Shown piece by piece: positions 1-64,000 of a DNA stretch of 64,000 nt. Position numbers and translations under genes: made by a program. Each line of letters starts with the position of its first letter. The stretch's first letter is position 1. Source of the stretch: Watersipora subatra (taxonomy: Eukaryota > Bryozoa > Gymnolaemata > Cheilostomatida > Watersiporidae); assembly GCF_963576615.1 (NCBI RefSeq), contig NC_088715.1:2682001-2746000 (forward strand), written 5' to 3'. Below the pieces are notes generated by a model, which searched no databases, was not told the DNA's origin, and saw only the letters and a list, made by a program, of their open reading frames with translations.

Positions 1-252
1 CTAGGAAGTTGAAATAACAAATCGGCGTGGCAGACTACCAAGAGTCCAGAAAGCTGTTTCCTAATCATATCAAAAATGGTTAAGTAAAAGGGGATGAGTG
101 GTTCCTTAAGAGGTGTATAATACTCTTACGACAGGATGCATAAATACTAATATGGAAGTTGAATAACATTATGAGTTCCTTTGTTTCACAATGACACGGT
201 ATTGATGGGCTGTGTAACCAAAGATTACAAATGCTGGGTGCTTCACATTCGG
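1..252. other. unassigned sequence left of the first array
   Basis: AT-rich sequence with no supported exon, RNA gene or repeat. By comparison with the other two genes it should lie in the TRIM-1 intron between coiled-coil exons 7 and 8, but I see no clear match to exon 7. Confidence 0.4.
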
Positions 253-2652
253 TATACAGTGTTTGATGCAACCATTATGCAGGGTTTGATATACAGTAAC
301 TATACAGGGTTTGATATAACTATACAGAGTTTGATATAACCATACAGGGTTTGATATAACTATACAGGTTTTGATATAACTATACAGAGTTTGATATAAC
401 TATACATGGTTTGATATAACTATACAGGGTTTGATATAACTATACAGGTTTTGATATAACTATACAGGGTTTGATATAACTGTACAGAGTTTGATATAAC
501 TATACAGAGTTTGATATAACTATACAGGGTTTGATATAACTGTACAGAGTTTGATATAACTATACAGAGTTTGATATAACTGTACAGAGTTTGCTATAAC
601 TATACAGAGTTTGATATAACTATACAGGGTTTGATATAACTATACAGGGTTTGATATAACTATACAGGGTTTAATATAACCATACAGTATTTGATATAAC
701 TATACAGGGTTTGATATAACTATACAGGGTTTAATATAACCATACAGGGTTTGATATAACTATATAGAGTTTGATATAACTATACAGGGTTTGATATAGC
801 TATTCAAGATTTGATATAACCATACAGGGTTTGATATAACTATACAGGGTTTGGTATAACTATACAGTGTTTGATACAACCATGCAGGGTTTGATATAAC
901 TATACAGGGTTTGATATAACTATACAGGGTTTGATATAACTATACAGGGTTTGATATAACCATACAGGGTTTGATATAGCTATTCAAGATTTGATATAAC
1001 TATACAGGGTTTGATATAACTATACATGGTTTGATATAACCATACAGGGTTTGATATAACTATACAGAGTTTGGTATAACTATACAAGGTTTGATATAAC
1101 TATACAAGGTTTGATATAACTATACAGGGTTTGATATAACCATACAGGGTTTGATATAACTATACAGGGTTTGATATAACTATACAGAGTTTGATATAAC
1201 TATACATGGTTTGATATAACTATACAGGGTTTGATATAACTATACAGGTTTTGATATAACTATACAGGGTTTGATATAACTGTACAGAGTTTGATATAAC
1301 TATACAGAGTTTGATATAACTATACAGGGTTTGATATAACTGTACAGAGTTTGATATAACTATACAGAGTTTGATATAACTGTACAGAGTTTGATATAAC
1401 TATACAGAGTTTGATATAACTATACAGGGTTTGATATAACTATACAGGGTTTGATATAACTATACAGGGTTTAATATAACCATACAGGATTTGATATAAC
1501 TATACAGGGTTTGATATAACTATACAGGGTTTAATATAACCATACAGGGTTTGATATAACTATATAGAGTTTGATATAACTATACAGGGTTTGATATAGC
1601 TATTCAAGATTTGATATAACCATACAGGGTTTGATATAACCATACAGGGTTTGATATAACTATACAGGGTTTGATATAACTATACAGAGTTTGATATAAC
1701 TATACATGGTTTGATATAACTATACAGGGTTTGATATAACTATACAGGTTTTGATATAACTATACAGGGTTTGATATAACTGTACAGAGTTTGATATAAC
1801 TATACAGAGTTTGATATAACTATACAGGGTTTGATATAACTGTACAGAGTTTGATATAACTATACAGAGTTTGATATAACTGTACAGAGTTTGATATAAT
1901 TATACAGGGTTTGATATAACTGTACAGGGTTTGATATAACTATACAGGGTTTGGTATAACTATACAGTGTTTGATACAACCATGCAGGGTTTGATATAAC
2001 CATACAGGGTTTGATATAACTATACAGGGTTTGATATAACTATACAGGGTTTGATATAACTATACAGGGTTTGATATAACTATACAGGGTTTGATATAAC
2101 CATACAGGGTTTGATATAGCTATTCAAGATTTGATATAACTATACAGGGTTTGATATAACTATACATGGTTTGATATAACCATACAGGGTTTGATATAAC
2201 TATACAGAGTTTGGTATAACTATACAAGGTTTGATATAACTATACAAGGTTTGATATAACTATACAGGGTTTGATATAACCATACAGGGTTTGATATAAC
2301 TATACAGGGTTTGATATAACTGTACATGGTTTGATATAACTATACAGGGTTTGATATAACTATACAGGGTTTGATATAACTATACAGAGTTTGATATAAC
2401 TATGCAGGGTTTGATATAACTATACAGGGTTTGATATAACCATACAGGGTTTGATATAACTATACAGGGTTTGATATAACTATACAGGGTTTGATATAAT
2501 TATACAGGGTTTGATATAACTATACAGGGGTTGATATAACTATTCAGGGTTTGATATAACTATACAGGGTTTGATATAACTATACAGGGTTTGATATAAC
2601 TATACAGGGTTTGATATAACTGTAAATTTGTTTGATGTAACTATAGAGCTTT
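253..2652 (+). repeat. 20-bp tandem array R1 in TRIM-1 (about 120 units)
   Basis: Uninterrupted tandem array of tatacagggtttgatataac with point variants (cagagt, catggt, caggtt, gtacag). Almost every unit is exactly 20 bp, so the register holds for 2.4 kb. Blocks of variants recur as higher-order repeats: the run containing the catggt and caggttttg variants starts near 381, 1181 and 1681, and the block with the gtgtttgatacaaccatgc variant recurs near 861 and 1961. The array lies upstream of TRIM-1 exon 8. The same unit sits at the same place in TRIM-2 and TRIM-3. Confidence 0.97.
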
Positions 2653-2807
2653 TAACATACTGACTCTCATTTTTGCACTCTTCATAATTTTCACATGAAT
2701 GAAGACCAAAGGTGTTTCATTTAGAATAAAGAACCTGTTACATTTGAATCTCAGCTGTTTGTCATGTCTGTGTTAACAAATGCAGTCAAATGAAATATGA
2801 ATTTTAG

Positions 2808-3078
2808 TACCAGGTCTTGCTTGAGAAGGGTGAAAAGATAAAGGGAGAGCTCGAGAGGAAGTTCAAAAGTGAAGTTGCAAGAGCTGCTTTACGTATGGAT
2901 GAACTGAACTCAGAAAGTGAACGTCTGCAGACATTGGAAAAAGATATTGCCTCAAACATAGATGGTGATGGAGCCAGCCTTCTGGACTTTATGCGTGAAA
3001 ACAAATCAATCCTGAACAACACCAGCCTCCAGCTTTTGAAGAATTTTAGTAGTGAGAAAGAAACTTTACAGCTAGAAG
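2808..3078 (+). CDS. TRIM-1 exon 8, coiled coil
   Basis: 271-bp exon after a tttag acceptor, ending in phase 1 at a gtttgc donor. It encodes a Lys/Glu-rich helix of about 90 residues starting YQVLLEKGEKIKGELE, typical of the B-box C-terminal coiled coil of TRIM proteins, which mediates antiparallel dimers. Close paralogues are 31545-31815 and 58927-59197, both 271 bp. Confidence 0.85.
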
Positions 3079-6000
3079 GTTTGCACTAAGCTATTACTTG
3101 AAATAGATCAGTAACTGAGTCACCTGTAAGTAACATATCAGTAACTGGGGCACTCAAAAGAAACAGATCAGTAACTACGTCACTCGTAAGTAACAAGTCA
3201 ACAACTTGGTCGCTTGTAAGTAACAGATCAGCTACTGGATCACTTTTAAGTAGCAGATCAGTAACTGGGTCACTCGTAAGTAACAGATTAGTAACTGGGT
3301 CACTTGTAAATAACAGATCAGTAACTGGGTCACTTGTAAGTAACATATCAGTAAATGGGTCACTTGTAAATAATAGATCAGTAACTAGGTCATTCATAAG
3401 TAACAGATCAGTAACTGGGTCACTTGTAAGTAACAGATCAGTAAATGGGTCAAATGTAAGTAACAGATGAGTAACTTCATCACTCGTAAGTAACAGACCA
3501 GTAATGAGACTATGACAGAACAAGACATGAATTATCAAAAATAAACATCTGACATGAGATTATGGCTAACCTCACTGGTGTTTACATGTAAGTAGATAAA
3601 AAAGGTAGCTAATACACACAAGACCTTTAGTAACCACATGACATTACTACTACTATTACTACGACAAGCTACTATTACTACTGAGTAGGAGTTCGCTTTA
3701 CCTGCCTATTTTTCTGCTTCACCTAGAATATTTTTTCATGCTCCGTTTATTGAAGAAAGAAATTGTTAAAGTATAAGGCTGACTTAAATATATCCAATGT
3801 AACAGCAATGAGATCTTCATGTCTGAGCTAAAAAATGCTCAGTTTGAAAAAATAACCTTTACTATAAAACTTATTTATGTTAACTGAATATAAAATTAAT
3901 TTTATTAATAATATAATTATGAATATATGATTATTATTATTAATATTATTATATTATTATAATAATAATATAATATTATAATATTATTAATATTATTATA
4001 TTATTATTATGTTAATATTATTATTATTGCATTATTTTATATAATTATATATTATATATTCATTTATCATTCATAATACCTAAACAATTAAATTAAATAT
4101 GAAATGAAGATAAAAAATGGAAACAACAGATTGATCATGTTATTATGTTACCCCTAGACCACATTATAACACATCTTGAAGGGCAAAAGTCACATTTCCA
4201 TGACAGCCTTTCAGCTTGTTAACCAGTTATAGCCTGGGTTCCTATTTTGTTACTGGGTAGGTCCATTCATCAATTGGCAATGGAAGCCATACTTTCCCTC
4301 TCACCTGCAGTTGACCACTAAGAAAAGTACAGATGAGCGAATTCTCTCTTTGACTTTTTTGAAAAACGGTTTCGTTCTTGCTGCTATGGAGAAAAACATT
4401 CTAGAAATTAGAGACACTCAACTGAATGTTCGACATCGACAGACGACTGCAGGTACTCTCAAAGCAGTGTCTACACTCAACAACCAAGCTGTGGCCTTGA
4501 CACATGATGGTGACAAGGTAGCACTTTATCTGTACAAAGACAATCTCCTTGAGGGTAGAAAAGTCATAGAGTGGAATAGCCCTGAGCTCGAGTCGTATGA
4601 TCTGGCAGCATTTGAGGGGGAACTTGTAGTATTAGAAGTGCTTGCTATAAAGATAACACGTGTTCATACAGATGATTGGACAATTAAAAAAGAGATTTTA
4701 AATAATAAATTTTACTCTATATGCCTCGTTGACAAAAGCCGCATCTGGGCTGCCGACTCTACGACTATTCGGAAAATTGACAGCAATTTAAACCTGAGTT
4801 TTGGGTGTAGCCATGCGACATGGGGAACTAATGGAAAACCAACGGTACCTGTTAGACTCTGTAAAACTTCAGATGCAGATGGATTCTTCTATGCAAGCAA
4901 AGGAAATCAGATTCTATCATTTTCTCTTGGAGGTAAGTTTATACGTTGTGCATAGAGTTTCGTAAAATGGTGACTTGATTGTTCAATGGCGGTTTCGAAA
5001 GGAGACGATTTGAAAATTGCCAATCATTTAAATGGTATAATTGTATCTTGGCGACTTATCTCACACCTGATGAATTTCAACAACACTAGCCTTCTAGTCT
5101 TATAATAAGCTAATTCCATAGCCTTTTACGCACACAGACTTTCATGAAATAAATGTCTTTTATTATCACAAACATAAAACAGTTTTCTTTTAAGGTAAAA
5201 TATATAAATAAATGTTATATACATATGATATTTAGTTATATATATATACATAATTATATATACGAATCTCAACGTTTGTCTGTCATTCGTCTGTCCAGTT
5301 ATAGCCATAAAGTTTTAGCGACTAAAATCAACTTCATACAGGATTTGAACTCATGACTTTCAAGTCACACGCTGACTAACAAACGCGGGTAATCACAAAG
5401 CTATGCAGTTCATATCATACCCATTGCTCTTACCATATACCTACTGTATATCCTTTTCGGGTTGCACATGAAAATAATTATATAATACAGTGCGCTCTCT
5501 GTTTACGACGCCCCTGTTATAAAATTGTTTACGCCTTACTATGGAACACGATGCGTTTTCGTTTTCACCATACAAAAACAAAAAAATTTTAATTTTTTTC
5601 CGTTATATTATATCAACAAAAATATTATTGTTCTCTCGAAGTTCTCTCGAAAGTTAAGTTAAAGTTAAGTTCTCTCGAAATTAAAATTTGACAGTCGATG
5701 TACTGATAACGATGAAATAACAAAAATGCTGATATGCTATTCGCCGAAATCGCTCGCACAACGTCTGAAAGAGATATGATGATCACTATCTCAGTTCAGT
5801 GTTATTTGTTATAAGTTATAGTAAAACCGTAACTGAAAACAGAAAAGGGATAAAATATTAGGCTGTGACAAAGTTGAAGTGTAGTTTAGTAAAATGCATA
5901 CTAAAACTTAGCTTTGGTAAGTTGAAATCATTTAGGTTAAAACCTTCTACCTCAAAGGTACAACCTTCTAAAGGTTCTACCTCAAAGGTTTTTGTTCAAA

Positions 6001-7384
6001 GGTAAAAGCTCTTTATGATACGTACTGCACATGATACACTGTAATGTTACATTTTCTTGCAGATCATAACAGCTAAATACGCTAAAATTACTGTAGGTAA
6101 CTATAATTACTAAGGTTAACATATTGTTTTGCCACCATTTTTTAATGTATACAATATTTCGATGACTTTTACAAAGGTGTGTTTGCATAAGATAGTATAT
6201 TGCTATCACTAAAACGAATTAAAATCATATAATTTTATACCAAATCATTTTTCATTGTAATCACGGCAAAACAAACTTTATTTAGCCGTTATTTGCTAAT
6301 CATTTAACATTTACATTTAAACACCTTTACTGTTGTTTTATTTTCCCTCCTAATTTATTCAACAAAACCCTTTTTTCGTGATATGAAATTTAAAAGCTAC
6401 AGTTGCTTGAAAAAAGTTTGAAAACCTTTACAGTTGTTTTCTTTTTTTCTCTTAATTTATTTGAACTTCACAAAACACTTTCTTCATGAAATTTGAAAGT
6501 TAAAATGATAACTGTTGTTATTTGTTGAATAAAAATAAATTATCTGTTCAAAGACTGTTTATATTACTCGAGCAACGTCGAGCAATCACCTAGTAATAGT
6601 GATATAATGGTATCTCACCAATTGTTTATAAATAGACGACTCGCTATATATCGCGGTTCGATTTATCAAACTCGCAATATCAAATAGAATGTTGATTTTT
6701 GGAAATCTGAAAAATCAGAATTTTTGTAAGATCTTCGGAAAGGCTTGCACTAGTTATGCTCATTAACTCTCTTGATGTATACCAAATAATTTTTTGAGGT
6801 TTCACTTTCCTTTGTGTTAGCATTTGTTTCATTTGTTAAAAATTGTTACAATAACATTATTTATCATACAAGAACTCTCGAACTAAACAATTGTTTCATT
6901 AAAATTATTTATCATACAATGTTTAACATTTACTGAGTTTACAGAGAATAATTCAATAAATCTTGATGAATTAACTAGTTTCACAAAAAAGGCAACTTTT
7001 AACATAAACAACGTACATTAACATATAATAACAAATTAGCTTTTTAAAATGAAGCATTTATTCCAGACAGGAAACACAATTTCCACTTATTTTTCACCCA
7101 CTAACTAAATTTGTCTTTTTATAAATTCTGTAACCGTTGTAACACTGTACATATCAAATGTGTATTTATTTAAGAATGTTACCAAACCTTGATCTAATTA
7201 ATGTCTGAAAATGTACTGAATCAGATACTTACAATATTTTGTCAAAAATATTTTAGGATGGGGACATAATTTCTTATCTGGCCCAGACCTATCTGTAAAC
7301 CAGGAAATCACTGATCTAGCTGTATGCAGAACTAACCTGGTTGTAGCCTGTGGACCAGCGATGATGTTGTTCAACATACTCTGA
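2808..7384 (+). CDS. TRIM-1: 3' part of a TRIM-like gene (coiled coil plus beta-propeller), three exons
   Basis: The last three coding exons of a TRIM-like gene are visible: 2808-3078 (coiled coil), 4261-4932 (propeller) and 7257-7384 (last blade, TGA stop at 7382-7384). Lengths 271, 672 and 128 match TRIM-2 exactly, and the splice phases join (0, 1, 1). No frameshift or premature stop is seen, so this is the only copy intact wherever it can be read. Upstream exons (RING, B-boxes, FG domain, first coiled-coil exon) fall left of the window. The product would be an E3 ubiquitin ligase-like protein by architecture; the target is unknown. Exon edges are inferred from paralogue comparison and GT-AG signals, not transcripts. 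Confidence 0.8.
3105..3510 (+). repeat. 30-bp tandem array R2 in TRIM-1 intron 8
   Basis: About 13 units of a 30-bp repeat whose core reads agatcagtaactgggtcact followed by tgtaagtaac. Units vary at a few positions. Each carries gtaagt, the consensus U1 site of a 5' splice site. It begins about 25 bp after the real donor of exon 8. A homologous array lies at 31866-32420 in TRIM-2; TRIM-3 lacks it. Confidence 0.93.
3511..4260. other. TRIM-1 intron 8, remainder
   Basis: Intronic sequence conserved with TRIM-2 and TRIM-3. It holds a single copy of the acatgtaagtag motif near 3583 that is amplified into the 25-bp array of TRIM-2, and an AT-only stretch at about 3890-4070 built from att and taat runs. 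Confidence 0.7.
4261..4932 (+). CDS. TRIM-1 exon 9, beta-propeller-like domain
   Basis: 672-bp exon. The acceptor is gggtag at 4255-4260, chosen because only this site keeps phase 1 from exon 8; the more obvious ctgcag at 4305-4310 would break the frame. It encodes about 224 residues of short beta-rich repeats with motifs such as ILSLTFLKNG, VALTHDGDKVALYLY and FFYASKGNQILSF. This recalls the NHL/propeller C-termini of TRIM2, TRIM3 and TRIM71-type proteins, though I cannot place NHL signatures exactly. Donor gtaagt at 4933. Equal in length to the TRIM-2 exon. Confidence 0.8.
4933..7256. other. TRIM-1 intron 9
   Basis: 2.3-kb AT-rich intron, alignable over most of its length with TRIM-2 intron 9 (37721-39986) and in its 3' part with the shorter TRIM-3 intron (61750-62592). 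It contains a possible tRNA-derived SINE (listed separately) and a segment near 5490 (acagtgcgctct) shared only with TRIM-2. No coding exon is supported. Confidence 0.7.
5335..5440 (-). repeat. possible tRNA-derived SINE remnant
   Basis: Read on the minus strand, gagttcaaatcc resembles a Pol III B box, and about 50 bases upstream there is a tagctttgtg A-box-like stretch with an anticodon-arm-like inverted repeat between them. A related copy lies at about 37800-37900 in TRIM-2. It could be a SINE head inherited by duplication. I cannot fold a full functional tRNA. Confidence 0.35.
7257..7384 (+). CDS. TRIM-1 exon 10, last propeller blade and stop
   Basis: Begins after a ttttag acceptor, phase 1, and encodes 42 residues ending LVVACGPAMMLFNIL before TGA. 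The matching exons of TRIM-2 (39987-40114) and TRIM-3 (62593-62720) have the same length and the same ending. Confidence 0.85.
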
Positions 7385-7459
7385 CATGGTATCTCTCTGC
7401 TTGAGGCTTTTGTATATAATAACTTTCCCTACCTTATAGACACTAATATCCACCGACCC

Positions 7460-7490
7460 CTTATTGTCACATCTTCCATGTGACAATAAG
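7460..7490 (+). promoter_or_regulatory. 3' UTR hairpin, TRIM-1
   Basis: Perfect 12-bp stem (cttattgtcaca with tgtgacaataag) around a 7-nt loop, 75 nt after the stop codon. The same stem occurs at the same place in TRIM-2 and TRIM-3, with one loop change in TRIM-3. It is probably part of the mature 3' UTR; function unknown. Confidence 0.6.
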
Positions 7491-7819
7491 GAAGCCATTA
7501 TGCTGTGGACAGTTACACTACAATTCTATAAACCTACTAAAATATTCTAGAGTAATAATGCAGTCGTGTTAAACACTTGATTTTACACGGCAAGAGTGCA
7601 TATCAAAGTTAGAGGATGAGAGAAGAACATTTTGCAAGATTACAACCAAGAGAAACTTCTGTAGTTAAATCAAATCATAGACACAACTATATTAGTTACC
7701 TCTCTTTTTGCACATCTTGTTATTTATGTTTGAGCCCTAACATATTCTGCTGCGCGGAAAGTGTCTTATGATATATGTAGCTTTTTTACCGAGGTACGTT
7801 AATACATTGTCCCATAATA

Positions 7820-8165
7820 TTGTCATATAGCAGGTGTTCTGCCATATAGCAAGTTTCATACCATATAACAGGTGTCCTGTCATACTACAGGTGTCCTGTC
7901 ATATGACAGGTGTTCTGCCATACTACAGGTGTCTTGTCATACGACAGGTGTCCTGCCATATGGCAGGTGTTCTGCCATATGACAGGGTCCTGTCATACGA
8001 CAAGTGTCTAATCATACGACAGATGTTCGATCATATGACAAGTGTTCTATCATATGGCAAATGTCCTCTTGTAAGTTTTTCTTGTCATGTGACAGGTTTC
8101 CTATCATACATCCAGTATATTAACATGTGACAAATTTTTTGATATATGACATATATATATGATAT
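7820..8165 (+). repeat. palindromic 20-bp repeats between TRIM-1 and POMP-A
   Basis: Irregular array of about 17 units near 20 bp with the theme caggtgtcctgtcatatga. Many units are self-complementary: 7895-7910 and 7952-7967 are perfect 16-bp palindromes. Shorter versions lie at about 40605-40800 and 63195-63355. It lies in the convergent gap between the TRIM and POMP 3' ends. Confidence 0.85.
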
Positions 8166-8378
8166 ATGATATATTTCTGTTATATGTCCTGACATATAAC
8201 AGGCCTGTAGGCAAACACCTTTAATAGCTGATGATTCAACGAGCCATGCCATTCGAAAAAATGACAATCCGAATAATTTTGAGAATCTACAATTGCCTAA
8301 AGATGGATATATTTTCAATAATAGATCTGATATATTTTACATAGAAGATACAATAAAATTACAACTTCAAGATGAAGC

Positions 8379-8669
8379 TCAGACTATCCATTTGCTAGGG
8401 ATACCAAGTGGCCGCTCTGTGAAGGCATGTGGATCACCGGCTCGCTTTGGAAACTCCATTGGACCTGAATATGCAAAATATACTTTCATATAGCGAGTTT
8501 ATTTATGAGACAATAACTGGTATAAAGACATAGCAGTTGCCAAAGAATAACAAATTTGACAATACTTACTGTTAAAGACATCGTCTATGTCTATGCATTC
8601 ATCCCTGCCTGTTAGTATGTCCTCCATCAAGTTGGAATTTCTTGTGGCCATGCATGGCAGTCGATTTAT
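8379..8669 (-). pseudogene. POMP: POMP-A: last two exons of a proteasome maturation protein copy
   Basis: Minus-strand exons 8669-8570 (100 bp, taacag acceptor, gtaagt donor) and 8464-8379 join in phase 1. The first begins INRLPCMATRNSNLMEDIL and continues into an acidic stretch DECIDIDDVFN. This matches the C-terminal half of POMP/UMP1, the chaperone that guides 20S proteasome assembly: an RLP motif, an SNL motif, an acidic loop, then the family's PH..ME..LG-L ending. Here a 1-bp deletion in the last exon changes the LG-I-L ending and shifts the stop 12 bp downstream. The exon upstream of these in POMP-B is not found here, so this copy looks truncated. Confidence 0.7.
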
Positions 8670-9563
8670 CTGTTAATAGACGCGATTAGTTTTTAGAGGT
8701 TAGAGAACTCCGGAACAGTCTACTAGCAAGAGTTGAACTCTTGAAAGCATGTGATTGTTTGTATGTAAACTCTTCCAGTTGGCTCAGTACGAGAAGATGG
8801 AAATGCAGGCAGAGTATCTTTCATGCATAAATATTATAAACATAAACCCTCTTTTACAAAAAAGAGGACAGGCTGTCTTTTGTACAACTTGTCAATAGAT
8901 GTTCAATAATATTCAGTGACAAAACTTCTCCCTCTATAGCAAGACTGGACAAGTACCCTTTCACAGGCTGGCTGCATGATTGACAGAATTGTTTAAACCT
9001 TTTTAAAACAATGTCATTTATTTCCGCCCTGCGCCTAAAATACGCGCAGTGTAAAATAGTATATCAAATAAAACTTGTGGTTGATTGAGCATGACTAAAG
9101 CCATTCACATTTAAAATTTTTGTTTTAGTTTCACTGTTTGATAATTAAAACCCTACCTGCTGATGTCAACAATTCTGTCTTGATCACGGACATCAGGGTT
9201 TATAGACATGGTAGAAACAGAAGGATTTTTCATCAACACATTCTGAAGCAGCAGTATTTCAAACAATATTTCCTGTGTCTGTTGTGGTAGTAGGTTTTGT
9301 GTGCAAAGTGTACTTTGATTTGTATTTTATGTGGTTTATGAGTGAATAATCAGAAGAATCGATGTAATATTGTGTATGGGCATCCATATAATTTCCAGTT
9401 TCTTTCAATCTATGAAACTATCGTAGCCAAGTTGGATTCGGGTTGTTAACATCATTTTGACGACTGTTAAAGACAGAGTTAATGATTATATATACAATTA
9501 TACATGATAATAGACCAACTGAACAAGAGTTACAGTTTTATAACTGTCATCAGTCCAGGAAGC
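8670..9563. other. POMP-A intron and flank
   Basis: Alignable with 41268-42220. A tRNA-like stretch (minus strand near 8715-8790, with B-box-like agttcaact) may be an old SINE. The stretch around 9150-9240 is open on the minus strand and similar at 41756-41950, but is not supported as a POMP exon. The 5' POMP exon seen at 41974-42075 has no counterpart here. Confidence 0.55.
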
Positions 9564-9764
9564 TGTAGTATGATTGTTATTGTGTGTATTATCTTCTGTA
9601 GTGTAGGACTATAGTAGTTTAGTTTAGTGTATTGATGTGTATTGCTAATTAATATTAGCGTGCTTATTGCTTCACATCTAGAGCCCAACTGTCTCTATTT
9701 ATTAATTACAAGTAAAACAGTAAAACACATAAAAAGGTCAGAGGTCAATAGTAGTCACATGATA
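9564..9764 (-). repeat. 3' LTR
   Basis: 201 bp, matching 15853-16053 base for base as I read it. On the plus strand it starts tgtagtatg and ends cacatgata, so the coding-strand termini are TA...CA rather than the usual TG...CA. Confidence 0.95.
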
Positions 9765-9779
9765 TTTGCCTCTTCTATT
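9765..9779 (-). other. polypurine tract of the retrotransposon
   Basis: Minus strand reads aatagaagaggcaaa directly before the 3' LTR, the expected primer for plus-strand DNA synthesis. Confidence 0.65.
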
Positions 9780-10650
9780 TATGTTCAAAATAACACAGAA
9801 TAAAACGTATTCTAAAAGATTTAAAATTCAATGCTAATAAGTCTCATAGGCAATCAACATGTCAAGCTTCTAGTGCATTTGTCACGTTAACCAAACTTTG
9901 ACATTCCGCGACCCGCCACATTCGAGCAGAGCTCAGACAAGCCAACAGGAGAAACCCCGTCCAGCGGGTGAACCCCTCCAGCAAGTCGCAAACAACAGCT
10001 CCCGTCACACAGGCACCCCGAGTGATCAGTCCGAAGCGCTCCAACTACTAATCCAAAGCGAGCCATTCAACCCCAGCACCAATGGACAACAGGTCACAAC
10101 CCTGCATGACTAGACAACTCATAACTTGGGTCAAGGTGTAGTTAAGGCTAATCTATTACAGTAAATTTAACTAATTATATCCTAATTATTAACTACATGC
10201 ATATCTTTTAAACATACATGATGACTGGCTAGCATACTTCTAACCAATTAATTTGTTTACCCGCATGCATGTCCTTTGATCATACATGGTGACTGGCTAT
10301 TTTTATTGCACCAGTTGAATTAATCTCATTTATCAACACGTTAGATACGCTATTGATATTCACATGCCTTATCCTACCACCTGTCTACAAGCTACTTATT
10401 CTCTATAAAAAACAAGATTTAGAAGTGTGTCCATTTTTACCAATATAAATGTTGACTACCTATGCAAACTAATAAATTGAGTAAATGATAATACACATGT
10501 AAGCATAATCAAACATAAGACAATTCCAAAGTCACTACTCAGACACCATCCTTTCCAACCTCCACTAGACATTGTCAAACAAGCATAATATACTATTACT
10601 ACTATTAACTACCATATACTACACTACTATCTAATCTACCTAATGACATA
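9780..10650 (-). other. retrotransposon region between pol and 3' LTR
   Basis: About 870 bp without a supported gene. Around 9890-10110 it is markedly more GC-rich than the rest and open in both directions (short frames of 60-71 codons), but I see no envelope-like signal peptide or membrane segments. Probably 3' untranslated sequence or a decayed extra gene. Confidence 0.45.
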
Positions 10651-13600
10651 CTACTTCCTACTCCTCTTTCTCTTCCCTTTCCTATGAAAAAACTCAGCTA
10701 TCAAAGAATCAGGAATATTTTTAGCTGGTTCCCAGGTGCGATCACTAAAACCTTTCCATTTTATTTTGAAATATCGCACACCCTGTTTTACAAAAGTATC
10801 TAAGAGTCTGTCAACTATATATAAGTCAGAGTCAGTTTGAGTTGCAGGGTTTCCCGCAACTACTGGTATGGGAGTGTCTATAGTTGTGCTACTATCTGTA
10901 GCAGCAGCAGTCTGTGGAGTTGTCTCTCCATTTCCGGGATGTTCAGTGTCAAACTCTTCAGAGTTTACTGGCCCATCTAGGTCTGGGTTTGCACTTGGCA
11001 CTAGGCGTTCTCCATAGTATGGCTTAAGACGACATGCATTTACTCTATGTCTAAGCAGTTTCATGTCATTGCACCTGCGCAGCATATATGTGTGATTTGT
11101 GTATGCAGTGATAATCATGTATGGTCCTAACCACTTCTTACATAGTTTAGGGCTAAGTCCTGTTGCAGTTTTTGCACAGTACAACCATACACGATCGCCT
11201 GGAGCAAATGCAGGCAAAGCAGCTTTGTTTCTCTGATCAAAGTTAGACTTGTAAGTTTGTTGAGCAGAAACTATGTTTGATTTTGCAATTTCACGAGCAC
11301 AGTGCAGGTCAGACAAAAGACCATTCATGTATGCAGTGTAGTCTGGGCCACGTGGTGAAACAGGAAGCAACTCATTGTCAACTGGAAAATTCATATCTCT
11401 ACCAAACATCAAGTAGCTTGGAGAGAACAATATGGACTGCGTTGCGGGAGTAGCCCGATAAGCAGCCATAATGCTAGGTAAGAGCTTTGGCCAGTTAGTC
11501 TGATTTGTGTCAGACATAGCCCTCAGTTGAGTAAGAATAGTTGAGTTCATTCTTTCACAAGCAGCATTAGTTTGTGGATGATATGCTGACGTGCTGACCT
11601 TCTTGATTTCAAAGAGTTTACAGAGTTCACTAATTAATGAAGACATGAAATTTTGACCACGATCTGTTACCAATGCTCTGGGTGCCCCATATCTACATAT
11701 TACTTCATCGTAGAAAGTTTTAGCAACTTCTGTTGCTTCGTGTGTCTTCAAAGGAAAACACTCAGGCCATTTAGTAAAAGAATCAACAACCAGAAGTATA
11801 TGCCGATATCCATCAGCCTCTTTGACTGGACCAATAAAATCCATGTGAACTTTACTAAATGCCTCTATTGACACTGGCAATGGCTGCAATGGTGGGACAC
11901 GATTTTTCCTAAAATCTCTTTTGCTTTGTTGGCATATCTCACAAGATTTGACAAATTTGAGCACATCTGTATACATATTAGGCCAAAAATATTTCAATTT
12001 GATCAGTTGGTATGTACGATCAATACCTTGATGACCCCCCATGTGATTCCCATGATAGGACTCCAAAATTGTAGGTACTAGTGATCTGGGCACAACAAGT
12101 TGCTTTATTGGGCCAATGTGTCTGCCACTTGGTGTATAGAAGTGATACAAGATGTTATCTTGTAAAACCATATCTTGTGACCTAATTTCTATAACTCTTG
12201 CCAATTTAGAATCATCAGGCAGCAAGCCCTCAGACAAAAAGTTTATATAATGGCTCACAAGCTGATCATCTCTTTGTTCCTTCGGCATGTCTATTTTGTC
12301 ATCAAAATTGACCGCATTTATGGTCCTCGCACCCATTTGTTCCAAAACGCTACCATCAATTTCAAGCTCATACAAACAAGGTTTGGGTGCATTTTCACGA
12401 TGAATGTTTCCTGTGGCTAAAACAGGAAGGTGCTCTACCAGGTCAGTTACTGTTTTCTCATTATCATTGTCATTTGTATATGGTCTTCTAGACAACCCAT
12501 CAGCATTCCCATGCTTTTTGCCACTCTTGTGTTGTATTTCAAAATCATAGGGCTGTAACAACAAAGACCACCTGCCTAATCTTCCATTAGCATCTTTAAT
12601 GCTTTTTAACCACTTGAGAGAAATATGGTCAGTCAGCACAAGAAAATGTTTGTCCGCTATGTAGTGTTTGTATTTCTCAATAGCTGTAACTAAGGCTAGA
12701 CCCTCTTTGTGACATATAGAGTAATTTTTCTCAGCGTCATGAAGCGCTCTTCCTCCATATTCTATCACAGTCTCTTGTCCATCAATGTCTATTTGCCCTA
12801 GTGTAAAACCTACCGCCTTGTCACACGCATCTGTATATATTACTGGTTTTGAGTCCGCTTTAGGCAAGGCTAGAATTGGTGGTGAGACTAGAGAATTGCG
12901 TATTTGCTCAAAGGCACTTTGACATTCTGCATTCCAAACAAATTCTTGATTATTGCTAGTCTTTGTCAGTCCATGTAGCACACTAGCTATGCTACTGTAG
13001 TTGGGTATAAAACGTGAGTAATACTGTGCTAGCCCAAGAAATGATCTAACTTCACTAACATTAGTTGGTACAGGATATTCTAGCACAGCTTTCACTTTGT
13101 CATGATTAACAGAAAGACCATTGTCTCCAATTGTGTATCCTAGATAAGGAACCTTAGAGGAAGCTAGCTTACACTTTGCTGGGTGAAGTTTAAGATTTGC
13201 CTTCCTAAGCCTAGCAAAAATTTCAGTCAGATGCTTTTTGTGTTCACTCCAATTTTCTGAGAATACTATGATATCATCCATAAATGCAAGACAGTACTTC
13301 CAGCTAATACCTTTTAATGCTTTTGACATTACTGCTTGAAATGACATTGGAGCATTCATGAGCCCAAAAGGAATTCTGTTGAATGTATATACTGCATCAT
13401 GGGTAATAAAACTAGATTTATCCTTAGTATCTTTGTCTAATGGCACTTGCCAAAAAGCACCTTTTAGATCCAGCACACTAAATATCTTAGCATCTGCACT
13501 GCCCAATGTATCTATGACTTCAGTGAATAGTGGTAAAGGCCATATCATTGGTTTAGTGACAGCATTTATGCGCCTATAATCTATTGCCATGCGCCAAGAG

Positions 13601-14478
13601 TTACCATCAGACTTCTTTACCATAACAACAGGGGAGCACCATTCACAATCGTCATTTTCCTCTATAATACCTAGCTCTAACAATTCTTTTACTTGTCTAG
13701 AGATTTCTTGCTTTATCACTGGTGAGGTTTTATAAGGAAATGAGCGTATTGGATGAGCTTCACCTGTGTCAATTTTGTGAGTATGCAGATCTGTGCAACC
13801 TAGATCAGCCCATGATTTGGCAAAAACATCAGAATTTTCCTCTACCATGCTAACTAGCTCAGCCTCATCGTTGCTATTTAAAGCACATGTTGAAAAGTCA
13901 ATGTTCAGCTCATTAGCTGAAACTTGCTCATCAAGCGGAACTACTTTCTTGCTACACACTTGCACGTTCATATGGCTATTATTAGCTGTAACAGCTAGTT
14001 CACTGGCTTTGATGTTCTTTGTGGTATTTGTGGAATGTTTGTTGATAGGGGAAATTCTAGCTACGGGGATTCCCTTTTGAACAGTTATGTCCTGATCTGT
14101 GTCATTTGATATATGATAGACTGGTTTGTCTCTGCTAATGATACAATGAACACCTTTGCAACCTTGCAATGGACCAGAACTATAGTCTAGAGGTTCAGCT
14201 ACACAGTCACGTAGTCCTCTATTGTCACTAGCTATCGAATTATCAGAGAATATTACAGGGAACACAACGATGCTTTGGGAAGGTATATCAAATGTTTCTG
14301 CTGTGATAACACTCACATTCGAAAAGCGTTTATCTAAACTCTCAATAGTAGAAACAAATACACCTTCCAGAAACAAAGAGCCATCCTGATTGTCATATTC
14401 TACAGTGGCATTATGAGCCTTCATGAAATCTACACCTAGTATGATGTCATGACTAAGATTCTCTATAATATGAAACAT
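10651..14478 (-). CDS. pol: pol polyprotein: protease end, RT, RNase H, integrase, chromodomain
   Basis: 1275 codons open. Residues 1-25 carry the second protease motif (ILGVDFM). Reverse transcriptase is at about 240-430, with PFGLMNAP and the catalytic FMDD near residue 400 (FMDD rather than the common YVDD/YMDD). RNase H is at about 540-660 (YTDACD, later TDH). Integrase has a His/Cys zinc motif near 800-845 (CEIC) and a DDE triad: D in MDFIGP near 881, D in VTDRG near 939 and E in CERMN, with exactly 35 residues between the last two. A C-terminal chromodomain at about 1221-1265 (WKGFSDRTWEPAKNI) likely directs integration toward methylated-histone chromatin. It lacks its own good start, so it is probably made as a fusion with gag-protease. 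Confidence 0.95.
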   Translation of the reverse strand: MFHIIENLSHDIILGVDFMKAHNATVEYDNQDGSLFLEGVFVSTIESLDKRFSNVSVITAETFDIPSQSIVVFPVIFSDNSIASDNRGLRDCVAEPLDYSSGPLQGCKGVHCIISRDKPVYHISNDTDQDITVQKGIPVARISPINKHSTNTTKNIKASELAVTANNSHMNVQVCSKKVVPLDEQVSANELNIDFSTCALNSNDEAELVSMVEENSDVFAKSWADLGCTDLHTHKIDTGEAHPIRSFPYKTSPVIKQEISRQVKELLELGIIEENDDCEWCSPVVMVKKSDGNSWRMAIDYRRINAVTKPMIWPLPLFTEVIDTLGSADAKIFSVLDLKGAFWQVPLDKDTKDKSSFITHDAVYTFNRIPFGLMNAPMSFQAVMSKALKGISWKYCLAFMDDIIVFSENWSEHKKHLTEIFARLRKANLKLHPAKCKLASSKVPYLGYTIGDNGLSVNHDKVKAVLEYPVPTNVSEVRSFLGLAQYYSRFIPNYSSIASVLHGLTKTSNNQEFVWNAECQSAFEQIRNSLVSPPILALPKADSKPVIYTDACDKAVGFTLGQIDIDGQETVIEYGGRALHDAEKNYSICHKEGLALVTAIEKYKHYIADKHFLVLTDHISLKWLKSIKDANGRLGRWSLLLQPYDFEIQHKSGKKHGNADGLSRRPYTNDNDNEKTVTDLVEHLPVLATGNIHRENAPKPCLYELEIDGSVLEQMGARTINAVNFDDKIDMPKEQRDDQLVSHYINFLSEGLLPDDSKLARVIEIRSQDMVLQDNILYHFYTPSGRHIGPIKQLVVPRSLVPTILESYHGNHMGGHQGIDRTYQLIKLKYFWPNMYTDVLKFVKSCEICQQSKRDFRKNRVPPLQPLPVSIEAFSKVHMDFIGPVKEADGYRHILLVVDSFTKWPECFPLKTHEATEVAKTFYDEVICRYGAPRALVTDRGQNFMSSLISELCKLFEIKKVSTSAYHPQTNAACERMNSTILTQLRAMSDTNQTNWPKLLPSIMAAYRATPATQSILFSPSYLMFGRDMNFPVDNELLPVSPRGPDYTAYMNGLLSDLHCAREIAKSNIVSAQQTYKSNFDQRNKAALPAFAPGDRVWLYCAKTATGLSPKLCKKWLGPYMIITAYTNHTYMLRRCNDMKLLRHRVNACRLKPYYGERLVPSANPDLDGPVNSEEFDTEHPGNGETTPQTAAATDSSTTIDTPIPVVAGNPATQTDSDLYIVDRLLDTFVKQGVRYFKIKWKGFSDRTWEPAKNIPDSLIAEFFHRKGKRKRSRK

Positions 14479-14746
14479 GACTACAGATAAAACTACCTAT
14501 ACTAACCTCTACATCAGTAACACCTAATATAGGAACTACTGTGTTACCTACACTTCTAAGATTAGGAGTAGCACATTCGGTTAGCTTACACTTGGGATTG
14601 ATTCTATTTAGAGTTGTCATGCTCATACAAGAAGTTTGTGCCCCCGTGTCCACAAGTGCATGAGCAGAAAAACCCCCAAAGGCAGCAAGAATAAGGCACT
14701 CAGACAAACCCCCAAGGCAACCGGCGTGAACAGGAGCATTTGATTG
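14453..14746 (-). CDS. pro: aspartic protease N-terminal part
   Basis: In frame with gag immediately after the gag TAG (14747-14749). It contains the active-site motif ALVDTGAQTS. The frame closes at 14453, but protease continues in the pol frame, which holds the ILGVDF motif, so the enzyme is divided by a +1 shift near 14470-14485. Whether this is a mutation or programmed frameshifting cannot be told from one copy. Confidence 0.8.
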   Translation of the reverse strand, partial: QSNAPVHAGCLGGLSECLILAAFGGFSAHALVDTGAQTSCMSMTTLNRINPKCKLTECATPNLRSVGNTVVPILGVTDVEVSIGSFICSHVSYYRES

Positions 14747-15649
14747 CTATTGCCGAGATGATTCCCCCGACCGGGACGAGGCACCAGCTGAAGGCTGTGA
14801 CCCAACTCCACCAGACCTGCAGTAGGCCACAAAATGCCCCCGCCGGCCACAACCCCGACAAGTTGCACCAAAAGCATAACATGCATTTTTGCTATGAGAC
14901 TTACCACATCGTTGACAGTTCTTGATATACCCAGCATGGTTATTGCTTCTAGCGCTATGACTACTGTCATTGCCATTGGTGTTATTGTTAGCATGATAAC
15001 GATTGCTCTTGTTCTGTTCTTGTCTAGGCATGTAACGTGCTACCGCTGCTTTAATTTCATTTTGAATTAATGTTTGTAGTTCAGTCGAGACAGAAACACT
15101 AGCCACAGACGGTTGTGTCGTAGTCATAGGACCTGTTGTAGGAGCTAATATCCTGGCATACTCCAATATAGCTTCAACCGTGGCTGGTCGATGGCACATT
15201 ACTTGCTTTTGTACATCTACTGGCAGTCCTCGCATTACCGCTTCTAACTTCTCTCTCGAACTTTTATTTGTTTGAGATATCAGACAGTCAATGTCCTCAG
15301 CAAATTGTTCTATAGTTTCTTTACCAATGTTCCACTTACGAGCATTAAGCTCTGCTGTTGCTCTCCATATTTGGTCATCGGTTCTACCATAGCGTAGGCC
15401 CAGCTCTGACATAATTCCTTCAAACGTTGCTTTCTTTGCATTAGGCAACGAACTATAATAATTATAGGCTCCACCCGCAAGCAACAATGGTATTGTCCTT
15501 TTCTTTTCACTGTCTGTCATTTCATTGTCCTGCATTACCAACACTAGCTTTTCTGACCATTCTATAAACTCCGTAGTTGCACCATAGCCTGAAAATTTTC
15601 CAATTAATGCTAATTCTGTCCTTGAAATACTTTTCTTAGGCTGCTGTGG
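14747..15649 (-). CDS. gag: gag: capsid and two zinc knuckles
   Basis: Open from just after a TGA (15650-15652) to a TAG at 14747-14749. The capsid-like part is helical and Trp/Glu-rich, with motifs like FIEWSEKLV and LNARKW. Nucleocapsid follows with two zinc knuckles: CQRC..H....C (CX2CX3HX4C) and CRGCGRRGHFVAYC (CX2CX4HX4C). The TAG is followed by CAA TCA, then an open frame into protease. Homology-like sequence lies upstream of the first ATG (15542-15544), so the true start is probably in the segment beyond the TGA. Confidence 0.88.
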   Translation of the reverse strand, partial: PQQPKKSISRTELALIGKFSGYGATTEFIEWSEKLVLVMQDNEMTDSEKKRTIPLLLAGGAYNYYSSLPNAKKATFEGIMSELGLRYGRTDDQIWRATAELNARKWNIGKETIEQFAEDIDCLISQTNKSSREKLEAVMRGLPVDVQKQVMCHRPATVEAILEYARILAPTTGPMTTTQPSVASVSVSTELQTLIQNEIKAAVARYMPRQEQNKSNRYHANNNTNGNDSSHSARSNNHAGYIKNCQRCGKSHSKNACYAFGATCRGCGRRGHFVAYCRSGGVGSQPSAGASSRSGESSRQ

Positions 15650-15832
15650 TCACACTTTCACTTCCTCATTATTGTCTGACATTTCTCCCACAGCCTGATC
15701 ACTTTGCTGCTGTAGCTCAAATAATTTTAGTCTGTCCTCCAAGCGTCTGAGCTCCTCTTCCTTCTCAGCAAGCCTCCGAAGCAAAGTCACATTCTTGGGT
15801 GGCATAACTAATGATAGGTACTTCAAGATCAA
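15650..15832 (-). pseudogene. gag: 5' segment of gag, cut off by an in-frame TGA
   Basis: Same frame as gag. It starts with ATG at 15832 just inside the primer-binding site and has a heptad-like Leu/Glu/Arg stretch (LLRRLAEKEEELRRLEDRL). It ends at TGA 15650-15652, after which the same frame continues into capsid. A single base change from a sense codon would explain it; leaky UGA reading is less likely. Confidence 0.7.
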
Positions 15833-15836
15833 ATAA

Positions 15837-15850
15837 GGCTACCTCCACCA
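15837..15850 (-). other. tRNA primer-binding site
   Basis: The minus strand reads tggtggaggtagcc, two bases inside the 5' LTR. It is complementary to a tRNA 3' end ggctacctccacca, with the universal CCA. I cannot say which tRNA. Confidence 0.7.
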
Positions 15851-15852
15851 TG

Positions 15853-16053
15853 TGTAGTATGATTGTTATTGTGTGTATTATCTTCTGTAGTGTAGGACTA
15901 TAGTAGTTTAGTTTAGTGTATTGATGTGTATTGCTAATTAATATTAGCGTGCTTATTGCTTCACATCTAGAGCCCAACTGTCTCTATTTATTAATTACAA
16001 GTAAAACAGTAAAACACATAAAAAGGTCAGAGGTCAATAGTAGTCACATGATA
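15853..16053 (-). repeat. 5' LTR
   Basis: 201 bp, apparently identical to 9564-9764. Its right flank aagctctcaac continues the host sequence interrupted at 9563. Confidence 0.95.
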
Positions 16054-16899
16054 AAGCTCTCAACAAAAAATTCTCTCAACCAACATCTAGCAAAAACTCC
16101 CAGCTTGTCTAAAGAAACATCAACTTTTTTACCTTTTCTATTAAGATTTGTAACCAAAATAAAAAGGGTGTCAAATACACCTTCATCTTCCATAGTCCTC
16201 TTTTCCTATAACAATACACAAGGGCACTGCCTTAAATCAAAAATTCTTTTCTACTGACTTCTTATAAATTATCACTAAAACTACATTTGACAATAATAAT
16301 GATAATAATAGTGAAATTATATTATGATACAAATCTCTTGTAATTTTACTTGAAATTGTCACACAGAATAAATAAAATAAAATAAAGGAAACAAAATCAT
16401 TGTAGTTAAAATGCTTTATAAAAGTTTGCTTTGAACCCGTCTTGAACTTATGACATAGAAGTAAACAAACTCACCACCAACTAAGTTAGTGACTTACCCT
16501 GAGTAGTCACTAAATATTCTTTACTATAATAAGAGCAGCATTAGATGACATTAAAGATTTTCTGTGAGGAAAGAAGTCATAAGAGGGGACTATTCACTAC
16601 TCCTTTTTTTATGTGAAAAATCAGGTCCACTTCAAGCAATTCAAAGTCCAGTTGGATTTTAATTTCCATATAAATGTGCCTGCTTTTAAATATTTCAGTT
16701 TCATCAGCGTACAGTGCAGAGTTATCTACTCCCTTTTCTTCTTCTCCGCTAAATAGCTCTAGAAAAGAAAGAGGAGGAGAAATTAGTAACATTAATTTGA
16801 ATCTAGCTATATATCAGAGTTCAAGGTTCAAGTAAGACTCAAAGAGTAAATATGACCATGTGGAGCAGACATAGATTTAATATATTAAAAAGACTGAGA
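16054..16899. other. flank of TRIM-2 with possible SINE
   Basis: 16054-16200 aligns with 42215-42350 and is host sequence. From about 16210 it departs from the TRIM-3 flank. The minus strand at about 16425-16500 has gggttcaaagc and an upstream tagttggtggtgag, resembling Pol III B and A boxes (possible tRNA-derived SINE). No gene is supported. Confidence 0.45.
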
Positions 16900-18428
16900 T
16901 GAGTTGGTGAAGAAGATGTTTATGCAGATAAAATCAATAGAGATATAAAGGCAGCAACTTTCCCTGAACTATGGAAAACTGATATAGTTACCCCACTACG
17001 CAAGAGTGGTGATAAAAATAATTTATCTAATTATAGACCCATATCTTTACTTCCTATACTTTCTAAAATTCACGAAAGACATATACTTACTGCACTTCAA
17101 ATACACTTAGATAACAACAAAACTATAAGCAGCTTACAGTCAGGATTTAGAAAAAACTACTCTTGCATCATCACCATTCATCATCTCTTCTCTACTTGGT
17201 CAAACATGATAAAAAAATATTAATACTTTAGTTATCATCATTCTTGACCTTCAAAAAGCTTTTTACAAGCTTAGAAGTAACTGGTGAACTTCTAGACACC
17301 ATCAGATCATAACCTGAAAGGACGGCGACATTGAGTAAAAATAAAAATTATCTGCTCAGATGCTCTTCCTATAGCTACTTGAGTTTGGTAAAGTTCTACT
17401 CTTACACCCACGACTATTTCAATTTTTCTTAAATGGTTTATTAAAATTAAAAACCGCGCCAAATTAAACCTCATGCTTATGCCGATGATATATGATTTTT
17501 TATAACTTATAGTAACCCTTCATGGCTACATTCTAACATAGACACATACCTGAAACTTGATCGACAGTTCTGTGTGACAAATCAAATGTCTTTCAACATC
17601 TAAAAATCCTGCTATCTTCTAATAAATTCACCTTTGAATTTCCCTCTCACAATTTCTATATTTGACAGTAGCCTAACTACACAATCTACTTCTAAACTAC
17701 TTGGCTTTATTATCAACGACTCTATTATGGCTAGACCACATCTCATTCATTTCAAATAAAGTATCATCTAACCTACATTTATTTTATAATATTCCTCATC
17801 TTACATACTTTGAAACTGTCCAACTATATTACTATAATCTTATCCAATCCTATCTTATATATGGCCTACAGTTGTTCCACCCTACAACACCTGTAAAATA
17901 TACCGACACACTATTTATGTTACAAAAAGAGTTTTGCGACTTATATGCAAATACCTAAACTTACTCCATAAAAACCATCGCTTACTACCTGCCAACTTAA
18001 TAACAAGCACTACTGGTGTTCTTTCCTTACCTAAGCTATCACAGTACTTTACCTGCCTCACTGCTCATTCAATACTCCACAATAACTGCCCTAAATATCT
18101 CAGCTATAGCTTTCAAACCACGATTACAAAACCAGAACCAAATTTATAGATATGTGGGACTCTATGGAAAACATACTGTAAAATATGACTATTGCTTACT
18201 ACCATAAAGATTCCTCATATACAAAAAAATGTATATAGATACACTTTTATGCATCCTCAATGAATGGAAACTCTATTAGAGAGCCAGGAAAGTGCTGAAC
18301 CACCTTTTACAGTGATAACAGTAACAAGAGCAGAGTTATTATGTAAATAAGTGATTAACAGCTACAGTTAGCACCTTAAATGCATCTAATAATCATTACT
18401 AGTTGCTAATAAATATATTGATTGAATG
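16900..18428 (+). mobile_element. degraded LINE (Jockey/CR1-like), 3' part
   Basis: Plus-strand remnants of a non-LTR reverse transcriptase. About 16958-17090 encodes FPELWKTDIVTPLRKSGD and the hallmark NYRPISLLPILSKI; further on comes SLQSGFRKNYS. About 17685-17960 encodes the C-terminal thumb-like part (LDHISFISNKVSSNLHLFYN). Many stops and frameshifts are present and the YxDD core is not intact. The 3' end is near aataaatatattgattga, a short repeat tail common in such elements. It is absent from the TRIM-3 flank, so it inserted after the duplication. Confidence 0.8.
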
Positions 18429-18960
18429 TGTCCCGGTGAGCTCTAGTATCAGCATTGACTCACATGACATGACGTTGAAGCCGGCTAATTGTTCTCTTTT
18501 ATCTTGAATGCTTTAGCCGCTTGTCTATACAAAGAAGGCGGGCCATTGCCGGGAAATCCCCTAATTCTGTTTATCGGTGCTATTTGACTAGATATGCTTG
18601 ATTGGTTAAACACAAATGACCTTATTACGGGAGCCAGCGATGCATTATAATTTGGTGTCACCGAAGGCACACAGCTAAGTTTCACACTGACGAAGTATTG
18701 TCTGACTAGGATCACAGGTTAGTATAAGATCAGTATAAGGTTATTTCCTTTTTGCATTATTTGTCGGGATTTAAAATCTGGTTTTAAAATAATAAAATGT
18801 TGAATGTATATTACAAACTTGACTGTACTACAAGCTGGCTTCAAACCTTTTGCTTCATCCCTTTGGGATTCACTTGTAGTTAATGATAGCTACAGTATTC
18901 ATTGCAGTGCATATTGTAGCTTGTGCTCCATTGTTTAGGTTTGAGCATATACACTACAGA
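18429..18960. other. upstream region of TRIM-2
   Basis: Alignable with 42400-42877 upstream of TRIM-3, so likely promoter and 5' UTR. Just before the start codon both genes have a possible acceptor (gtttag or gcttag before gtttgagcata), suggesting a 5' UTR intron. A minus-strand frame at 18485-18715 is frameshifted in TRIM-3, so I do not call it. Confidence 0.5.
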
Positions 18961-19103
18961 ATGGAAGAACAGGAGAATACTCGCTGTGGGTTTTGTTTGG
19001 AAAAACTGATAACTACTACAGACCCTAAAGAGTTACCATGTTCTCATGTCTACTGCTTGTCCTGTCTTACAGCTGATTATAAAAAGACATGTCCAACATG
19101 CAA
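18961..19103 (+). CDS. TRIM-2 exon 1, RING finger
   Basis: ATG in a good context (acagaatgg). It encodes MEEQENTRCGFCLEKL and then LPCSHVYCLSC...CPTC, a C3HC4-type RING with all recognisable zinc ligands. The exon ends in phase 2 before gtgagt. RING domains recruit E2-ubiquitin. The same start is used in TRIM-3. Confidence 0.88.
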
Positions 19104-22100
19104 GTGAGTACAACTCCAAGTATTTATCTTGTCTACCACATTGAAAACTAGTCATCTCAGCCTACCAAAAAATTATGTTTGGTTTGTCACAAAATTCTGC
19201 AGTTCAAACATGCCTTTTTGGCATTGTGTTTGATCACTAACTCAGTGGTTTAAGCCACATGGTAAATACCTTCTGTTTCCTGTTCACTTGAACCAACGCT
19301 TTGTAGGAATCACTGGTTACACATCTTGTACAACACATTAAATATATATATTCATTTATTAACATATTAGTGTATTCTAATATTATAGTCAGAGGTGGAC
19401 AGGAGAGGCCGATTCCCTCCAATCATATTCCTTGACAGCTGAAATGGGCTGCCCAAAAGGAAATATTATTACTTGTGACCCCTGCAAATCAAGTGAAAGT
19501 CCAGCCAATGTCTACTGTATCAACTGTGAGAAGACATTTTGTGAAACGCATGAACAGGTGAGTGTGACACTCATTGACAGGTCATAATGTCTGACATGAA
19601 GGTAATTTATTTATACCACTTTACCTTTTGATAGGATCATGACAAGCTATTTGACCTTGAGCATGACAAAGTGAGTATATCAACGTATGCATCTTCTCGG
19701 GCGAGTTACCATAGTAGTGGAGAAGCAGCCTAGAGCTATCTTTCACTCTTATTTATATAAATATGGAGAATAAAGTAAGATCAGATTCTTGGCCAGAATT
19801 TTATGCTGAGTTCAATTATATAGTTTCTACACCTATAACTGGTCACATTTAGAAGTTCTAGGACGATTTTATTTTGAGAGAGGACAACTCCTAAAATTTC
19901 GGAAAATTGGTATTTTTCCGTTTGAAATTACTGCTATGAGTCAAGTTTTCACATTTAAGAGTTAAAAAAGCATGGAGGATAAGGATTGTGTCTTCCATTG
20001 TTTGGAAAAATTGTGGGGAAACCTTGGTTAGAGTCACAGCACAGCAGTGAAAAACTGCTCAGGGGTACACACAGAAGTGAACCGAGTTGGATGATGAACT
20101 TAACATAGTAATTGCAGCAAACATTCTTGAACATGACTCACACACAAACCTTGTCTGTCACTATGCATGCCACAAAAAATACTGCAATAAGTTATTCTTG
20201 GAAAGAGCTGAGGCCAGACATACGAAGAGAAAATCAGCAGAGGATACTGTCAGCTCTGAAGAGGTGGGTACTGTGGTGTCAATCCATTTCACCACTGGGC
20301 ACTGAATAGTGTTGCTCCTCATTGTTTTTATTGCCATTGTGATACACATAAATTATATATTTATCATTAATAAATCTCTATGTTCACATTGTTTTACAAA
20401 TTTAGTAAGAGCAGAGCAATGTCATTTGTGCCCCATTTGTGTTAACTTATTTGAAAGTCTACATGGTGTTTGGTGACCAGGCCTGCCAACCCAAGAATGG
20501 GGCAATGCGTGAGATTTGGTTTTGGGGCAATTGATGTATCAATGATAGTATGTGTAAAATTGTGGAAATTGGGGCAAAAATCTCACGTATTTTCATTTTT
20601 TTTTGGGGTGATTGCGTGAGTCTCACGCCCAATGCGTGAGAGTTGGCAGGTATGTTGGTGACTTCCGTCCATGTTATAGTCATGCACTGTTACAATGACT
20701 GATTATTTGTGTCATGGGTTTATTCTAGACAACCACAAAAAATTAAGGTCATTTGGCACTGTTAGAGGAACTGGTCCTCTTTTACCACAGTTGTACATCA
20801 TGTCAGAAGATAAATGGTTGAAGAAATCGGGAAAGAAAACTGTAAGAGATACGCTAGTCAAAGCACAAACCTTGACAGCAGGTGATGCATCAAGTCTTGT
20901 TACTAATAAGCTGCATAATTATGACGACCTACTCAGCCCTCTATTACTTCCAAAGTAACCAAACAACATAAATTTTTGGCATTCACTTTTTTATAGGATT
21001 GCTGATTGACTCCGCCAGAAGACGGCCAGATGGACAAAAGGTATTGGATTTAATTGGTCAGGACCCTGACTTGGTAGCTATGGAAGCGAGATACCACAGA
21101 GTATGTTTCAGAGAATTCATCCGCCAAGACACTAGGACAACACAGCCAGCCGTACAAAGGTAAGCCATTTTGTTTGTCTGCAATCAATCTAACTTGAACA
21201 TATACTGTATATCTTATATTATTTTAGAATAGAGCTATCTAGCAATGGCACATTACCTTGCCAAATAGACTGATTATTCTGGGCTTTTTGTGGTCATTGG
21301 TGAAAGTTTTTCATTGCTTTTTATATTGATGCTTTCAGAGAATCAGATCCATACAATGAAACGTACCGGAAATACTTTATGCCATTCTTGAGTAAAGAGG
21401 AGCAGTGCACAGATCAAACAGGATCTTGATGTATACATAGCATTTTCTTCCAAGTGCAACAAAATCAGTTTTCAAATTGATGGGAAAACCAGTTAACAAA
21501 AATATAGTGAGTCTAGCATCAGATCATGAGGAAGCTGACACAAGAATGACAGCACATATAATGTCCATCATGGAAGACAAAGGATCGAACTGTACGGTGA
21601 TGATAAAGTGTCAAGATACAGATGTGTTTATGATTCGTATATCTTGCGTACATGAGCTTCCATCAGATCAATTCTACTACTTCTGTGGGAAGAAAGAACG
21701 AATGCGATGCATACACATTGGAAATGTATCAGGTATTCTAACACCGCCCTACTACCAGGCACTTCTGGGTCTACATGCACTCAGCGGTTGTGATAGTATC
21801 AGCGCATTTTATTCAAAGGGAAAGAAATCCTTTCTGAATTTGCTCAATCAGAACCCTGAGTTCATCAATGTATTAAGCTCTTTGGGCTTGGAGTTTGAGG
21901 TAAGTGATGATACTCAGCACTCTATAGAGAAACTCATATGCAGGCTTTATAATATTGACACAACTGAAAAGGTCAATGAAGCAAGATATTTGGTTTATTG
22001 CTCTCCCTCAAGGATTTCCCAAGCTAACCTTCATCCAACCCAAGATGAATTGAGGCTGCATGTAATGAGAGCTGGTTACCAAGCAGCCATATGGCGTAGA

Positions 22101-25100
22101 GCTGTGCAGCCAACAATTGATCCACCCCTACCCACTAATCATGGCTGGACTTTGTATAATGGAAATCTCAAAATCACATGGATGACACAGACCCATCGCC
22201 TTCTGGTGTGATGAAAGACATTTTATGTCGCTGTAAGACAGGATGTTCATCCAAATAAATGGTTATATAATATTGTGTATATGTTAAACTCTATGCAACT
22301 TGGAAAGATATAAATATTAAATCTGAAATATGTCACAAATTCTGATCTTGATTGATGTATTGCAACCTCTTTGCCTTCCCAAAATGATAAACTGGCGAAA
22401 TTTGAAATTATATCATTAAATTCATGTATTACATAATACATTATGAAAATGTTGTGGTAAGTTGAGAGAATTGTCAATTACATCCTCGGAACAAGCTCCA
22501 AATTTTGGTCCAAAAACACATGGAATTGAGTGGTATTCACAATTATATTTAATACATACTTCAAGTTATGCATATAACTTACATAATAATATTATGTAAT
22601 ATAAATTCAAATCCATCCGTTTTTGAAATCTCAAAATATGATATTTGAAATTAGCTACAAATTTGGATCTAGTTTGATGTATCACAGTCCCGCTCTGTAC
22701 TGGTCGAACTTGTAAATTATAATAATTATATTATTAATTTATTGTATCACGTAATACATTATAATTAGTCTGGTGGCTAGTTTAGAAGTGTAGAAACTAG
22801 ATATTCAGAATCAGCATAAATTTCTGGTCTAGAACATTATTTCAGCATATTGTCCATCCTAATATAAAATAAATCACTTTTTTGAGCACTTTATGGTAGG
22901 CTGCTGCTCCACTATAGACTTTTATGCAAGGAACACTCAAACCAAGTTATTACTATAGCCTGTGGCCTGTGCTATCAGGTGTTCTGTGCGAACTGTGACA
23001 TGGGCTCCCTATGCCGAGGAGAGGAAGAAGGTGAGACCATTTTAAGTCTTTCAGTTGAGCTGTCGATAATGTGACAATTCATTTTCATGTGACCAACTCA
23101 TATTGTCACTCGGAGTTACCTTCTCTATGTCTGGCTTTCCTATGTCTAAACTGGTTTAGAGAATTACAAAACACACACGTATGGATATATATATATGTAT
23201 ATACATACATGTAGATATATATATATATATATATATATATGCACCAGCAGGAAACTGTCAGTAGCTGAAAAGATAAGTGAACTATTTAATTTTTGAATTA
23301 GATATATACATACTATAATACATAAGCATACTCTAGCAGCCCGCTGCAGGGTTATCACAGACCTTATAATTGGTATTGAAGCACTAGTGAATTGATTCCG
23401 CTAATAGCAAAAGTAAGCAAAAATAGCATCGCACTGTTTCAAAACAGAGGAATTGGGGAAAACAAAAAAGCAGATGAAAGAATTAGCATGAAAGTCAGTC
23501 ACTTCCAGCTCCCACAACTAGTCTCATAGCTATAAAACCAAAAACAATTTCAATAGGTAGCTTTGACAGATAAAGTTATATGATTTGTGAGTGAGGGAGC
23601 AGTCTCTATATATTTCTGAAGAATCTATAATAATTTGATGAAACAAAAGCTCAACAAACTTACAACGCTTTTCTTATATGTAATGTTTCAACATTTCCTT
23701 TCCGAAAAGCTAGGTAGGTCATCCAGTATTCAAGTGATTTTGAGGTTGCTTTGTACATTAAGTCTATAATAATATAATAACTGCACCAGCTCCTTTTGCT
23801 TCAGAGCCTTCATCAGGATTTGGATTTGCAGCGTCAAAATCAAACACAGGACTATTTGGTAGTACAACAGATTCCAATACATTATTTGACAATACAGCTG
23901 CACAAGCTCCCTTTGCTTTAAAGCCTTCATCAGGATTTGGATTTGCACCATCCAAATCAAACACAGGACTATTTGGTAGTACGACAGATTCAAATACATT
24001 ATCTAACAATACAACTGCACCAGCTCCTTTTGCTTTAAAGCCTTTGTCAGGATTCGGATTTGCACCATCCAAATCAAACACAGGACTATTTGGTAGTACG
24101 ACAGATTCAAATACATTATCTGACAATACAACTGCACCAGCTCCTTTTGCTTTAAAGCCTTTGTCAGGATTCGGATTTGCACCATCCAAATCAAACACAG
24201 GACTATTTGGTAGTACGACAGATTCCAATACATTATCTGTCACTACCACTGCACAAGCTCCCTTTGCTTTAAAGCCTTCGTCAAGATTTGGATTTGCACC
24301 ATCCAAATCAAACACAGGACTATTTGGTAGTACGACAGATTCCAATACATTATCTGACAATACAACTGCACCAGCTCCTTTTGCTTCAAAGCCTTCGTCA
24401 GGATTTGGATTTGCAGCGTCAAAATCAAACACAGGACTATTTGGTAGTACAACAGATTCCAATACATTATTTGACAATACAGCTGCACCAGCTCCCTTTG
24501 CTTTAAAGCCTTCGTCAGGATTTGGATTTGCACCATCCAAATCAAACACAGGACTATTTGGTAGTACGACAGATTCCAATACATTATCTGACAATACAAC
24601 TGCACCAGCTCCTTTTGCTTCAAAGCCTTCGTCAGGATTTGGATTTGCAGCGTCAAAATCAAACACAGGACTATTTGGTAGTACAACAGATTCCAATACA
24701 TTATTTGACAATACAGCTGCACCAGCTCCCTTTGCTTTAAAGCCTTCGTCAGGATTTGGATTTGCACCATCCAAATCAAACACAGGACTATTTGGTAGTA
24801 CGACAGATTCCAATACATTATCTGACAATACAACTGCACCAGCTCCTTTTGCTTCAAAGCCTTCGTCAGGATTTGGATTTGCAGCGTCAAAATCAAACAC
24901 AGGACTATTTGGTAGTACAACAGATTCCAATACATTATTTGACAATACAGCTGCACCAGCTCCCTTTGCTTTAAAGCCTTCGTCAGGATTTGGATTTGCA
25001 CCATCCAAATCAAACACAGGACTATTTGGTAGTACGACAGATTCCAATACATTATCTGACAATACAACTGCACCAGCTCCCTTTGGTGACAAATCTGGAG

Positions 25101-28100
25101 CTTTAATGCACAGAAATGTAAGTTTATAGTGAAGTTGAAAATAACAATGTGTCATCTGTCAACAGTTTTTCTAACCAAATGGAAATCTATTTGATGATCA
25201 GCCAATCATTTTTACATGCATTTAGCATTCACTGATAAACCTAATCTAGCACTTGACTCAGTGTTTATGTACCAAACATTTTAGCAAAACCTTTTCTTCA
25301 GTAATGTGATGATTATTATAACACCTTGACACTCTAATTTAAGTGCATTGTCTTGTCATGCCTAATTTATATAATTTTCTATCTAATGTTACCCACTACA
25401 TCAATATTACGATATGAGTTCTTATCTGATGTTACTCACTGTATTTATATTACTGTACGAGTTCTTATCTGATGTTACTCACTGTATTTATATTACTGTA
25501 TGAGTTCTTATCCGTTGTTACTGTGTTTATATTACTGTATGAATTCTTATCGGATGTTACTCACTGTGTCTATATTACGATATGAGTTCTTATCTGATGT
25601 TACTCATTGTGTCTATAATACTATATGAGTTCTTATCTGATGTTACTCACTGTGTCTATATAACTAACTATATGAGTTCTTGTCTGATGTTACTCAATAT
25701 GTCTATATTACTATATGAGTTCTTATCTGATGTTACTCACTGTGTCTATATTACTATATGAGTTCTTATCTGATGTTACTAACTGTGTCTATATTACTAC
25801 ATAAGTTCTTATCTGATGTTACTCACTGTGTCTATATTACTATATGAGTTTTTATCTGATGTTACTCACTGTGTCTATATTACTACATAAGTTCTTATCT
25901 GATGTTACTCACTGTGTCTATATTACTATATGAGTTGTAATCTGATGTTACTCATTGTGTCTATATTACTACATAAGTTCTTATCTGATGTTACTCATTG
26001 TGTCTATAATACTACATGAGTTCTTATCTGATGTTACTCACTGTGTCTATATAACTATATGAGTTCTTGTCTGATGTTACTCAATATGTCTATATTACTA
26101 TATGAGTTCTCATCTGATGTTACTCACTGTGTCTATATTACTATATGAGTTCTTATCTGATGTTACTAACTGTGTCTATATTACTACATAAGTTCTTATC
26201 TGATGTTACTCACTGTGTCTATATTACTATATGAGTTTTTATCTGATGTTACTAACTGTGTCTATATTACTACATAAGTTCTTATCTGATGTTACTCACT
26301 GTGTCTATATTACTATATGAGTTGTAATCTAATGTTACTCATTGTGTCTATATTACTATATGAGTTTTTATCTGATGTTACTCACTGTGTCTATATTACT
26401 ACATAAGTTCTTATCTGATGTTACTCACTGTGTCTATATTACTATATGAGTTGTAATCTGATGTTACTCATTGTGTCTATATTACTACATAAGTTCTTAT
26501 CTGATGTTACTCATTGTGTCTATAATACTATATGAGTTCTTATCTGATGTTACTCACTGTGTCTATATTACTATATGAGTTCTTATCTGATGTTACTAAC
26601 TGTGTCTATATTACTACATAAGTTCTTATCTGATGTTACTCATTGTGTCTATATTACTACATAAGTTCTTATCTGATGTTACTCATTGTGTCTATAATAC
26701 TATATGAGTTCTTATCTGATGTTACTCACTGTGTCTATATAACTATATGAGTTCTTGTCTGATGTTACTCAATATGTCTATATTACTATATGAGTTCTTA
26801 TCTGATGTTACTCACTGTGTCTATATTACTACATAAGTTCTTATCTGATGTTACTAACTGTGTCTATATTACTACATAAGTTCTTATCTGATGTTACTCA
26901 CTGTGTCTATATTACTATATGAGTTGTAATCTGATGTTACTCACTGTGTCTATATTACTATATGAGTTGTAATCTGATGTTACTCATTGTGTCTATATTA
27001 CTACATAAGTTCTTATCTGATGTTACTCATTGTGTCTATAATACTATATGAGTTCTTATCTGATGTTACTCACTGTGTCTATATTACTATATGAGTTCTT
27101 ATCTGATGTTACTAACTGTGTCTATATTACTACATAAGTTCTTATCTGATGTTACTCATTGTGTCTATATTACTACATAAGTTCTTATCTGATGTTACTC
27201 ATTGTGTCTATAATACTATATGAGTTCTTATCTGATGTTACTCACTGTGTCTGTATAACTATATGAGTTCTTGTCTGATGTTACTCAATATGTCTATATT
27301 ACTATATGAGTTCTTATCTGATGTTACTCACTGTGTCTATATTACTATATGAGTTCTTATCTGATGTTACTAACTGTGTCTATATTACTACATAAGTTCT
27401 TATCTGATGTTACTCATTGTGTCTATATTACTATATGAGTTCTTATCTGATGTTACTCACTATGTCTATACTACTATATGAGTTCTTATCTGATGTTACT
27501 CACTATGTCTATATTACTGTATGAGTTCTTATCTGATGTTACTCACTGTGTCTATATTACTATATGAGTTTTTTTTCTGATGTTACTCACTGTGTCTATA
27601 TTACTATATGAGTTCTTATCTGATGTTACTAACTGTGTCTATATTACTACATAAGTTCTTATCTGATGTTACTCACTGTGTCTATATTACTATATGAGTT
27701 CTTATCTGATGTTACTCACTGTGTCTATATTACTATATGAGTTCTTATCTGATGTTACTCACTATGTCTATATTACTATATGAGTTTTTTTCTGATGTTA
27801 CTCACTGTGTCTATATTACTACATAAGTTCTTATCAGATGTTACTCACTGTGTCTATATTACTATATGAGTTCTTATCTGATGTTACTAACTGTGTCTAT
27901 ATTACTACATAAGTTCTTATCTGATGTTACTCACTGTGTCTATATTACTATATGAGTTCTTATCTGATGTTACTCACTGTGTCTATATTACTATATGAGT
28001 TCTTATCTGATGTTACTCACTATGTCTATATTACTATATGAGTTCTTTTCTGATGTTACACACTGTGTCTATATTACTATATGAGTTCTTATCTGATGTT

Positions 28101-31100
28101 ACTCACTGTGTCTATATTACTATATGAGTTCTTATCTGATGTTACTCACTGTGTCTATATTACTATATGAGTTTTTTTCTGATGTTACTCACTGTGTCTA
28201 TATTACTACATAAGTTCTTATCTGATGTTACTCACTGTGTCTATATTACTATATGAGTTCTTATCTGATGTTACTCAATATGTCTATATTACTATATGAG
28301 TTCTTATCTGATGTTACTAACTGTGTCTATATTACTACATAAGTTCTTATCTGATGTTACTCACTGTGTCTATATTACTGTATGGGTTCTTATCTGATGA
28401 TACTCACTGTATCTATATTACTATATGAGTTCTTATCTGATGTTATTCACTGAGTTCATTTATATAATTGCAGATATCTCATAGAGGAACAATGTCAGTA
28501 AATTTTGTCGCACCTGACGGAACAGATAATATGGTTAAAAATGGTGTATCCATGCAAGTCAAGACCAAACATTATAATATAACCAGAATGCATCAGTATG
28601 AAGCTTTCAGTGTTGAGGTAATTTAAATGAAATGTACTCTCTTATGTATTTCTTTGAAATAAACACGGTAGAACATTTGGCTAGAGAGTTTACTGTTTAA
28701 ATTTTCAACAGTTTGTAAGACACCCAAGTGATATTAACTTTGCTAGCTATGACTGCAGTTATCACTAAATAGATAATGAATGTTGATTTACGTAAGTTCA
28801 TGACATTTCTCTTATTTACTTATGAGAGATGTTGGCTCAGGAGATATAAGTTATGTCCAGTTATGAAATGACTAGTACAAGCCCAAAGGTTTCTTGACCA
28901 TCTAATCTTTCATGAGTAGAAATCAGTGTTGGATTCAGAACTTTTTACTATCCCTTCTTCTGTCTGAATGCAAAGTCTTAAATACTTTTAAGAATTTCTG
29001 GTTCTCCTCAGTTGTGTGTATTCAGTGTAACAAGTTTAATAGAAGAAGTGTTATAGCACTATTCCTACACTTATCTGTTCACAGGAACTCAGGCTTGATG
29101 ACTATCAACTGAATGGAAAGCGTCCATTTGTGTTTAGATTACCTTCTTCCAGCTTTGATTGCGCTTCCTTCCAGAAACTGACACTCAAAGAGAAGCCACC
29201 TGCAGACAAAGGTTTAGCGGCATTCACATTTGATAGCATTTTTATTGGTTTTATTCATAACATGTCTCAGTAACTGTTTTTTTTAATATAGTGAGTCTGT
29301 TTATTCTGCTTTTATTTTTAAATTTGTGTAATTTTTATATTTCTTTACATTGAAGCTCAAAACTTTAGAGGATTTTCTACTTTCTAGCAGGTTTTACTAA
29401 GCTTGTTACAGCTTGTAGAGCGCTACCTGCTGTTCTTAATTAAGCTGTTAATGACTAAACCAAGAATGTAGCTAATCATCTAGTGGATGAATCAGATATG
29501 ACTCATCAGAATAAAGCTTCCTAATGAGGCTTATTTTTTAAGAACTGAAAAGTTAAATCAGACTTGTTTAAAAATGAAAAATTATTGTTTATCGATTACA
29601 TAAAATAGTAGAGTTGTTTCCTGTAGCTAAGTCGATGGAGGACAACTCCAGTTCAAACTCATTATCACCCTCACAATGCAGCATATGTACAGGTATTGTT
29701 GAGAATATATCAATTTATAAGACTATGGTAATGCAGACCTTGAAACATGATTTCTGTTTGTTAGTCCCGCGCCTCCACAAATTCATGCCTATTGCTGATG
29801 TGCTGAACAAAGCGGATGAGCTGTTAAGGAGACGACTCCAAAACATCTCTGAGCGGTCTACAGAGATCTGCAGAGCTGAGAAACAGCTTTGGCAAATTGT
29901 TGATGATGCTGATATTTATAACAAAACAATGAAGTCATATGTAGACAGAATCATCAATGAGAAGGTAACTCCCTGAGTGTTTCAGGCAATCAGCACTGAG
30001 TAGTAACAATGTTAAGACTAGACTTGATAGGTTGTAAATCAGTGTAGTATTTGGAGTATCTTCTCAGTGTTTTGATGAAATGGGAGTGGCTGATGCTATC
30101 AACCACTATAGTAGATGACAATATGACGATATTGGTACAATGACAATATTGGTATATTGTGCGGATTAAAATCATTTAAAATGAGTGAGTATACATAGCC
30201 TTGTCATCAGTCACTTGACAGGTGAGGTTTGATACAACTATACTGTGTTCGATATAACTATACAGGGTTTGATATAACTATACAGGGTTTGATATAACTA
30301 TACAGGGTTTGATATAACTATACAGGGTTTGATATAACTATACAGGGTTTGGTATAACTATACAGGGTTTGATATAACTATACAGGGTTTGATATAACTA
30401 TATAGGGTTTGATATAACTATATAGGGTTTGATATAACTATACATGGTTTGATATAACCATACAGGGTCTGATATAACTATACAGGGTTGATATAACTAT
30501 ACAGGGTTTGATATAACTATACAGGGTTTGATATAACTATACAGGGTTTGATATAACTATACAGGGTTTGATATAACTATACAGGGTTTGGTATAACTAT
30601 ACAGGGTTTGATATAACTATACAGGGTTTGATATAACTATATAGGGTTTGATATAACTATATAGGGTTTGATATAACTATACATGGTTTGATATAACCAT
30701 ACAGGGTCTGATATAACTATACAGGGTTGATATAACTATACAGGGTTTGATATAACTATACAGGGTTTGATATAACTATACAGGGTTTGATATAACTATA
30801 CAGGGTTTGATATAACTATACAGGGTTTGATATAACTATACAGGGTTTGATAAAACTAAACAGGGTTTGATATAACTATACAGGGTTTGATATAACTATA
30901 CAGGGTTTGATATAATTATGCAGGGTTTGATATAACTATACAGGGTTTGATATAACTATGCAGGGTTTGATATAACTATACAGGGTTTGATATAACTATA
31001 CAGGGTTTGATATAACTATACAGGGTATGATATAACTATACAGTGTTTGATATAACTGTACAGGGTTTGATATAACTATACAGGGTTTGATATAACTATA

Positions 31101-34100
31101 CAGGGTTTGATATAACTATACAGAGTTTGATATAACTATGTAGGATTTGATATAACTATACAGGGTTTGAGTAACTATACAGGGTTTGATATAACCATAC
31201 AGGGTTTGATATAACTATACAGGGTTTGATATAACTGTACAGGGTTTGATATAACTTTACAGGGTTTGATATAACTATACAGGGTTAGATATAACCATAC
31301 AGGGTTTAATATAACTATACAGGGTTCTATATAACATTCTGACCCTCATCACCACAGTCTTCATAGTTTGCATGTGAATGAAGACCAAAGGTCTTGTATA
31401 GAATATAGATCTTTTATAGAATAAAAGATCTACCTGGTACATACATTTGAGTATCCACTTTGTTTGTCATGTTTGTGTTAACAAAAGTATTTATTGAGGC
31501 CAAATGAAATATAGTAATAAGGTAATATGAAATATGAATTTCAGTACCAGGTCTTGCTCGAGAATGGTGAAAAAATCAAGGGAGAGCTTGAGAGGAAGTT
31601 TAAAAGTGCAGTTGCAAGAGCTGCTCTACGTACGGATGAACTGAACTCAGAAAGTGAACATCTGCAGACATTGGAGAAAGAGATTGCCTCCAATATAGAT
31701 TGCAATGGAGTCAGCCTTCTTGACTTTATGCGTAAAAACAGATCAATCTTGAACAACACCAGCCTCCAGCTCTTGAAGAAATTTAGTATTGAGAAAGAAA
31801 CTTTGCAGCTAGAAGGTTTGTATTTGAGTCTTATTTAAACCTCATATGCGCTAAGCTATCACTTGAAATAGATCAGTAACTGAGTCACCTGTAAGTAACA
31901 TATCAGTAACTGGGTCACTCACAAGTAACAATTCAGTAACTACGTCACTCGTAAGTAACAAATCAGCAACTTGGTCGCTCGTAAGTAACAGATCAGCAAC
32001 TGGATCACTTGTAAGTAACAGATCAGTAACTGGGTCACTCATAAGGAACAAATCAGTAACTGGGTCACTTGTAAATAACAGATCAGTATCTAGGTTACTT
32101 GTAAGAAACTGAACAGCAACTGGATCACTTGTAAGTAACAGATCAGTAACTGGGTCACTCATAAGTACTAGATCAGTAACTAGGTCACTTGTAAATAACA
32201 GATCAGTAACTAGATCACTTGTAAGTAACTGAACAGCAACTGGATCACTTGTAAGTAACAGATCAGTAACTGGGTCACTCTTAAGTAACAGATCAGTAAC
32301 TGGGTCACTCGTAAGTAACAGATCAGTAACTGAGTCACTTGTAAGTAACGGATCAGTAAATGGGTCACTTGTAAGTAAAAGATCAGTAACTTCGTCACTC
32401 TTAAGTAACAGACCACTAACTTGTAGGTTGTATTAAACCGCTTGCTTTGGTACTTTTTAGTTTTGAAATAAGACACAAGATTTGAACAATGATCTGTATT
32501 TTCAATTTAGTTACAAGGTATGGCTGGTTAAGAAATGTGTGAGTTAATATAGTGAGTTAACTACACTTACATGAGACTATGACAGAGCAAGAAATGAATT
32601 ATCAAAAAGAAACTTCTGACATGGAATTATAGCTAACTTGCCTGGTATTTACATGTAAGTAGGTGAGGAAGGTAGATACTACGCACGAGACCTTTAATGA
32701 CCACATGACATAAAGCTACTGACTTTACTACACGTACTACTGAGTAGGAGTTCGCTTCTCTTGCTTTCTAATAGAATATTTCTTCATGTTCTGTTTATTA
32801 GTATGAATAAAGAAAACCGTTAAAACATCTTTCTATCTCTCTTTCTTTTCTCTTCACTTCCCCTCTCTCTCTTTCCACCTTTCTCTCTCCCCCTTTTCAG
32901 CTACCTCTTTCCCTCGCCCTTCCCCGGTTTGTCTTTCCCCCTTTCCCTCTCTCCCTTTCCCTCTCTCTCTTTACCTCTCTCCCTTTCCCTCTCTCCCTTT
33001 CCCTCTCTCCCGTTCCCTTTCTCCTGTTCCCTCTCTCTCGATCCCTCTCTCCCGTTCTCTCTCTCCCAATCCCTCTCTCCCACTCCCTCTTTCCTCTCTC
33101 CCTTTCTGTCCTCTTCCCGCTCTCTTCGCCTCGCTCCTCTCTTTTCGCTTCCCTCTCCTCTCTCCTCACTCCCCTCTTCTTGCTCCCCTCTCTTCACTAC
33201 CCTCGCGTCTCGCTCCTCCTCCTCGCTCCCTCCAACTCGCTCTCCCAATTCGCTCCCCCCATCTCGCTCCCCCCATTCGCTCCCCCTATCTCGCTTTTCT
33301 TCTCTCCCTTTTCTTCTCTCCCTTTTTTTCTCTCTTTTTTCTTCTCTCCCTTTTCCTCTATTCCTTGTCCTCTATTCCTATTCCTCTTCCCCTTCTCTTC
33401 ATTTTCCTGACTTCCTTTTTCTCTCTTCCTTTTCCTCTCTCCCTTTTCTTCTCTCCCTTTTTTCTCTCTTTTTTCTCTCTTCCTTTTCCTCTCTTCCTTT
33501 TCCTCTCTTCCTTTTCCTCTCTTCCTTTTCCTCTATTCCTTTTCCTCTCTTCCTTTTCCTCTCTTCCTTTTCCTCCCTTCCTTTTCCTCTTTTCCTTTTC
33601 CTCTCTTCCTTTTCCTCTCTTCCTTTTCCTCTCTTCCTTTTCCTCCTTTCCTTTTCCTCTCTTCCTTTTCCTCTCTTCCTTTTCCTCTCTTCCATTTCCT
33701 CTATTCCTTTTCCTCTCTTCATTTTCCTCTCTTCTTTTTCCTCTCTTCCTTTTCCTCTCTTCTTTTTCCTCTCTTCATTTTCCTCTCTTCATTTTCCTCT
33801 TTTCCTCCCTTCCTTTTCCTCTCTTCCTTTTCCTTCATTCCTTTTCCTCTCTTCATTTTCATTTCTTCATTTTCCTCTTTTCCTTTTCCTCTCTTTATTT
33901 TCCTCTCTTCATTTTCCTCTATTCCTTTTCCTCTGTTCAATTTCCTCTCTTTATTTTCCTCTCTTCATTTTCCTCTCTTCCTTTTCCTCTCTTCCTTTTC
34001 CTCAATTTCCTTTTCCTCTCTTCCTTTTCCTCTCTTCATTTTCCTCTCTTCCTTTTTCTCTATTCCTTTTCCTCTCTTCCTTTTCCTCAATTTCCTTTTC

Positions 34101-37100
34101 CTCTCTTCCTTTTCCTCTCTTCATTTTCCTCTCTTCCTTTTTCTCTATTCCTTTTCCTCTCTTCCTTTTCCTCTCTTCCTTTTCCTCTCTTCCTTTTCCT
34201 CTTTTCCTTTTCCTCTCTTCATTTTCCTCTCTTCTTTTTCCTCTCTTCCTTTTCCTCTCTTCTTTTTCCTCTTTTCCTTTTCCTCTCTTCCTTTTCCTCT
34301 CTTCCTTTTCCACTCTTCCTTTTCCTCTCTTCTTTTTCCTCTATTCCTTTTCCTCTCTTCCTTTTCTTCTCTACCTTTTTTCTCTCCCTTTTTTTCTCTC
34401 TTTTTTCTCTCTTCCTTTTCCTCTATTCCTTTTCCTCTCTTTCTTTTCCTCTCTTCTTTTTCCTCTTTTCTTTTTCCTCTCTTCATTTTCCTCTTTTCCT
34501 TTTCCTCTCTTCCTTTTCCTCTTTTCCTTTTCCTCTATTCCTTTTCTTCTCTTCCTTTTCCTCTCTTATTTTCCACTCTTCATTTTCCTCTCTTCCTTTT
34601 TCTCTCTTCCTTTTCCTCTTTTCCTTTTCCTCTATTCCTTTTCCTCTATTCCTTTTCCTCTTTTCCTTTTCCTCTATTAGGTGATAAAGGTAAACATGTA
34701 AGTAGATGAGAAAGGTAAACATGTAAGTAGATGAGAAAGGTAAACATGTAGGTAGATGAGAAAGGTAAACATGTAAGTAGATGAGAAAGGTAAACATGTA
34801 AGTAGATGAGAAAGGTAAACGTGTAAGTAGATGAGAAAGGTAAACATGTAAGTAAATGAGAAAGGTAAACATGTAAGTAGATGAGAAAGGTAAACATGTA
34901 AGTAGATGAGAAAGGTAAACATGTAAGTAGATGAGAAAGGTAAACGTGTAAGTAGATGAGAAAGGTAAAAGTGAAAGTAGAGGAGAAAGGTAAACATGTA
35001 AATAGATGAGAAAGGTAAACATGTAAGTAGATGAAAAAGGTAAACATGTAAATAGATGAGAAAGGTAAACGTGTAAGTAGATGAGAAAGGTAAACGTGTA
35101 AGTAGATGAGAAAGGTAAACATGTAAGTAGATGAGAAAGGTAAATGTGTAAGTAGATGAGAAAGGTAAATGTGTAACTAGATGAGAAAGGTAAACATGTA
35201 AGTAGATGAGAAAGGTAAACATGTAAGTAGATGAGAAAGGTAAATGTGTAACTAGATGAGAAAGGTAAAAATGTAAGTAGATGAGAAAGGTAAACATGTA
35301 AGTAGATGAGAAAGGTAAATGTGTAACTAGATGAGAAAGGTAAACATGTAAGTAGATGAAAAAGGTAAACATGTTAGTAGATGAGAAAGGTAAACATGTA
35401 AGTAGATGAGAAAGGTAAACATGTAAGTAGATGAAAAAGGTAAACATGTTAGTAGATGAGAAAGGTAAACATGTAACTAGATGAGAAAGGTAAACATGTA
35501 AGTAGATGAGAAAGGTAAACATGTAATTAGATGAGAAAGGTAAACGTGTAAGTAGATGAGAAAGGTAAATGTGTAAGTAGATGAGAAAGGTAAACGTGTA
35601 AATAGATGAGAAAGGTAAACGTGTAAGTAGATGAGAAAGGTAAACATGTAAGTAGATGAGAAAGGTAAACATGTAAGTAGATGAGAAAGGTAAATGTGTA
35701 AGTAGATGAGAAAGGTAAATGTGTAACTAGATGAGAAAGGTAAACATGTAAGTAGATGAGAAAGGTAAATGTGTAACTAGATGAGAAAGGTAAACATGTA
35801 AGTAGATGAGAAAGGTAAACATGTAAGTAGATGAGAAAGGTAAATGTGTAACTAGATGAGAAAGGTAAACATGTAAGTAGATGAAAAAGGTAAACATGTT
35901 AGTAGATGAGAAAGGTAAACATGTAAGTAGATGAGAAAGGTAAACATGTAAGTAGATGAGAAAGGTAAACATGTAAGTAGATGAGAAAGGTAAACATGTT
36001 AGTAGATGAGAAAGGTAAACATGTCATTAGATGAGAAAGGTAAACATGTAAGTAGATGAAAAAGGTAAACATGTTAGTAGATGAGAAAGGTAAACATGTA
36101 AGTAGATGAGAAAGGTAAACATGTAAGTAGATGAAAAAGGTAAACATGTTAGTAGATGAGAAAGGTAAACATGTAAGTAGATGAAAAAGGTAAACATGTT
36201 AGTAGATGAGAAAGGTAAACATGTTAGTAGATGAGAAAGGTAAACATGTAAGTAGATGAAAAAGGTAAACATGTAAGTAGATGAGAAAGGTAAACATGTA
36301 AGTAGATGAGAAAGGTAAACATGTAATTAGATGAGAAAGGTAAACGTGTAAGTAGATGAGAAAGGTAAACATGTAAGTAGATGAGAAAGGTAAACATGTA
36401 AGTAGATGAGAAAGGTAAACGTGTAAGTAGGTGAGAAAGATAAATCTTACACACATGACCTTTAATTAATAACCACATAAAGCTACCGCCGACCTCACTA
36501 CACCTACTATTACTACTGAGCAAAAGTTTTCTTTTCTTGTCTCTAAATAAAATATTTCTTTATGTTCTGTTTATAATATGAAGAAGGAAATTGTTAAAGT
36601 ATAAGGCTGACTTAAATGTGCTCTTTTCTATTACAAGAGCTGCGTATGCCTGGAGTAACAGCAATGATCTCTTCTTGCTTGTTGCTAATAATAACTACAT
36701 ACTTGGGGTAAAATTGTAAGTTTAGTAAAAAACTTTACTATAAAACTTATTTCTGTTAACTAGATAGAAATTCATATTTATTAATAGTATAATTATAAAT
36801 TTATGATTATCATTGTATTGCTATATATAATTATTGCTGTATATATTATACAATCATTTATAATTCATAACATATAAACATTTCAATTAACTATGAAATG
36901 AAAATTTAAAAAATGGAAACAACAAATTGATTATGTTTCCTCTAAGCCACGTTATAACGCATCTTGAAGGGCATAAATCACATTTTTATTACAGCCTTTC
37001 AAAATGTTAACCAGTTATAGCCTGGGTTCCCAATTCGCTACTTGATAGGTCCAATCATCAAATGGCAATGGAAGCCATACTTTCCCTCTCACCTGCAGCT

Positions 37101-40100
37101 GACCACTAAGAAAAGTACAGATGAGCAAATTCTCTCTTTGACCTTCATGAAAAACGGTTCTGTCCTTGTGGCTGCAGAGAAGAACATTCTAGAAATTAGA
37201 GACGCTCAACTGAAAGTTCGACATCGACAGACGACATCAGGTACTCTTAAAGCAGTGTCTACGCTCAACAATCAACCTGCAGCCTTGATACATGATGATG
37301 ACAAAGTAGCCTTTTATCTATATGAGGATAATCTCCTTGAGGGTAGAAAGGTCATAGAGTGGAGAAGCCCTGAGCTCGAGTCATATGATCTGGCAGTATT
37401 TGAGAATGAACTAGTAGTATTAGAAGTGCTTGCCAAGAAGATAACGCGTGTCCGTACTGATGATTGGACAATTGAAGAAGAGATTTTAGATACTAAACCT
37501 GGCTCAATATGCATCGTTGATAAAAGCTGCTTCTGGGCTGCCGACTCTACGTCTATTTGGAAACTCGACAGCCATTTAAAACTGAGTTTTGGGTGTAGCC
37601 ATGTGCCGTGGGAAACTAACGGAAAACCATTGGCATCTGTTCGACTCTGTAAAACTTCAGATGCGAATGGGTTTTTTTATGCGAGCAAAGGAAACCGGAT
37701 TCTATCATTTCCTTTTACAGGTAAGTTTATAAATCTTTACGTTTGTCTGTCATTCATCTGTCCAGTTATAGCAATAAAGTTATAGCAATAAAAATATCCT
37801 TCGTACTGGATTTGAACTCGTGATATTCAAATCGCACGCCGACTAACAAGCGCGGGTAATCACAAGGCTATGCAGTTCATATCATACCCATTGCTCTTAC
37901 CATATACTCACTGTATATCCTTTTCGGATTGCACATGAAAATATTTAATTGATACAGTGCGCTCTTGGGCTACGATGCCCCTGTTATAAGCTTGTTTACG
38001 TCTCACAATGCAACACAATGCGTTTTCGTTATATAAGGACAAAATTCTTTTGACTTTTTTCCGTTATATTATATTACCAAAAACTTCTCTCAAAATTAAA
38101 ATTTGACAGTTGGCATACTAATTACGATGAAATAACAAAAATGCTGTTATGCTATTCGCCGAAATCACTCCTATAGAACGCCTGAAAGAAATATGATGAT
38201 CACTATCTCTGTTCAGTGTTATTCCAAGTCAATCCAAGCCGAGCCATGCCGAGTCAAGACCGAGCTGAGCCGGGCCGAGCCGTGTCGGGTCTAGCCAAGT
38301 AGAACGGAGGTGGAGCTTACTAGCTATATCAGCTCGAACATTTGTGTAGAAGAGCAGAGTTTTTGGCCTGTTCATTGCTTGTTACTTGATCATTGTTGTA
38401 CAATTTATGAACTAAGCAGAAATATATGTATAAACTCATGCCCCGAGTCTTGTACTAGTGGAGGAAAAGTGAAGGTCGCACAAAACCTTTACACTATGAA
38501 ACACGAAAAAATGTGATGATCACTATCTCAGTTCAGTGTTATTCGTTATAAGTTATAGTAAAACCGTAACTGAAAACAGATAAGTAATAAAATATTAGGC
38601 AATGACAAAGTTGAAGTGTAGTTCAGTAAAATGCATACTAAAACTCAGCTTTGGTAAGTTAAAATCATTTAGGTTAAAATCAACATTTACATGTATGTTA
38701 TACGTTTGTCTAAAAGGAACCACCTACGATACGTACTGCATGTAGTAGATTGTAATGCTACATTTTCTTGCAGATCATAACCACTAAATACACAAAAACT
38801 ACTGTACGTAACTATAGTTACTAAAGTTAACATATTGTTTTGCTACTATTTTTAATGTGAATAGTCTGTGAATAACATTTTGATGATTTTTACAAAGGTG
38901 TGTTTGCATAAGATAGTGATATAATGCTATCACTTAATTGAATTAAAATCATATAATTTTATACCAAATCATTTTTTATTGTAATCACGGTAAAACAACC
39001 TTTATTTAGCCGTTATTTGCTAATTATTTAACATTTACATTTAAACACCTTTACTGTTGTTTTATTTTCCCTCCTAACTTATTCGACAAAACCTTTTTTG
39101 TGTGATATGAAATTTAAAAGTTACAGTTGCTTGAAAAAGTTTCAAAACCTTTACAGTTGTTTTCTTTTTTTCTCTTAATTTATTTGAACTGCACAAAACA
39201 CTTCATGAAAGTTGAAAGTTACATGTTGCTGGATGTTGAATAAAGATAAATTTTCTGTGCAAAGACTTTTTTATTACCCGAGCAACGCCGAGCAATCACC
39301 TAGTAATAGTGATATAACGGTATCTCGCCAATTGTCTATAAATAGACGATTTGCTATATACCGCGGTTCGATATATCAAACTCGCAATATCAGATGGAAT
39401 GTTGATTTTTGGAAATCGCCAAATTTTAGAAATCTGAATAATCAGAACTTCTGTAAGATCTTCGGAAAGGCTTGCACTAGTTATGCTCATTTACTCTCTT
39501 GATGTAACCAAATAATTTTTTGAGGTTTCACTTTCCTTTGTTGTAGCATTTGTTTCATTTGTTAAAAATTGTTACAATAAAATTATTTATCATACAAGAA
39601 CTCTCGAACTAAACAATTGTTTCATTAAAATTATCTGTCATACAAGGTTTAACATTTACTGAGTTTACAGAGAATAATTCAATAAAACCTGATGAATTAA
39701 CTAGTTTCACCAAAAAGACAACTTTTAACATAAACAACGTATAATAACATATATTAACAAATCAAAAGTTAGCTTTTTAAAATGAAGCATTTATTCCAGA
39801 CAGAGAAACACAATTCCCACCTATTTTTCACCCACTAACTAAATTTGTCTTTTTATAAATTCTTGAACGATTGTAACGCGGTACATATCAAATGTGTATT
39901 TATTTAGGAATGTTACCCAACCTTGACCTAATTAATGTTTGAAAATGTACTGAATTAGATACAATATTTTGTCAAAAATATTTTAGGATGGAGACATAGC
40001 TTCTTATCTGGCCCAGACCTATCTGTAAACCAGGAAATCACTGATCTAGCTGTGTGCAGAACTAACCTGGTTGTAGCCTGTGGACCCGAGATGATGTTGT

Positions 40101-40114
40101 TCAACATACTCTAA
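18961..40114 (+). CDS. TRIM-2: RING, B-boxes, GLFG repeats, coiled coil, propeller (10 exons, one broken by a transposon)
   Basis: Exons: 18961-19103, 19389-19557, 19635-19714 joined to 22918-23030 (transposon between), 23763-25117, 28474-28617, 29085-29211, 29627-29964, 31545-31815, 37049-37720, 39987-40114. All have GT-AG edges and compatible phases, and sum to 3540 nt, exactly 1180 codons with the TAA stop. The product would be a RING E3 ubiquitin ligase of TRIM type with a nucleoporin-like FG domain inserted before the coiled coil. Only the 3.2-kb transposon in exon 3 interrupts the frame. I cannot find a splice pair at the transposon ends that restores frame, so full-length protein is doubtful. 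No transcripts were available. Confidence 0.8.
19389..19557 (+). CDS. TRIM-2 exon 2, B-box 1
   Basis: Follows a tattatag acceptor and ends in phase 0 at cag-gtgagt. It encodes a B-box 1-like zinc motif: CDPC, then VYCINC, then FCETHEQ, with the cysteine/histidine pattern seen in TRIM proteins that have two B-boxes. Confidence 0.82.
20087..20959 (+). pseudogene. transposon gene, 5' exons (degraded)
   Basis: Frames at about 20087-20260 (LVCHYACHKKYCNKLFLERA, His/Cys-spaced) and 20695-20958 (LRSFGTVRGTGPLLPQLY) look like remnants of the N-terminal half of the DHEEADTR family. In that family a YH..C..F motif is common. They are not joined in one frame, and a MITE lies between them. Confidence 0.5.
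20478..20654. mobile_element. 177-bp MITE nested in the transposon
   Basis: Terminal inverted repeats CAGGCCTGCCAAC and, as the complement of the right end, CATACCTGCCAAC. An 8-bp direct repeat ttggtgac lies at 20470-20477 and 20655-20662. The inside is rich in gcgtgag and ctcacgc motifs that extend the fold. An 8-bp duplication fits a hAT-type mover. Confidence 0.75.
21477..22211 (+). CDS. transposon-borne DHEEADTR protein, C-terminal exon (244 codons)
   Basis: Open frame with SDHEEADTRM, IKCQDTDVFMI and ALSGCDSISAFYSKGKKSFL. I recognise this set from many uncharacterised proteins in invertebrate and fish genomes, usually repetitive. The acidic spacing (EAD, then DTD, then GCD plus a small GKGK turn) resembles the PIN/XPG 5'-nuclease fold (EA, DxD, G.D...GxG). 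That resemblance is my inference. It ends near the 3' end of the element. The start is not certain, since exons upstream are broken. Confidence 0.65.
   Translation: MMGKPVNKNIVSLASDHEEADTRMTAHIMSIMEDKGSNCTVMIKCQDTDVFMIRISCVHELPSDQFYYFCGKKERMRCIHIGNVSGILTPPYYQALLGLHALSGCDSISAFYSKGKKSFLNLLNQNPEFINVLSSLGLEFEVSDDTQHSIEKLICRLYNIDTTEKVNEARYLVYCSPSRISQANLHPTQDELRLHVMRAGYQAAIWRRAVQPTIDPPLPTNHGWTLYNGNLKITWMTQTHRLLV
23031..23762. other. TRIM-2 intron 3
   Basis: Contains a TA/TG microsatellite at about 23180-23240. The part from about 23390 aligns with TRIM-3 46200-46690. No exon is seen. Confidence 0.6.
23763..25117 (+). CDS. TRIM-2 exon 4, FG/GLFG nucleoporin-like repeat domain
   Basis: 1355-bp exon (phase 1 in, phase 0 out, gtaagt donor). 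It encodes 11 tandem 39-residue units, each with GFGF and GLFG and a Ser/Thr/Asn-rich, almost uncharged spacer (GFGFAPSKSNTGLFGSTTD, then APAPFA). That gives about 22 FG motifs. Units 5-10 form three copies of a 78-residue dimer, so recent homogenisation is visible at 234 bp. The composition is that of cohesive GLFG nucleoporins such as Nup98, which phase-separate and bind transport receptors. The acceptor (attaag at 23757-23762) is weak, so the left edge is less sure. Confidence 0.85.
25386..28456 (+). repeat. 43-bp tandem array R3 in TRIM-2 intron 4 (about 71 units)
   Basis: Unit theme: ttcttatctgatgttactca followed by ctgtgtctatattactatatgag. Variants include ttactaactgtg and attactacataag, and blocks of variants recur as higher-order groups. 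The array reaches to within about 20 bp of the 3' splice site of exon 5, and its last degenerate unit supplies that intron's 3' end. A homologous array is in TRIM-3. Confidence 0.97.
28474..28617 (+). CDS. TRIM-2 exon 5, unrecognised domain part 1
   Basis: 144-bp phase 0-0 exon after aattgcag. It encodes MSVNFVAPDGTDNMVKNGVS and then VKTKHYNITRMHQYEAFSVE. The alternating hydrophobic pattern suggests a small beta domain shared with exon 6. I do not recognise a family. The TRIM-3 counterpart is the same length and well conserved. Confidence 0.8.
29085..29211 (+). CDS. TRIM-2 exon 6, unrecognised domain part 2
   Basis: 127-bp exon, phase 0 to 1, after ttcacag. It encodes ELRLDDYQLNGKRPFVFR and ends LKEKPPADK. 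It likely completes the small domain begun in exon 5. The donor gtttag is non-ideal but is matched by gttttg in TRIM-3. Confidence 0.75.
29627..29964 (+). CDS. TRIM-2 exon 7, coiled coil part 1
   Basis: 338-bp exon, phase 1 to 0. After a Ser/Asn-rich linker it encodes LHKFMPIADVLNKADELLRR and further helix typical of the TRIM B-box C-terminal coiled coil. It is open throughout, unlike TRIM-3 exon 7, which is the same length but has a stop. Confidence 0.85.
30226..31334 (+). repeat. 20-bp tandem array R1 in TRIM-2 intron 7 (about 55 units)
   Basis: Same 20-bp unit as in TRIM-1 (tatacagggtttgatataac). A block of about 12 units including a shortened unit (gggttgatataac) occurs twice, near 30270-30480 and 30510-30720, showing duplication of multi-unit blocks. 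It ends about 210 bp before exon 8. Confidence 0.97.
31545..31815 (+). CDS. TRIM-2 exon 8, coiled coil part 2
   Basis: 271-bp exon, phase 0 to 1, after atttcag. It encodes YQVLLENGEKIKGELE and continues as an amphipathic helix ending ETLQLEG. Open. Confidence 0.88.
31866..32425 (+). repeat. 30-bp tandem array R2 in TRIM-2 intron 8
   Basis: About 18 units of the same 30-bp repeat as in TRIM-1 intron 8, most with gtaagtaac. It begins about 50 bp after the real donor. Confidence 0.93.
32840..34679 (+). repeat. 1.8-kb pyrimidine array, 14-bp unit
   Basis: Strand-asymmetric C/T tract. From about 33410 the unit is 14 bp (cttccttttcctct) with small changes; before that it is a less regular ctccctctct run. 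Long frames on either strand here (Phe/Leu/Ser on plus, Lys/Arg/Glu on minus) are artefacts of the repeat. The TRIM-1 and TRIM-3 introns lack it. Confidence 0.96.
34680..36445 (+). repeat. 25-bp tandem array in TRIM-2 intron 8 (about 70 units)
   Basis: Unit theme: gagaaaggtaaacatgtaag followed by tagat, with variants (aacgtg, aatgtg, gttagt, taacta). Nearly every unit has gtaagt. It directly abuts the pyrimidine array. Single-copy precursors of the unit sit at about 3580 (TRIM-1), 32655 (TRIM-2) and 60565 (TRIM-3). A segment of about 180 bp containing the precursor is present on both sides of the two arrays (32653-32830 and 36425-36600). Confidence 0.97.
36446..37048. other. TRIM-2 intron 8, right end
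   Basis: Non-coding; aligns with TRIM-1 3590-4260 and TRIM-3 60590-61075. No extra exon is needed: phases of exons 8 and 9 join directly. Confidence 0.7.
37049..37720 (+). CDS. TRIM-2 exon 9, beta-propeller-like domain
   Basis: 672-bp exon from the gatag acceptor (GPIIKWQWKPYFPSH first) to tttacag-gtaagt. Open throughout; same length and motifs as TRIM-1 exon 9, for example VRTDDWTIEEEIL and FFYASKGNRILSF. Confidence 0.85.
37721..39986. other. TRIM-2 intron 9
   Basis: Aligned with TRIM-1 intron 9. It has an extra 290-bp segment (38224-38513) between 30-bp direct repeats; see findings. A SINE-like stretch lies at about 37800-37900. No exon is supported. Confidence 0.7.
38194..38543. repeat. 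290-bp insertion between 30-bp direct repeats
   Basis: The 30-mer beginning tgatgatcactatct lies at 38194-38223 and again at 38514-38543 with one mismatch. TRIM-1 has it once (near 5778-5807). The inserted part starts with a GC-rich run of gagccg-like words, unlike its surroundings. Confidence 0.8.
39987..40114 (+). CDS. TRIM-2 exon 10, last propeller blade and stop
   Basis: Phase 1 exon after ttttag. It ends LVVACGPEMMLFNIL then TAA (40112-40114), where TRIM-1 and TRIM-3 have TGA at the same place. Confidence 0.87.
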
Positions 40115-40189
40115 CATGGGATTTCTTCGCTCGAGCCTTTTGTATATAGGAACTTTACCTATCTTATAGACACTAATATCCACCGACTC

Positions 40190-40220
40190 CTTATTGTCAC
40201 ATCTTCCATGTGACAATAAG
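40190..40220 (+). promoter_or_regulatory. 3' UTR hairpin, TRIM-2
   Basis: Identical to the TRIM-1 hairpin in stem and loop, 75 nt after the stop codon. Confidence 0.6.
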
Positions 40221-40604
40221 GAAGCCATTATGCCGTGGACAGTTACACTGTAATTCTATAAACCTAGTAAAATATTTTTAGAGAAATAATGCAGTCATGT
40301 TAAACACTTGATTTTACACGGCAAGAAAGCATATCAAAGTTAGAGGATGAGAGAAGACAACTTGCAAGATTACAATCAAGAGACACTTCTGTGGTATTTA
40401 GATCAAACCATAGACACAACTATATTAGTTACCTCTCTTTTTGCACATCTGTGATTAATGTTTGCAGCCAACAAATACATGTTGTACCATAGAGTGTGAA
40501 AATATTAGCATGACTACATATTCTGTTGCCAGGAGAGTGTCTTATTGTTTATGCAGCTTTTTTCTACCAAGATATTTTATTATATTGTTCGATGGTCAAG
40601 GTCA

Positions 40605-40800
40605 TATAGCAGGTGTTCTGCCATATAACAAATTCCATACTATATAACAGGTGCCGTGCCATACTACGGGTGTTCTATCATATGGCAAATGTCCTCTTGT
40701 ATGTTTTTCTTGTCATGTAACAGATCTCCTATCATGTATCAAGCGTATTAACATGTGACAGATTTTCTGATATATGACAGATGTCCCAACATGTAACAGG
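40605..40800 (+). repeat. short palindromic repeat array between TRIM-2 and POMP-B
   Basis: About 9 degenerate units of the caggtgtcctgtcatatga type; a contracted version of 7820-8165. Confidence 0.7.
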
Positions 40801-40980
40801 TCTGAAGACAAACATCATTTGTAGCTGATGATTCAATGAGCCATGCCATGCGAAAAAACGGCATTTCAAATTATTTTGAGACTTTACAATTGCCTAAAGA
40901 TGAATATATTTTCCATAGTAAATTTGATATACTTTACATAGAAGATACAATTAAAATACAACTTCAAGATGGAGCTCAGA

Positions 40981-42075
40981 CTATCCATTTGTTAGAGGAT
41001 ACCGAGTCGTTGCTCCATAAGGGCATGGATCACTGGCTTGCTCTGGAAACTCCATTGGACCTGAACATGCAAAATATATATTTCCATATAGGGAGTTTAT
41101 TTATGAGACAATAACTGGTATAAAAACATAGCAGTTGCCAAAGAATAACAAAGTTGACAATACTTACTGTTGAAGACATCATCTATGTCTATGCATTCAT
41201 CCCTGCCTGTTAGTATGTCCTCCATCAAGTTGGAATTTCTTGTGGCCATGCACGCCAGTCGATTTATCTGTTAATAGATGTGATTAGAGTTTTTAGAGGT
41301 TAGAAAACCCTGGAACAGCCTAATATCCAAGGTTGAACTTTTGAAAGCATGGGATGGTTTGTATGTAAACCCTTCCAGCTGGCTCGGTACAAGAAGATGA
41401 AAATGCAGGCAGAATATCACTCATACATGTACATACTATAGACATAAGCTGTCTTTTACAAGAAAGATGACAGGCTGTCTCTCATACAAGTTGTCAATAG
41501 ATGTTCAATAATAGTCTTGGCCTATACTACAACTTCTCCCTCTATAGCAAAACTCGATAGATAACCTTTCATGGACCGGCTCTACGATTGACAGAACTGT
41601 TTCTGGTAAAAACAATGCATTGTTACATGAACTTTTTAAAACACTGTCACTTGCTTCCGCCCTCGGCCTAAAATGCACCATGAACAAACCCGCAGTATAA
41701 AATAATATATCAAATAAAACCCGTGGTTGATTGAGCATGACCAAACCCTTTCACATTTAAAATTTTTCTTCTAGTTGCACTGGTTCATCATGAAAATCAT
41801 ACCTGTCAATCATTCCATCCTGATTACGGACAACAGGGTTTGTGGACATAGTAGAAACAGAAGAGGGATCATTAATCAGCATAGTTGAGACATCAGTATT
41901 TCCAAACATCAATTCGGATGCTGTACTGCAATGTCTGCTACCTAGCATGAGAGCCTATAGATGCAGCGCACACCTGTTGGGCAGTAAACCTCTCTATGCC
42001 AAGCTTCATAGGCATATGAAGACCTTGTATAGAGCGAGCACGTGCCATGGCTTGTCTCTCCTGCTGCTCCCTTCA
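40981..42075 (-). pseudogene. POMP: POMP-B: proteasome maturation protein, three exons, frameshifted
   Basis: Minus-strand exons are about 42070-41974, 41267-41168 (100 bp) and 41060-40981. The first encodes ARSIQGLHMPMKLGIERF and ends CAACAG before a gtgtgc donor; the second continues INRLP. This reproduces the IQGL..P.KL......QQ..RLP signature of POMP/UMP1. In the last exon a 2-bp deletion relative to POMP-C after SDP moves the frame, and it ends at a TAG (40981-40983) without the family's LG-L tail. The exact left edge of the first exon is uncertain: the natural ttgacag acceptor would put a TGA in frame, while a tgaag acceptor 5 bp on avoids it. N-terminal exons were not found. Confidence 0.72.
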
Positions 42076-42351
42076 CTGTCAACAGACAAAGTTAAACCTA
42101 CCACGTTGATGTTCTCAAACATTCATCAGCCTTGAGCTTTTAACATAACCAGGACATAATAGACCAACTGAACAAGAGCTACAGTTTTATAATTGTCATG
42201 AGTCCAGGAAGCGTTCAACAGAAAACTCTCCCAACAAACATCTAGCAAGAACTCCCAGCTTGTTTATAGTGGCATCAACTTTTTTACCTTTTCTATTAAT
42301 ATTTGTAACTGCTGCCAAATAAAGGTTGGTGTCTAACACATCTTCATCTTT

Positions 42352-42384
42352 GTAAGGACTCCTTTCTTAGAAAGGAGTCCTTAC
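42352..42384. repeat. 33-bp perfect palindrome
   Basis: Two 16-bp arms (gtaaggactcctttct and its exact complement) around a single T. It lies upstream of TRIM-3 at a point where TRIM-2 differs. Confidence 0.9.
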
Positions 42385-42877
42385 TAGAAAAGGACTTGAT
42401 TCCTACGTTGTGGCTGTTCTCTTTTATTTTGAATGCTGTAGCCGTTTGTCCATATAACGAAGGCGGCCATTGCCGCGGAATTCCCGAATACCGCATATCA
42501 TGCCATTAGACTAGATATGCATGGTTAAACACAAATGAACTTATTACGAGAGCCGGCTGGCCAGCGATGCATTATAATTTGGCTGCACAGAAGGCACACA
42601 GTTAGTTTCACACTGCCGATATCTGTCTGACTAGAATCACAGGTTAGTATAAGATCAGGATAAGGCCAGTATAAGGTCATATTCTAGTTGTAGTATTTCT
42701 CTAGATTTAAAACTATGGTTTTAAAATGTTGAATATATATCATAAACTTGACTATGTACAACAAGCTGGCTTCATCCGTCTGAGAATCACTTGTAGTTAA
42801 TAACAGTTACAGTAATCATTTCGGTGCGTATTATAGTCTGTGATCCATTGCTTAGGTTTGAGCATAGACACTACAGA
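42385..42877. other. upstream region of TRIM-3
   Basis: Aligns with 18470-18960. Probable promoter/5' UTR; no TATA box or start site can be assigned with confidence. Confidence 0.5.
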
Positions 42878-43020
42878 ATGGAAGAACAGGATGATACCCA
42901 TCGTGGATTTTGTATGGAAAAACTGATGACTAGTGCAGACCCTAAAAAGCTACCAAGTTCCCATGTCTACTGCTTGTCCTGTCTTGCAGCTGATTATGAA
43001 AAGACGTGTCCAACATGCAA
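42878..43020 (+). CDS. TRIM-3 exon 1, degenerate RING
   Basis: 143 bp as in TRIM-2. It encodes THRGFCMEKL and LPSSHVYCLSC...CPTC. Compared with TRIM-2, the first ligand is TGT to CGT (Arg) and the one before SH is TGT to AGT (Ser). With two zinc ligands missing, E2 recruitment is unlikely. Confidence 0.85.
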
Positions 43021-43320
43021 GTGAGTACAACTTCAAGTATTTATTTTGTCTACCACAATCAGAGATACTCAGCTGAGCCAACCAAAGCATTATTTTTTGT
43101 TTGTAACAAAATGCTGCAGTTCAAACATCCCTTTTGGCATTGTGTTTGATCAATAGCTCAAGGATTGAAGTCACATGTTAAATATTTTCTGTTTCCTGTT
43201 TAGTTGAACTAACTTTAGTTGGGAATCACCAGTTACACATATTGTGTATACACAACATAAAGTGTAAAGTACATGTGCACCGGTTTCATTATCTATGGTT
43301 AGTTTATCCTACTATTATAG

Positions 43321-43495
43321 TCAGCTGTGGATTGGAGATGCTGATTCTCTCCAATCACATTTATTGACAGCTGATACGAGCTGCCTGAAGGAAGGTATTA
43401 TTGAAGGTACATGTGACACCTGCAAATTAGGTGAAAGCCTAGCCTGTGTCTACTGTTTCAACTGTGCGAACACAGTTTTTAAACCGCATGAGCAG
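43321..43495 (+). CDS. TRIM-3 exon 2, altered B-box 1
   Basis: 175 bp (two codons longer than TRIM-2). It has CDTC and VYCFNC, but the FC..H of TRIM-2 is FKPH, so one ligand is lost. Phase 2 in, phase 0 out. Confidence 0.8.
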
Positions 43496-43572
43496 GTGAG
43501 TGTGACACTTATTGGCAGGTCATAATGTCTGACATATGGATAATTCATTTATAGCATTTTACTTTTTGACAG

Positions 43573-43777
43573 GACTATGACAAGCTATTTGACAAGCTAT
43601 TTGACCTTGAGCATGACAAAGTGAGTGTATCAACACATGCATCTTCTCGGGCGAGTTATAAGAGGCTTCTATGCAAGGAGCACTCAAACCAAGTTATTAC
43701 TATAGCCTGTAGCCTGTGTTATCAGGTGTTCTGTGGAAACTGTGACATGGGCTCCGTATGCCAAGGAGGGAAAAAAG
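43573..43777 (+). CDS. TRIM-3 exon 3, B-box 2
   Basis: 205 bp, uninterrupted version of the exon broken in TRIM-2. It encodes a doubled KLFD then RLLCKEH, IACSLC, VFCGNC. It shows the ancestral target site ASYKRLLC used by the TRIM-2 transposon. Confidence 0.85.
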
Positions 43778-44940
43778 GTGAGACCATTTCAAGTCCCTCA
43801 GTTGGGTTGTTAATAACACAATAACAGATGAAGCTTGTTACCATTGACTAGTCTATGCTGATTAGCAATTGAACATTAGTAAGAGACGATATATTACTAA
43901 TTATCATTTTTACTCGAAGTTGTCTCCCCTATAGATGGCAAAGGGCAGGTTTATAGAATTGTTTAACACAAACCAATTGGGACTGGGACCTTTATTTCTG
44001 GTTGTCACATTCTTTTCCTTAAACAGTAGTAAATTCTGTAATCAGTAAAAAAGCTTGAGTCATTAGAAGTTAATTGATTGTCGCTATTTCCATTTAATAC
44101 TTTTATTCAAAACAAACAGAAGTTATTCTATCTATTGTTTTACCTTAGGGAACACAATAAGTATTATTATTATTACATGTATTATTATTCATTTACAATA
44201 ACGTTGGCTAAGTGATGGTCAGACACAGTAATATTGTAGATGCTTTACAGAGCCACTTTATTTTTTCTCAATCATACAATAGTGTTTCATCAATGTTGTC
44301 AAACTAATATGCCAAGTTATGTACACATGCAACAAAGATAGGGCAACTACAGAGTTGTTACCTTTCCATTATGACTCAGAACTATCTATACAACATGTAG
44401 AGCTGAGGTCATAAACCTCACGCTCAATACGAGGCATTTATCGACATCTGTTAAATTGTTCTAAGTATTTATTACAGCCATTACAAGTTCTATGTTAATA
44501 GTTTTGCACTTTTACAAACAAGTAAAACATTTGATAACACTACCAGTGTTAGATAACATTAGGTAACATTAAGTAAAATAGTTATTTGTTTGGAGGACCT
44601 GCTTATAAATGTCATCATCATTTGTTCATTTCTACACAAAGCACTAACTGGTTTGCTTGTTATAATCTTAATATCAACAACGTACAGGTGATTCAGTACA
44701 CGCCTTAAGTATAAAAGAAAGCCAGAACGAAATTTATAAAATTAAACAATAAATCTTTATCATTTTGACTTTAAATCTATTAGAATAGATATATGTGGAT
44801 CTGTTCATTAACATGCTGGCTTGACTTGTCATGAGCAGATAACTCATTTATGCTCTTTCATTGTATGTGCCATTTTTTGTGAAGGCGTGGACAATGATGG
44901 TTCTCAACGACTTTCTATTCCATCTTCTTTTCGACAATGC
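43778..44940. other. TRIM-3 intron 3, left part
   Basis: AT-rich; short tta/att repeat near 44165-44190. No exon or RNA gene seen. Confidence 0.5.
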
Positions 44941-45249
44941 TTGATCCGATATCTCTGCTCTCTCTGTCTCTCCCTCTCTCTCCCACTCTCTCCCCTCTCT
45001 CCCCCTCTCTCCCTTTCTCTCTCCCCCTCTCTCCCTCTTTCTCCCTCTCTTTCCCTCTCTTTCCCTCTCTCTCCCTCCCCCTCCCTCTCCTTCCCTCTCC
45101 TTCCCTCTCCTTCTCCCTCTTCCCCTCCCCTCTCCGCTCCTCTTTCCCCTCTCTCTCCCCGCTCTTACCCCTCTCTCTCCCCTATTTCTCCCCTCTCTCT
45201 CCCCTCTCTCTCCCCTCTCTCTCCTCTCTTTTCTTTTTCTCCCTCTTGT

Positions 45250-45287
<38 letters not shown>

Positions 45288-45515
45288 TTTTCTCCCTCTC
45301 TCTTTTCCTCTCTCTTTCTCCCTTTTTCTCTTTTTTCTCACCCTCGTTCTCTCTCTCTTTCTCCCTCTGTTTCTTTCTCTCTCCATTTTTATTTCCTTCT
45401 CTATTGCACTCTCTATTTCTCTCTACCTCCCTTTCTCTCCCACTTCTCTCCCTCTCTCCCCCTTCCGCTTTTCTCACTCTCTCTTCCTCTTTCTCCCCCT
45501 CTCTTTTCCTCTCTG
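44941..45515 (+). repeat. pyrimidine microsatellite in TRIM-3 intron 3
   Basis: About 575 bp of ctctccc/ctttct-type C/T sequence on the plus strand, irregular rather than in a fixed unit. Open frames on both strands are low-complexity artefacts. Confidence 0.95.
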
Positions 45516-46786
45516 GTAGTCAAAGAGCAGAAGTATCTGTGCAAGCATTGTTAAACAGAACAAGGAACAAGAAGGGGTAAATAACCATCATCATAGCGGT
45601 TTACGCTAGGTTTGTAGTTTGTGAGTGTCTAAAGGAAATTGAATCACTGATTTGGAGATGACTCGTTTCTGTTATATTAAATCACCACAAAAACCGTAAA
45701 ATCTACAATTGAAAACCATATTCTCAACAAGTTCTTCCACTGCAACACAAAAATTAACGATTTTATACAAGATGAAAAATTATTGACACAAACCTTTTTC
45801 CGTTTTTAGAAAACACTCACAGAGCTAATTGAAGTAGTCTAACGAAACTAAAAAACAGAATAAATGTTAAAATGCTCTGATCAGAAAAATTCTTTATTAA
45901 TCACCAGCTGTGTGTCGCTCGTTGGAATTCAAAAACCTTAATGCCAAGCTTGGATGGATGGTAATTACCGGAAGTAAAAACGTGTTGAGACACAGGGACG
46001 GCCACCGAAGACAATCCAATCTCACTGCCAAACTACCAGCACAGTTGCTCGAACACGCAACACGCCGAAACAACTTTTATGGCGACTAAGACCCAAACTC
46101 ACTGGTTTCATAGTGAGCCAAGGACAATAAAATTTGTGAGTGAGTAATAGACAGAAAAGGCTACTTGAGTTCACTTTCGATTCACCATTTTATTTGGTCT
46201 ATCATTCACCTGATGATTTGTATTAAAGAACTAATAAATCGATTTAGCTAGCAGCAAAAGTAAACAAAAATAACATCTCATTGTTTCAAGACAGTGGAAT
46301 TGTTGAAAAAAACATTGAAGAAGTAAGGTGAGAGTCAGTCACTTCCAGCTTCCACAATTTATTTCATAGGTACGAAACCAAAAACCATTTTAGTTTGTAG
46401 CTTTAACAGATCCAATTTTATTATTTACATAACCAAGTGGCCAATCTATGTATAATTCTAAAGCAACTCCTATATTAATTTTGTAAAATGAAAGCTTAAA
46501 AAACTTACTGTAATTTTTTCTTATATGGAACGTTTCAATATTTCAAAAAGCTAGGTAGATAATCCAATTTTCAACGGATTTTAAATAAGCTTCGTGAGTC
46601 TACAATTTTAAGATTACAAGTTTTAAGGTATTATTAAAACTTTACACCTTAAAATCGTATTAATACTACGATTTTAAGGTGGTTTCGTAAATTAAGTCTA
46701 CAAGTCAAACAGGTGTACTGGTGTATAATAGTGTAGTAGAAAAGTAGCTGAACCAATTACCTTTTGTAACTTTCCCTCTGCTATAG
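45516..46786. other. TRIM-3 intron 3, right part
   Basis: The part from about 46200 aligns with TRIM-2 23390-23770. A possible old repeat lies near 45950-46145 (GC-richer, no known ends). A 15-bp inverted repeat is at 46645-46681. The acceptor used in TRIM-2 (attaag) is conserved near 46698 but would lead into stops here. Confidence 0.5.
46645..46681. repeat. inverted repeat, 15-bp arms
   Basis: Arms 46645-46659 and 46667-46681 (caccttaaaatcgta and its complement) around 7 nt, just before the FG exon of TRIM-3. Confidence 0.8.
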
Positions 46787-47511
46787 GATTTGAAACTGCA
46801 ACATCTAAGCCAACCACAAAATCGTTTGATGTTCTGAAAGGTTTCAATATATTACCTAACACCATTGCTGCATCAAAGTCATCATTCTTTGATTTCAAGA
46901 CTGCCTCAGCAATCACATCTGCAACACCCAAATCAAACAAAGATATATTTGGTAGTACGACATATTCCAATATATCAACCAGCAGCAAAACTGCCCCAGA
47001 TTGTTTTGGTACCAAGCCAGTTTCAGCATTCGGAGTGGCTACATCCAAATCAAACACAAGATTAATTGCCAGTACACGAGATTCCAATACATCATTCAGC
47101 AGCAAAACTCCACCAGCTCCCTTTGGTGCAAAGTCCATGTCAGGGTTCGGAGCAGCAACAACCAAGCCAAAGACAGGACTATTTGGAAGTATGACAGATT
47201 CTAATACATCGTCTGGCAGCAAAGCTGCACCAGCTCCATTTGGTGCAAAGCCCATGTCAAGATTTGGAACAGCAACATCCAAATCAAACACAGGAATATT
47301 TGGCAATTTGACAGATTCCAATACATCATTCGGCAGTAAAACGGCACCAGCTCCATTTGGTGCAGAGCCCATGTCAGGGTTTAGAGCAGCAACATCCACA
47401 CCAAACACAGGACCTTTTAGCAGTACAACAGAGTCCAACTCATCATTCGTCACTACAACTGCAGCAGATCTCTTCGGTGCCAAATCTGGAACAGCGACAC
47501 CCATATCAAAT
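46787..47511 (+). CDS. TRIM-3 exon 4, diverged FG domain
   Basis: 725 bp after a good acceptor (ccctctgctatag), phase 1 to 0, gtaagg donor. The 39-residue unit is still visible (SKSNTGIFGNLTDSNTSFGS, then APAPFGAK), but the repeats differ from each other and several GLFG motifs are lost (for example TRLIAS, TGPFSS). About 7 units. The lack of homogenisation contrasts with TRIM-2. The opposite strand is open for 286 codons but is not considered coding. Confidence 0.78.
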
Positions 47512-47612
47512 GTAAGGTTATTGGGTTTAACAACTGCCAACAAGTCATCTTTCACCATATCTTCTAATTCAATTGCAAATCTATTTGATGGTTAAACAGA
47601 TTCTTCTTGTTA

Positions 47613-49335
47613 TGATATTACTATATGAGTTCTTATCTGATGTTACTCACTATGTCTATATTACTGTATGAGTTCTTATCTGATGTTACTCACTATGTCT
47701 ATATTACTATATGAGTTCTTATCTGATGTGACTCACTGTGTCTATATTACTATATGAGTTCTTATCTGATGTGACTCACTGTGTCTATATTACTATATGA
47801 GTTCTTATCTGATGTTACTCACTATGTCTATATTACTGTATGAGTTTTTACCTGATGTTACTCACTGTGTCTATATTACTATATGAGTTCTTATCTGATG
47901 TGACTCACTGTGTCTATATTACTATATGAGTTCTTATCTGATGTTACTCACTATGTCTATATTACTGTATGAGTTCTTATCTGATGTTACTCACTATGTC
48001 TATATTACTGTATGAGTTCTTATCTGATGTTACTCACTATGTCTATATTACTGTATGAGTTCTTATCTGATGTTACTCACTGTGTTTATATTACTATTTG
48101 AGTTCTTATCTGATGTTACTCACTCTGTCTATATTACTATATGAGTTCTTATCTGATGTTACTCACTGTGTTTATATTACTATATGAGTTCTTATCTGAT
48201 GTTACTCACTCTGTCTATATTACTGCATGAGTTCTTATCTGATGTTACTCCCTGTGTCTATATTACTACATGAGTTCTTATCTGATGTTACTCACTGTGT
48301 CTATATTACTGTATGAGTTCTTATCTGATGTTACTCACTGTGTTTATATTACTATTTGAGTTCTTATCTGATGTTACTCACTGTGTTTATATTACTATTT
48401 GAGTTCTTATCTGATGTTACTCACTCTGTCTATATTACTATATGAGTTCTTATCTGATGTTACTCACTGTGTTTATATTACTATATGAGTTCTTATCTGA
48501 TGTTACTCACTCTGTCTATATTACTGCATGAGTTCTTATCTGATGTTACTCCCTGTGTCTATATTACTACATGAGTTCTTATCTGATGTTACTCACTGTG
48601 TCTATATTACTGTATGAGTTCTTATCTGATGTTACTCACTGTGTTTATATTACTATTTGAGTTCTTATCTGATGTTACTCACTCTGTCTATATTACTATA
48701 TGAGTTCTTATCTGATGTTACTCACTGTGTTTATATTACTATATGAGTTCTTATCTGATGTTACTCACTCTGTCTATATTACTGCATGAGTTCTTATCTG
48801 ATGTTACTCCCTGTGTCTATATTACTACATGAGTTCTTATCTGATGTTACTCACTCTGTCTATATTACTATATGAGTTCTTATCTGATGTTACTCACTGT
48901 GTCTATACTACTATATGAGTTCTTATCTGATGTTACTCACTATGTCTATATTACTATATGAGTTCTTATCTGATGTTACTCACTGTGTCTATATTACCAT
49001 ATGAGTTCTTATCTGATGTTACTCACTATGTCTATACTACTATATGAGTTCTTATCTGATGTTACTCACTATGTCTATATTACTATATGAGTTCTTATCT
49101 GATGTTACTCACTGTGTCTATATTACCATATGAGTTCTTATCTGATGTTACTCACTATGTCGATATTACTGTATGAGTTCTTATCTGATGCTACTCCTTA
49201 TGTCTATATTACTTTATGAGTCCTTATCAGATGTTACTCACTATGTCTATATTACTATATGAGTTCTTATATGATGCTACTCCTTATGTCTATATTACCA
49301 TATGAGTTCTTATCTGGTGTTACTCACTGTGTCTA
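47613..49335 (+). repeat. 43-bp tandem array R3 in TRIM-3 intron 4 (about 40 units)
   Basis: Same unit as 25386-28456. Block duplications are clear: a run with actatttgag, tctgtctata and tactgcatgag variants recurs near 48065, 48345 and 48640. It ends about 20 bp before the exon 5 acceptor. Confidence 0.97.
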
Positions 49336-49350
49336 TCAATATAATTGCAG

Positions 49351-49494
49351 ACGTCTCAGAGAGGAACAACATCAGTGAAATTTGTCGCAGTTGATGGAAC
49401 AGATAATATGGTTAAAAATGGTGTATCCATGCAAGTCAAAACCAAACATCATCATATAACCAAAATGTGTCAGTATAAAACTTACAGTGTAGAG
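49351..49494 (+). CDS. TRIM-3 exon 5, unrecognised domain part 1
   Basis: 144 bp, phase 0-0, same length as TRIM-2 exon 5; TSVKFVAVDGTDNMVKNGVS is nearly unchanged between copies, which suggests past constraint. Confidence 0.8.
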
Positions 49495-49962
49495 GTAATT
49501 AAAATTAAATGTACTTTACTATGTATTTCGTTTTAATACGCATGGTGGAATGCCTGACTTGTGAGTTTACTATTTGAAATCTTAACAGTTTTTAAGACAT
49601 GTCAATGAGAGTAAATTTGCCAGCTAATGACTTCCATAATCACTAAATATATAATTGCTGTTGACTTATGTAAGTTCATGACCTATCTCTTATTTACTTC
49701 CAAGAGAAGATGGGCTCAGGAGAAATAAGTTATGTCCACTTATGATATCACTAGTACAATCCCAACGTTTGCTTGGCCATTTATTGTTTCCTGAATTGAA
49801 ATCAGTGTTTTATTCAGACCCTTTCACTATGCTTTTCTTATCTCAACTTAGAATCTTAAATGTTTTTAAGGTTTTCTATTTCTTCGCAGTTGTGTGTTTT
49901 CAGTGTAACAAGTTTACTAGAGGACGTTTTATACTACTGTGTCTGCACTTATCTGTTCACAG

Positions 49963-50086
49963 GAGCTCAGGCTAGATGACTATCAACTGAATGGAAAGCG
50001 TCCGGTTGTGTTTAGATCAGCTTCTGTAAGTTTTGATTGCGCCTTTCAGGGACTGACACTTGAAGACAAGCCGCCTGCAGACAAAG
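49963..50086 (+). CDS. TRIM-3 exon 6, unrecognised domain part 2
   Basis: 124 bp (one codon shorter than TRIM-2). It encodes ELRLDDYQLNGKRPVVFR and ends LEDKPPADK; donor gttttg. Confidence 0.75.
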
Positions 50087-50778
50087 GTTTTGCTGCATTT
50101 ACATTCTATAGCATTCTTGGTGGTTTTATTCAAAGCATCGCTGTAACTTTTTTATGAATGTGCGAGTATATTTTGTTTTTTGTTTAATTTTGCGTAATTT
50201 TTTATTTGTTAACATTCGAGCTCAAAACAGTAAAACGTTTTTTACCTCCCAGCAGTTTTTACTTGCCTGGTTACAGTTTGCAGAGGGCTTTCAGTGGTTC
50301 TAAATAGAAACGTCGATAATTAATCTAAAACTGTAGATAACCAGAAACGACCCACCATAATAAAGTTGTCTAAAACCTCTTACAGAATGCCGTGAAACTC
50401 TACTTTCAACCCTTTTTTATAGTGGCGTTCAATTAGAGGCGGTACTCAAATAGACGCTGGCTGTATTTTTCAAATAGCTGGTCAAAATTTTGAGAAGATA
50501 AATTTAGCCCTTTTCGGGAGAAGCGAATGTTGCCTATATTTTGCCCTCTTTTTCTGGTGGAGCGATATTAAACCTTTGGATGCGATTAGTCTGCTAACTT
50601 ACATCCAACTTGTCAAAGGTTTCTTAATAAATACGCATTGAGCACCGAGAAATTTCTCTACTATTTGATATTTATTGCTTGCAACGAACTCACGATGATA
50701 TTATATCCTTTGTCCCGCTTTGCAATATGTTCAAGTTTTCAATTTTTCTTTAATTCTAATTTTGGAGACATATTTTTA
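50087..50778. other. TRIM-3 intron 6, left part
   Basis: Aligns with TRIM-2 intron 6 to about 50390. A gtggcgttcaattag motif at about 50422 reappears in several copies at 56280-56350, so the DNA between may be one composite insertion. Confidence 0.5.
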
Positions 50779-52848
50779 CAGTGCTGTGCAAAATTATGGC
50801 AACCCCCGCACAATCTGACAAGCGGCACGCTTCATTGGGGTTTTTTGTGCTTAAAATCAAGAAAACTAAGCAATGTTATACATCATTTTGCCCAGAAATT
50901 TGTGAGCAATTCAAAGATGCGTTTGAATTCTGGCACATTTCAACTCCTTTTTCATAACTAAAAAATATATCTCTAATGGTGGAAAACTTGTCGCTATAGT
51001 GAAAGTGCTCAAATTGGTTTAGCATTGAATATTGCTCAATTGAGGAAAACTCACAAACTAAACTCTTGGTACAAGTGATGGTGGCCTTGAAAAGGGCAAT
51101 TGTGTTTTAAATTGAGGCCTAATACTTTGTTGGCTAGCCTTTATTTCTGGTGACAGCACGACACCGCCTTGGCAGGCTGCCGCGGAGGTGGGATGCTTCA
51201 CAGTAGGCTAAATACACCGAAGCTTGAACTTTTCACCTGGTCTCCTCCTCAAATAACTATTTCCAGCGTGATTTTGTAAAGTTAAGGTTGATAGAACACT
51301 GAAAAGTACTCTATGCCACTGTTCTCTAATCCAGGAGCAATGAATCTTTGCCCATGCCAAATGTGTCTTCCTCTGCTTTTCTGAAAGCAGGGGCTTTCAT
51401 CTTGCTTTACATCCTCTCAATCCAATTTTAATTACTTTTCTCCTCATTAATGAAGATGAGGCTTTTACTCCAGTAGACTCTCTTCATTCTCGTCGCAGGT
51501 CACTGAGGTCAGTACTGGTTTTCTTTCTGTTAGAAAGTGAAAGTCACACCTAAACTGTCTCTGGTAGAGCTTTGGCCTTTTCGCTAGAGTTGCCCCGATT
51601 TTGGTATCGGAATCGGTATCGGTGCCGATATGAGTGTCAAGTATCTGAATCGGTATCGGCCGATCTTTTCTTAAAAAATCTGAACCTTCCGATACTTTTT
51701 ACAGATCAACCATTAAGCAGAAAACTGTATTTTAGCCTGCTATACTAATAAAAAATCATCAGCTGTAAGCTTCTTACTTTTACTTAATGAATTTCAGGCC
51801 TGCCACACAATTTATTTCATGTCTATAGCCTGATCAACACAGCGAAGGAAACTTTTTAGCCAGAACGTAAACAAAAAGTGTGGTATTTCCCAATTACAGC
51901 GATAGGTTTTATTGCAAGCAATCACGAACAAGATAACAAAAGTGGGAAACAAGAACGCAGTGTAATATTTCTATTTACTAGCATTACGAAAGTAATTTAA
52001 ACAGTCGACGCATAAAGTTATCCATCACTCTCTTGATCCTGACGATACAATGAATCGTTTGCATTGTACAAAAAACGGTAACCCCAGTGGCGTATCGGTA
52101 TGTAGCCTGTCCTCCAACATCTGTTGCAAGGGAATCCCCCTTCAGTGCGCTCGGCTACATTGATAATGATGGAAGAAAAGAGACGTCTTCTGAGATAATT
52201 GAATCACTAACGGTTTTTAAAAGAAACATTGATTTGCTCTAAACTTGTACAGGCACAGCCGTTCATCCAACAATAGAGGAGGGACTTCGTTATCACAGAT
52301 AGAACTGTACCACTAACAGTAATTACCTTTATTTACAAATTACAAGAAACATGGACTGTTTTGTTACTACATGCACGGTATGTCAGTATGTGAATATGTA
52401 TATATTTTTTTCCATAAATGCAAACAAATAAATACAATAATATTCATGTTTTCTTTGCATTATGTTTGTATTTGCATAATAAAATGAGCTACTATCTATG
52501 CAACACAAAAGATCTGAATCGGTATCTGAATCGGATTATTTTTCAATTAGGATCGGTATATCGGATCGGTATCTGAATCGGCTGGTGAATTTAGAATCGG
52601 GGCATCTCTACTTTTCGCCCTCTGCTTTTACGATCATCTTTTGTGCTTGTCGACTTCCATCTGTTGACATTGCCAGCAACACTTTTCATGGAACATTAAA
52701 CCTCCTTAGCAATCTGCTTGTTTGATTCCCCTTGCTGGGGAAGGTGAATGATTAATGCTCTCTTCTCATTGGCCAACCTCATTTTGTGATAGAATTTTAA
52801 AATTTATTTGCTGGTCATTGCCAGCAGACTTTTATAGCCAACTGGTCA
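50779..52848 (-). mobile_element. degraded Tc1/mariner-like transposon, split by a hAT-like element
   Basis: The left end is cagtgctgtgcaaaattatg after a TA, a typical Tc1-like terminus. Minus-strand remnants of transposase occur in both halves. Between 52770 and 52615 there is a helix-turn-helix part (GESNKQIAKEV, stop, SMKSVAGNVNRWKST). Between 51400 and 51230 there are DDE-region fragments (REQWHRVLFSVLS, YLRRRPGEKF). Several stops are present. A right inverted repeat was not found, so the end is approximate. Confidence 0.7.
51585..52610. mobile_element. 1026-bp non-autonomous hAT-like element
   Basis: Inverted ends tagagttgccccgatt and, as the complement of the right end, tagagatgccccgatt. 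An 8-bp target duplication cttttcgc lies at 51577-51584 and 52611-52618. Subterminal gaatcggtatcgg repeats are present on both sides. No transposase is seen inside. It is inserted in the Tc1-like element. Confidence 0.88.
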
Positions 52849-53050
52849 TTGTTGAGATAGTGTTGAGATAGTGTTGAGATAGTGTTGAAATAGTGTTGAG
52901 ATAGTGTTGAGATAGTGTTGAGATAGTGTTGAAATAGTGTTGAGATAGTGTTGAGATAGTGTTGAGATAGTGTTGAAATAGTGTTGAGATAGTGTTGAGA
53001 TAGTGTTGAAATAGTGTTGAGATAGTGTTGAGATGGTGTTGAGATAGTTT
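52849..53050 (+). repeat. 11-bp minisatellite
   Basis: About 18 copies of gttgagatagt, with a regular gttgaaatagt variant. It abuts the Tc1-like remnant. Confidence 0.95.
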
Positions 53051-53839
53051 TGCATTGTTGATAAACTTCTCACATGTTTCCAACATTCTGTACCACATTG
53101 AGTCGATTAAAATACTTCAAAGACACTCTTTAGGGTGATTAAGCGAGTAAAAAGTTTACAGTGAGTTTGGAGACTGGAAGCAAATAAAGATCTTTAACTT
53201 TTTGTAAACAATGAAAAAACTAAATTAACCAAACTAAATAGAAAGATCATATATTTAGTTTCAAAATGATATATAGATGTAAGGAATTACGCTAGTGCGG
53301 GATGAGATATAAGACGAGATGCTATCGACCTACAATTTGCACAATAACTGCAATGGTAGCTGTAATGTACTGGGTGTGGGTGTTACTATACACAGCAAAT
53401 AGCAATAATGAAAGGAAAAGATTATATGTTTATATCTCTCCTCCTGCAAAAAGAGAAATGCAATATTGTCCAATATTAAAAGTAAAATGCACTGATATTA
53501 TTAGAATAACCAGTATTATTTATATAGTAATAAAATAAAACCAATGCACTTTTTTTTACATTTCAAAACGGCATAGCTAACAATATCACGAAGTTGTGAT
53601 ATTTATATAGATTTTTAGAAAAGCTGGACTACGTAGTCATTGTTCTGTAGTCATCCAAACTTATAATTAATTATTGTAATAATCTCATAAAAAACGTTAA
53701 AAAAATATCATCGTCTTTTGCTTTACTTACACTGCATTGGACATCAGTTAGAATGCGAAAGTATTCAAATGTGTCGGCAAATGAAAATGAAAAAATTGAA
53801 ATAGGCAAAAATGAAACGATTTCTGTACTCCTATGTTAA
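53051..53839. other. unassigned intronic sequence
   Basis: AT-rich; no supported gene or repeat boundary. Confidence 0.4.
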
Positions 53840-55202
53840 TTGCCGAAACCTTCGGTAATTCGACAATGCTATAGACTGGTGAAAAGTGCACGTTATTTTT
53901 TTGTGAAATGCGCAAGACTTTATCATTCTATTATCTGTCGCTCGGCGTTTCACTTTCCGGTCTTAACTTTTATTAAACCAAGCTTTTCAAGCGTTTTGTG
54001 GCGATTTTCGTCCAAATTAATCTGTCTATTTGTGTATAATCCGATCAGATGGGTTAGTTTTAGGAATTTGTGGTAACCCTTCAAAGGCTTGGTAACATAT
54101 TTAAATAGGTTTAAATGTGTTTTGTATCGTTATTATACTTTAACGACTTCACAAACGATGCTTAAATTTGTTAATGAAATTTCTTGGCGAGGGTTTGTCT
54201 CATTGTTGATGAATAATTTTCGTAAGTCGTGTGCACATGCATTTATCATAAAAACTCCCACACTTCGCTCCACTCGTTTGGTCGTGGGATAAATCTGCAA
54301 ATTTATAAGTTACATAATGATAAGTTATCAAATGTTATATATTCATGAACGCGTGACAAATGAGCCATACTTATATTACATGCACAACAAAAATGTATGT
54401 TTTTAAAACAAAAATATTTGCATTGATTTCTCGGTTATCTACATTCGGATTGTTGCTTTCGATGGAACATTTTCTGGTTGTCCAATACCTTCCACAAAGT
54501 CTTGACCTGTACTATTTTTCTGCACTGCTGAATTAGTCGGTATTAGCATTCTAATAAATTTTTTGACAGAGCAAAACTTTTACTCGTTGCGTTTAGCGCA
54601 AATGAAACGCGTAACAGTTTTCCTCGCTAAATGTAACCTTTGTACTATCGCAAATGCAAACCGTTTTTATCTGCATGTACTTTCAAGGCCGCGTTAAACA
54701 AGGAACTACTATTAGCCTGAGACAATTGTTAATTATTTCTATTGTCCCACGACCAAACACAAGCAAAGCGATTGTTTGGGAGATTTGCGATAAATGCACA
54801 TGTGCACACAACTCCCAAAAAATTATCCATTTTTGGTCGTGACCAAACCCTTGTGCCGAAATCTCTTCAACAAGTTTAACCATTTTTTTGTAGAGTCGTT
54901 CAAGTATAAAAATGATACGCAACACATATAAACCTATTTAAATATGTTACCAAGTCTTTGAAAGGTTACTGCAATATCCTAAAACTAACCCATCTGATCG
55001 GATGATACATAAATAAACAGATTAATTCAGCCTACAATTGAAATAGAAACTTGAGAAGCCTTTTTTAATCAAAATTAAGACCGGCCAGCGAAGTGCCAAT
55101 AAGGCTGTGCGACAGAACCAATAAGTCGTTCAAATTTCATGAGGAAAAACTTGCACATTTCACCAGTCTATGGCATTGTTCAATTGCCAAAGGTTTCTGT
55201 AA
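53840..55202. mobile_element. long-inverted-repeat (foldback) element flanked by TTAA
   Basis: The left arm (from 53840, ttgccgaaacctt) and right arm (ending 55202) are inverted copies over about 450 bp. For example, the 54260-54295 segment with ggtcgtggga returns inverted near 54745, and the atttaaataggttt of 54100 returns near 54945. Both ends abut TTAA (53836-53839, 55203-55206), the target of piggyBac-type elements. No transposase lies inside, so it would move in trans. A further terminal copy lies near 55258-55305. Confidence 0.7.
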
Positions 55203-55767
55203 TTAACGTAGACCGTTTGAGGCGTAGACCGATTTACAGGTACGGAAATATGGTACACAGTTTACCAGCCTATGTTTTTTGTTCAATTACCGAAGGTTTC
55301 ATTAAATTATCTAGAACATTAACCAGATTTCTTTACATCTTATCTAAAAGCTAGGGCCGAGCTACAATGCCCCTTTGTGACAAGAATATTTATTTATTTT
55401 ACTCTAGTTTGCAGAAAACTTCCAGACGTGTTAATGCTAATGCTTGCTTTCTGTTACATATCGCTGTCAAAACCATTCTACATTCAACACAACCAACTTT
55501 CAACTTTCCAGCACAACTTTCAAGCTGTGTATATTACACGGCAGCTTGCCATTTTAATTTTAATATTGCATTTCAGAGATATAATAAACATATTTCATTA
55601 TTGCTGTTGTTAGTTAAATTACGTACAGTAGGTTAGGCCTGCAGCTTGAATTAATATTTATTTTATTGTTGTCAAATATAGGTTTGAGATAGTAGTAGAT
55701 TAGGTCTGATTTTTATACAACCTTTTTGTTTTGCATAATTGACCTTTTGAATTGCATTTCAAAACAA
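55203..55767. other. unassigned intronic sequence
   Basis: Contains a partial copy of the foldback terminus (55258-55305). Nothing else is supported. Confidence 0.4.
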
Positions 55768-55780
55768 TTTGAACACTACC

Positions 55781-56029
55781 ATGGACATACAACCTCCAAG
55801 AACACCACGTCGTCGCAGTGGCCGTCCACGTGTCTCCCAATTATTACAGAGGAGGAGAAATAAAAGGTCTTCACAGCAACCATCAACATCAAATGCTAAT
55901 GTTCAACAACACGCTACTCAAAATAATAACAACAACTCATCTGATTCAGAGAATTCTTTAGTTAGATGCTGTAGGCAAAGCCTACAACATCTAACTAAAG
56001 AATTCTACTTTTGTAGAATTCTGTTGTGA
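55781..56029 (+). pseudogene. short basic frame with AT-hook-like motif, broken by a palindrome
   Basis: ATG at 55781 in a strong context (accatgg). It encodes MDIQPPRTPRRRSGRPRVSQ, then Arg/Ser- and Asn-rich sequence. RRRSGRPR resembles an AT-hook. The frame is disrupted by the 26-bp-arm inverted repeat at 55951-56005, after which it ends. Possibly the first exon of a transposon gene; no family recognised. Confidence 0.4.
55951..56005. repeat. inverted repeat, 26-bp arms
   Basis: Arms 55951-55976 and 55980-56005 with one mismatch around AAA; a further ttctac/gtagaa turn follows. Confidence 0.88.
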
Positions 56030-56199
56030 AACTTCTGTTATTATTCTGTTTTTTTTCGAAGTTTTAACGAAAAACAAGCTAAAAGCCTTAGAGGTTGGCA
56101 ATAAGAAAATTGATTGTTATTGACGTAAACGATTCAATATGATTACAAATTTGCGAAACATTTCTACTGATCCCTTGATATTATGGGTTCATAAAGACC

Positions 56200-56355
56200 A
56201 AAGATTGTCAAAATGGCGATCAAACGGAGGTGATGTTCAAATAGAGGGTGGGGCCTTATTTTCCAACCCTTCTCTTATAGTGGCAATCAAAGAGAGGTGG
56301 CGTTCAAATAAAAGTGGCGTTCAAATAAAGGTGGCGTTCAATTAGCGGTGTACAG
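56200..56355 (+). repeat. ggcgttcaaata short repeats
   Basis: Degenerate tandem copies of gtggcgttcaaataaa within about 150 bp, with one related copy at 50422. They may mark the edge of a larger inserted element. Confidence 0.6.
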
Positions 56356-56454
56356 TATCTTTTTAAGATCTGAAATTTAAACCATACATAATTTAAATCA
56401 GAAGTTACAAATTAAAAAGATCACTTTTGTTGACTACATAAAAAAGTAAAGTAG

Positions 56455-56505
56455 TTTTTTGTAACCAAAGTGAAGGTGGACAATTCCAGTTTTAAGTATT
56501 TTTCT
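56455..56505 (+). pseudogene. duplicated fragment of TRIM-3 exon 7
   Basis: gtggacaattccagtttt with its flanks repeats the start of exon 7 (near 56740) and is followed by a second copy of the intron end. A local tandem duplication of about 260 bp. Confidence 0.6.
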
Positions 56506-56727
56506 CTGTTACGGTGAGGGTAATCGTCTACCCATAGTTTTGAATAGGGTCGCTGAGGATTGAACTAAGAATGTAGCTAATCATCTAGTTGTTGAATCAG
56601 AAACGACCATAAAAAAGTTTTTTAATGAAGCTTATGTTTAGGATCTGAAAATTTAATTCAAAATTGAGTCAAAATTAAAAGAATCACTCTTATCAATTAC
56701 ATGAGAAAGTAGGGTTGTTTTTCAAAG

Positions 56728-57065
56728 CCGAAGCAAAGGTGGACAACTCCAGTTTTGAGGAATTTTCTCTCCAAGAATGCATCATAAGTACAAATTTAGT
56801 TAACAGTCTATCAATTTAGAAAAATTTGGTAATGATGATTTCAAAACATGATTTCTATTTGTTAGTCACACAACTCCACAAATTCATGCCTGTCGCTGAT
56901 GTACTGAGCAAAGCAGATGAGCTGTTAAGGAGACGACTCCAAAACCTCTCTGAGCAGTGTACGAAAATCAGAATAGCTGAGAAACAGCGTTGGAAAACTG
57001 TTGATGATGCTGACATCTATAAGAAAAGTATGAAGTCACGTGTGGACAGAAGCATCCGTGAAAGG
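56728..57065 (+). pseudogene. TRIM-3 exon 7, coiled coil part 1 with in-frame stop
   Basis: 338 bp, same length and phases as TRIM-2 exon 7. The frame runs to TAG at 56817-56819, where TRIM-2 has TAT, then stays open: LHKFMPVADVLSKADELLRR and on to the gtaact donor. Using the tttag as an acceptor gives the wrong frame. Confidence 0.8.
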
Positions 57066-57287
57066 GTAACTCCCCATGTAATTTAGGAAAAAAGCTTATT
57101 AAAAAAGTTGGAGTTTAACTTGATTTAAGTTTATTTTATCAGCGAATTATTTTTAGTATCTTTTTAGCGTTTTGACAGAGTGGCACTGGTTAACTTGAAC
57201 AATGTTATCAAACTTGATCAGAAAGTTGATAGACTTCCTTGAATTAAAACCATTTAAAAGAGGAGAGTATACATAGCCTTGTCATCA

Positions 57288-58752
57288 GCCAGGGTTTGAT
57301 ATAACTATACAGGGTTTGATATAACTATACAGGGTTTGATGTAACTATACAGGGTTTGGTATAACTATACAGGGTTTGATATCACTATACAGGGTTTGAT
57401 ATAACCATACAGTGTTTGATATAACTATACAGGGTTTGATATAACTATACAGGGTTTGATATAACTATACAGGGTTTGATATAACTATGTAGGGGTTGAT
57501 ATAACTATACAGGGTTTGATATAACTATACAGGGTTTGATATAACTATACAGGGTTTGATATAACCATACAGGGTTTGATATAACCATACAGGGTTTGAT
57601 ATAACCATACAGGGTTTGATATAACTATACAGGGTTTGATATAATTATACAGGGTTTGATATAACTATACAGTGTTTGATATAACCATACAGAGTTTGAT
57701 ATAACTATACAGGGTTTGATATAACTATACAGGGTTTGATATAACTATACAGGGTATGATATAACTGTACAGGGTTTGATATAACTATACAGGGTTTGAT
57801 ATAACTATACAGAGTTTGATATAACTATACAGGGTTTGACATAACTATACAGGGTTTGATATAACTATACAGGGTTTGACATAACTATACAGGGTTTGAA
57901 ATAACCATACAGGGTTTGATATAACTATACAGGGTTTGATATAACTATACAGGGTTTGATATAACTATACAGGGTTTGATATAATTATACAGGGTTTTAT
58001 ATAACTATACAGTGTTTGATATAACTATACAGGGTTTGATATAATTATACAGGGTTTTATATAACTATACAGGGTTTGATATAACTATACAGGGTTTGAT
58101 ATAATTATACAGGGTTTTATATAACTATACAGGGTTTGATATAACTATACAGGGTTTGATATAACTATACAGGGTTTGATATAACCATACAGGGTTTGAT
58201 ATAACCATACAGGGTTTGATATAACCATACAGGGTTTGATATAACTATACAGGGTTTGATATAATTATACAGGGTTTGATATAACTATACAGGGTTTGAT
58301 ATAACCATACAGAGTTTGATACAACTATACAGGGTTTGATATAACTATACAGGGTTTGATATAACTATACAGGGTTTGATATAACTATACAGAGTTTGAT
58401 ATAACTATACAGGGTTTGACATAACTATACAGGGTTTGATATAACTATACAGGGTTTGATATAACCATACAGGGTTTGATATAACCATACAGGGTTTGAT
58501 GTACCTATACAGGGTTTGATATAACCATACAGGGTTTGATATAACTATACAGGGTTTGATATAACCATACAGGGTTTGATATAACTATACAGGGTTTGGT
58601 ATAACTATACAGGGTTTGATATAACTATACAGAGTTTGATATAACTATACAGGGTTTGATATAACTATACAGTGTTTGATATAACTATGCAGGATTTGAT
58701 ATAATTTTTCAGGGTTTGATATAACTATACAGGGTTTGATATAACTATAAAG
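57288..58752 (+). repeat. 20-bp tandem array R1 in TRIM-3 intron 7 (about 73 units)
   Basis: Same 20-bp unit and intron position as in TRIM-1 and TRIM-2. Blocks recur (for example a run with aattatacagggttttatat near 57980-58120). Confidence 0.97.
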
Positions 58753-58926
58753 CATCTAACATGCTGACCCTGATTTTTCCACTGTTAATAATTTGCACAT
58801 GATCGAAGACCACTGGTGTCTCATATAAAATAAAAGGTCTACCTGCTAAATTTGAGTCTCAGCTCTGTTTGCCATGCCTGGGTTAACAAAAGTATTCATT
58901 GAGGTCAAATAAAATATGAACTTCAG

Positions 58927-59197
58927 TGCCCGGTTTTGCTTGAGAATGGTGAAAAGATAAATGGAGAGCTCGAGAGGAAGTTCAAAAGTGAAGTTGCAAG
59001 AGCTGCTCTACGTACAGATGAACTGAACTCAGAAAGTGAACGTCTGCAGACATTGGAAAAAGAGATTGCCTCAAACATAGATGGTGATGGAGCCAGCCTT
59101 CTTGACTTTATGCGTGGAAACAAATCAAATTTGAACAACATCAGCTTCCAGCCTTTAAAGAAGTTTAGTATTGAGAAGGAAACTATACAGCTGGAAG
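58927..59197 (+). CDS. TRIM-3 exon 8, coiled coil part 2
   Basis: 271 bp, open, phase 0 to 1, with the best donor of the three copies (gttagt). Starts PVLLENGEKINGELE. Confidence 0.82.
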
Positions 59198-61075
59198 GTT
59201 AGTATTTGAGTCTTGTTAAAACCTCCTATGCAACAAGCTATCGCTTCCAAAAGCCCAAAAACACAAGCCGATATTTAGCGCGATGTTATCTTGCGTAGTG
59301 CAAGTCTGCGCTGGATTTTTCTAGGCAAGTTTATACTGAGTGAAAATGCTAGACTTGCTCAGTTAGAACTTCATGGCACTCGAGGTGCATTTCAATCGAT
59401 TGTTTTCTCCAGAATGCAATGCCTCGATTGCCAATTTTTTGTGTCAATGTTTGCCGATATACACCAACAACAGTTCGCTATATTGTTACGACCAAAACAT
59501 GATCAAAATGAACAGGTAATTGTTCATGTATTTAATAAGAGCACACCTAGTCTTATACAACACAACACACATGAATTACAAAGATATCTTTTTGAAAACT
59601 AACAATTGGAATTCGATCTTTGCGCAGGTTGATCATTTTGACAATGGTAAATATTTTTTTATTATATAAAACCACTATAAGGTAATGTATAAATAAAGTC
59701 ATCAAATATTATCATTAAAAATATAGAATTGTTTTTTATGTCTTCTTTTTGAGAAAGTAAGATAGGCCTTCACAAAAGCAGAAGTTGTCAACTTCGTTGT
59801 CCTGAAGACGTCATATTTACTTAAATTGATCAACAACATCGAAAAACTGGTGATACAGAATTTTAGTGAGAGCTTCCGAGCGTGCCCAGGTCATCGTTCA
59901 TCAGTTGATCGCCTAAGTGTGTTTGGGCAGTACATGTTTTGTGCCCAAGTGTGTTTGTGCTAGCTACATATATCTCTGCACTCCTCATGACGCTTGCAAT
60001 AAAATTCCATAGTATGTTTCAGCCTTTAGTGACACACTAGTTACTAATAACTAGTAACTAGTTACCAGTTGCTAGTTACTATAGTTACTAGTCGCTGGTA
60101 ACTAGGTTGAGGTTTTATTGATAAGCGATGTTACGCGCTGTTTCGGAATCTAAACATTTATAGAAATTTAAACCATTTCAGGATGAAATTAAGTGTTAAA
60201 TTGAAGTTGGATGCTCTGAGACATGGAAGCTGATAGCAGTGTTAGTAGTAGTGTTATAAGTTCTGAAAGTTTAACTAAACTGTGTATGTAAGTAAATGAC
60301 CAATCAGATTGTGTTCAGCTGTGATACTCTAAATATGATTGGTTCATATACACAATGTAAACATGAGTAGTGTAAACAGGTTTATAGTAGCTAGTTAAAA
60401 GTTGACATAGAAACTTTAGACAGATATATAAGAGATATAGGAAAGGTGTGAAGTCATCTCTAGCAAATAACAACTACACTAAAATGAGACTATGACAGAA
60501 CAAGACATGAATTATCAACAAGAAACCTCTGACATAGAATTATGGCTAACTTCACTGGTATTTACATGTAAGTAAATGAGAGAGGTAGATATCACACATA
60601 ACACCTTTAATAGCCACATAAAGCTAATGACCTTACTACACCAACTATTACTACTGAGTAGGAGTTTGCTTCTCTTGCAGTTAAATAGAATATGTTTTTA
60701 TATTATTTTTATTACTAGGAAGAAAAAAATCTTTCAAATATAAGGGTGACTTAAACGTGCTCTTCTCTATTACAACAGCTGCGTATATCTGAAGTAATGG
60801 CCTCATTGCCTGTTGCTAATAATAACTATAAAACTTGTGGTAAAAATGTTGTGTTTGATAAAAAAAACTTTTAATATAAAGCTTATTTCAATTTGTTGAA
60901 TAAAATTTTGAATTCGTTCATATTATTTGTTTTTAAATAATTAAATATGAAATGAACATATACAATGGAAACAACAAATTTATTATGTAACCCCTGAACC
61001 ACCTTTCAATGCATTGACAAGTTATAGCCTGGGTTCTTTGTTGTAAGGTTTGAAACTTATTTTGTTAATGGATAG
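59198..61075. other. TRIM-3 intron 8
   Basis: The R2 array of the other copies is replaced by unrelated DNA from about 59241 to 60450. That DNA has a 104-codon plus-strand frame (59291-59602) that I do not recognise and would not call a gene. A ctagttacta palindromic microsatellite lies at about 60035-60110. The rest aligns with TRIM-1 intron 8. Confidence 0.55.
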
Positions 61076-61749
61076 GTCCATTCATCAAATGGCAATGGAA
61101 GCCATATTTTCCCTCTCGTCTGCAGTTGACCACTAAGAGAAGTTCAGATGAACGAATTCTTTCTTTGGATTTCATAAAAAACGGTTACGTTCTTGTGGCC
61201 ACAGAGAAAAACATTCTAGAAATTAGAGATCCTCAATTGAATGTTCGACATCGACAGACAACAGCAGGTACTCTTAAAGCAGTGTCTATGCTCAACAATA
61301 AAGCTGTGGCCTTGACACATGATGGTGAAAAGGTAGCACTTTATCTATACAACTACAATCTCTTAGAGGGTATAGAAAGGTTGTCGAGTGGAATAGCTTT
61401 GAGCTTGAGTTGTTTGATCTGGCAGCATTGGAGGATGAACTTGTAGTATTAGAAGTGCTTGCTAAGAAGATAACGCGTGTTCGTACAGATGATTGGACAA
61501 TCGAAGATCAGATTATAGATAGTAAACCTGACTCAATATGCACCATTAATAAAAACTGCTTTTGGGTTGCCGACTCTCTGAATATTCGGAGAATCGACCG
61601 CAATTTAATCAAGAGTTTTGGGAGTAGTGATGTGCCGTGGGAAAATAACGAAAAACCTCTGCTACCTGTTAGACTCTGTAAAACTTCAGATGCAGATGGA
61701 TTCTTTTATGCAAGCAAAGGAAACCGGATTCTATCATTTTGCTCTGATG
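61076..61749 (+). pseudogene. TRIM-3 exon 9, propeller with a 2-bp frameshift
   Basis: 674 bp against 672 in the other copies. The extra bases fall between LLEG and the WNSPELE-equivalent region (about 61370-61395). Frames before (61126-61370) and after (61410-61749) encode clear homologues in different phases. Confidence 0.85.
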
Positions 61750-62592
61750 GTAAGTTTATACATTGTGCATAGAGTTTCGTGATATGGTGATTTGATTGTG
61801 TGGGGGGATTTTCAAAGTAAACGGTTTGTAAATTGCCACCATTTAAAGATATGTTATCAATTTTAAGTTGAAATATAGTGTACAAATAAATGTTAACAAA
61901 GTTTTCAGGTTTTAACGTAATAATATCACGATATCTCGAAAATCGTCTATAAACGGACGATTCACGATATAACACAGTTTGATATTGTAAACTTGCAATA
62001 TCGAGTCAATTGTTAATTTTTGGGTAACGCTACATTTTGGAACTCTGGAAAATCGGAAATTTTTTAGGATCTCTGGAAAGTGGTGCATTAATTATGTTCA
62101 TTAACTGCCTTGATGTTGACTAGGTGATTTTTGAGGTTTCCCTTTATTTATTTTAGCATTTGTTAAAAATTGTTTAAATAAAATTATCTGTCACGTTTGT
62201 ACAAAGTTTAACGTTTAATGAGATTACAGAAAATAACTCAAAAAATTAATTATATAGTTTTATAGAAAAGACAACTTTTGATTTCTATGAACACTTGTAA
62301 ATGAAAAATACTATCAAAAAGTAACGTACCAATAACAAATAAAAGATTTAAATAACAAATACAAGATAAAAGTTTGCCTTTAAAACAGAGCTTTATTCCA
62401 AATTGGAAAAAATTATTTTTCCTCATTTTCCACACAAAAACAGATTTTTGTCTTTTTTTTAAAGTTCTTGAACCAATGTAACACTGTACATAGCAAATGT
62501 GTATTTATTCAAGAGTGTTACCAAACCTTGACCTAATTAATGTCTGAAAATGTACTAAATCAGGTCACATTATTTTGTCAAAAATATTTTAG
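61750..62592. other. TRIM-3 intron 9
   Basis: 843 bp, shorter than its counterparts because it lacks the middle section shared by TRIM-1 and TRIM-2. The gatatt/aatatc-rich section at 61920-62010 is common to all three. Confidence 0.7.
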
Positions 62593-62720
62593 GAAGGAGA
62601 CATATTTTCCTATCTAACCTGGACCTATCTGTAGACCAGAACATCACTGATTTAGCTGTGTGTGAAATCAACTTGGTTGTAGCCTGTGGACCAGAGATGA
62701 TGTTGTTCAACATACTCTGA
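62593..62720 (+). CDS. TRIM-3 exon 10
   Basis: Phase 1 exon ending LVVACGPEMMLFNIL and TGA (62718-62720). Frame intact on its own. Confidence 0.83.
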
Positions 62721-62795
62721 CATTGGATCTCTCTGCTTGAGGCTTTTGTATATAGTAACTTTTTCTATCGTATAGACACTAATATCCACCGACCC

Positions 62796-62826
62796 CTTAT
62801 TGTCACATCTTTCATGTGACAATAAG
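62796..62826 (+). promoter_or_regulatory. 3' UTR hairpin, TRIM-3
   Basis: Same 12-bp stem as in the other copies, loop tctttca instead of tcttcca, 75 nt after the stop. Confidence 0.6.
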
Positions 62827-63194
62827 AGAGCTATTATGCTGGACAGTTACACTGTAATTCTATGAACTTAGTAAAATATTTTAGATTAATAATTCAGTCT
62901 TGTTAAACACTTGATTTCACGTGGGAAGAAAGCATATCAAAGTTAGAGGATGAGAGAAGACAACTTGCAAGATTACAATCAAGAAACACTTCTGCAGTAA
63001 TTAGATCAAACCATAGACATACCTATGTTAGTTAACTCTCTTTTTGCACATAATAATCTTTGCAACCAATAAATACATAAGTGTTGCAACACTACATATT
63101 CTGTCGCACGGAGAGTGTTTTATTACTTGTTTTACCAACTGTTTTTGTTTATCAACTTGTTTTACCAAGACACCTAATTAAATTGTCCCATAAT

Positions 63195-63355
63195 ATTGTC
63201 ATATAGCAGGTGTTCTGCAATATAACAAATTTCATACCATATAACAGGTGTCCTGCTATACAACAGGTGTCTTGTTATATGACCGGTATCCTGTCATATA
63301 ACTGGGCTTCTATCATATATAAATCATTTTAACATATGACAGATATCCCGACTTA
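63195..63355 (+). repeat. palindromic repeat array between TRIM-3 and POMP-C
   Basis: About 8 degenerate units of the same theme as 7820-8165 (for example tgtcctgctatacaacaggt). Confidence 0.65.
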
Positions 63356-63553
63356 TAGACATGAAGTCAAACAATAATAGCAAATGGTTCGACGAGCCAT
63401 GTCTTGCTGAATAATTTAAAATATACTTAAAATAATTTTGATAATGTAAAATTTCCTAAAGATGGATATATTTTTCATAAAGTATTTGATATATTTTACA
63501 TAGAATATACAATTAAAATACAACTTCAAGGTGGAGCTCAGACTATCCATTTG

Positions 63554-63829
63554 TTAGAGGATACCGAGTCGACGCTCCATAAGTGCATGTGGATCACCGG
63601 CTTGCTCTGGAAACTCCATTGGACCTGAATATGCAAAATAAACTTTCATGCAGGGAGTTTATTTATGAGACAATAACTGGTATAAAGACATAGCAGTTGC
63701 CAAAGAATAACAAAGTTGACTATATTTACTGTTGAAAACATCCTCTATGTCTATGGATTCATCCCTGCCTGTTAGTATGTCCTCCATCAGGTTGGAATTT
63801 CTTGTGGCCATGCTTGGCAGTAGATTTAT
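63554..63829 (-). CDS. POMP: POMP-C: last two exons of proteasome maturation protein, intact
   Basis: Minus-strand exons 63829-63730 (100 bp) and 63624-63554 join in phase 1 and stay open to TAA (63554-63556). They encode NSNLMEDILTGRDE, an acidic IDIEDVFN stretch, then PHALMERRLGIL at the very end. The C-terminal pattern, PH..M...LG-L as the last residues, fits POMP/UMP1. It is the only copy of the three with the full ending, so it is the best candidate for a functional gene; its 5' exons lie right of the window. Donor here is gtaaat rather than gtaagt. Confidence 0.75.
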
Positions 63830-64000
63830 CTGTTAATAGATGTGATTAGAGTTTTTAGAGGTTAGAAAACTCCGGAACAGTCTACTAGCAAGGGTTGAAC
63901 TTTTAAATGCATGTGATGGTTTGTATGTGAACTCTTCTAGCTGGCTCAGTACAAGAAGATGGAAATTCAGGCAGAGTATCGTTCACACATACTATAGACA

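Follow-up and report, generated by a model that had tools for sequence, protein, structure and literature searches.

The Rae1-Nup98 complex is a common target of unrelated viral proteins, with VSV M, MHV-68 ORF10 and sarbecovirus ORF6 all observed on it (PMC9376891). RING E3 ligases have likewise been reported to associate with Rae1. The PHR ligases (Highwire/RPM-1/MYCBP2) use a defined domain to bind RAE-1 and act through it (PMC4806438), and TRIM34 co-immunoprecipitates with RAE1, according to the source possibly indirectly (PMC13189347). The portions of these reports consulted describe no GLEBS or FG fusion, and the PHR proteins have their own domain for binding RAE-1. Two further systems involve a captured or transplanted host domain. 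In TRIMCyp (TRIM5-cyclophilin A), a TRIM gene with a captured host domain engaged by viruses, retrotransposed CypA replaces the C-terminal domain (PMC2924388). NUP98 fusion oncoproteins are described as leukaemia translocation products that join the Nup98 N-terminal region—FG motifs interrupted by GLEBS—to foreign, mostly chromatin-factor partners; FG valence drives their condensates, and GLEBS is not needed for puncta (PMC8983581).

Here we describe a small tandem family of TRIM-like ubiquitin-ligase genes with an internal Nup98 piece in the bryozoan Watersipora subatra. Like TRIMCyp, it is a TRIM gene with a captured, virus-engaged host protein domain, but the Nup98 segment lies mid-gene and is split by an intron. 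Unlike the NUP98 oncoproteins, it sits in a genome assembly, internal to an E3-like gene. The insert resembles the N-terminal half of Nup98 in having GLFG-type repeats followed by GLEBS; it differs in showing one FG block only, built of regular 39-aa tandem units, and in belonging to a gene without a matched Nup98 C-terminal domain. Compared with the TRIM-NHL proteins (Brat, Mei-P26, TRIM2/3), the genes have a Nup98 segment separating B-box 2 from the coiled coil, have no Pfam NHL match and show an incomplete B-box 2.

Results

Architecture of the TRIM-derived genes

Within the window (the whole 64,000-nucleotide stretch of DNA analysed), TRIM-2 runs on the plus strand from an ATG at 18961 to a stop ending at 40114, with the DNA-level order RING, B-boxes, GLFG repeats plus GLEBS, helical region and beta-propeller (Table 1). 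All nine introns are GT-AG, the transposon in exon 3 not being counted as an intron. A preliminary description of the locus held up in that its exons were present and splice-compatible, while several details needed correction, among them the length: the rebuilt chain comprises 1123 residues rather than 1180 codons.

TRIM-3 (42878-62720) is a tandem paralogue with the same exon order; its introns, too, are GT-AG in nine of nine cases, with phases matching those of TRIM-2. FG exon lengths (1355 nt in TRIM-2, 725 nt in TRIM-3) are both 2 mod 3, the phases of exon 3 and the FG exon agree in the two copies, and B-box 2 (phase 1) reaches GLEBS (phase 0) only via the FG exon. Since in each copy B-box 2 is followed by the FG and GLEBS exons and only then by the coiled coil, we refer to the genes as TRIM-derived and not as canonical TRIM genes.

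Table 1 Features of the TRIM-derived genes in the window
Feature	Position	Strand	Basis
TRIM-2 exon 1: start codon, RING	18961-19103	+	zf-RING_2 E=3.5e-7; donor gtgagt; paralogous exon 42878-43020
TRIM-2 exon 2: B-box 1	19389-19557	+	sub-threshold B-box match, residues 77-111; paralogue 43321-43495
TRIM-2 exon 3: B-box 2, split by 3.2-kb DNA transposon	19635-23030	+	zf-B_box positions 5-32 of 42 only, below cut-off
TRIM-2 exon 4: 11 FG/GLFG units of 39 aa	23763-25117	+	tandem array; enters phase 1, leaves phase 0
TRIM-2 exon 5: GLEBS, first part	28474-28617	+	PF21240 E=2.1e-16; PDB Nup98 chains, E from 2.5e-14
TRIM-2 exon 6: GLEBS, last part, and linker	29085-29211	+	PF21240, PDB Nup98 chains, human alignment
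TRIM-2 exon 7: presumed coiled coil, first part	29765-29964	+	exon comparison and P0001
TRIM-2 exon 8: presumed coiled coil, second part	31545-31815	+	AlphaFold; junctions agree with P0001
TRIM-2 exon 9: putative beta-propeller	37049-37720	+	propeller matches of low-confidence model; junctions agree with P0001
TRIM-2 exon 10: putative propeller end, stop	39987-40114	+	agrees with P0001
TRIM-3 exons 1-3: RING, B-box 1, B-box 2	42878-43020, 43321-43495, 43573-43777	+	paralogy, profiles
TRIM-3 FG exon: four 39-aa units, diverged flanks	46787-47511	+	tandem array, unit counts
TRIM-3 GLEBS exons	49351-49494, 49963-50086	+	PF21240 E=1.5e-14; 58.3 bits
TRIM-3 coiled-coil exons	56866-57065, 58927-59197	+	exon comparison
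TRIM-3 propeller exons	61076-61749 (frame broken), 62593-62720	+	exon comparison
TRIM-1 visible part, frame intact	2808-3078, 4261-4932, 7257-7384	+	exon comparison

The TRIM-2 RING, proposed earlier, holds the Cys/His pattern and exceeds the Pfam cut-off for zf-RING_2 (30.8 bits against 27.3); that of TRIM-3 falls under it (20.3 bits) and carries Cys9->Arg and Cys27->Ser. For the two B-boxes of the preliminary description, profile scores stayed below threshold (PF00643, 17.2 bits in TRIM-2 and 18.3 in TRIM-3; cut-off 24.1). B-box 1 was called by eye from C-x2-C-x9-C-x2-C-x4-C-x2-H in exon 2, in line with B-box ligand patterns, and the partial B-box 2 is split by a transposon at about 19712-22917 (inverted repeats 19715-19732/22897-22914). 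The TRIM-3 counterpart of exon 3 is uninterrupted; exon 3 aside, every TRIM-2 exon is open.

A GLEBS motif of the Nup98 type

What had been described as an unknown region contains the GLEBS of Nup98; having missed it, the preliminary description also missed the most testable consequence, Rae1 binding. The TRIM-2 motif, at residues 611-670 of the rebuilt chain, covers all 39 positions of PF21240 and scores 61.6 bits, where the cut-off is 27 and the human motif reaches 92.7. Seven of the nine PDB sequences listed as matches are Nup98; 7vpg, 4owr, 7byf and 3mmy are Rae1 complexes. TRIM-2 and human Nup98 are identical at 30 of 53 residues. Within a 40-residue core of our choosing, TRIM-3 changed one of the 25 positions that TRIM-2 shares with human versus six of the 15 unshared (p=0.007, one-sided Fisher test); for the full 53 positions the figures are 2/30 versus 7/23 (p=0.028). 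Judged by these comparisons, both TRIM-2 and TRIM-3 carry a GLEBS motif of the type with which Nup98 binds the RNA-export factor Rae1. Piecewise scanning of the exons returned no Pfam match to the C-terminal autoproteolytic, pore-anchoring domain of Nup98, and with no anchoring domain seen there we set aside pore residency as the default reading.

The FG/GLFG array

Each of the 11 TRIM-2 units is exactly 39 residues long and contains GLFG, just as first described, giving 11 GLFG and 23 FG in all (about five FG per 100 residues). This FG content exceeds chance: the TRIM-3 exon has 12 FG against a shuffle mean of 1.8, with none of 20000 residue shuffles as high, and for TRIM-2, 12 of 20000 shuffles yield a consensus unit with at least two FG plus a GLFG. 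The Nucleoporin_FG profile reaches 19.8 bits on the TRIM-2 array (cut-off 32.2), and the Pfam FG profile found no match in the TRIM-3 exons. In favour of the fusion, the first Met in the FG frame comes late, at 449 of 452 in TRIM-2 and 136 of 260 in TRIM-3. Antisense to the TRIM-2 array runs a 464-aa open frame, so that an open FG frame alone is little proof. The unit consensus of TRIM-2 versus TRIM-3 gives a dN/dS of 0.56 in the coding frame, which is not below some other frames (one other sense and two antisense frames at 0.36-0.51), and pN/pS within arrays is 0.39 in TRIM-2 and 0.62 in TRIM-3; for coding constraint on the FG array these values are not decisive. At 23805 exon 4 has an alternative acceptor in the same phase whose pyrimidine tract is longer.

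Presumed coiled coil, putative propeller and the NCBI gene model

AlphaFold modelled exon 8 as two long helices (pLDDT 82). The propeller model (pLDDT 51) matched propeller folds including Mei-P26, NHL-2 and the Brat NHL, among others; most of the folds listed are propellers. At low confidence, the exon 9-10 region may adopt the propeller-like fold noted earlier. The NHL label was dropped for lack of a Pfam NHL match in the TRIM exons. NCBI protein P0001 (368 aa), the single public gene model located for TRIM-2, equals its exons 7 (part) to 10 exactly and matches three of the nine junctions; it begins at an ATG at 29929 inside exon 7, leaving out exons 1-6 with the RING, FG and GLEBS.

Paralogues and selection

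Exon order and phases recur in TRIM-3, as the preliminary description had it, although this copy is degenerate: its propeller exon measures 674 nt instead of 672 and, as it stands, meets a stop at residue 123. The same claim for TRIM-1 (2808-7384) extends to the last three exons, the part visible in the window; its 5' part, with any FG, lies outside view, as does that of a fourth paralogue, P0002.

Purifying selection on the coiled coil and propeller is clear. Only two of 2000 neutral simulations were as low for the TRIM-2/3 coiled coil, and none of 2000 for exons 8-10, the exons taken for TRIM-1/2. For TRIM-2/3, where the simulations covered RING and B-box 1, 37 codons of B-box 2, both GLEBS exons and exons 7-8, the signal was weak for GLEBS (88/2000; dN/dS 0.74 in exon 5) and not distinguishable from neutral for RING/B-box (376/2000). 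The simulations did not extend to the FG exons, the propeller exon of TRIM-3 or, for TRIM-2/3, exon 10; in the remaining exons, per-exon dN/dS was 0.20-0.74 (TRIM-2/3), 0.19-0.36 (TRIM-1/2) and 0.41-0.49 (TRIM-1/3).

Searches for the fusion elsewhere

Length-limited protein searches and contig scans found no TRIM-FG-GLEBS fusion beyond this window. An FG-less model (671 aa) had no match at E<=1 among public proteins of ~369-1174 aa (8000 candidates scored), the floor of 0.55 of 671 placing P0001 just outside; nor did the GLEBS region among proteins of ~618-1965 aa (four candidates). With these limits, a GLEBS protein shorter than ~369 aa could be missed. Scanning a viral contig collection with exon 9 and a genome contig collection with exon 5, neither meant for animals, gave four and 22 pattern matches, respectively, none a relative. 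Among the titles and abstract starts of the open-access literature matches listed, no protein combining RING/B-box with FG or GLEBS appeared, which is not proof of absence.

Probable origin and possible function

Domain order, phase continuity and GLEBS identity, observed at the DNA level in two paralogous copies, support the earlier proposal that a nucleoporin-like insert gives these genes a new TRIM-type architecture, the insert being refined here to FG plus GLEBS. Probably, this is a TRIM-derived E3 family whose ancestor captured the FG and GLEBS portion of Nup98, placed after B-box 2 and ahead of the coiled coil, bringing its RING to Rae1. The condensates and the action at nuclear pores also put forward in the preliminary description are conjectural, the FG density being about five per 100 residues and the piecewise exon scan having matched no C-terminal domain of Nup98. 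We infer a single RING-to-propeller transcript, Rae1 binding, ligase activity and the target. GLEBS in a ligase would point to an enzyme directed at Rae1 or at whatever attaches to it: GLEBS would bind Rae1, itself a propeller protein, the coiled coil would dimerise the ligase, the GLFG array could make weak multivalent contacts with itself, transport receptors and pore FG proteins, and the RING may ubiquitinate Rae1, the RNA-export partners bound to it or foreign proteins that dock there.

It is rather unlikely that the array is simply decaying, the fusion being ancestral and the visible copies making a short coiled-coil-propeller product or nothing. The transposon in TRIM-2 exon 3, the lost RING cysteines and broken frame of TRIM-3, the P0001 start at 29929 and the lack of detectable constraint on RING/B-box would all fit such decay; yet the TRIM-2 RING remains over its Pfam cut-off, the TRIM-2 exons besides exon 3 are open, the human-shared GLEBS positions are mostly kept in both copies, and TRIM-1 and the P0002 paralogue exist, with 5' parts outside view. 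That a short RING/B-box gene is interleaved with a separate Nup98-derived FG-GLEBS-coiled-coil-propeller gene and was duplicated along with it is very unlikely. Coiled coil and propeller commonly lie downstream of RING/B-box, and the agreeing phases of exon 3 and the FG exon in both copies speak for one gene, even though no public protein uniting the parts turned up in the length-limited searches. The intron between B-box 2 and FG contains eight AATAAA/ATTAAA hexamers in TRIM-3, as a separate upstream gene might, but none in TRIM-2. In each copy it also offers 13 ATG-begun stretches with a phase-1 GT; the best of those in TRIM-2 (23638-23713), the one compared, is not kept in TRIM-3 in an alignment read by eye.

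If the capture of a Nup98 segment by a TRIM-derived ligase is right, its role could be defence or housekeeping. An integrated-decoy restriction factor, in which GLEBS and FG act as bait delivering Rae1-Nup98- or FG-docking foreign proteins to the RING, would be a nuclear-pore counterpart of TRIMCyp, a role we regard as possible but unlikely. Possible, if still on the unlikely side, is that the same protein serves as an endogenous regulator that controls the amount of Rae1 or directs ubiquitination to the pores or the spindle; as a variant of the preferred explanation, its probability overlaps with that of the latter. A tandem array with decaying copies looks more like immune TRIMs than like such a regulator. 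In favour of regulation stand the PHR ligases and their reported link to RAE-1 by way of a defined domain (PMC4806438). A germline E3 with the Nup98 half of the complex would, if true, give an animal precedent for ubiquitin-ligase activity at Rae1, and the captured segment would parallel TRIMCyp in origin. The fusion also offers a concrete test of whether FG-GLEBS is a portable module outside the pore.

Other profile matches

Three further matches were taken as repeat or composition artefacts: NosD on the FG array (62.2 bits, above its cut-off), ribosomal L11 on the TRIM-3 FG exon (E 0.14) and DeNovoTIM13 on the propeller region (E=2.5e-8).

A TRIM-derived gene predicted to carry a Nup98 module

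Judged at the DNA level, the locus is a putative TRIM-derived E3-like gene carrying a captured Nup98 module; the unusual TRIM-type architecture with a nucleoporin-like insert, as put forward in the preliminary description, is real at that level and is now better defined. Ten exons were located using splice motifs and paralogy. All nine introns of TRIM-2 and all nine of TRIM-3 are of the GT-AG type, and the translated TRIM-2 exon chain comprises 1123 residues. TRIM-3, spanning 42878 to 62720, repeats the exon order of TRIM-2 as claimed; TRIM-1, for which the same had been proposed where visible, is represented in the window by its last three exons alone. With exon 3 left out because of the transposon in the TRIM-2 copy, exon lengths in TRIM-3 are identical to those in TRIM-2 or differ by whole codons (exon 2, +6 nt; FG exon, -630; exon 6, -3), the propeller exon excepted (+2 nt).

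Positions of TRIM-2 exons and of neighbouring elements in the window
Feature	Position	Remark
TRIM-2 RING exon	18961-19103	
TRIM-2 B-box 1 exon	19389-19557	
TRIM-2 B-box 2 exon	19635-23030	transposon within
DNA transposon	19712-22917	in TRIM-2 B-box 2 exon
TRIM-2 FG exon	23763-25117	
TRIM-2 GLEBS exons	28474-28617, 29085-29211	
TRIM-2 presumed coiled coil exons	29765-29964, 31545-31815	
TRIM-2 putative propeller exons	37049-37720, 39987-40114	
Ty3/gypsy-type element	10651-15649 (-)	
Reverse-transcriptase fragment	16903-17223 (+)	adjoins gypsy-type element
43-bp minisatellite	25380-28452	TRIM-2, 71 copies
43-bp minisatellite	47615-49336	TRIM-3, 40 copies
20-bp arrays	297-2645, 30226-31335, 57290-58749	upstream of exon 8
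12-bp-stem inverted repeat	7461-7489, 40191-40219, 62797-62825	TTATTGTCACAT...ATGTGACAATAA
Repeated frame	8559-8654, 41157-41252, 63719-63814 (-)	MATRNSNLMEDILTGRDECIDIDDVFNSK and near copy

Exons 5 and 6, previously described as an unknown region, code for GLEBS, the Rae1-binding motif of the nuclear-pore protein Nup98. The TRIM-2 segment matches PF21240 across all 39 profile positions (Pfam, E=2.1e-16), and seven of the nine PDB sequences retrieved at E<=10 were Nup98 (top 2.5e-14), the remaining two being titin (E 0.9). Identity with human Nup98 amounts to 30/53 for TRIM-2 and 29/53 for TRIM-3. Within the 40-residue core, TRIM-3 differs at 1 of the 25 positions shared by TRIM-2 and human versus 6 of the 15 others (p=0.007); over the full 53 residues, the two copies differ at 2/30 human-shared versus 7/23 other positions (p=0.028). 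At the sequence level, these differences steer clear of positions common to TRIM-2 and human. Silent changes are likewise rarer at human-shared codons (2/30 versus 4/23), so local mutation rate may explain part of the contrast.

The TRIM-2 FG exon indeed consists of 11 units of 39 residues with 11 GLFG; it holds 23 FG and 10% charged residues. Its TRIM-3 counterpart has 241 residues, 12 FG and one GLFG. FG counts exceed those in residue shuffles. Since the Pfam Nucleoporin_FG match falls under the cut-off in TRIM-2 and is absent from a scan of the TRIM-3 exon, the nucleoporin-like label is based on motif, composition and position immediately 5' of GLEBS. In Nup98, GLEBS is described as bisecting two FG/GLFG regions (PMC11423334).

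One gene or more

Several features would favour a single gene. In both copies, the phases allow GLEBS (phase 0) to be reached from B-box 2 (phase 1) only by way of the FG exon; the FG frame lacks a usable early Met, and neither AATAAA nor ATTAAA was found in the TRIM-2 intron upstream of it. P0001, an NCBI 'uncharacterized protein [Watersipora subatra]' of 368 aa, is an exact substring of the TRIM-2 exon 6-10 translation, shares its C-terminal end and agrees with three of nine junctions (7/8, 8/9 and 9/10). Counting against one gene, P0001 starts at an internal Met in exon 7, and length-limited searches of public proteins yielded none with exons 1-6. Exon 7 also offers an in-frame ATG at 29785, which this start bypasses; we infer from this that P0001 may be a truncated prediction. 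A second NCBI protein, P0002 (298 aa), is a fourth W. subatra paralogue from outside the window, with which it has 23/284 15-mers in common.

Intactness and selection

The RING pattern of TRIM-2 is intact, and its exon 3 holds a 3.2-kb element. This DNA transposon has near-terminal inverted repeats of 18 nt (94%) and inner arms of 87 nt (74%); its longest frame (21441-22211) matched no Pfam family above cut-off. In-frame splicing around it, from 19684 to 22918, is possible on paper. In TRIM-3, the RING lacks two cysteines and a stop interrupts the propeller exon at residue 123. The published W. subatra assembly is described as PacBio HiFi with a QV of about 63, plus alternate haplotype and RNA-seq (PMC12902671); if, as the exact match to P0001 suggests, it is the source of the window, base errors are an unlikely cause of the defects in either copy. 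Neutral simulations (n=2000, matched on number of changes and transition rate) were as low in 2 cases for the coiled coil (TRIM-2/3), 0 for exons 8-10 (TRIM-1/2), 88 for GLEBS and 376 for RING/B-box (TRIM-2/3), where one of the two copies compared, TRIM-3, is decaying. These counts indicate that selection acts on the C-terminal half, and weakly on GLEBS; for the RING half, the comparison of TRIM-2 and TRIM-3 does not depart from neutrality.

A putative Rae1-docking function

Nup98 GLEBS is reported to anchor Rae1 (PMC8790125). We regard Rae1 docking as the likeliest role of the inserted segment. With E3-Rae1 links reported for PHR ligases (PMC4806438) and, as a possibly indirect association, for TRIM34 (PMC13189347), it is plausible that a TRIM could recruit Rae1. 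ORF6 peptides occupy the Rae1 RNA groove within the Rae1-GLEBS complex and, as described in these two sources, make no contact with GLEBS (PMC9376891, PMC8790125); a GLEBS-bearing TRIM could thus in principle keep ligand-loaded Rae1 near the RING. GLEBS would then hold Rae1 and its docked ligand close to the RING, a proposed parallel to TRIMCyp, in which cyclophilin is reported to bind virus (PMC2924388). We consider a decoy role of such a TRIM unlikely.

Neighbouring elements and repeats

The gypsy-type element comprises reverse transcriptase, RNase H, integrase and chromodomain (Pfam); another long frame beside the element (14747-15649) gave no match above cut-off, and the nearby fragment scored 25.2 bits for RVT_1 (cut-off 29.6). 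The 43-bp minisatellite occupies most of the FG-GLEBS intron in both TRIM-2 and TRIM-3, and each of the three copies has 20-bp arrays ahead of exon 8. The inverted repeat lies just 3' of the stop codon in 3/3 copies and is perhaps a 3'-UTR hairpin. The repeated minus-strand frame may be exon 1 of an adjacent gene, copied along with each duplication.
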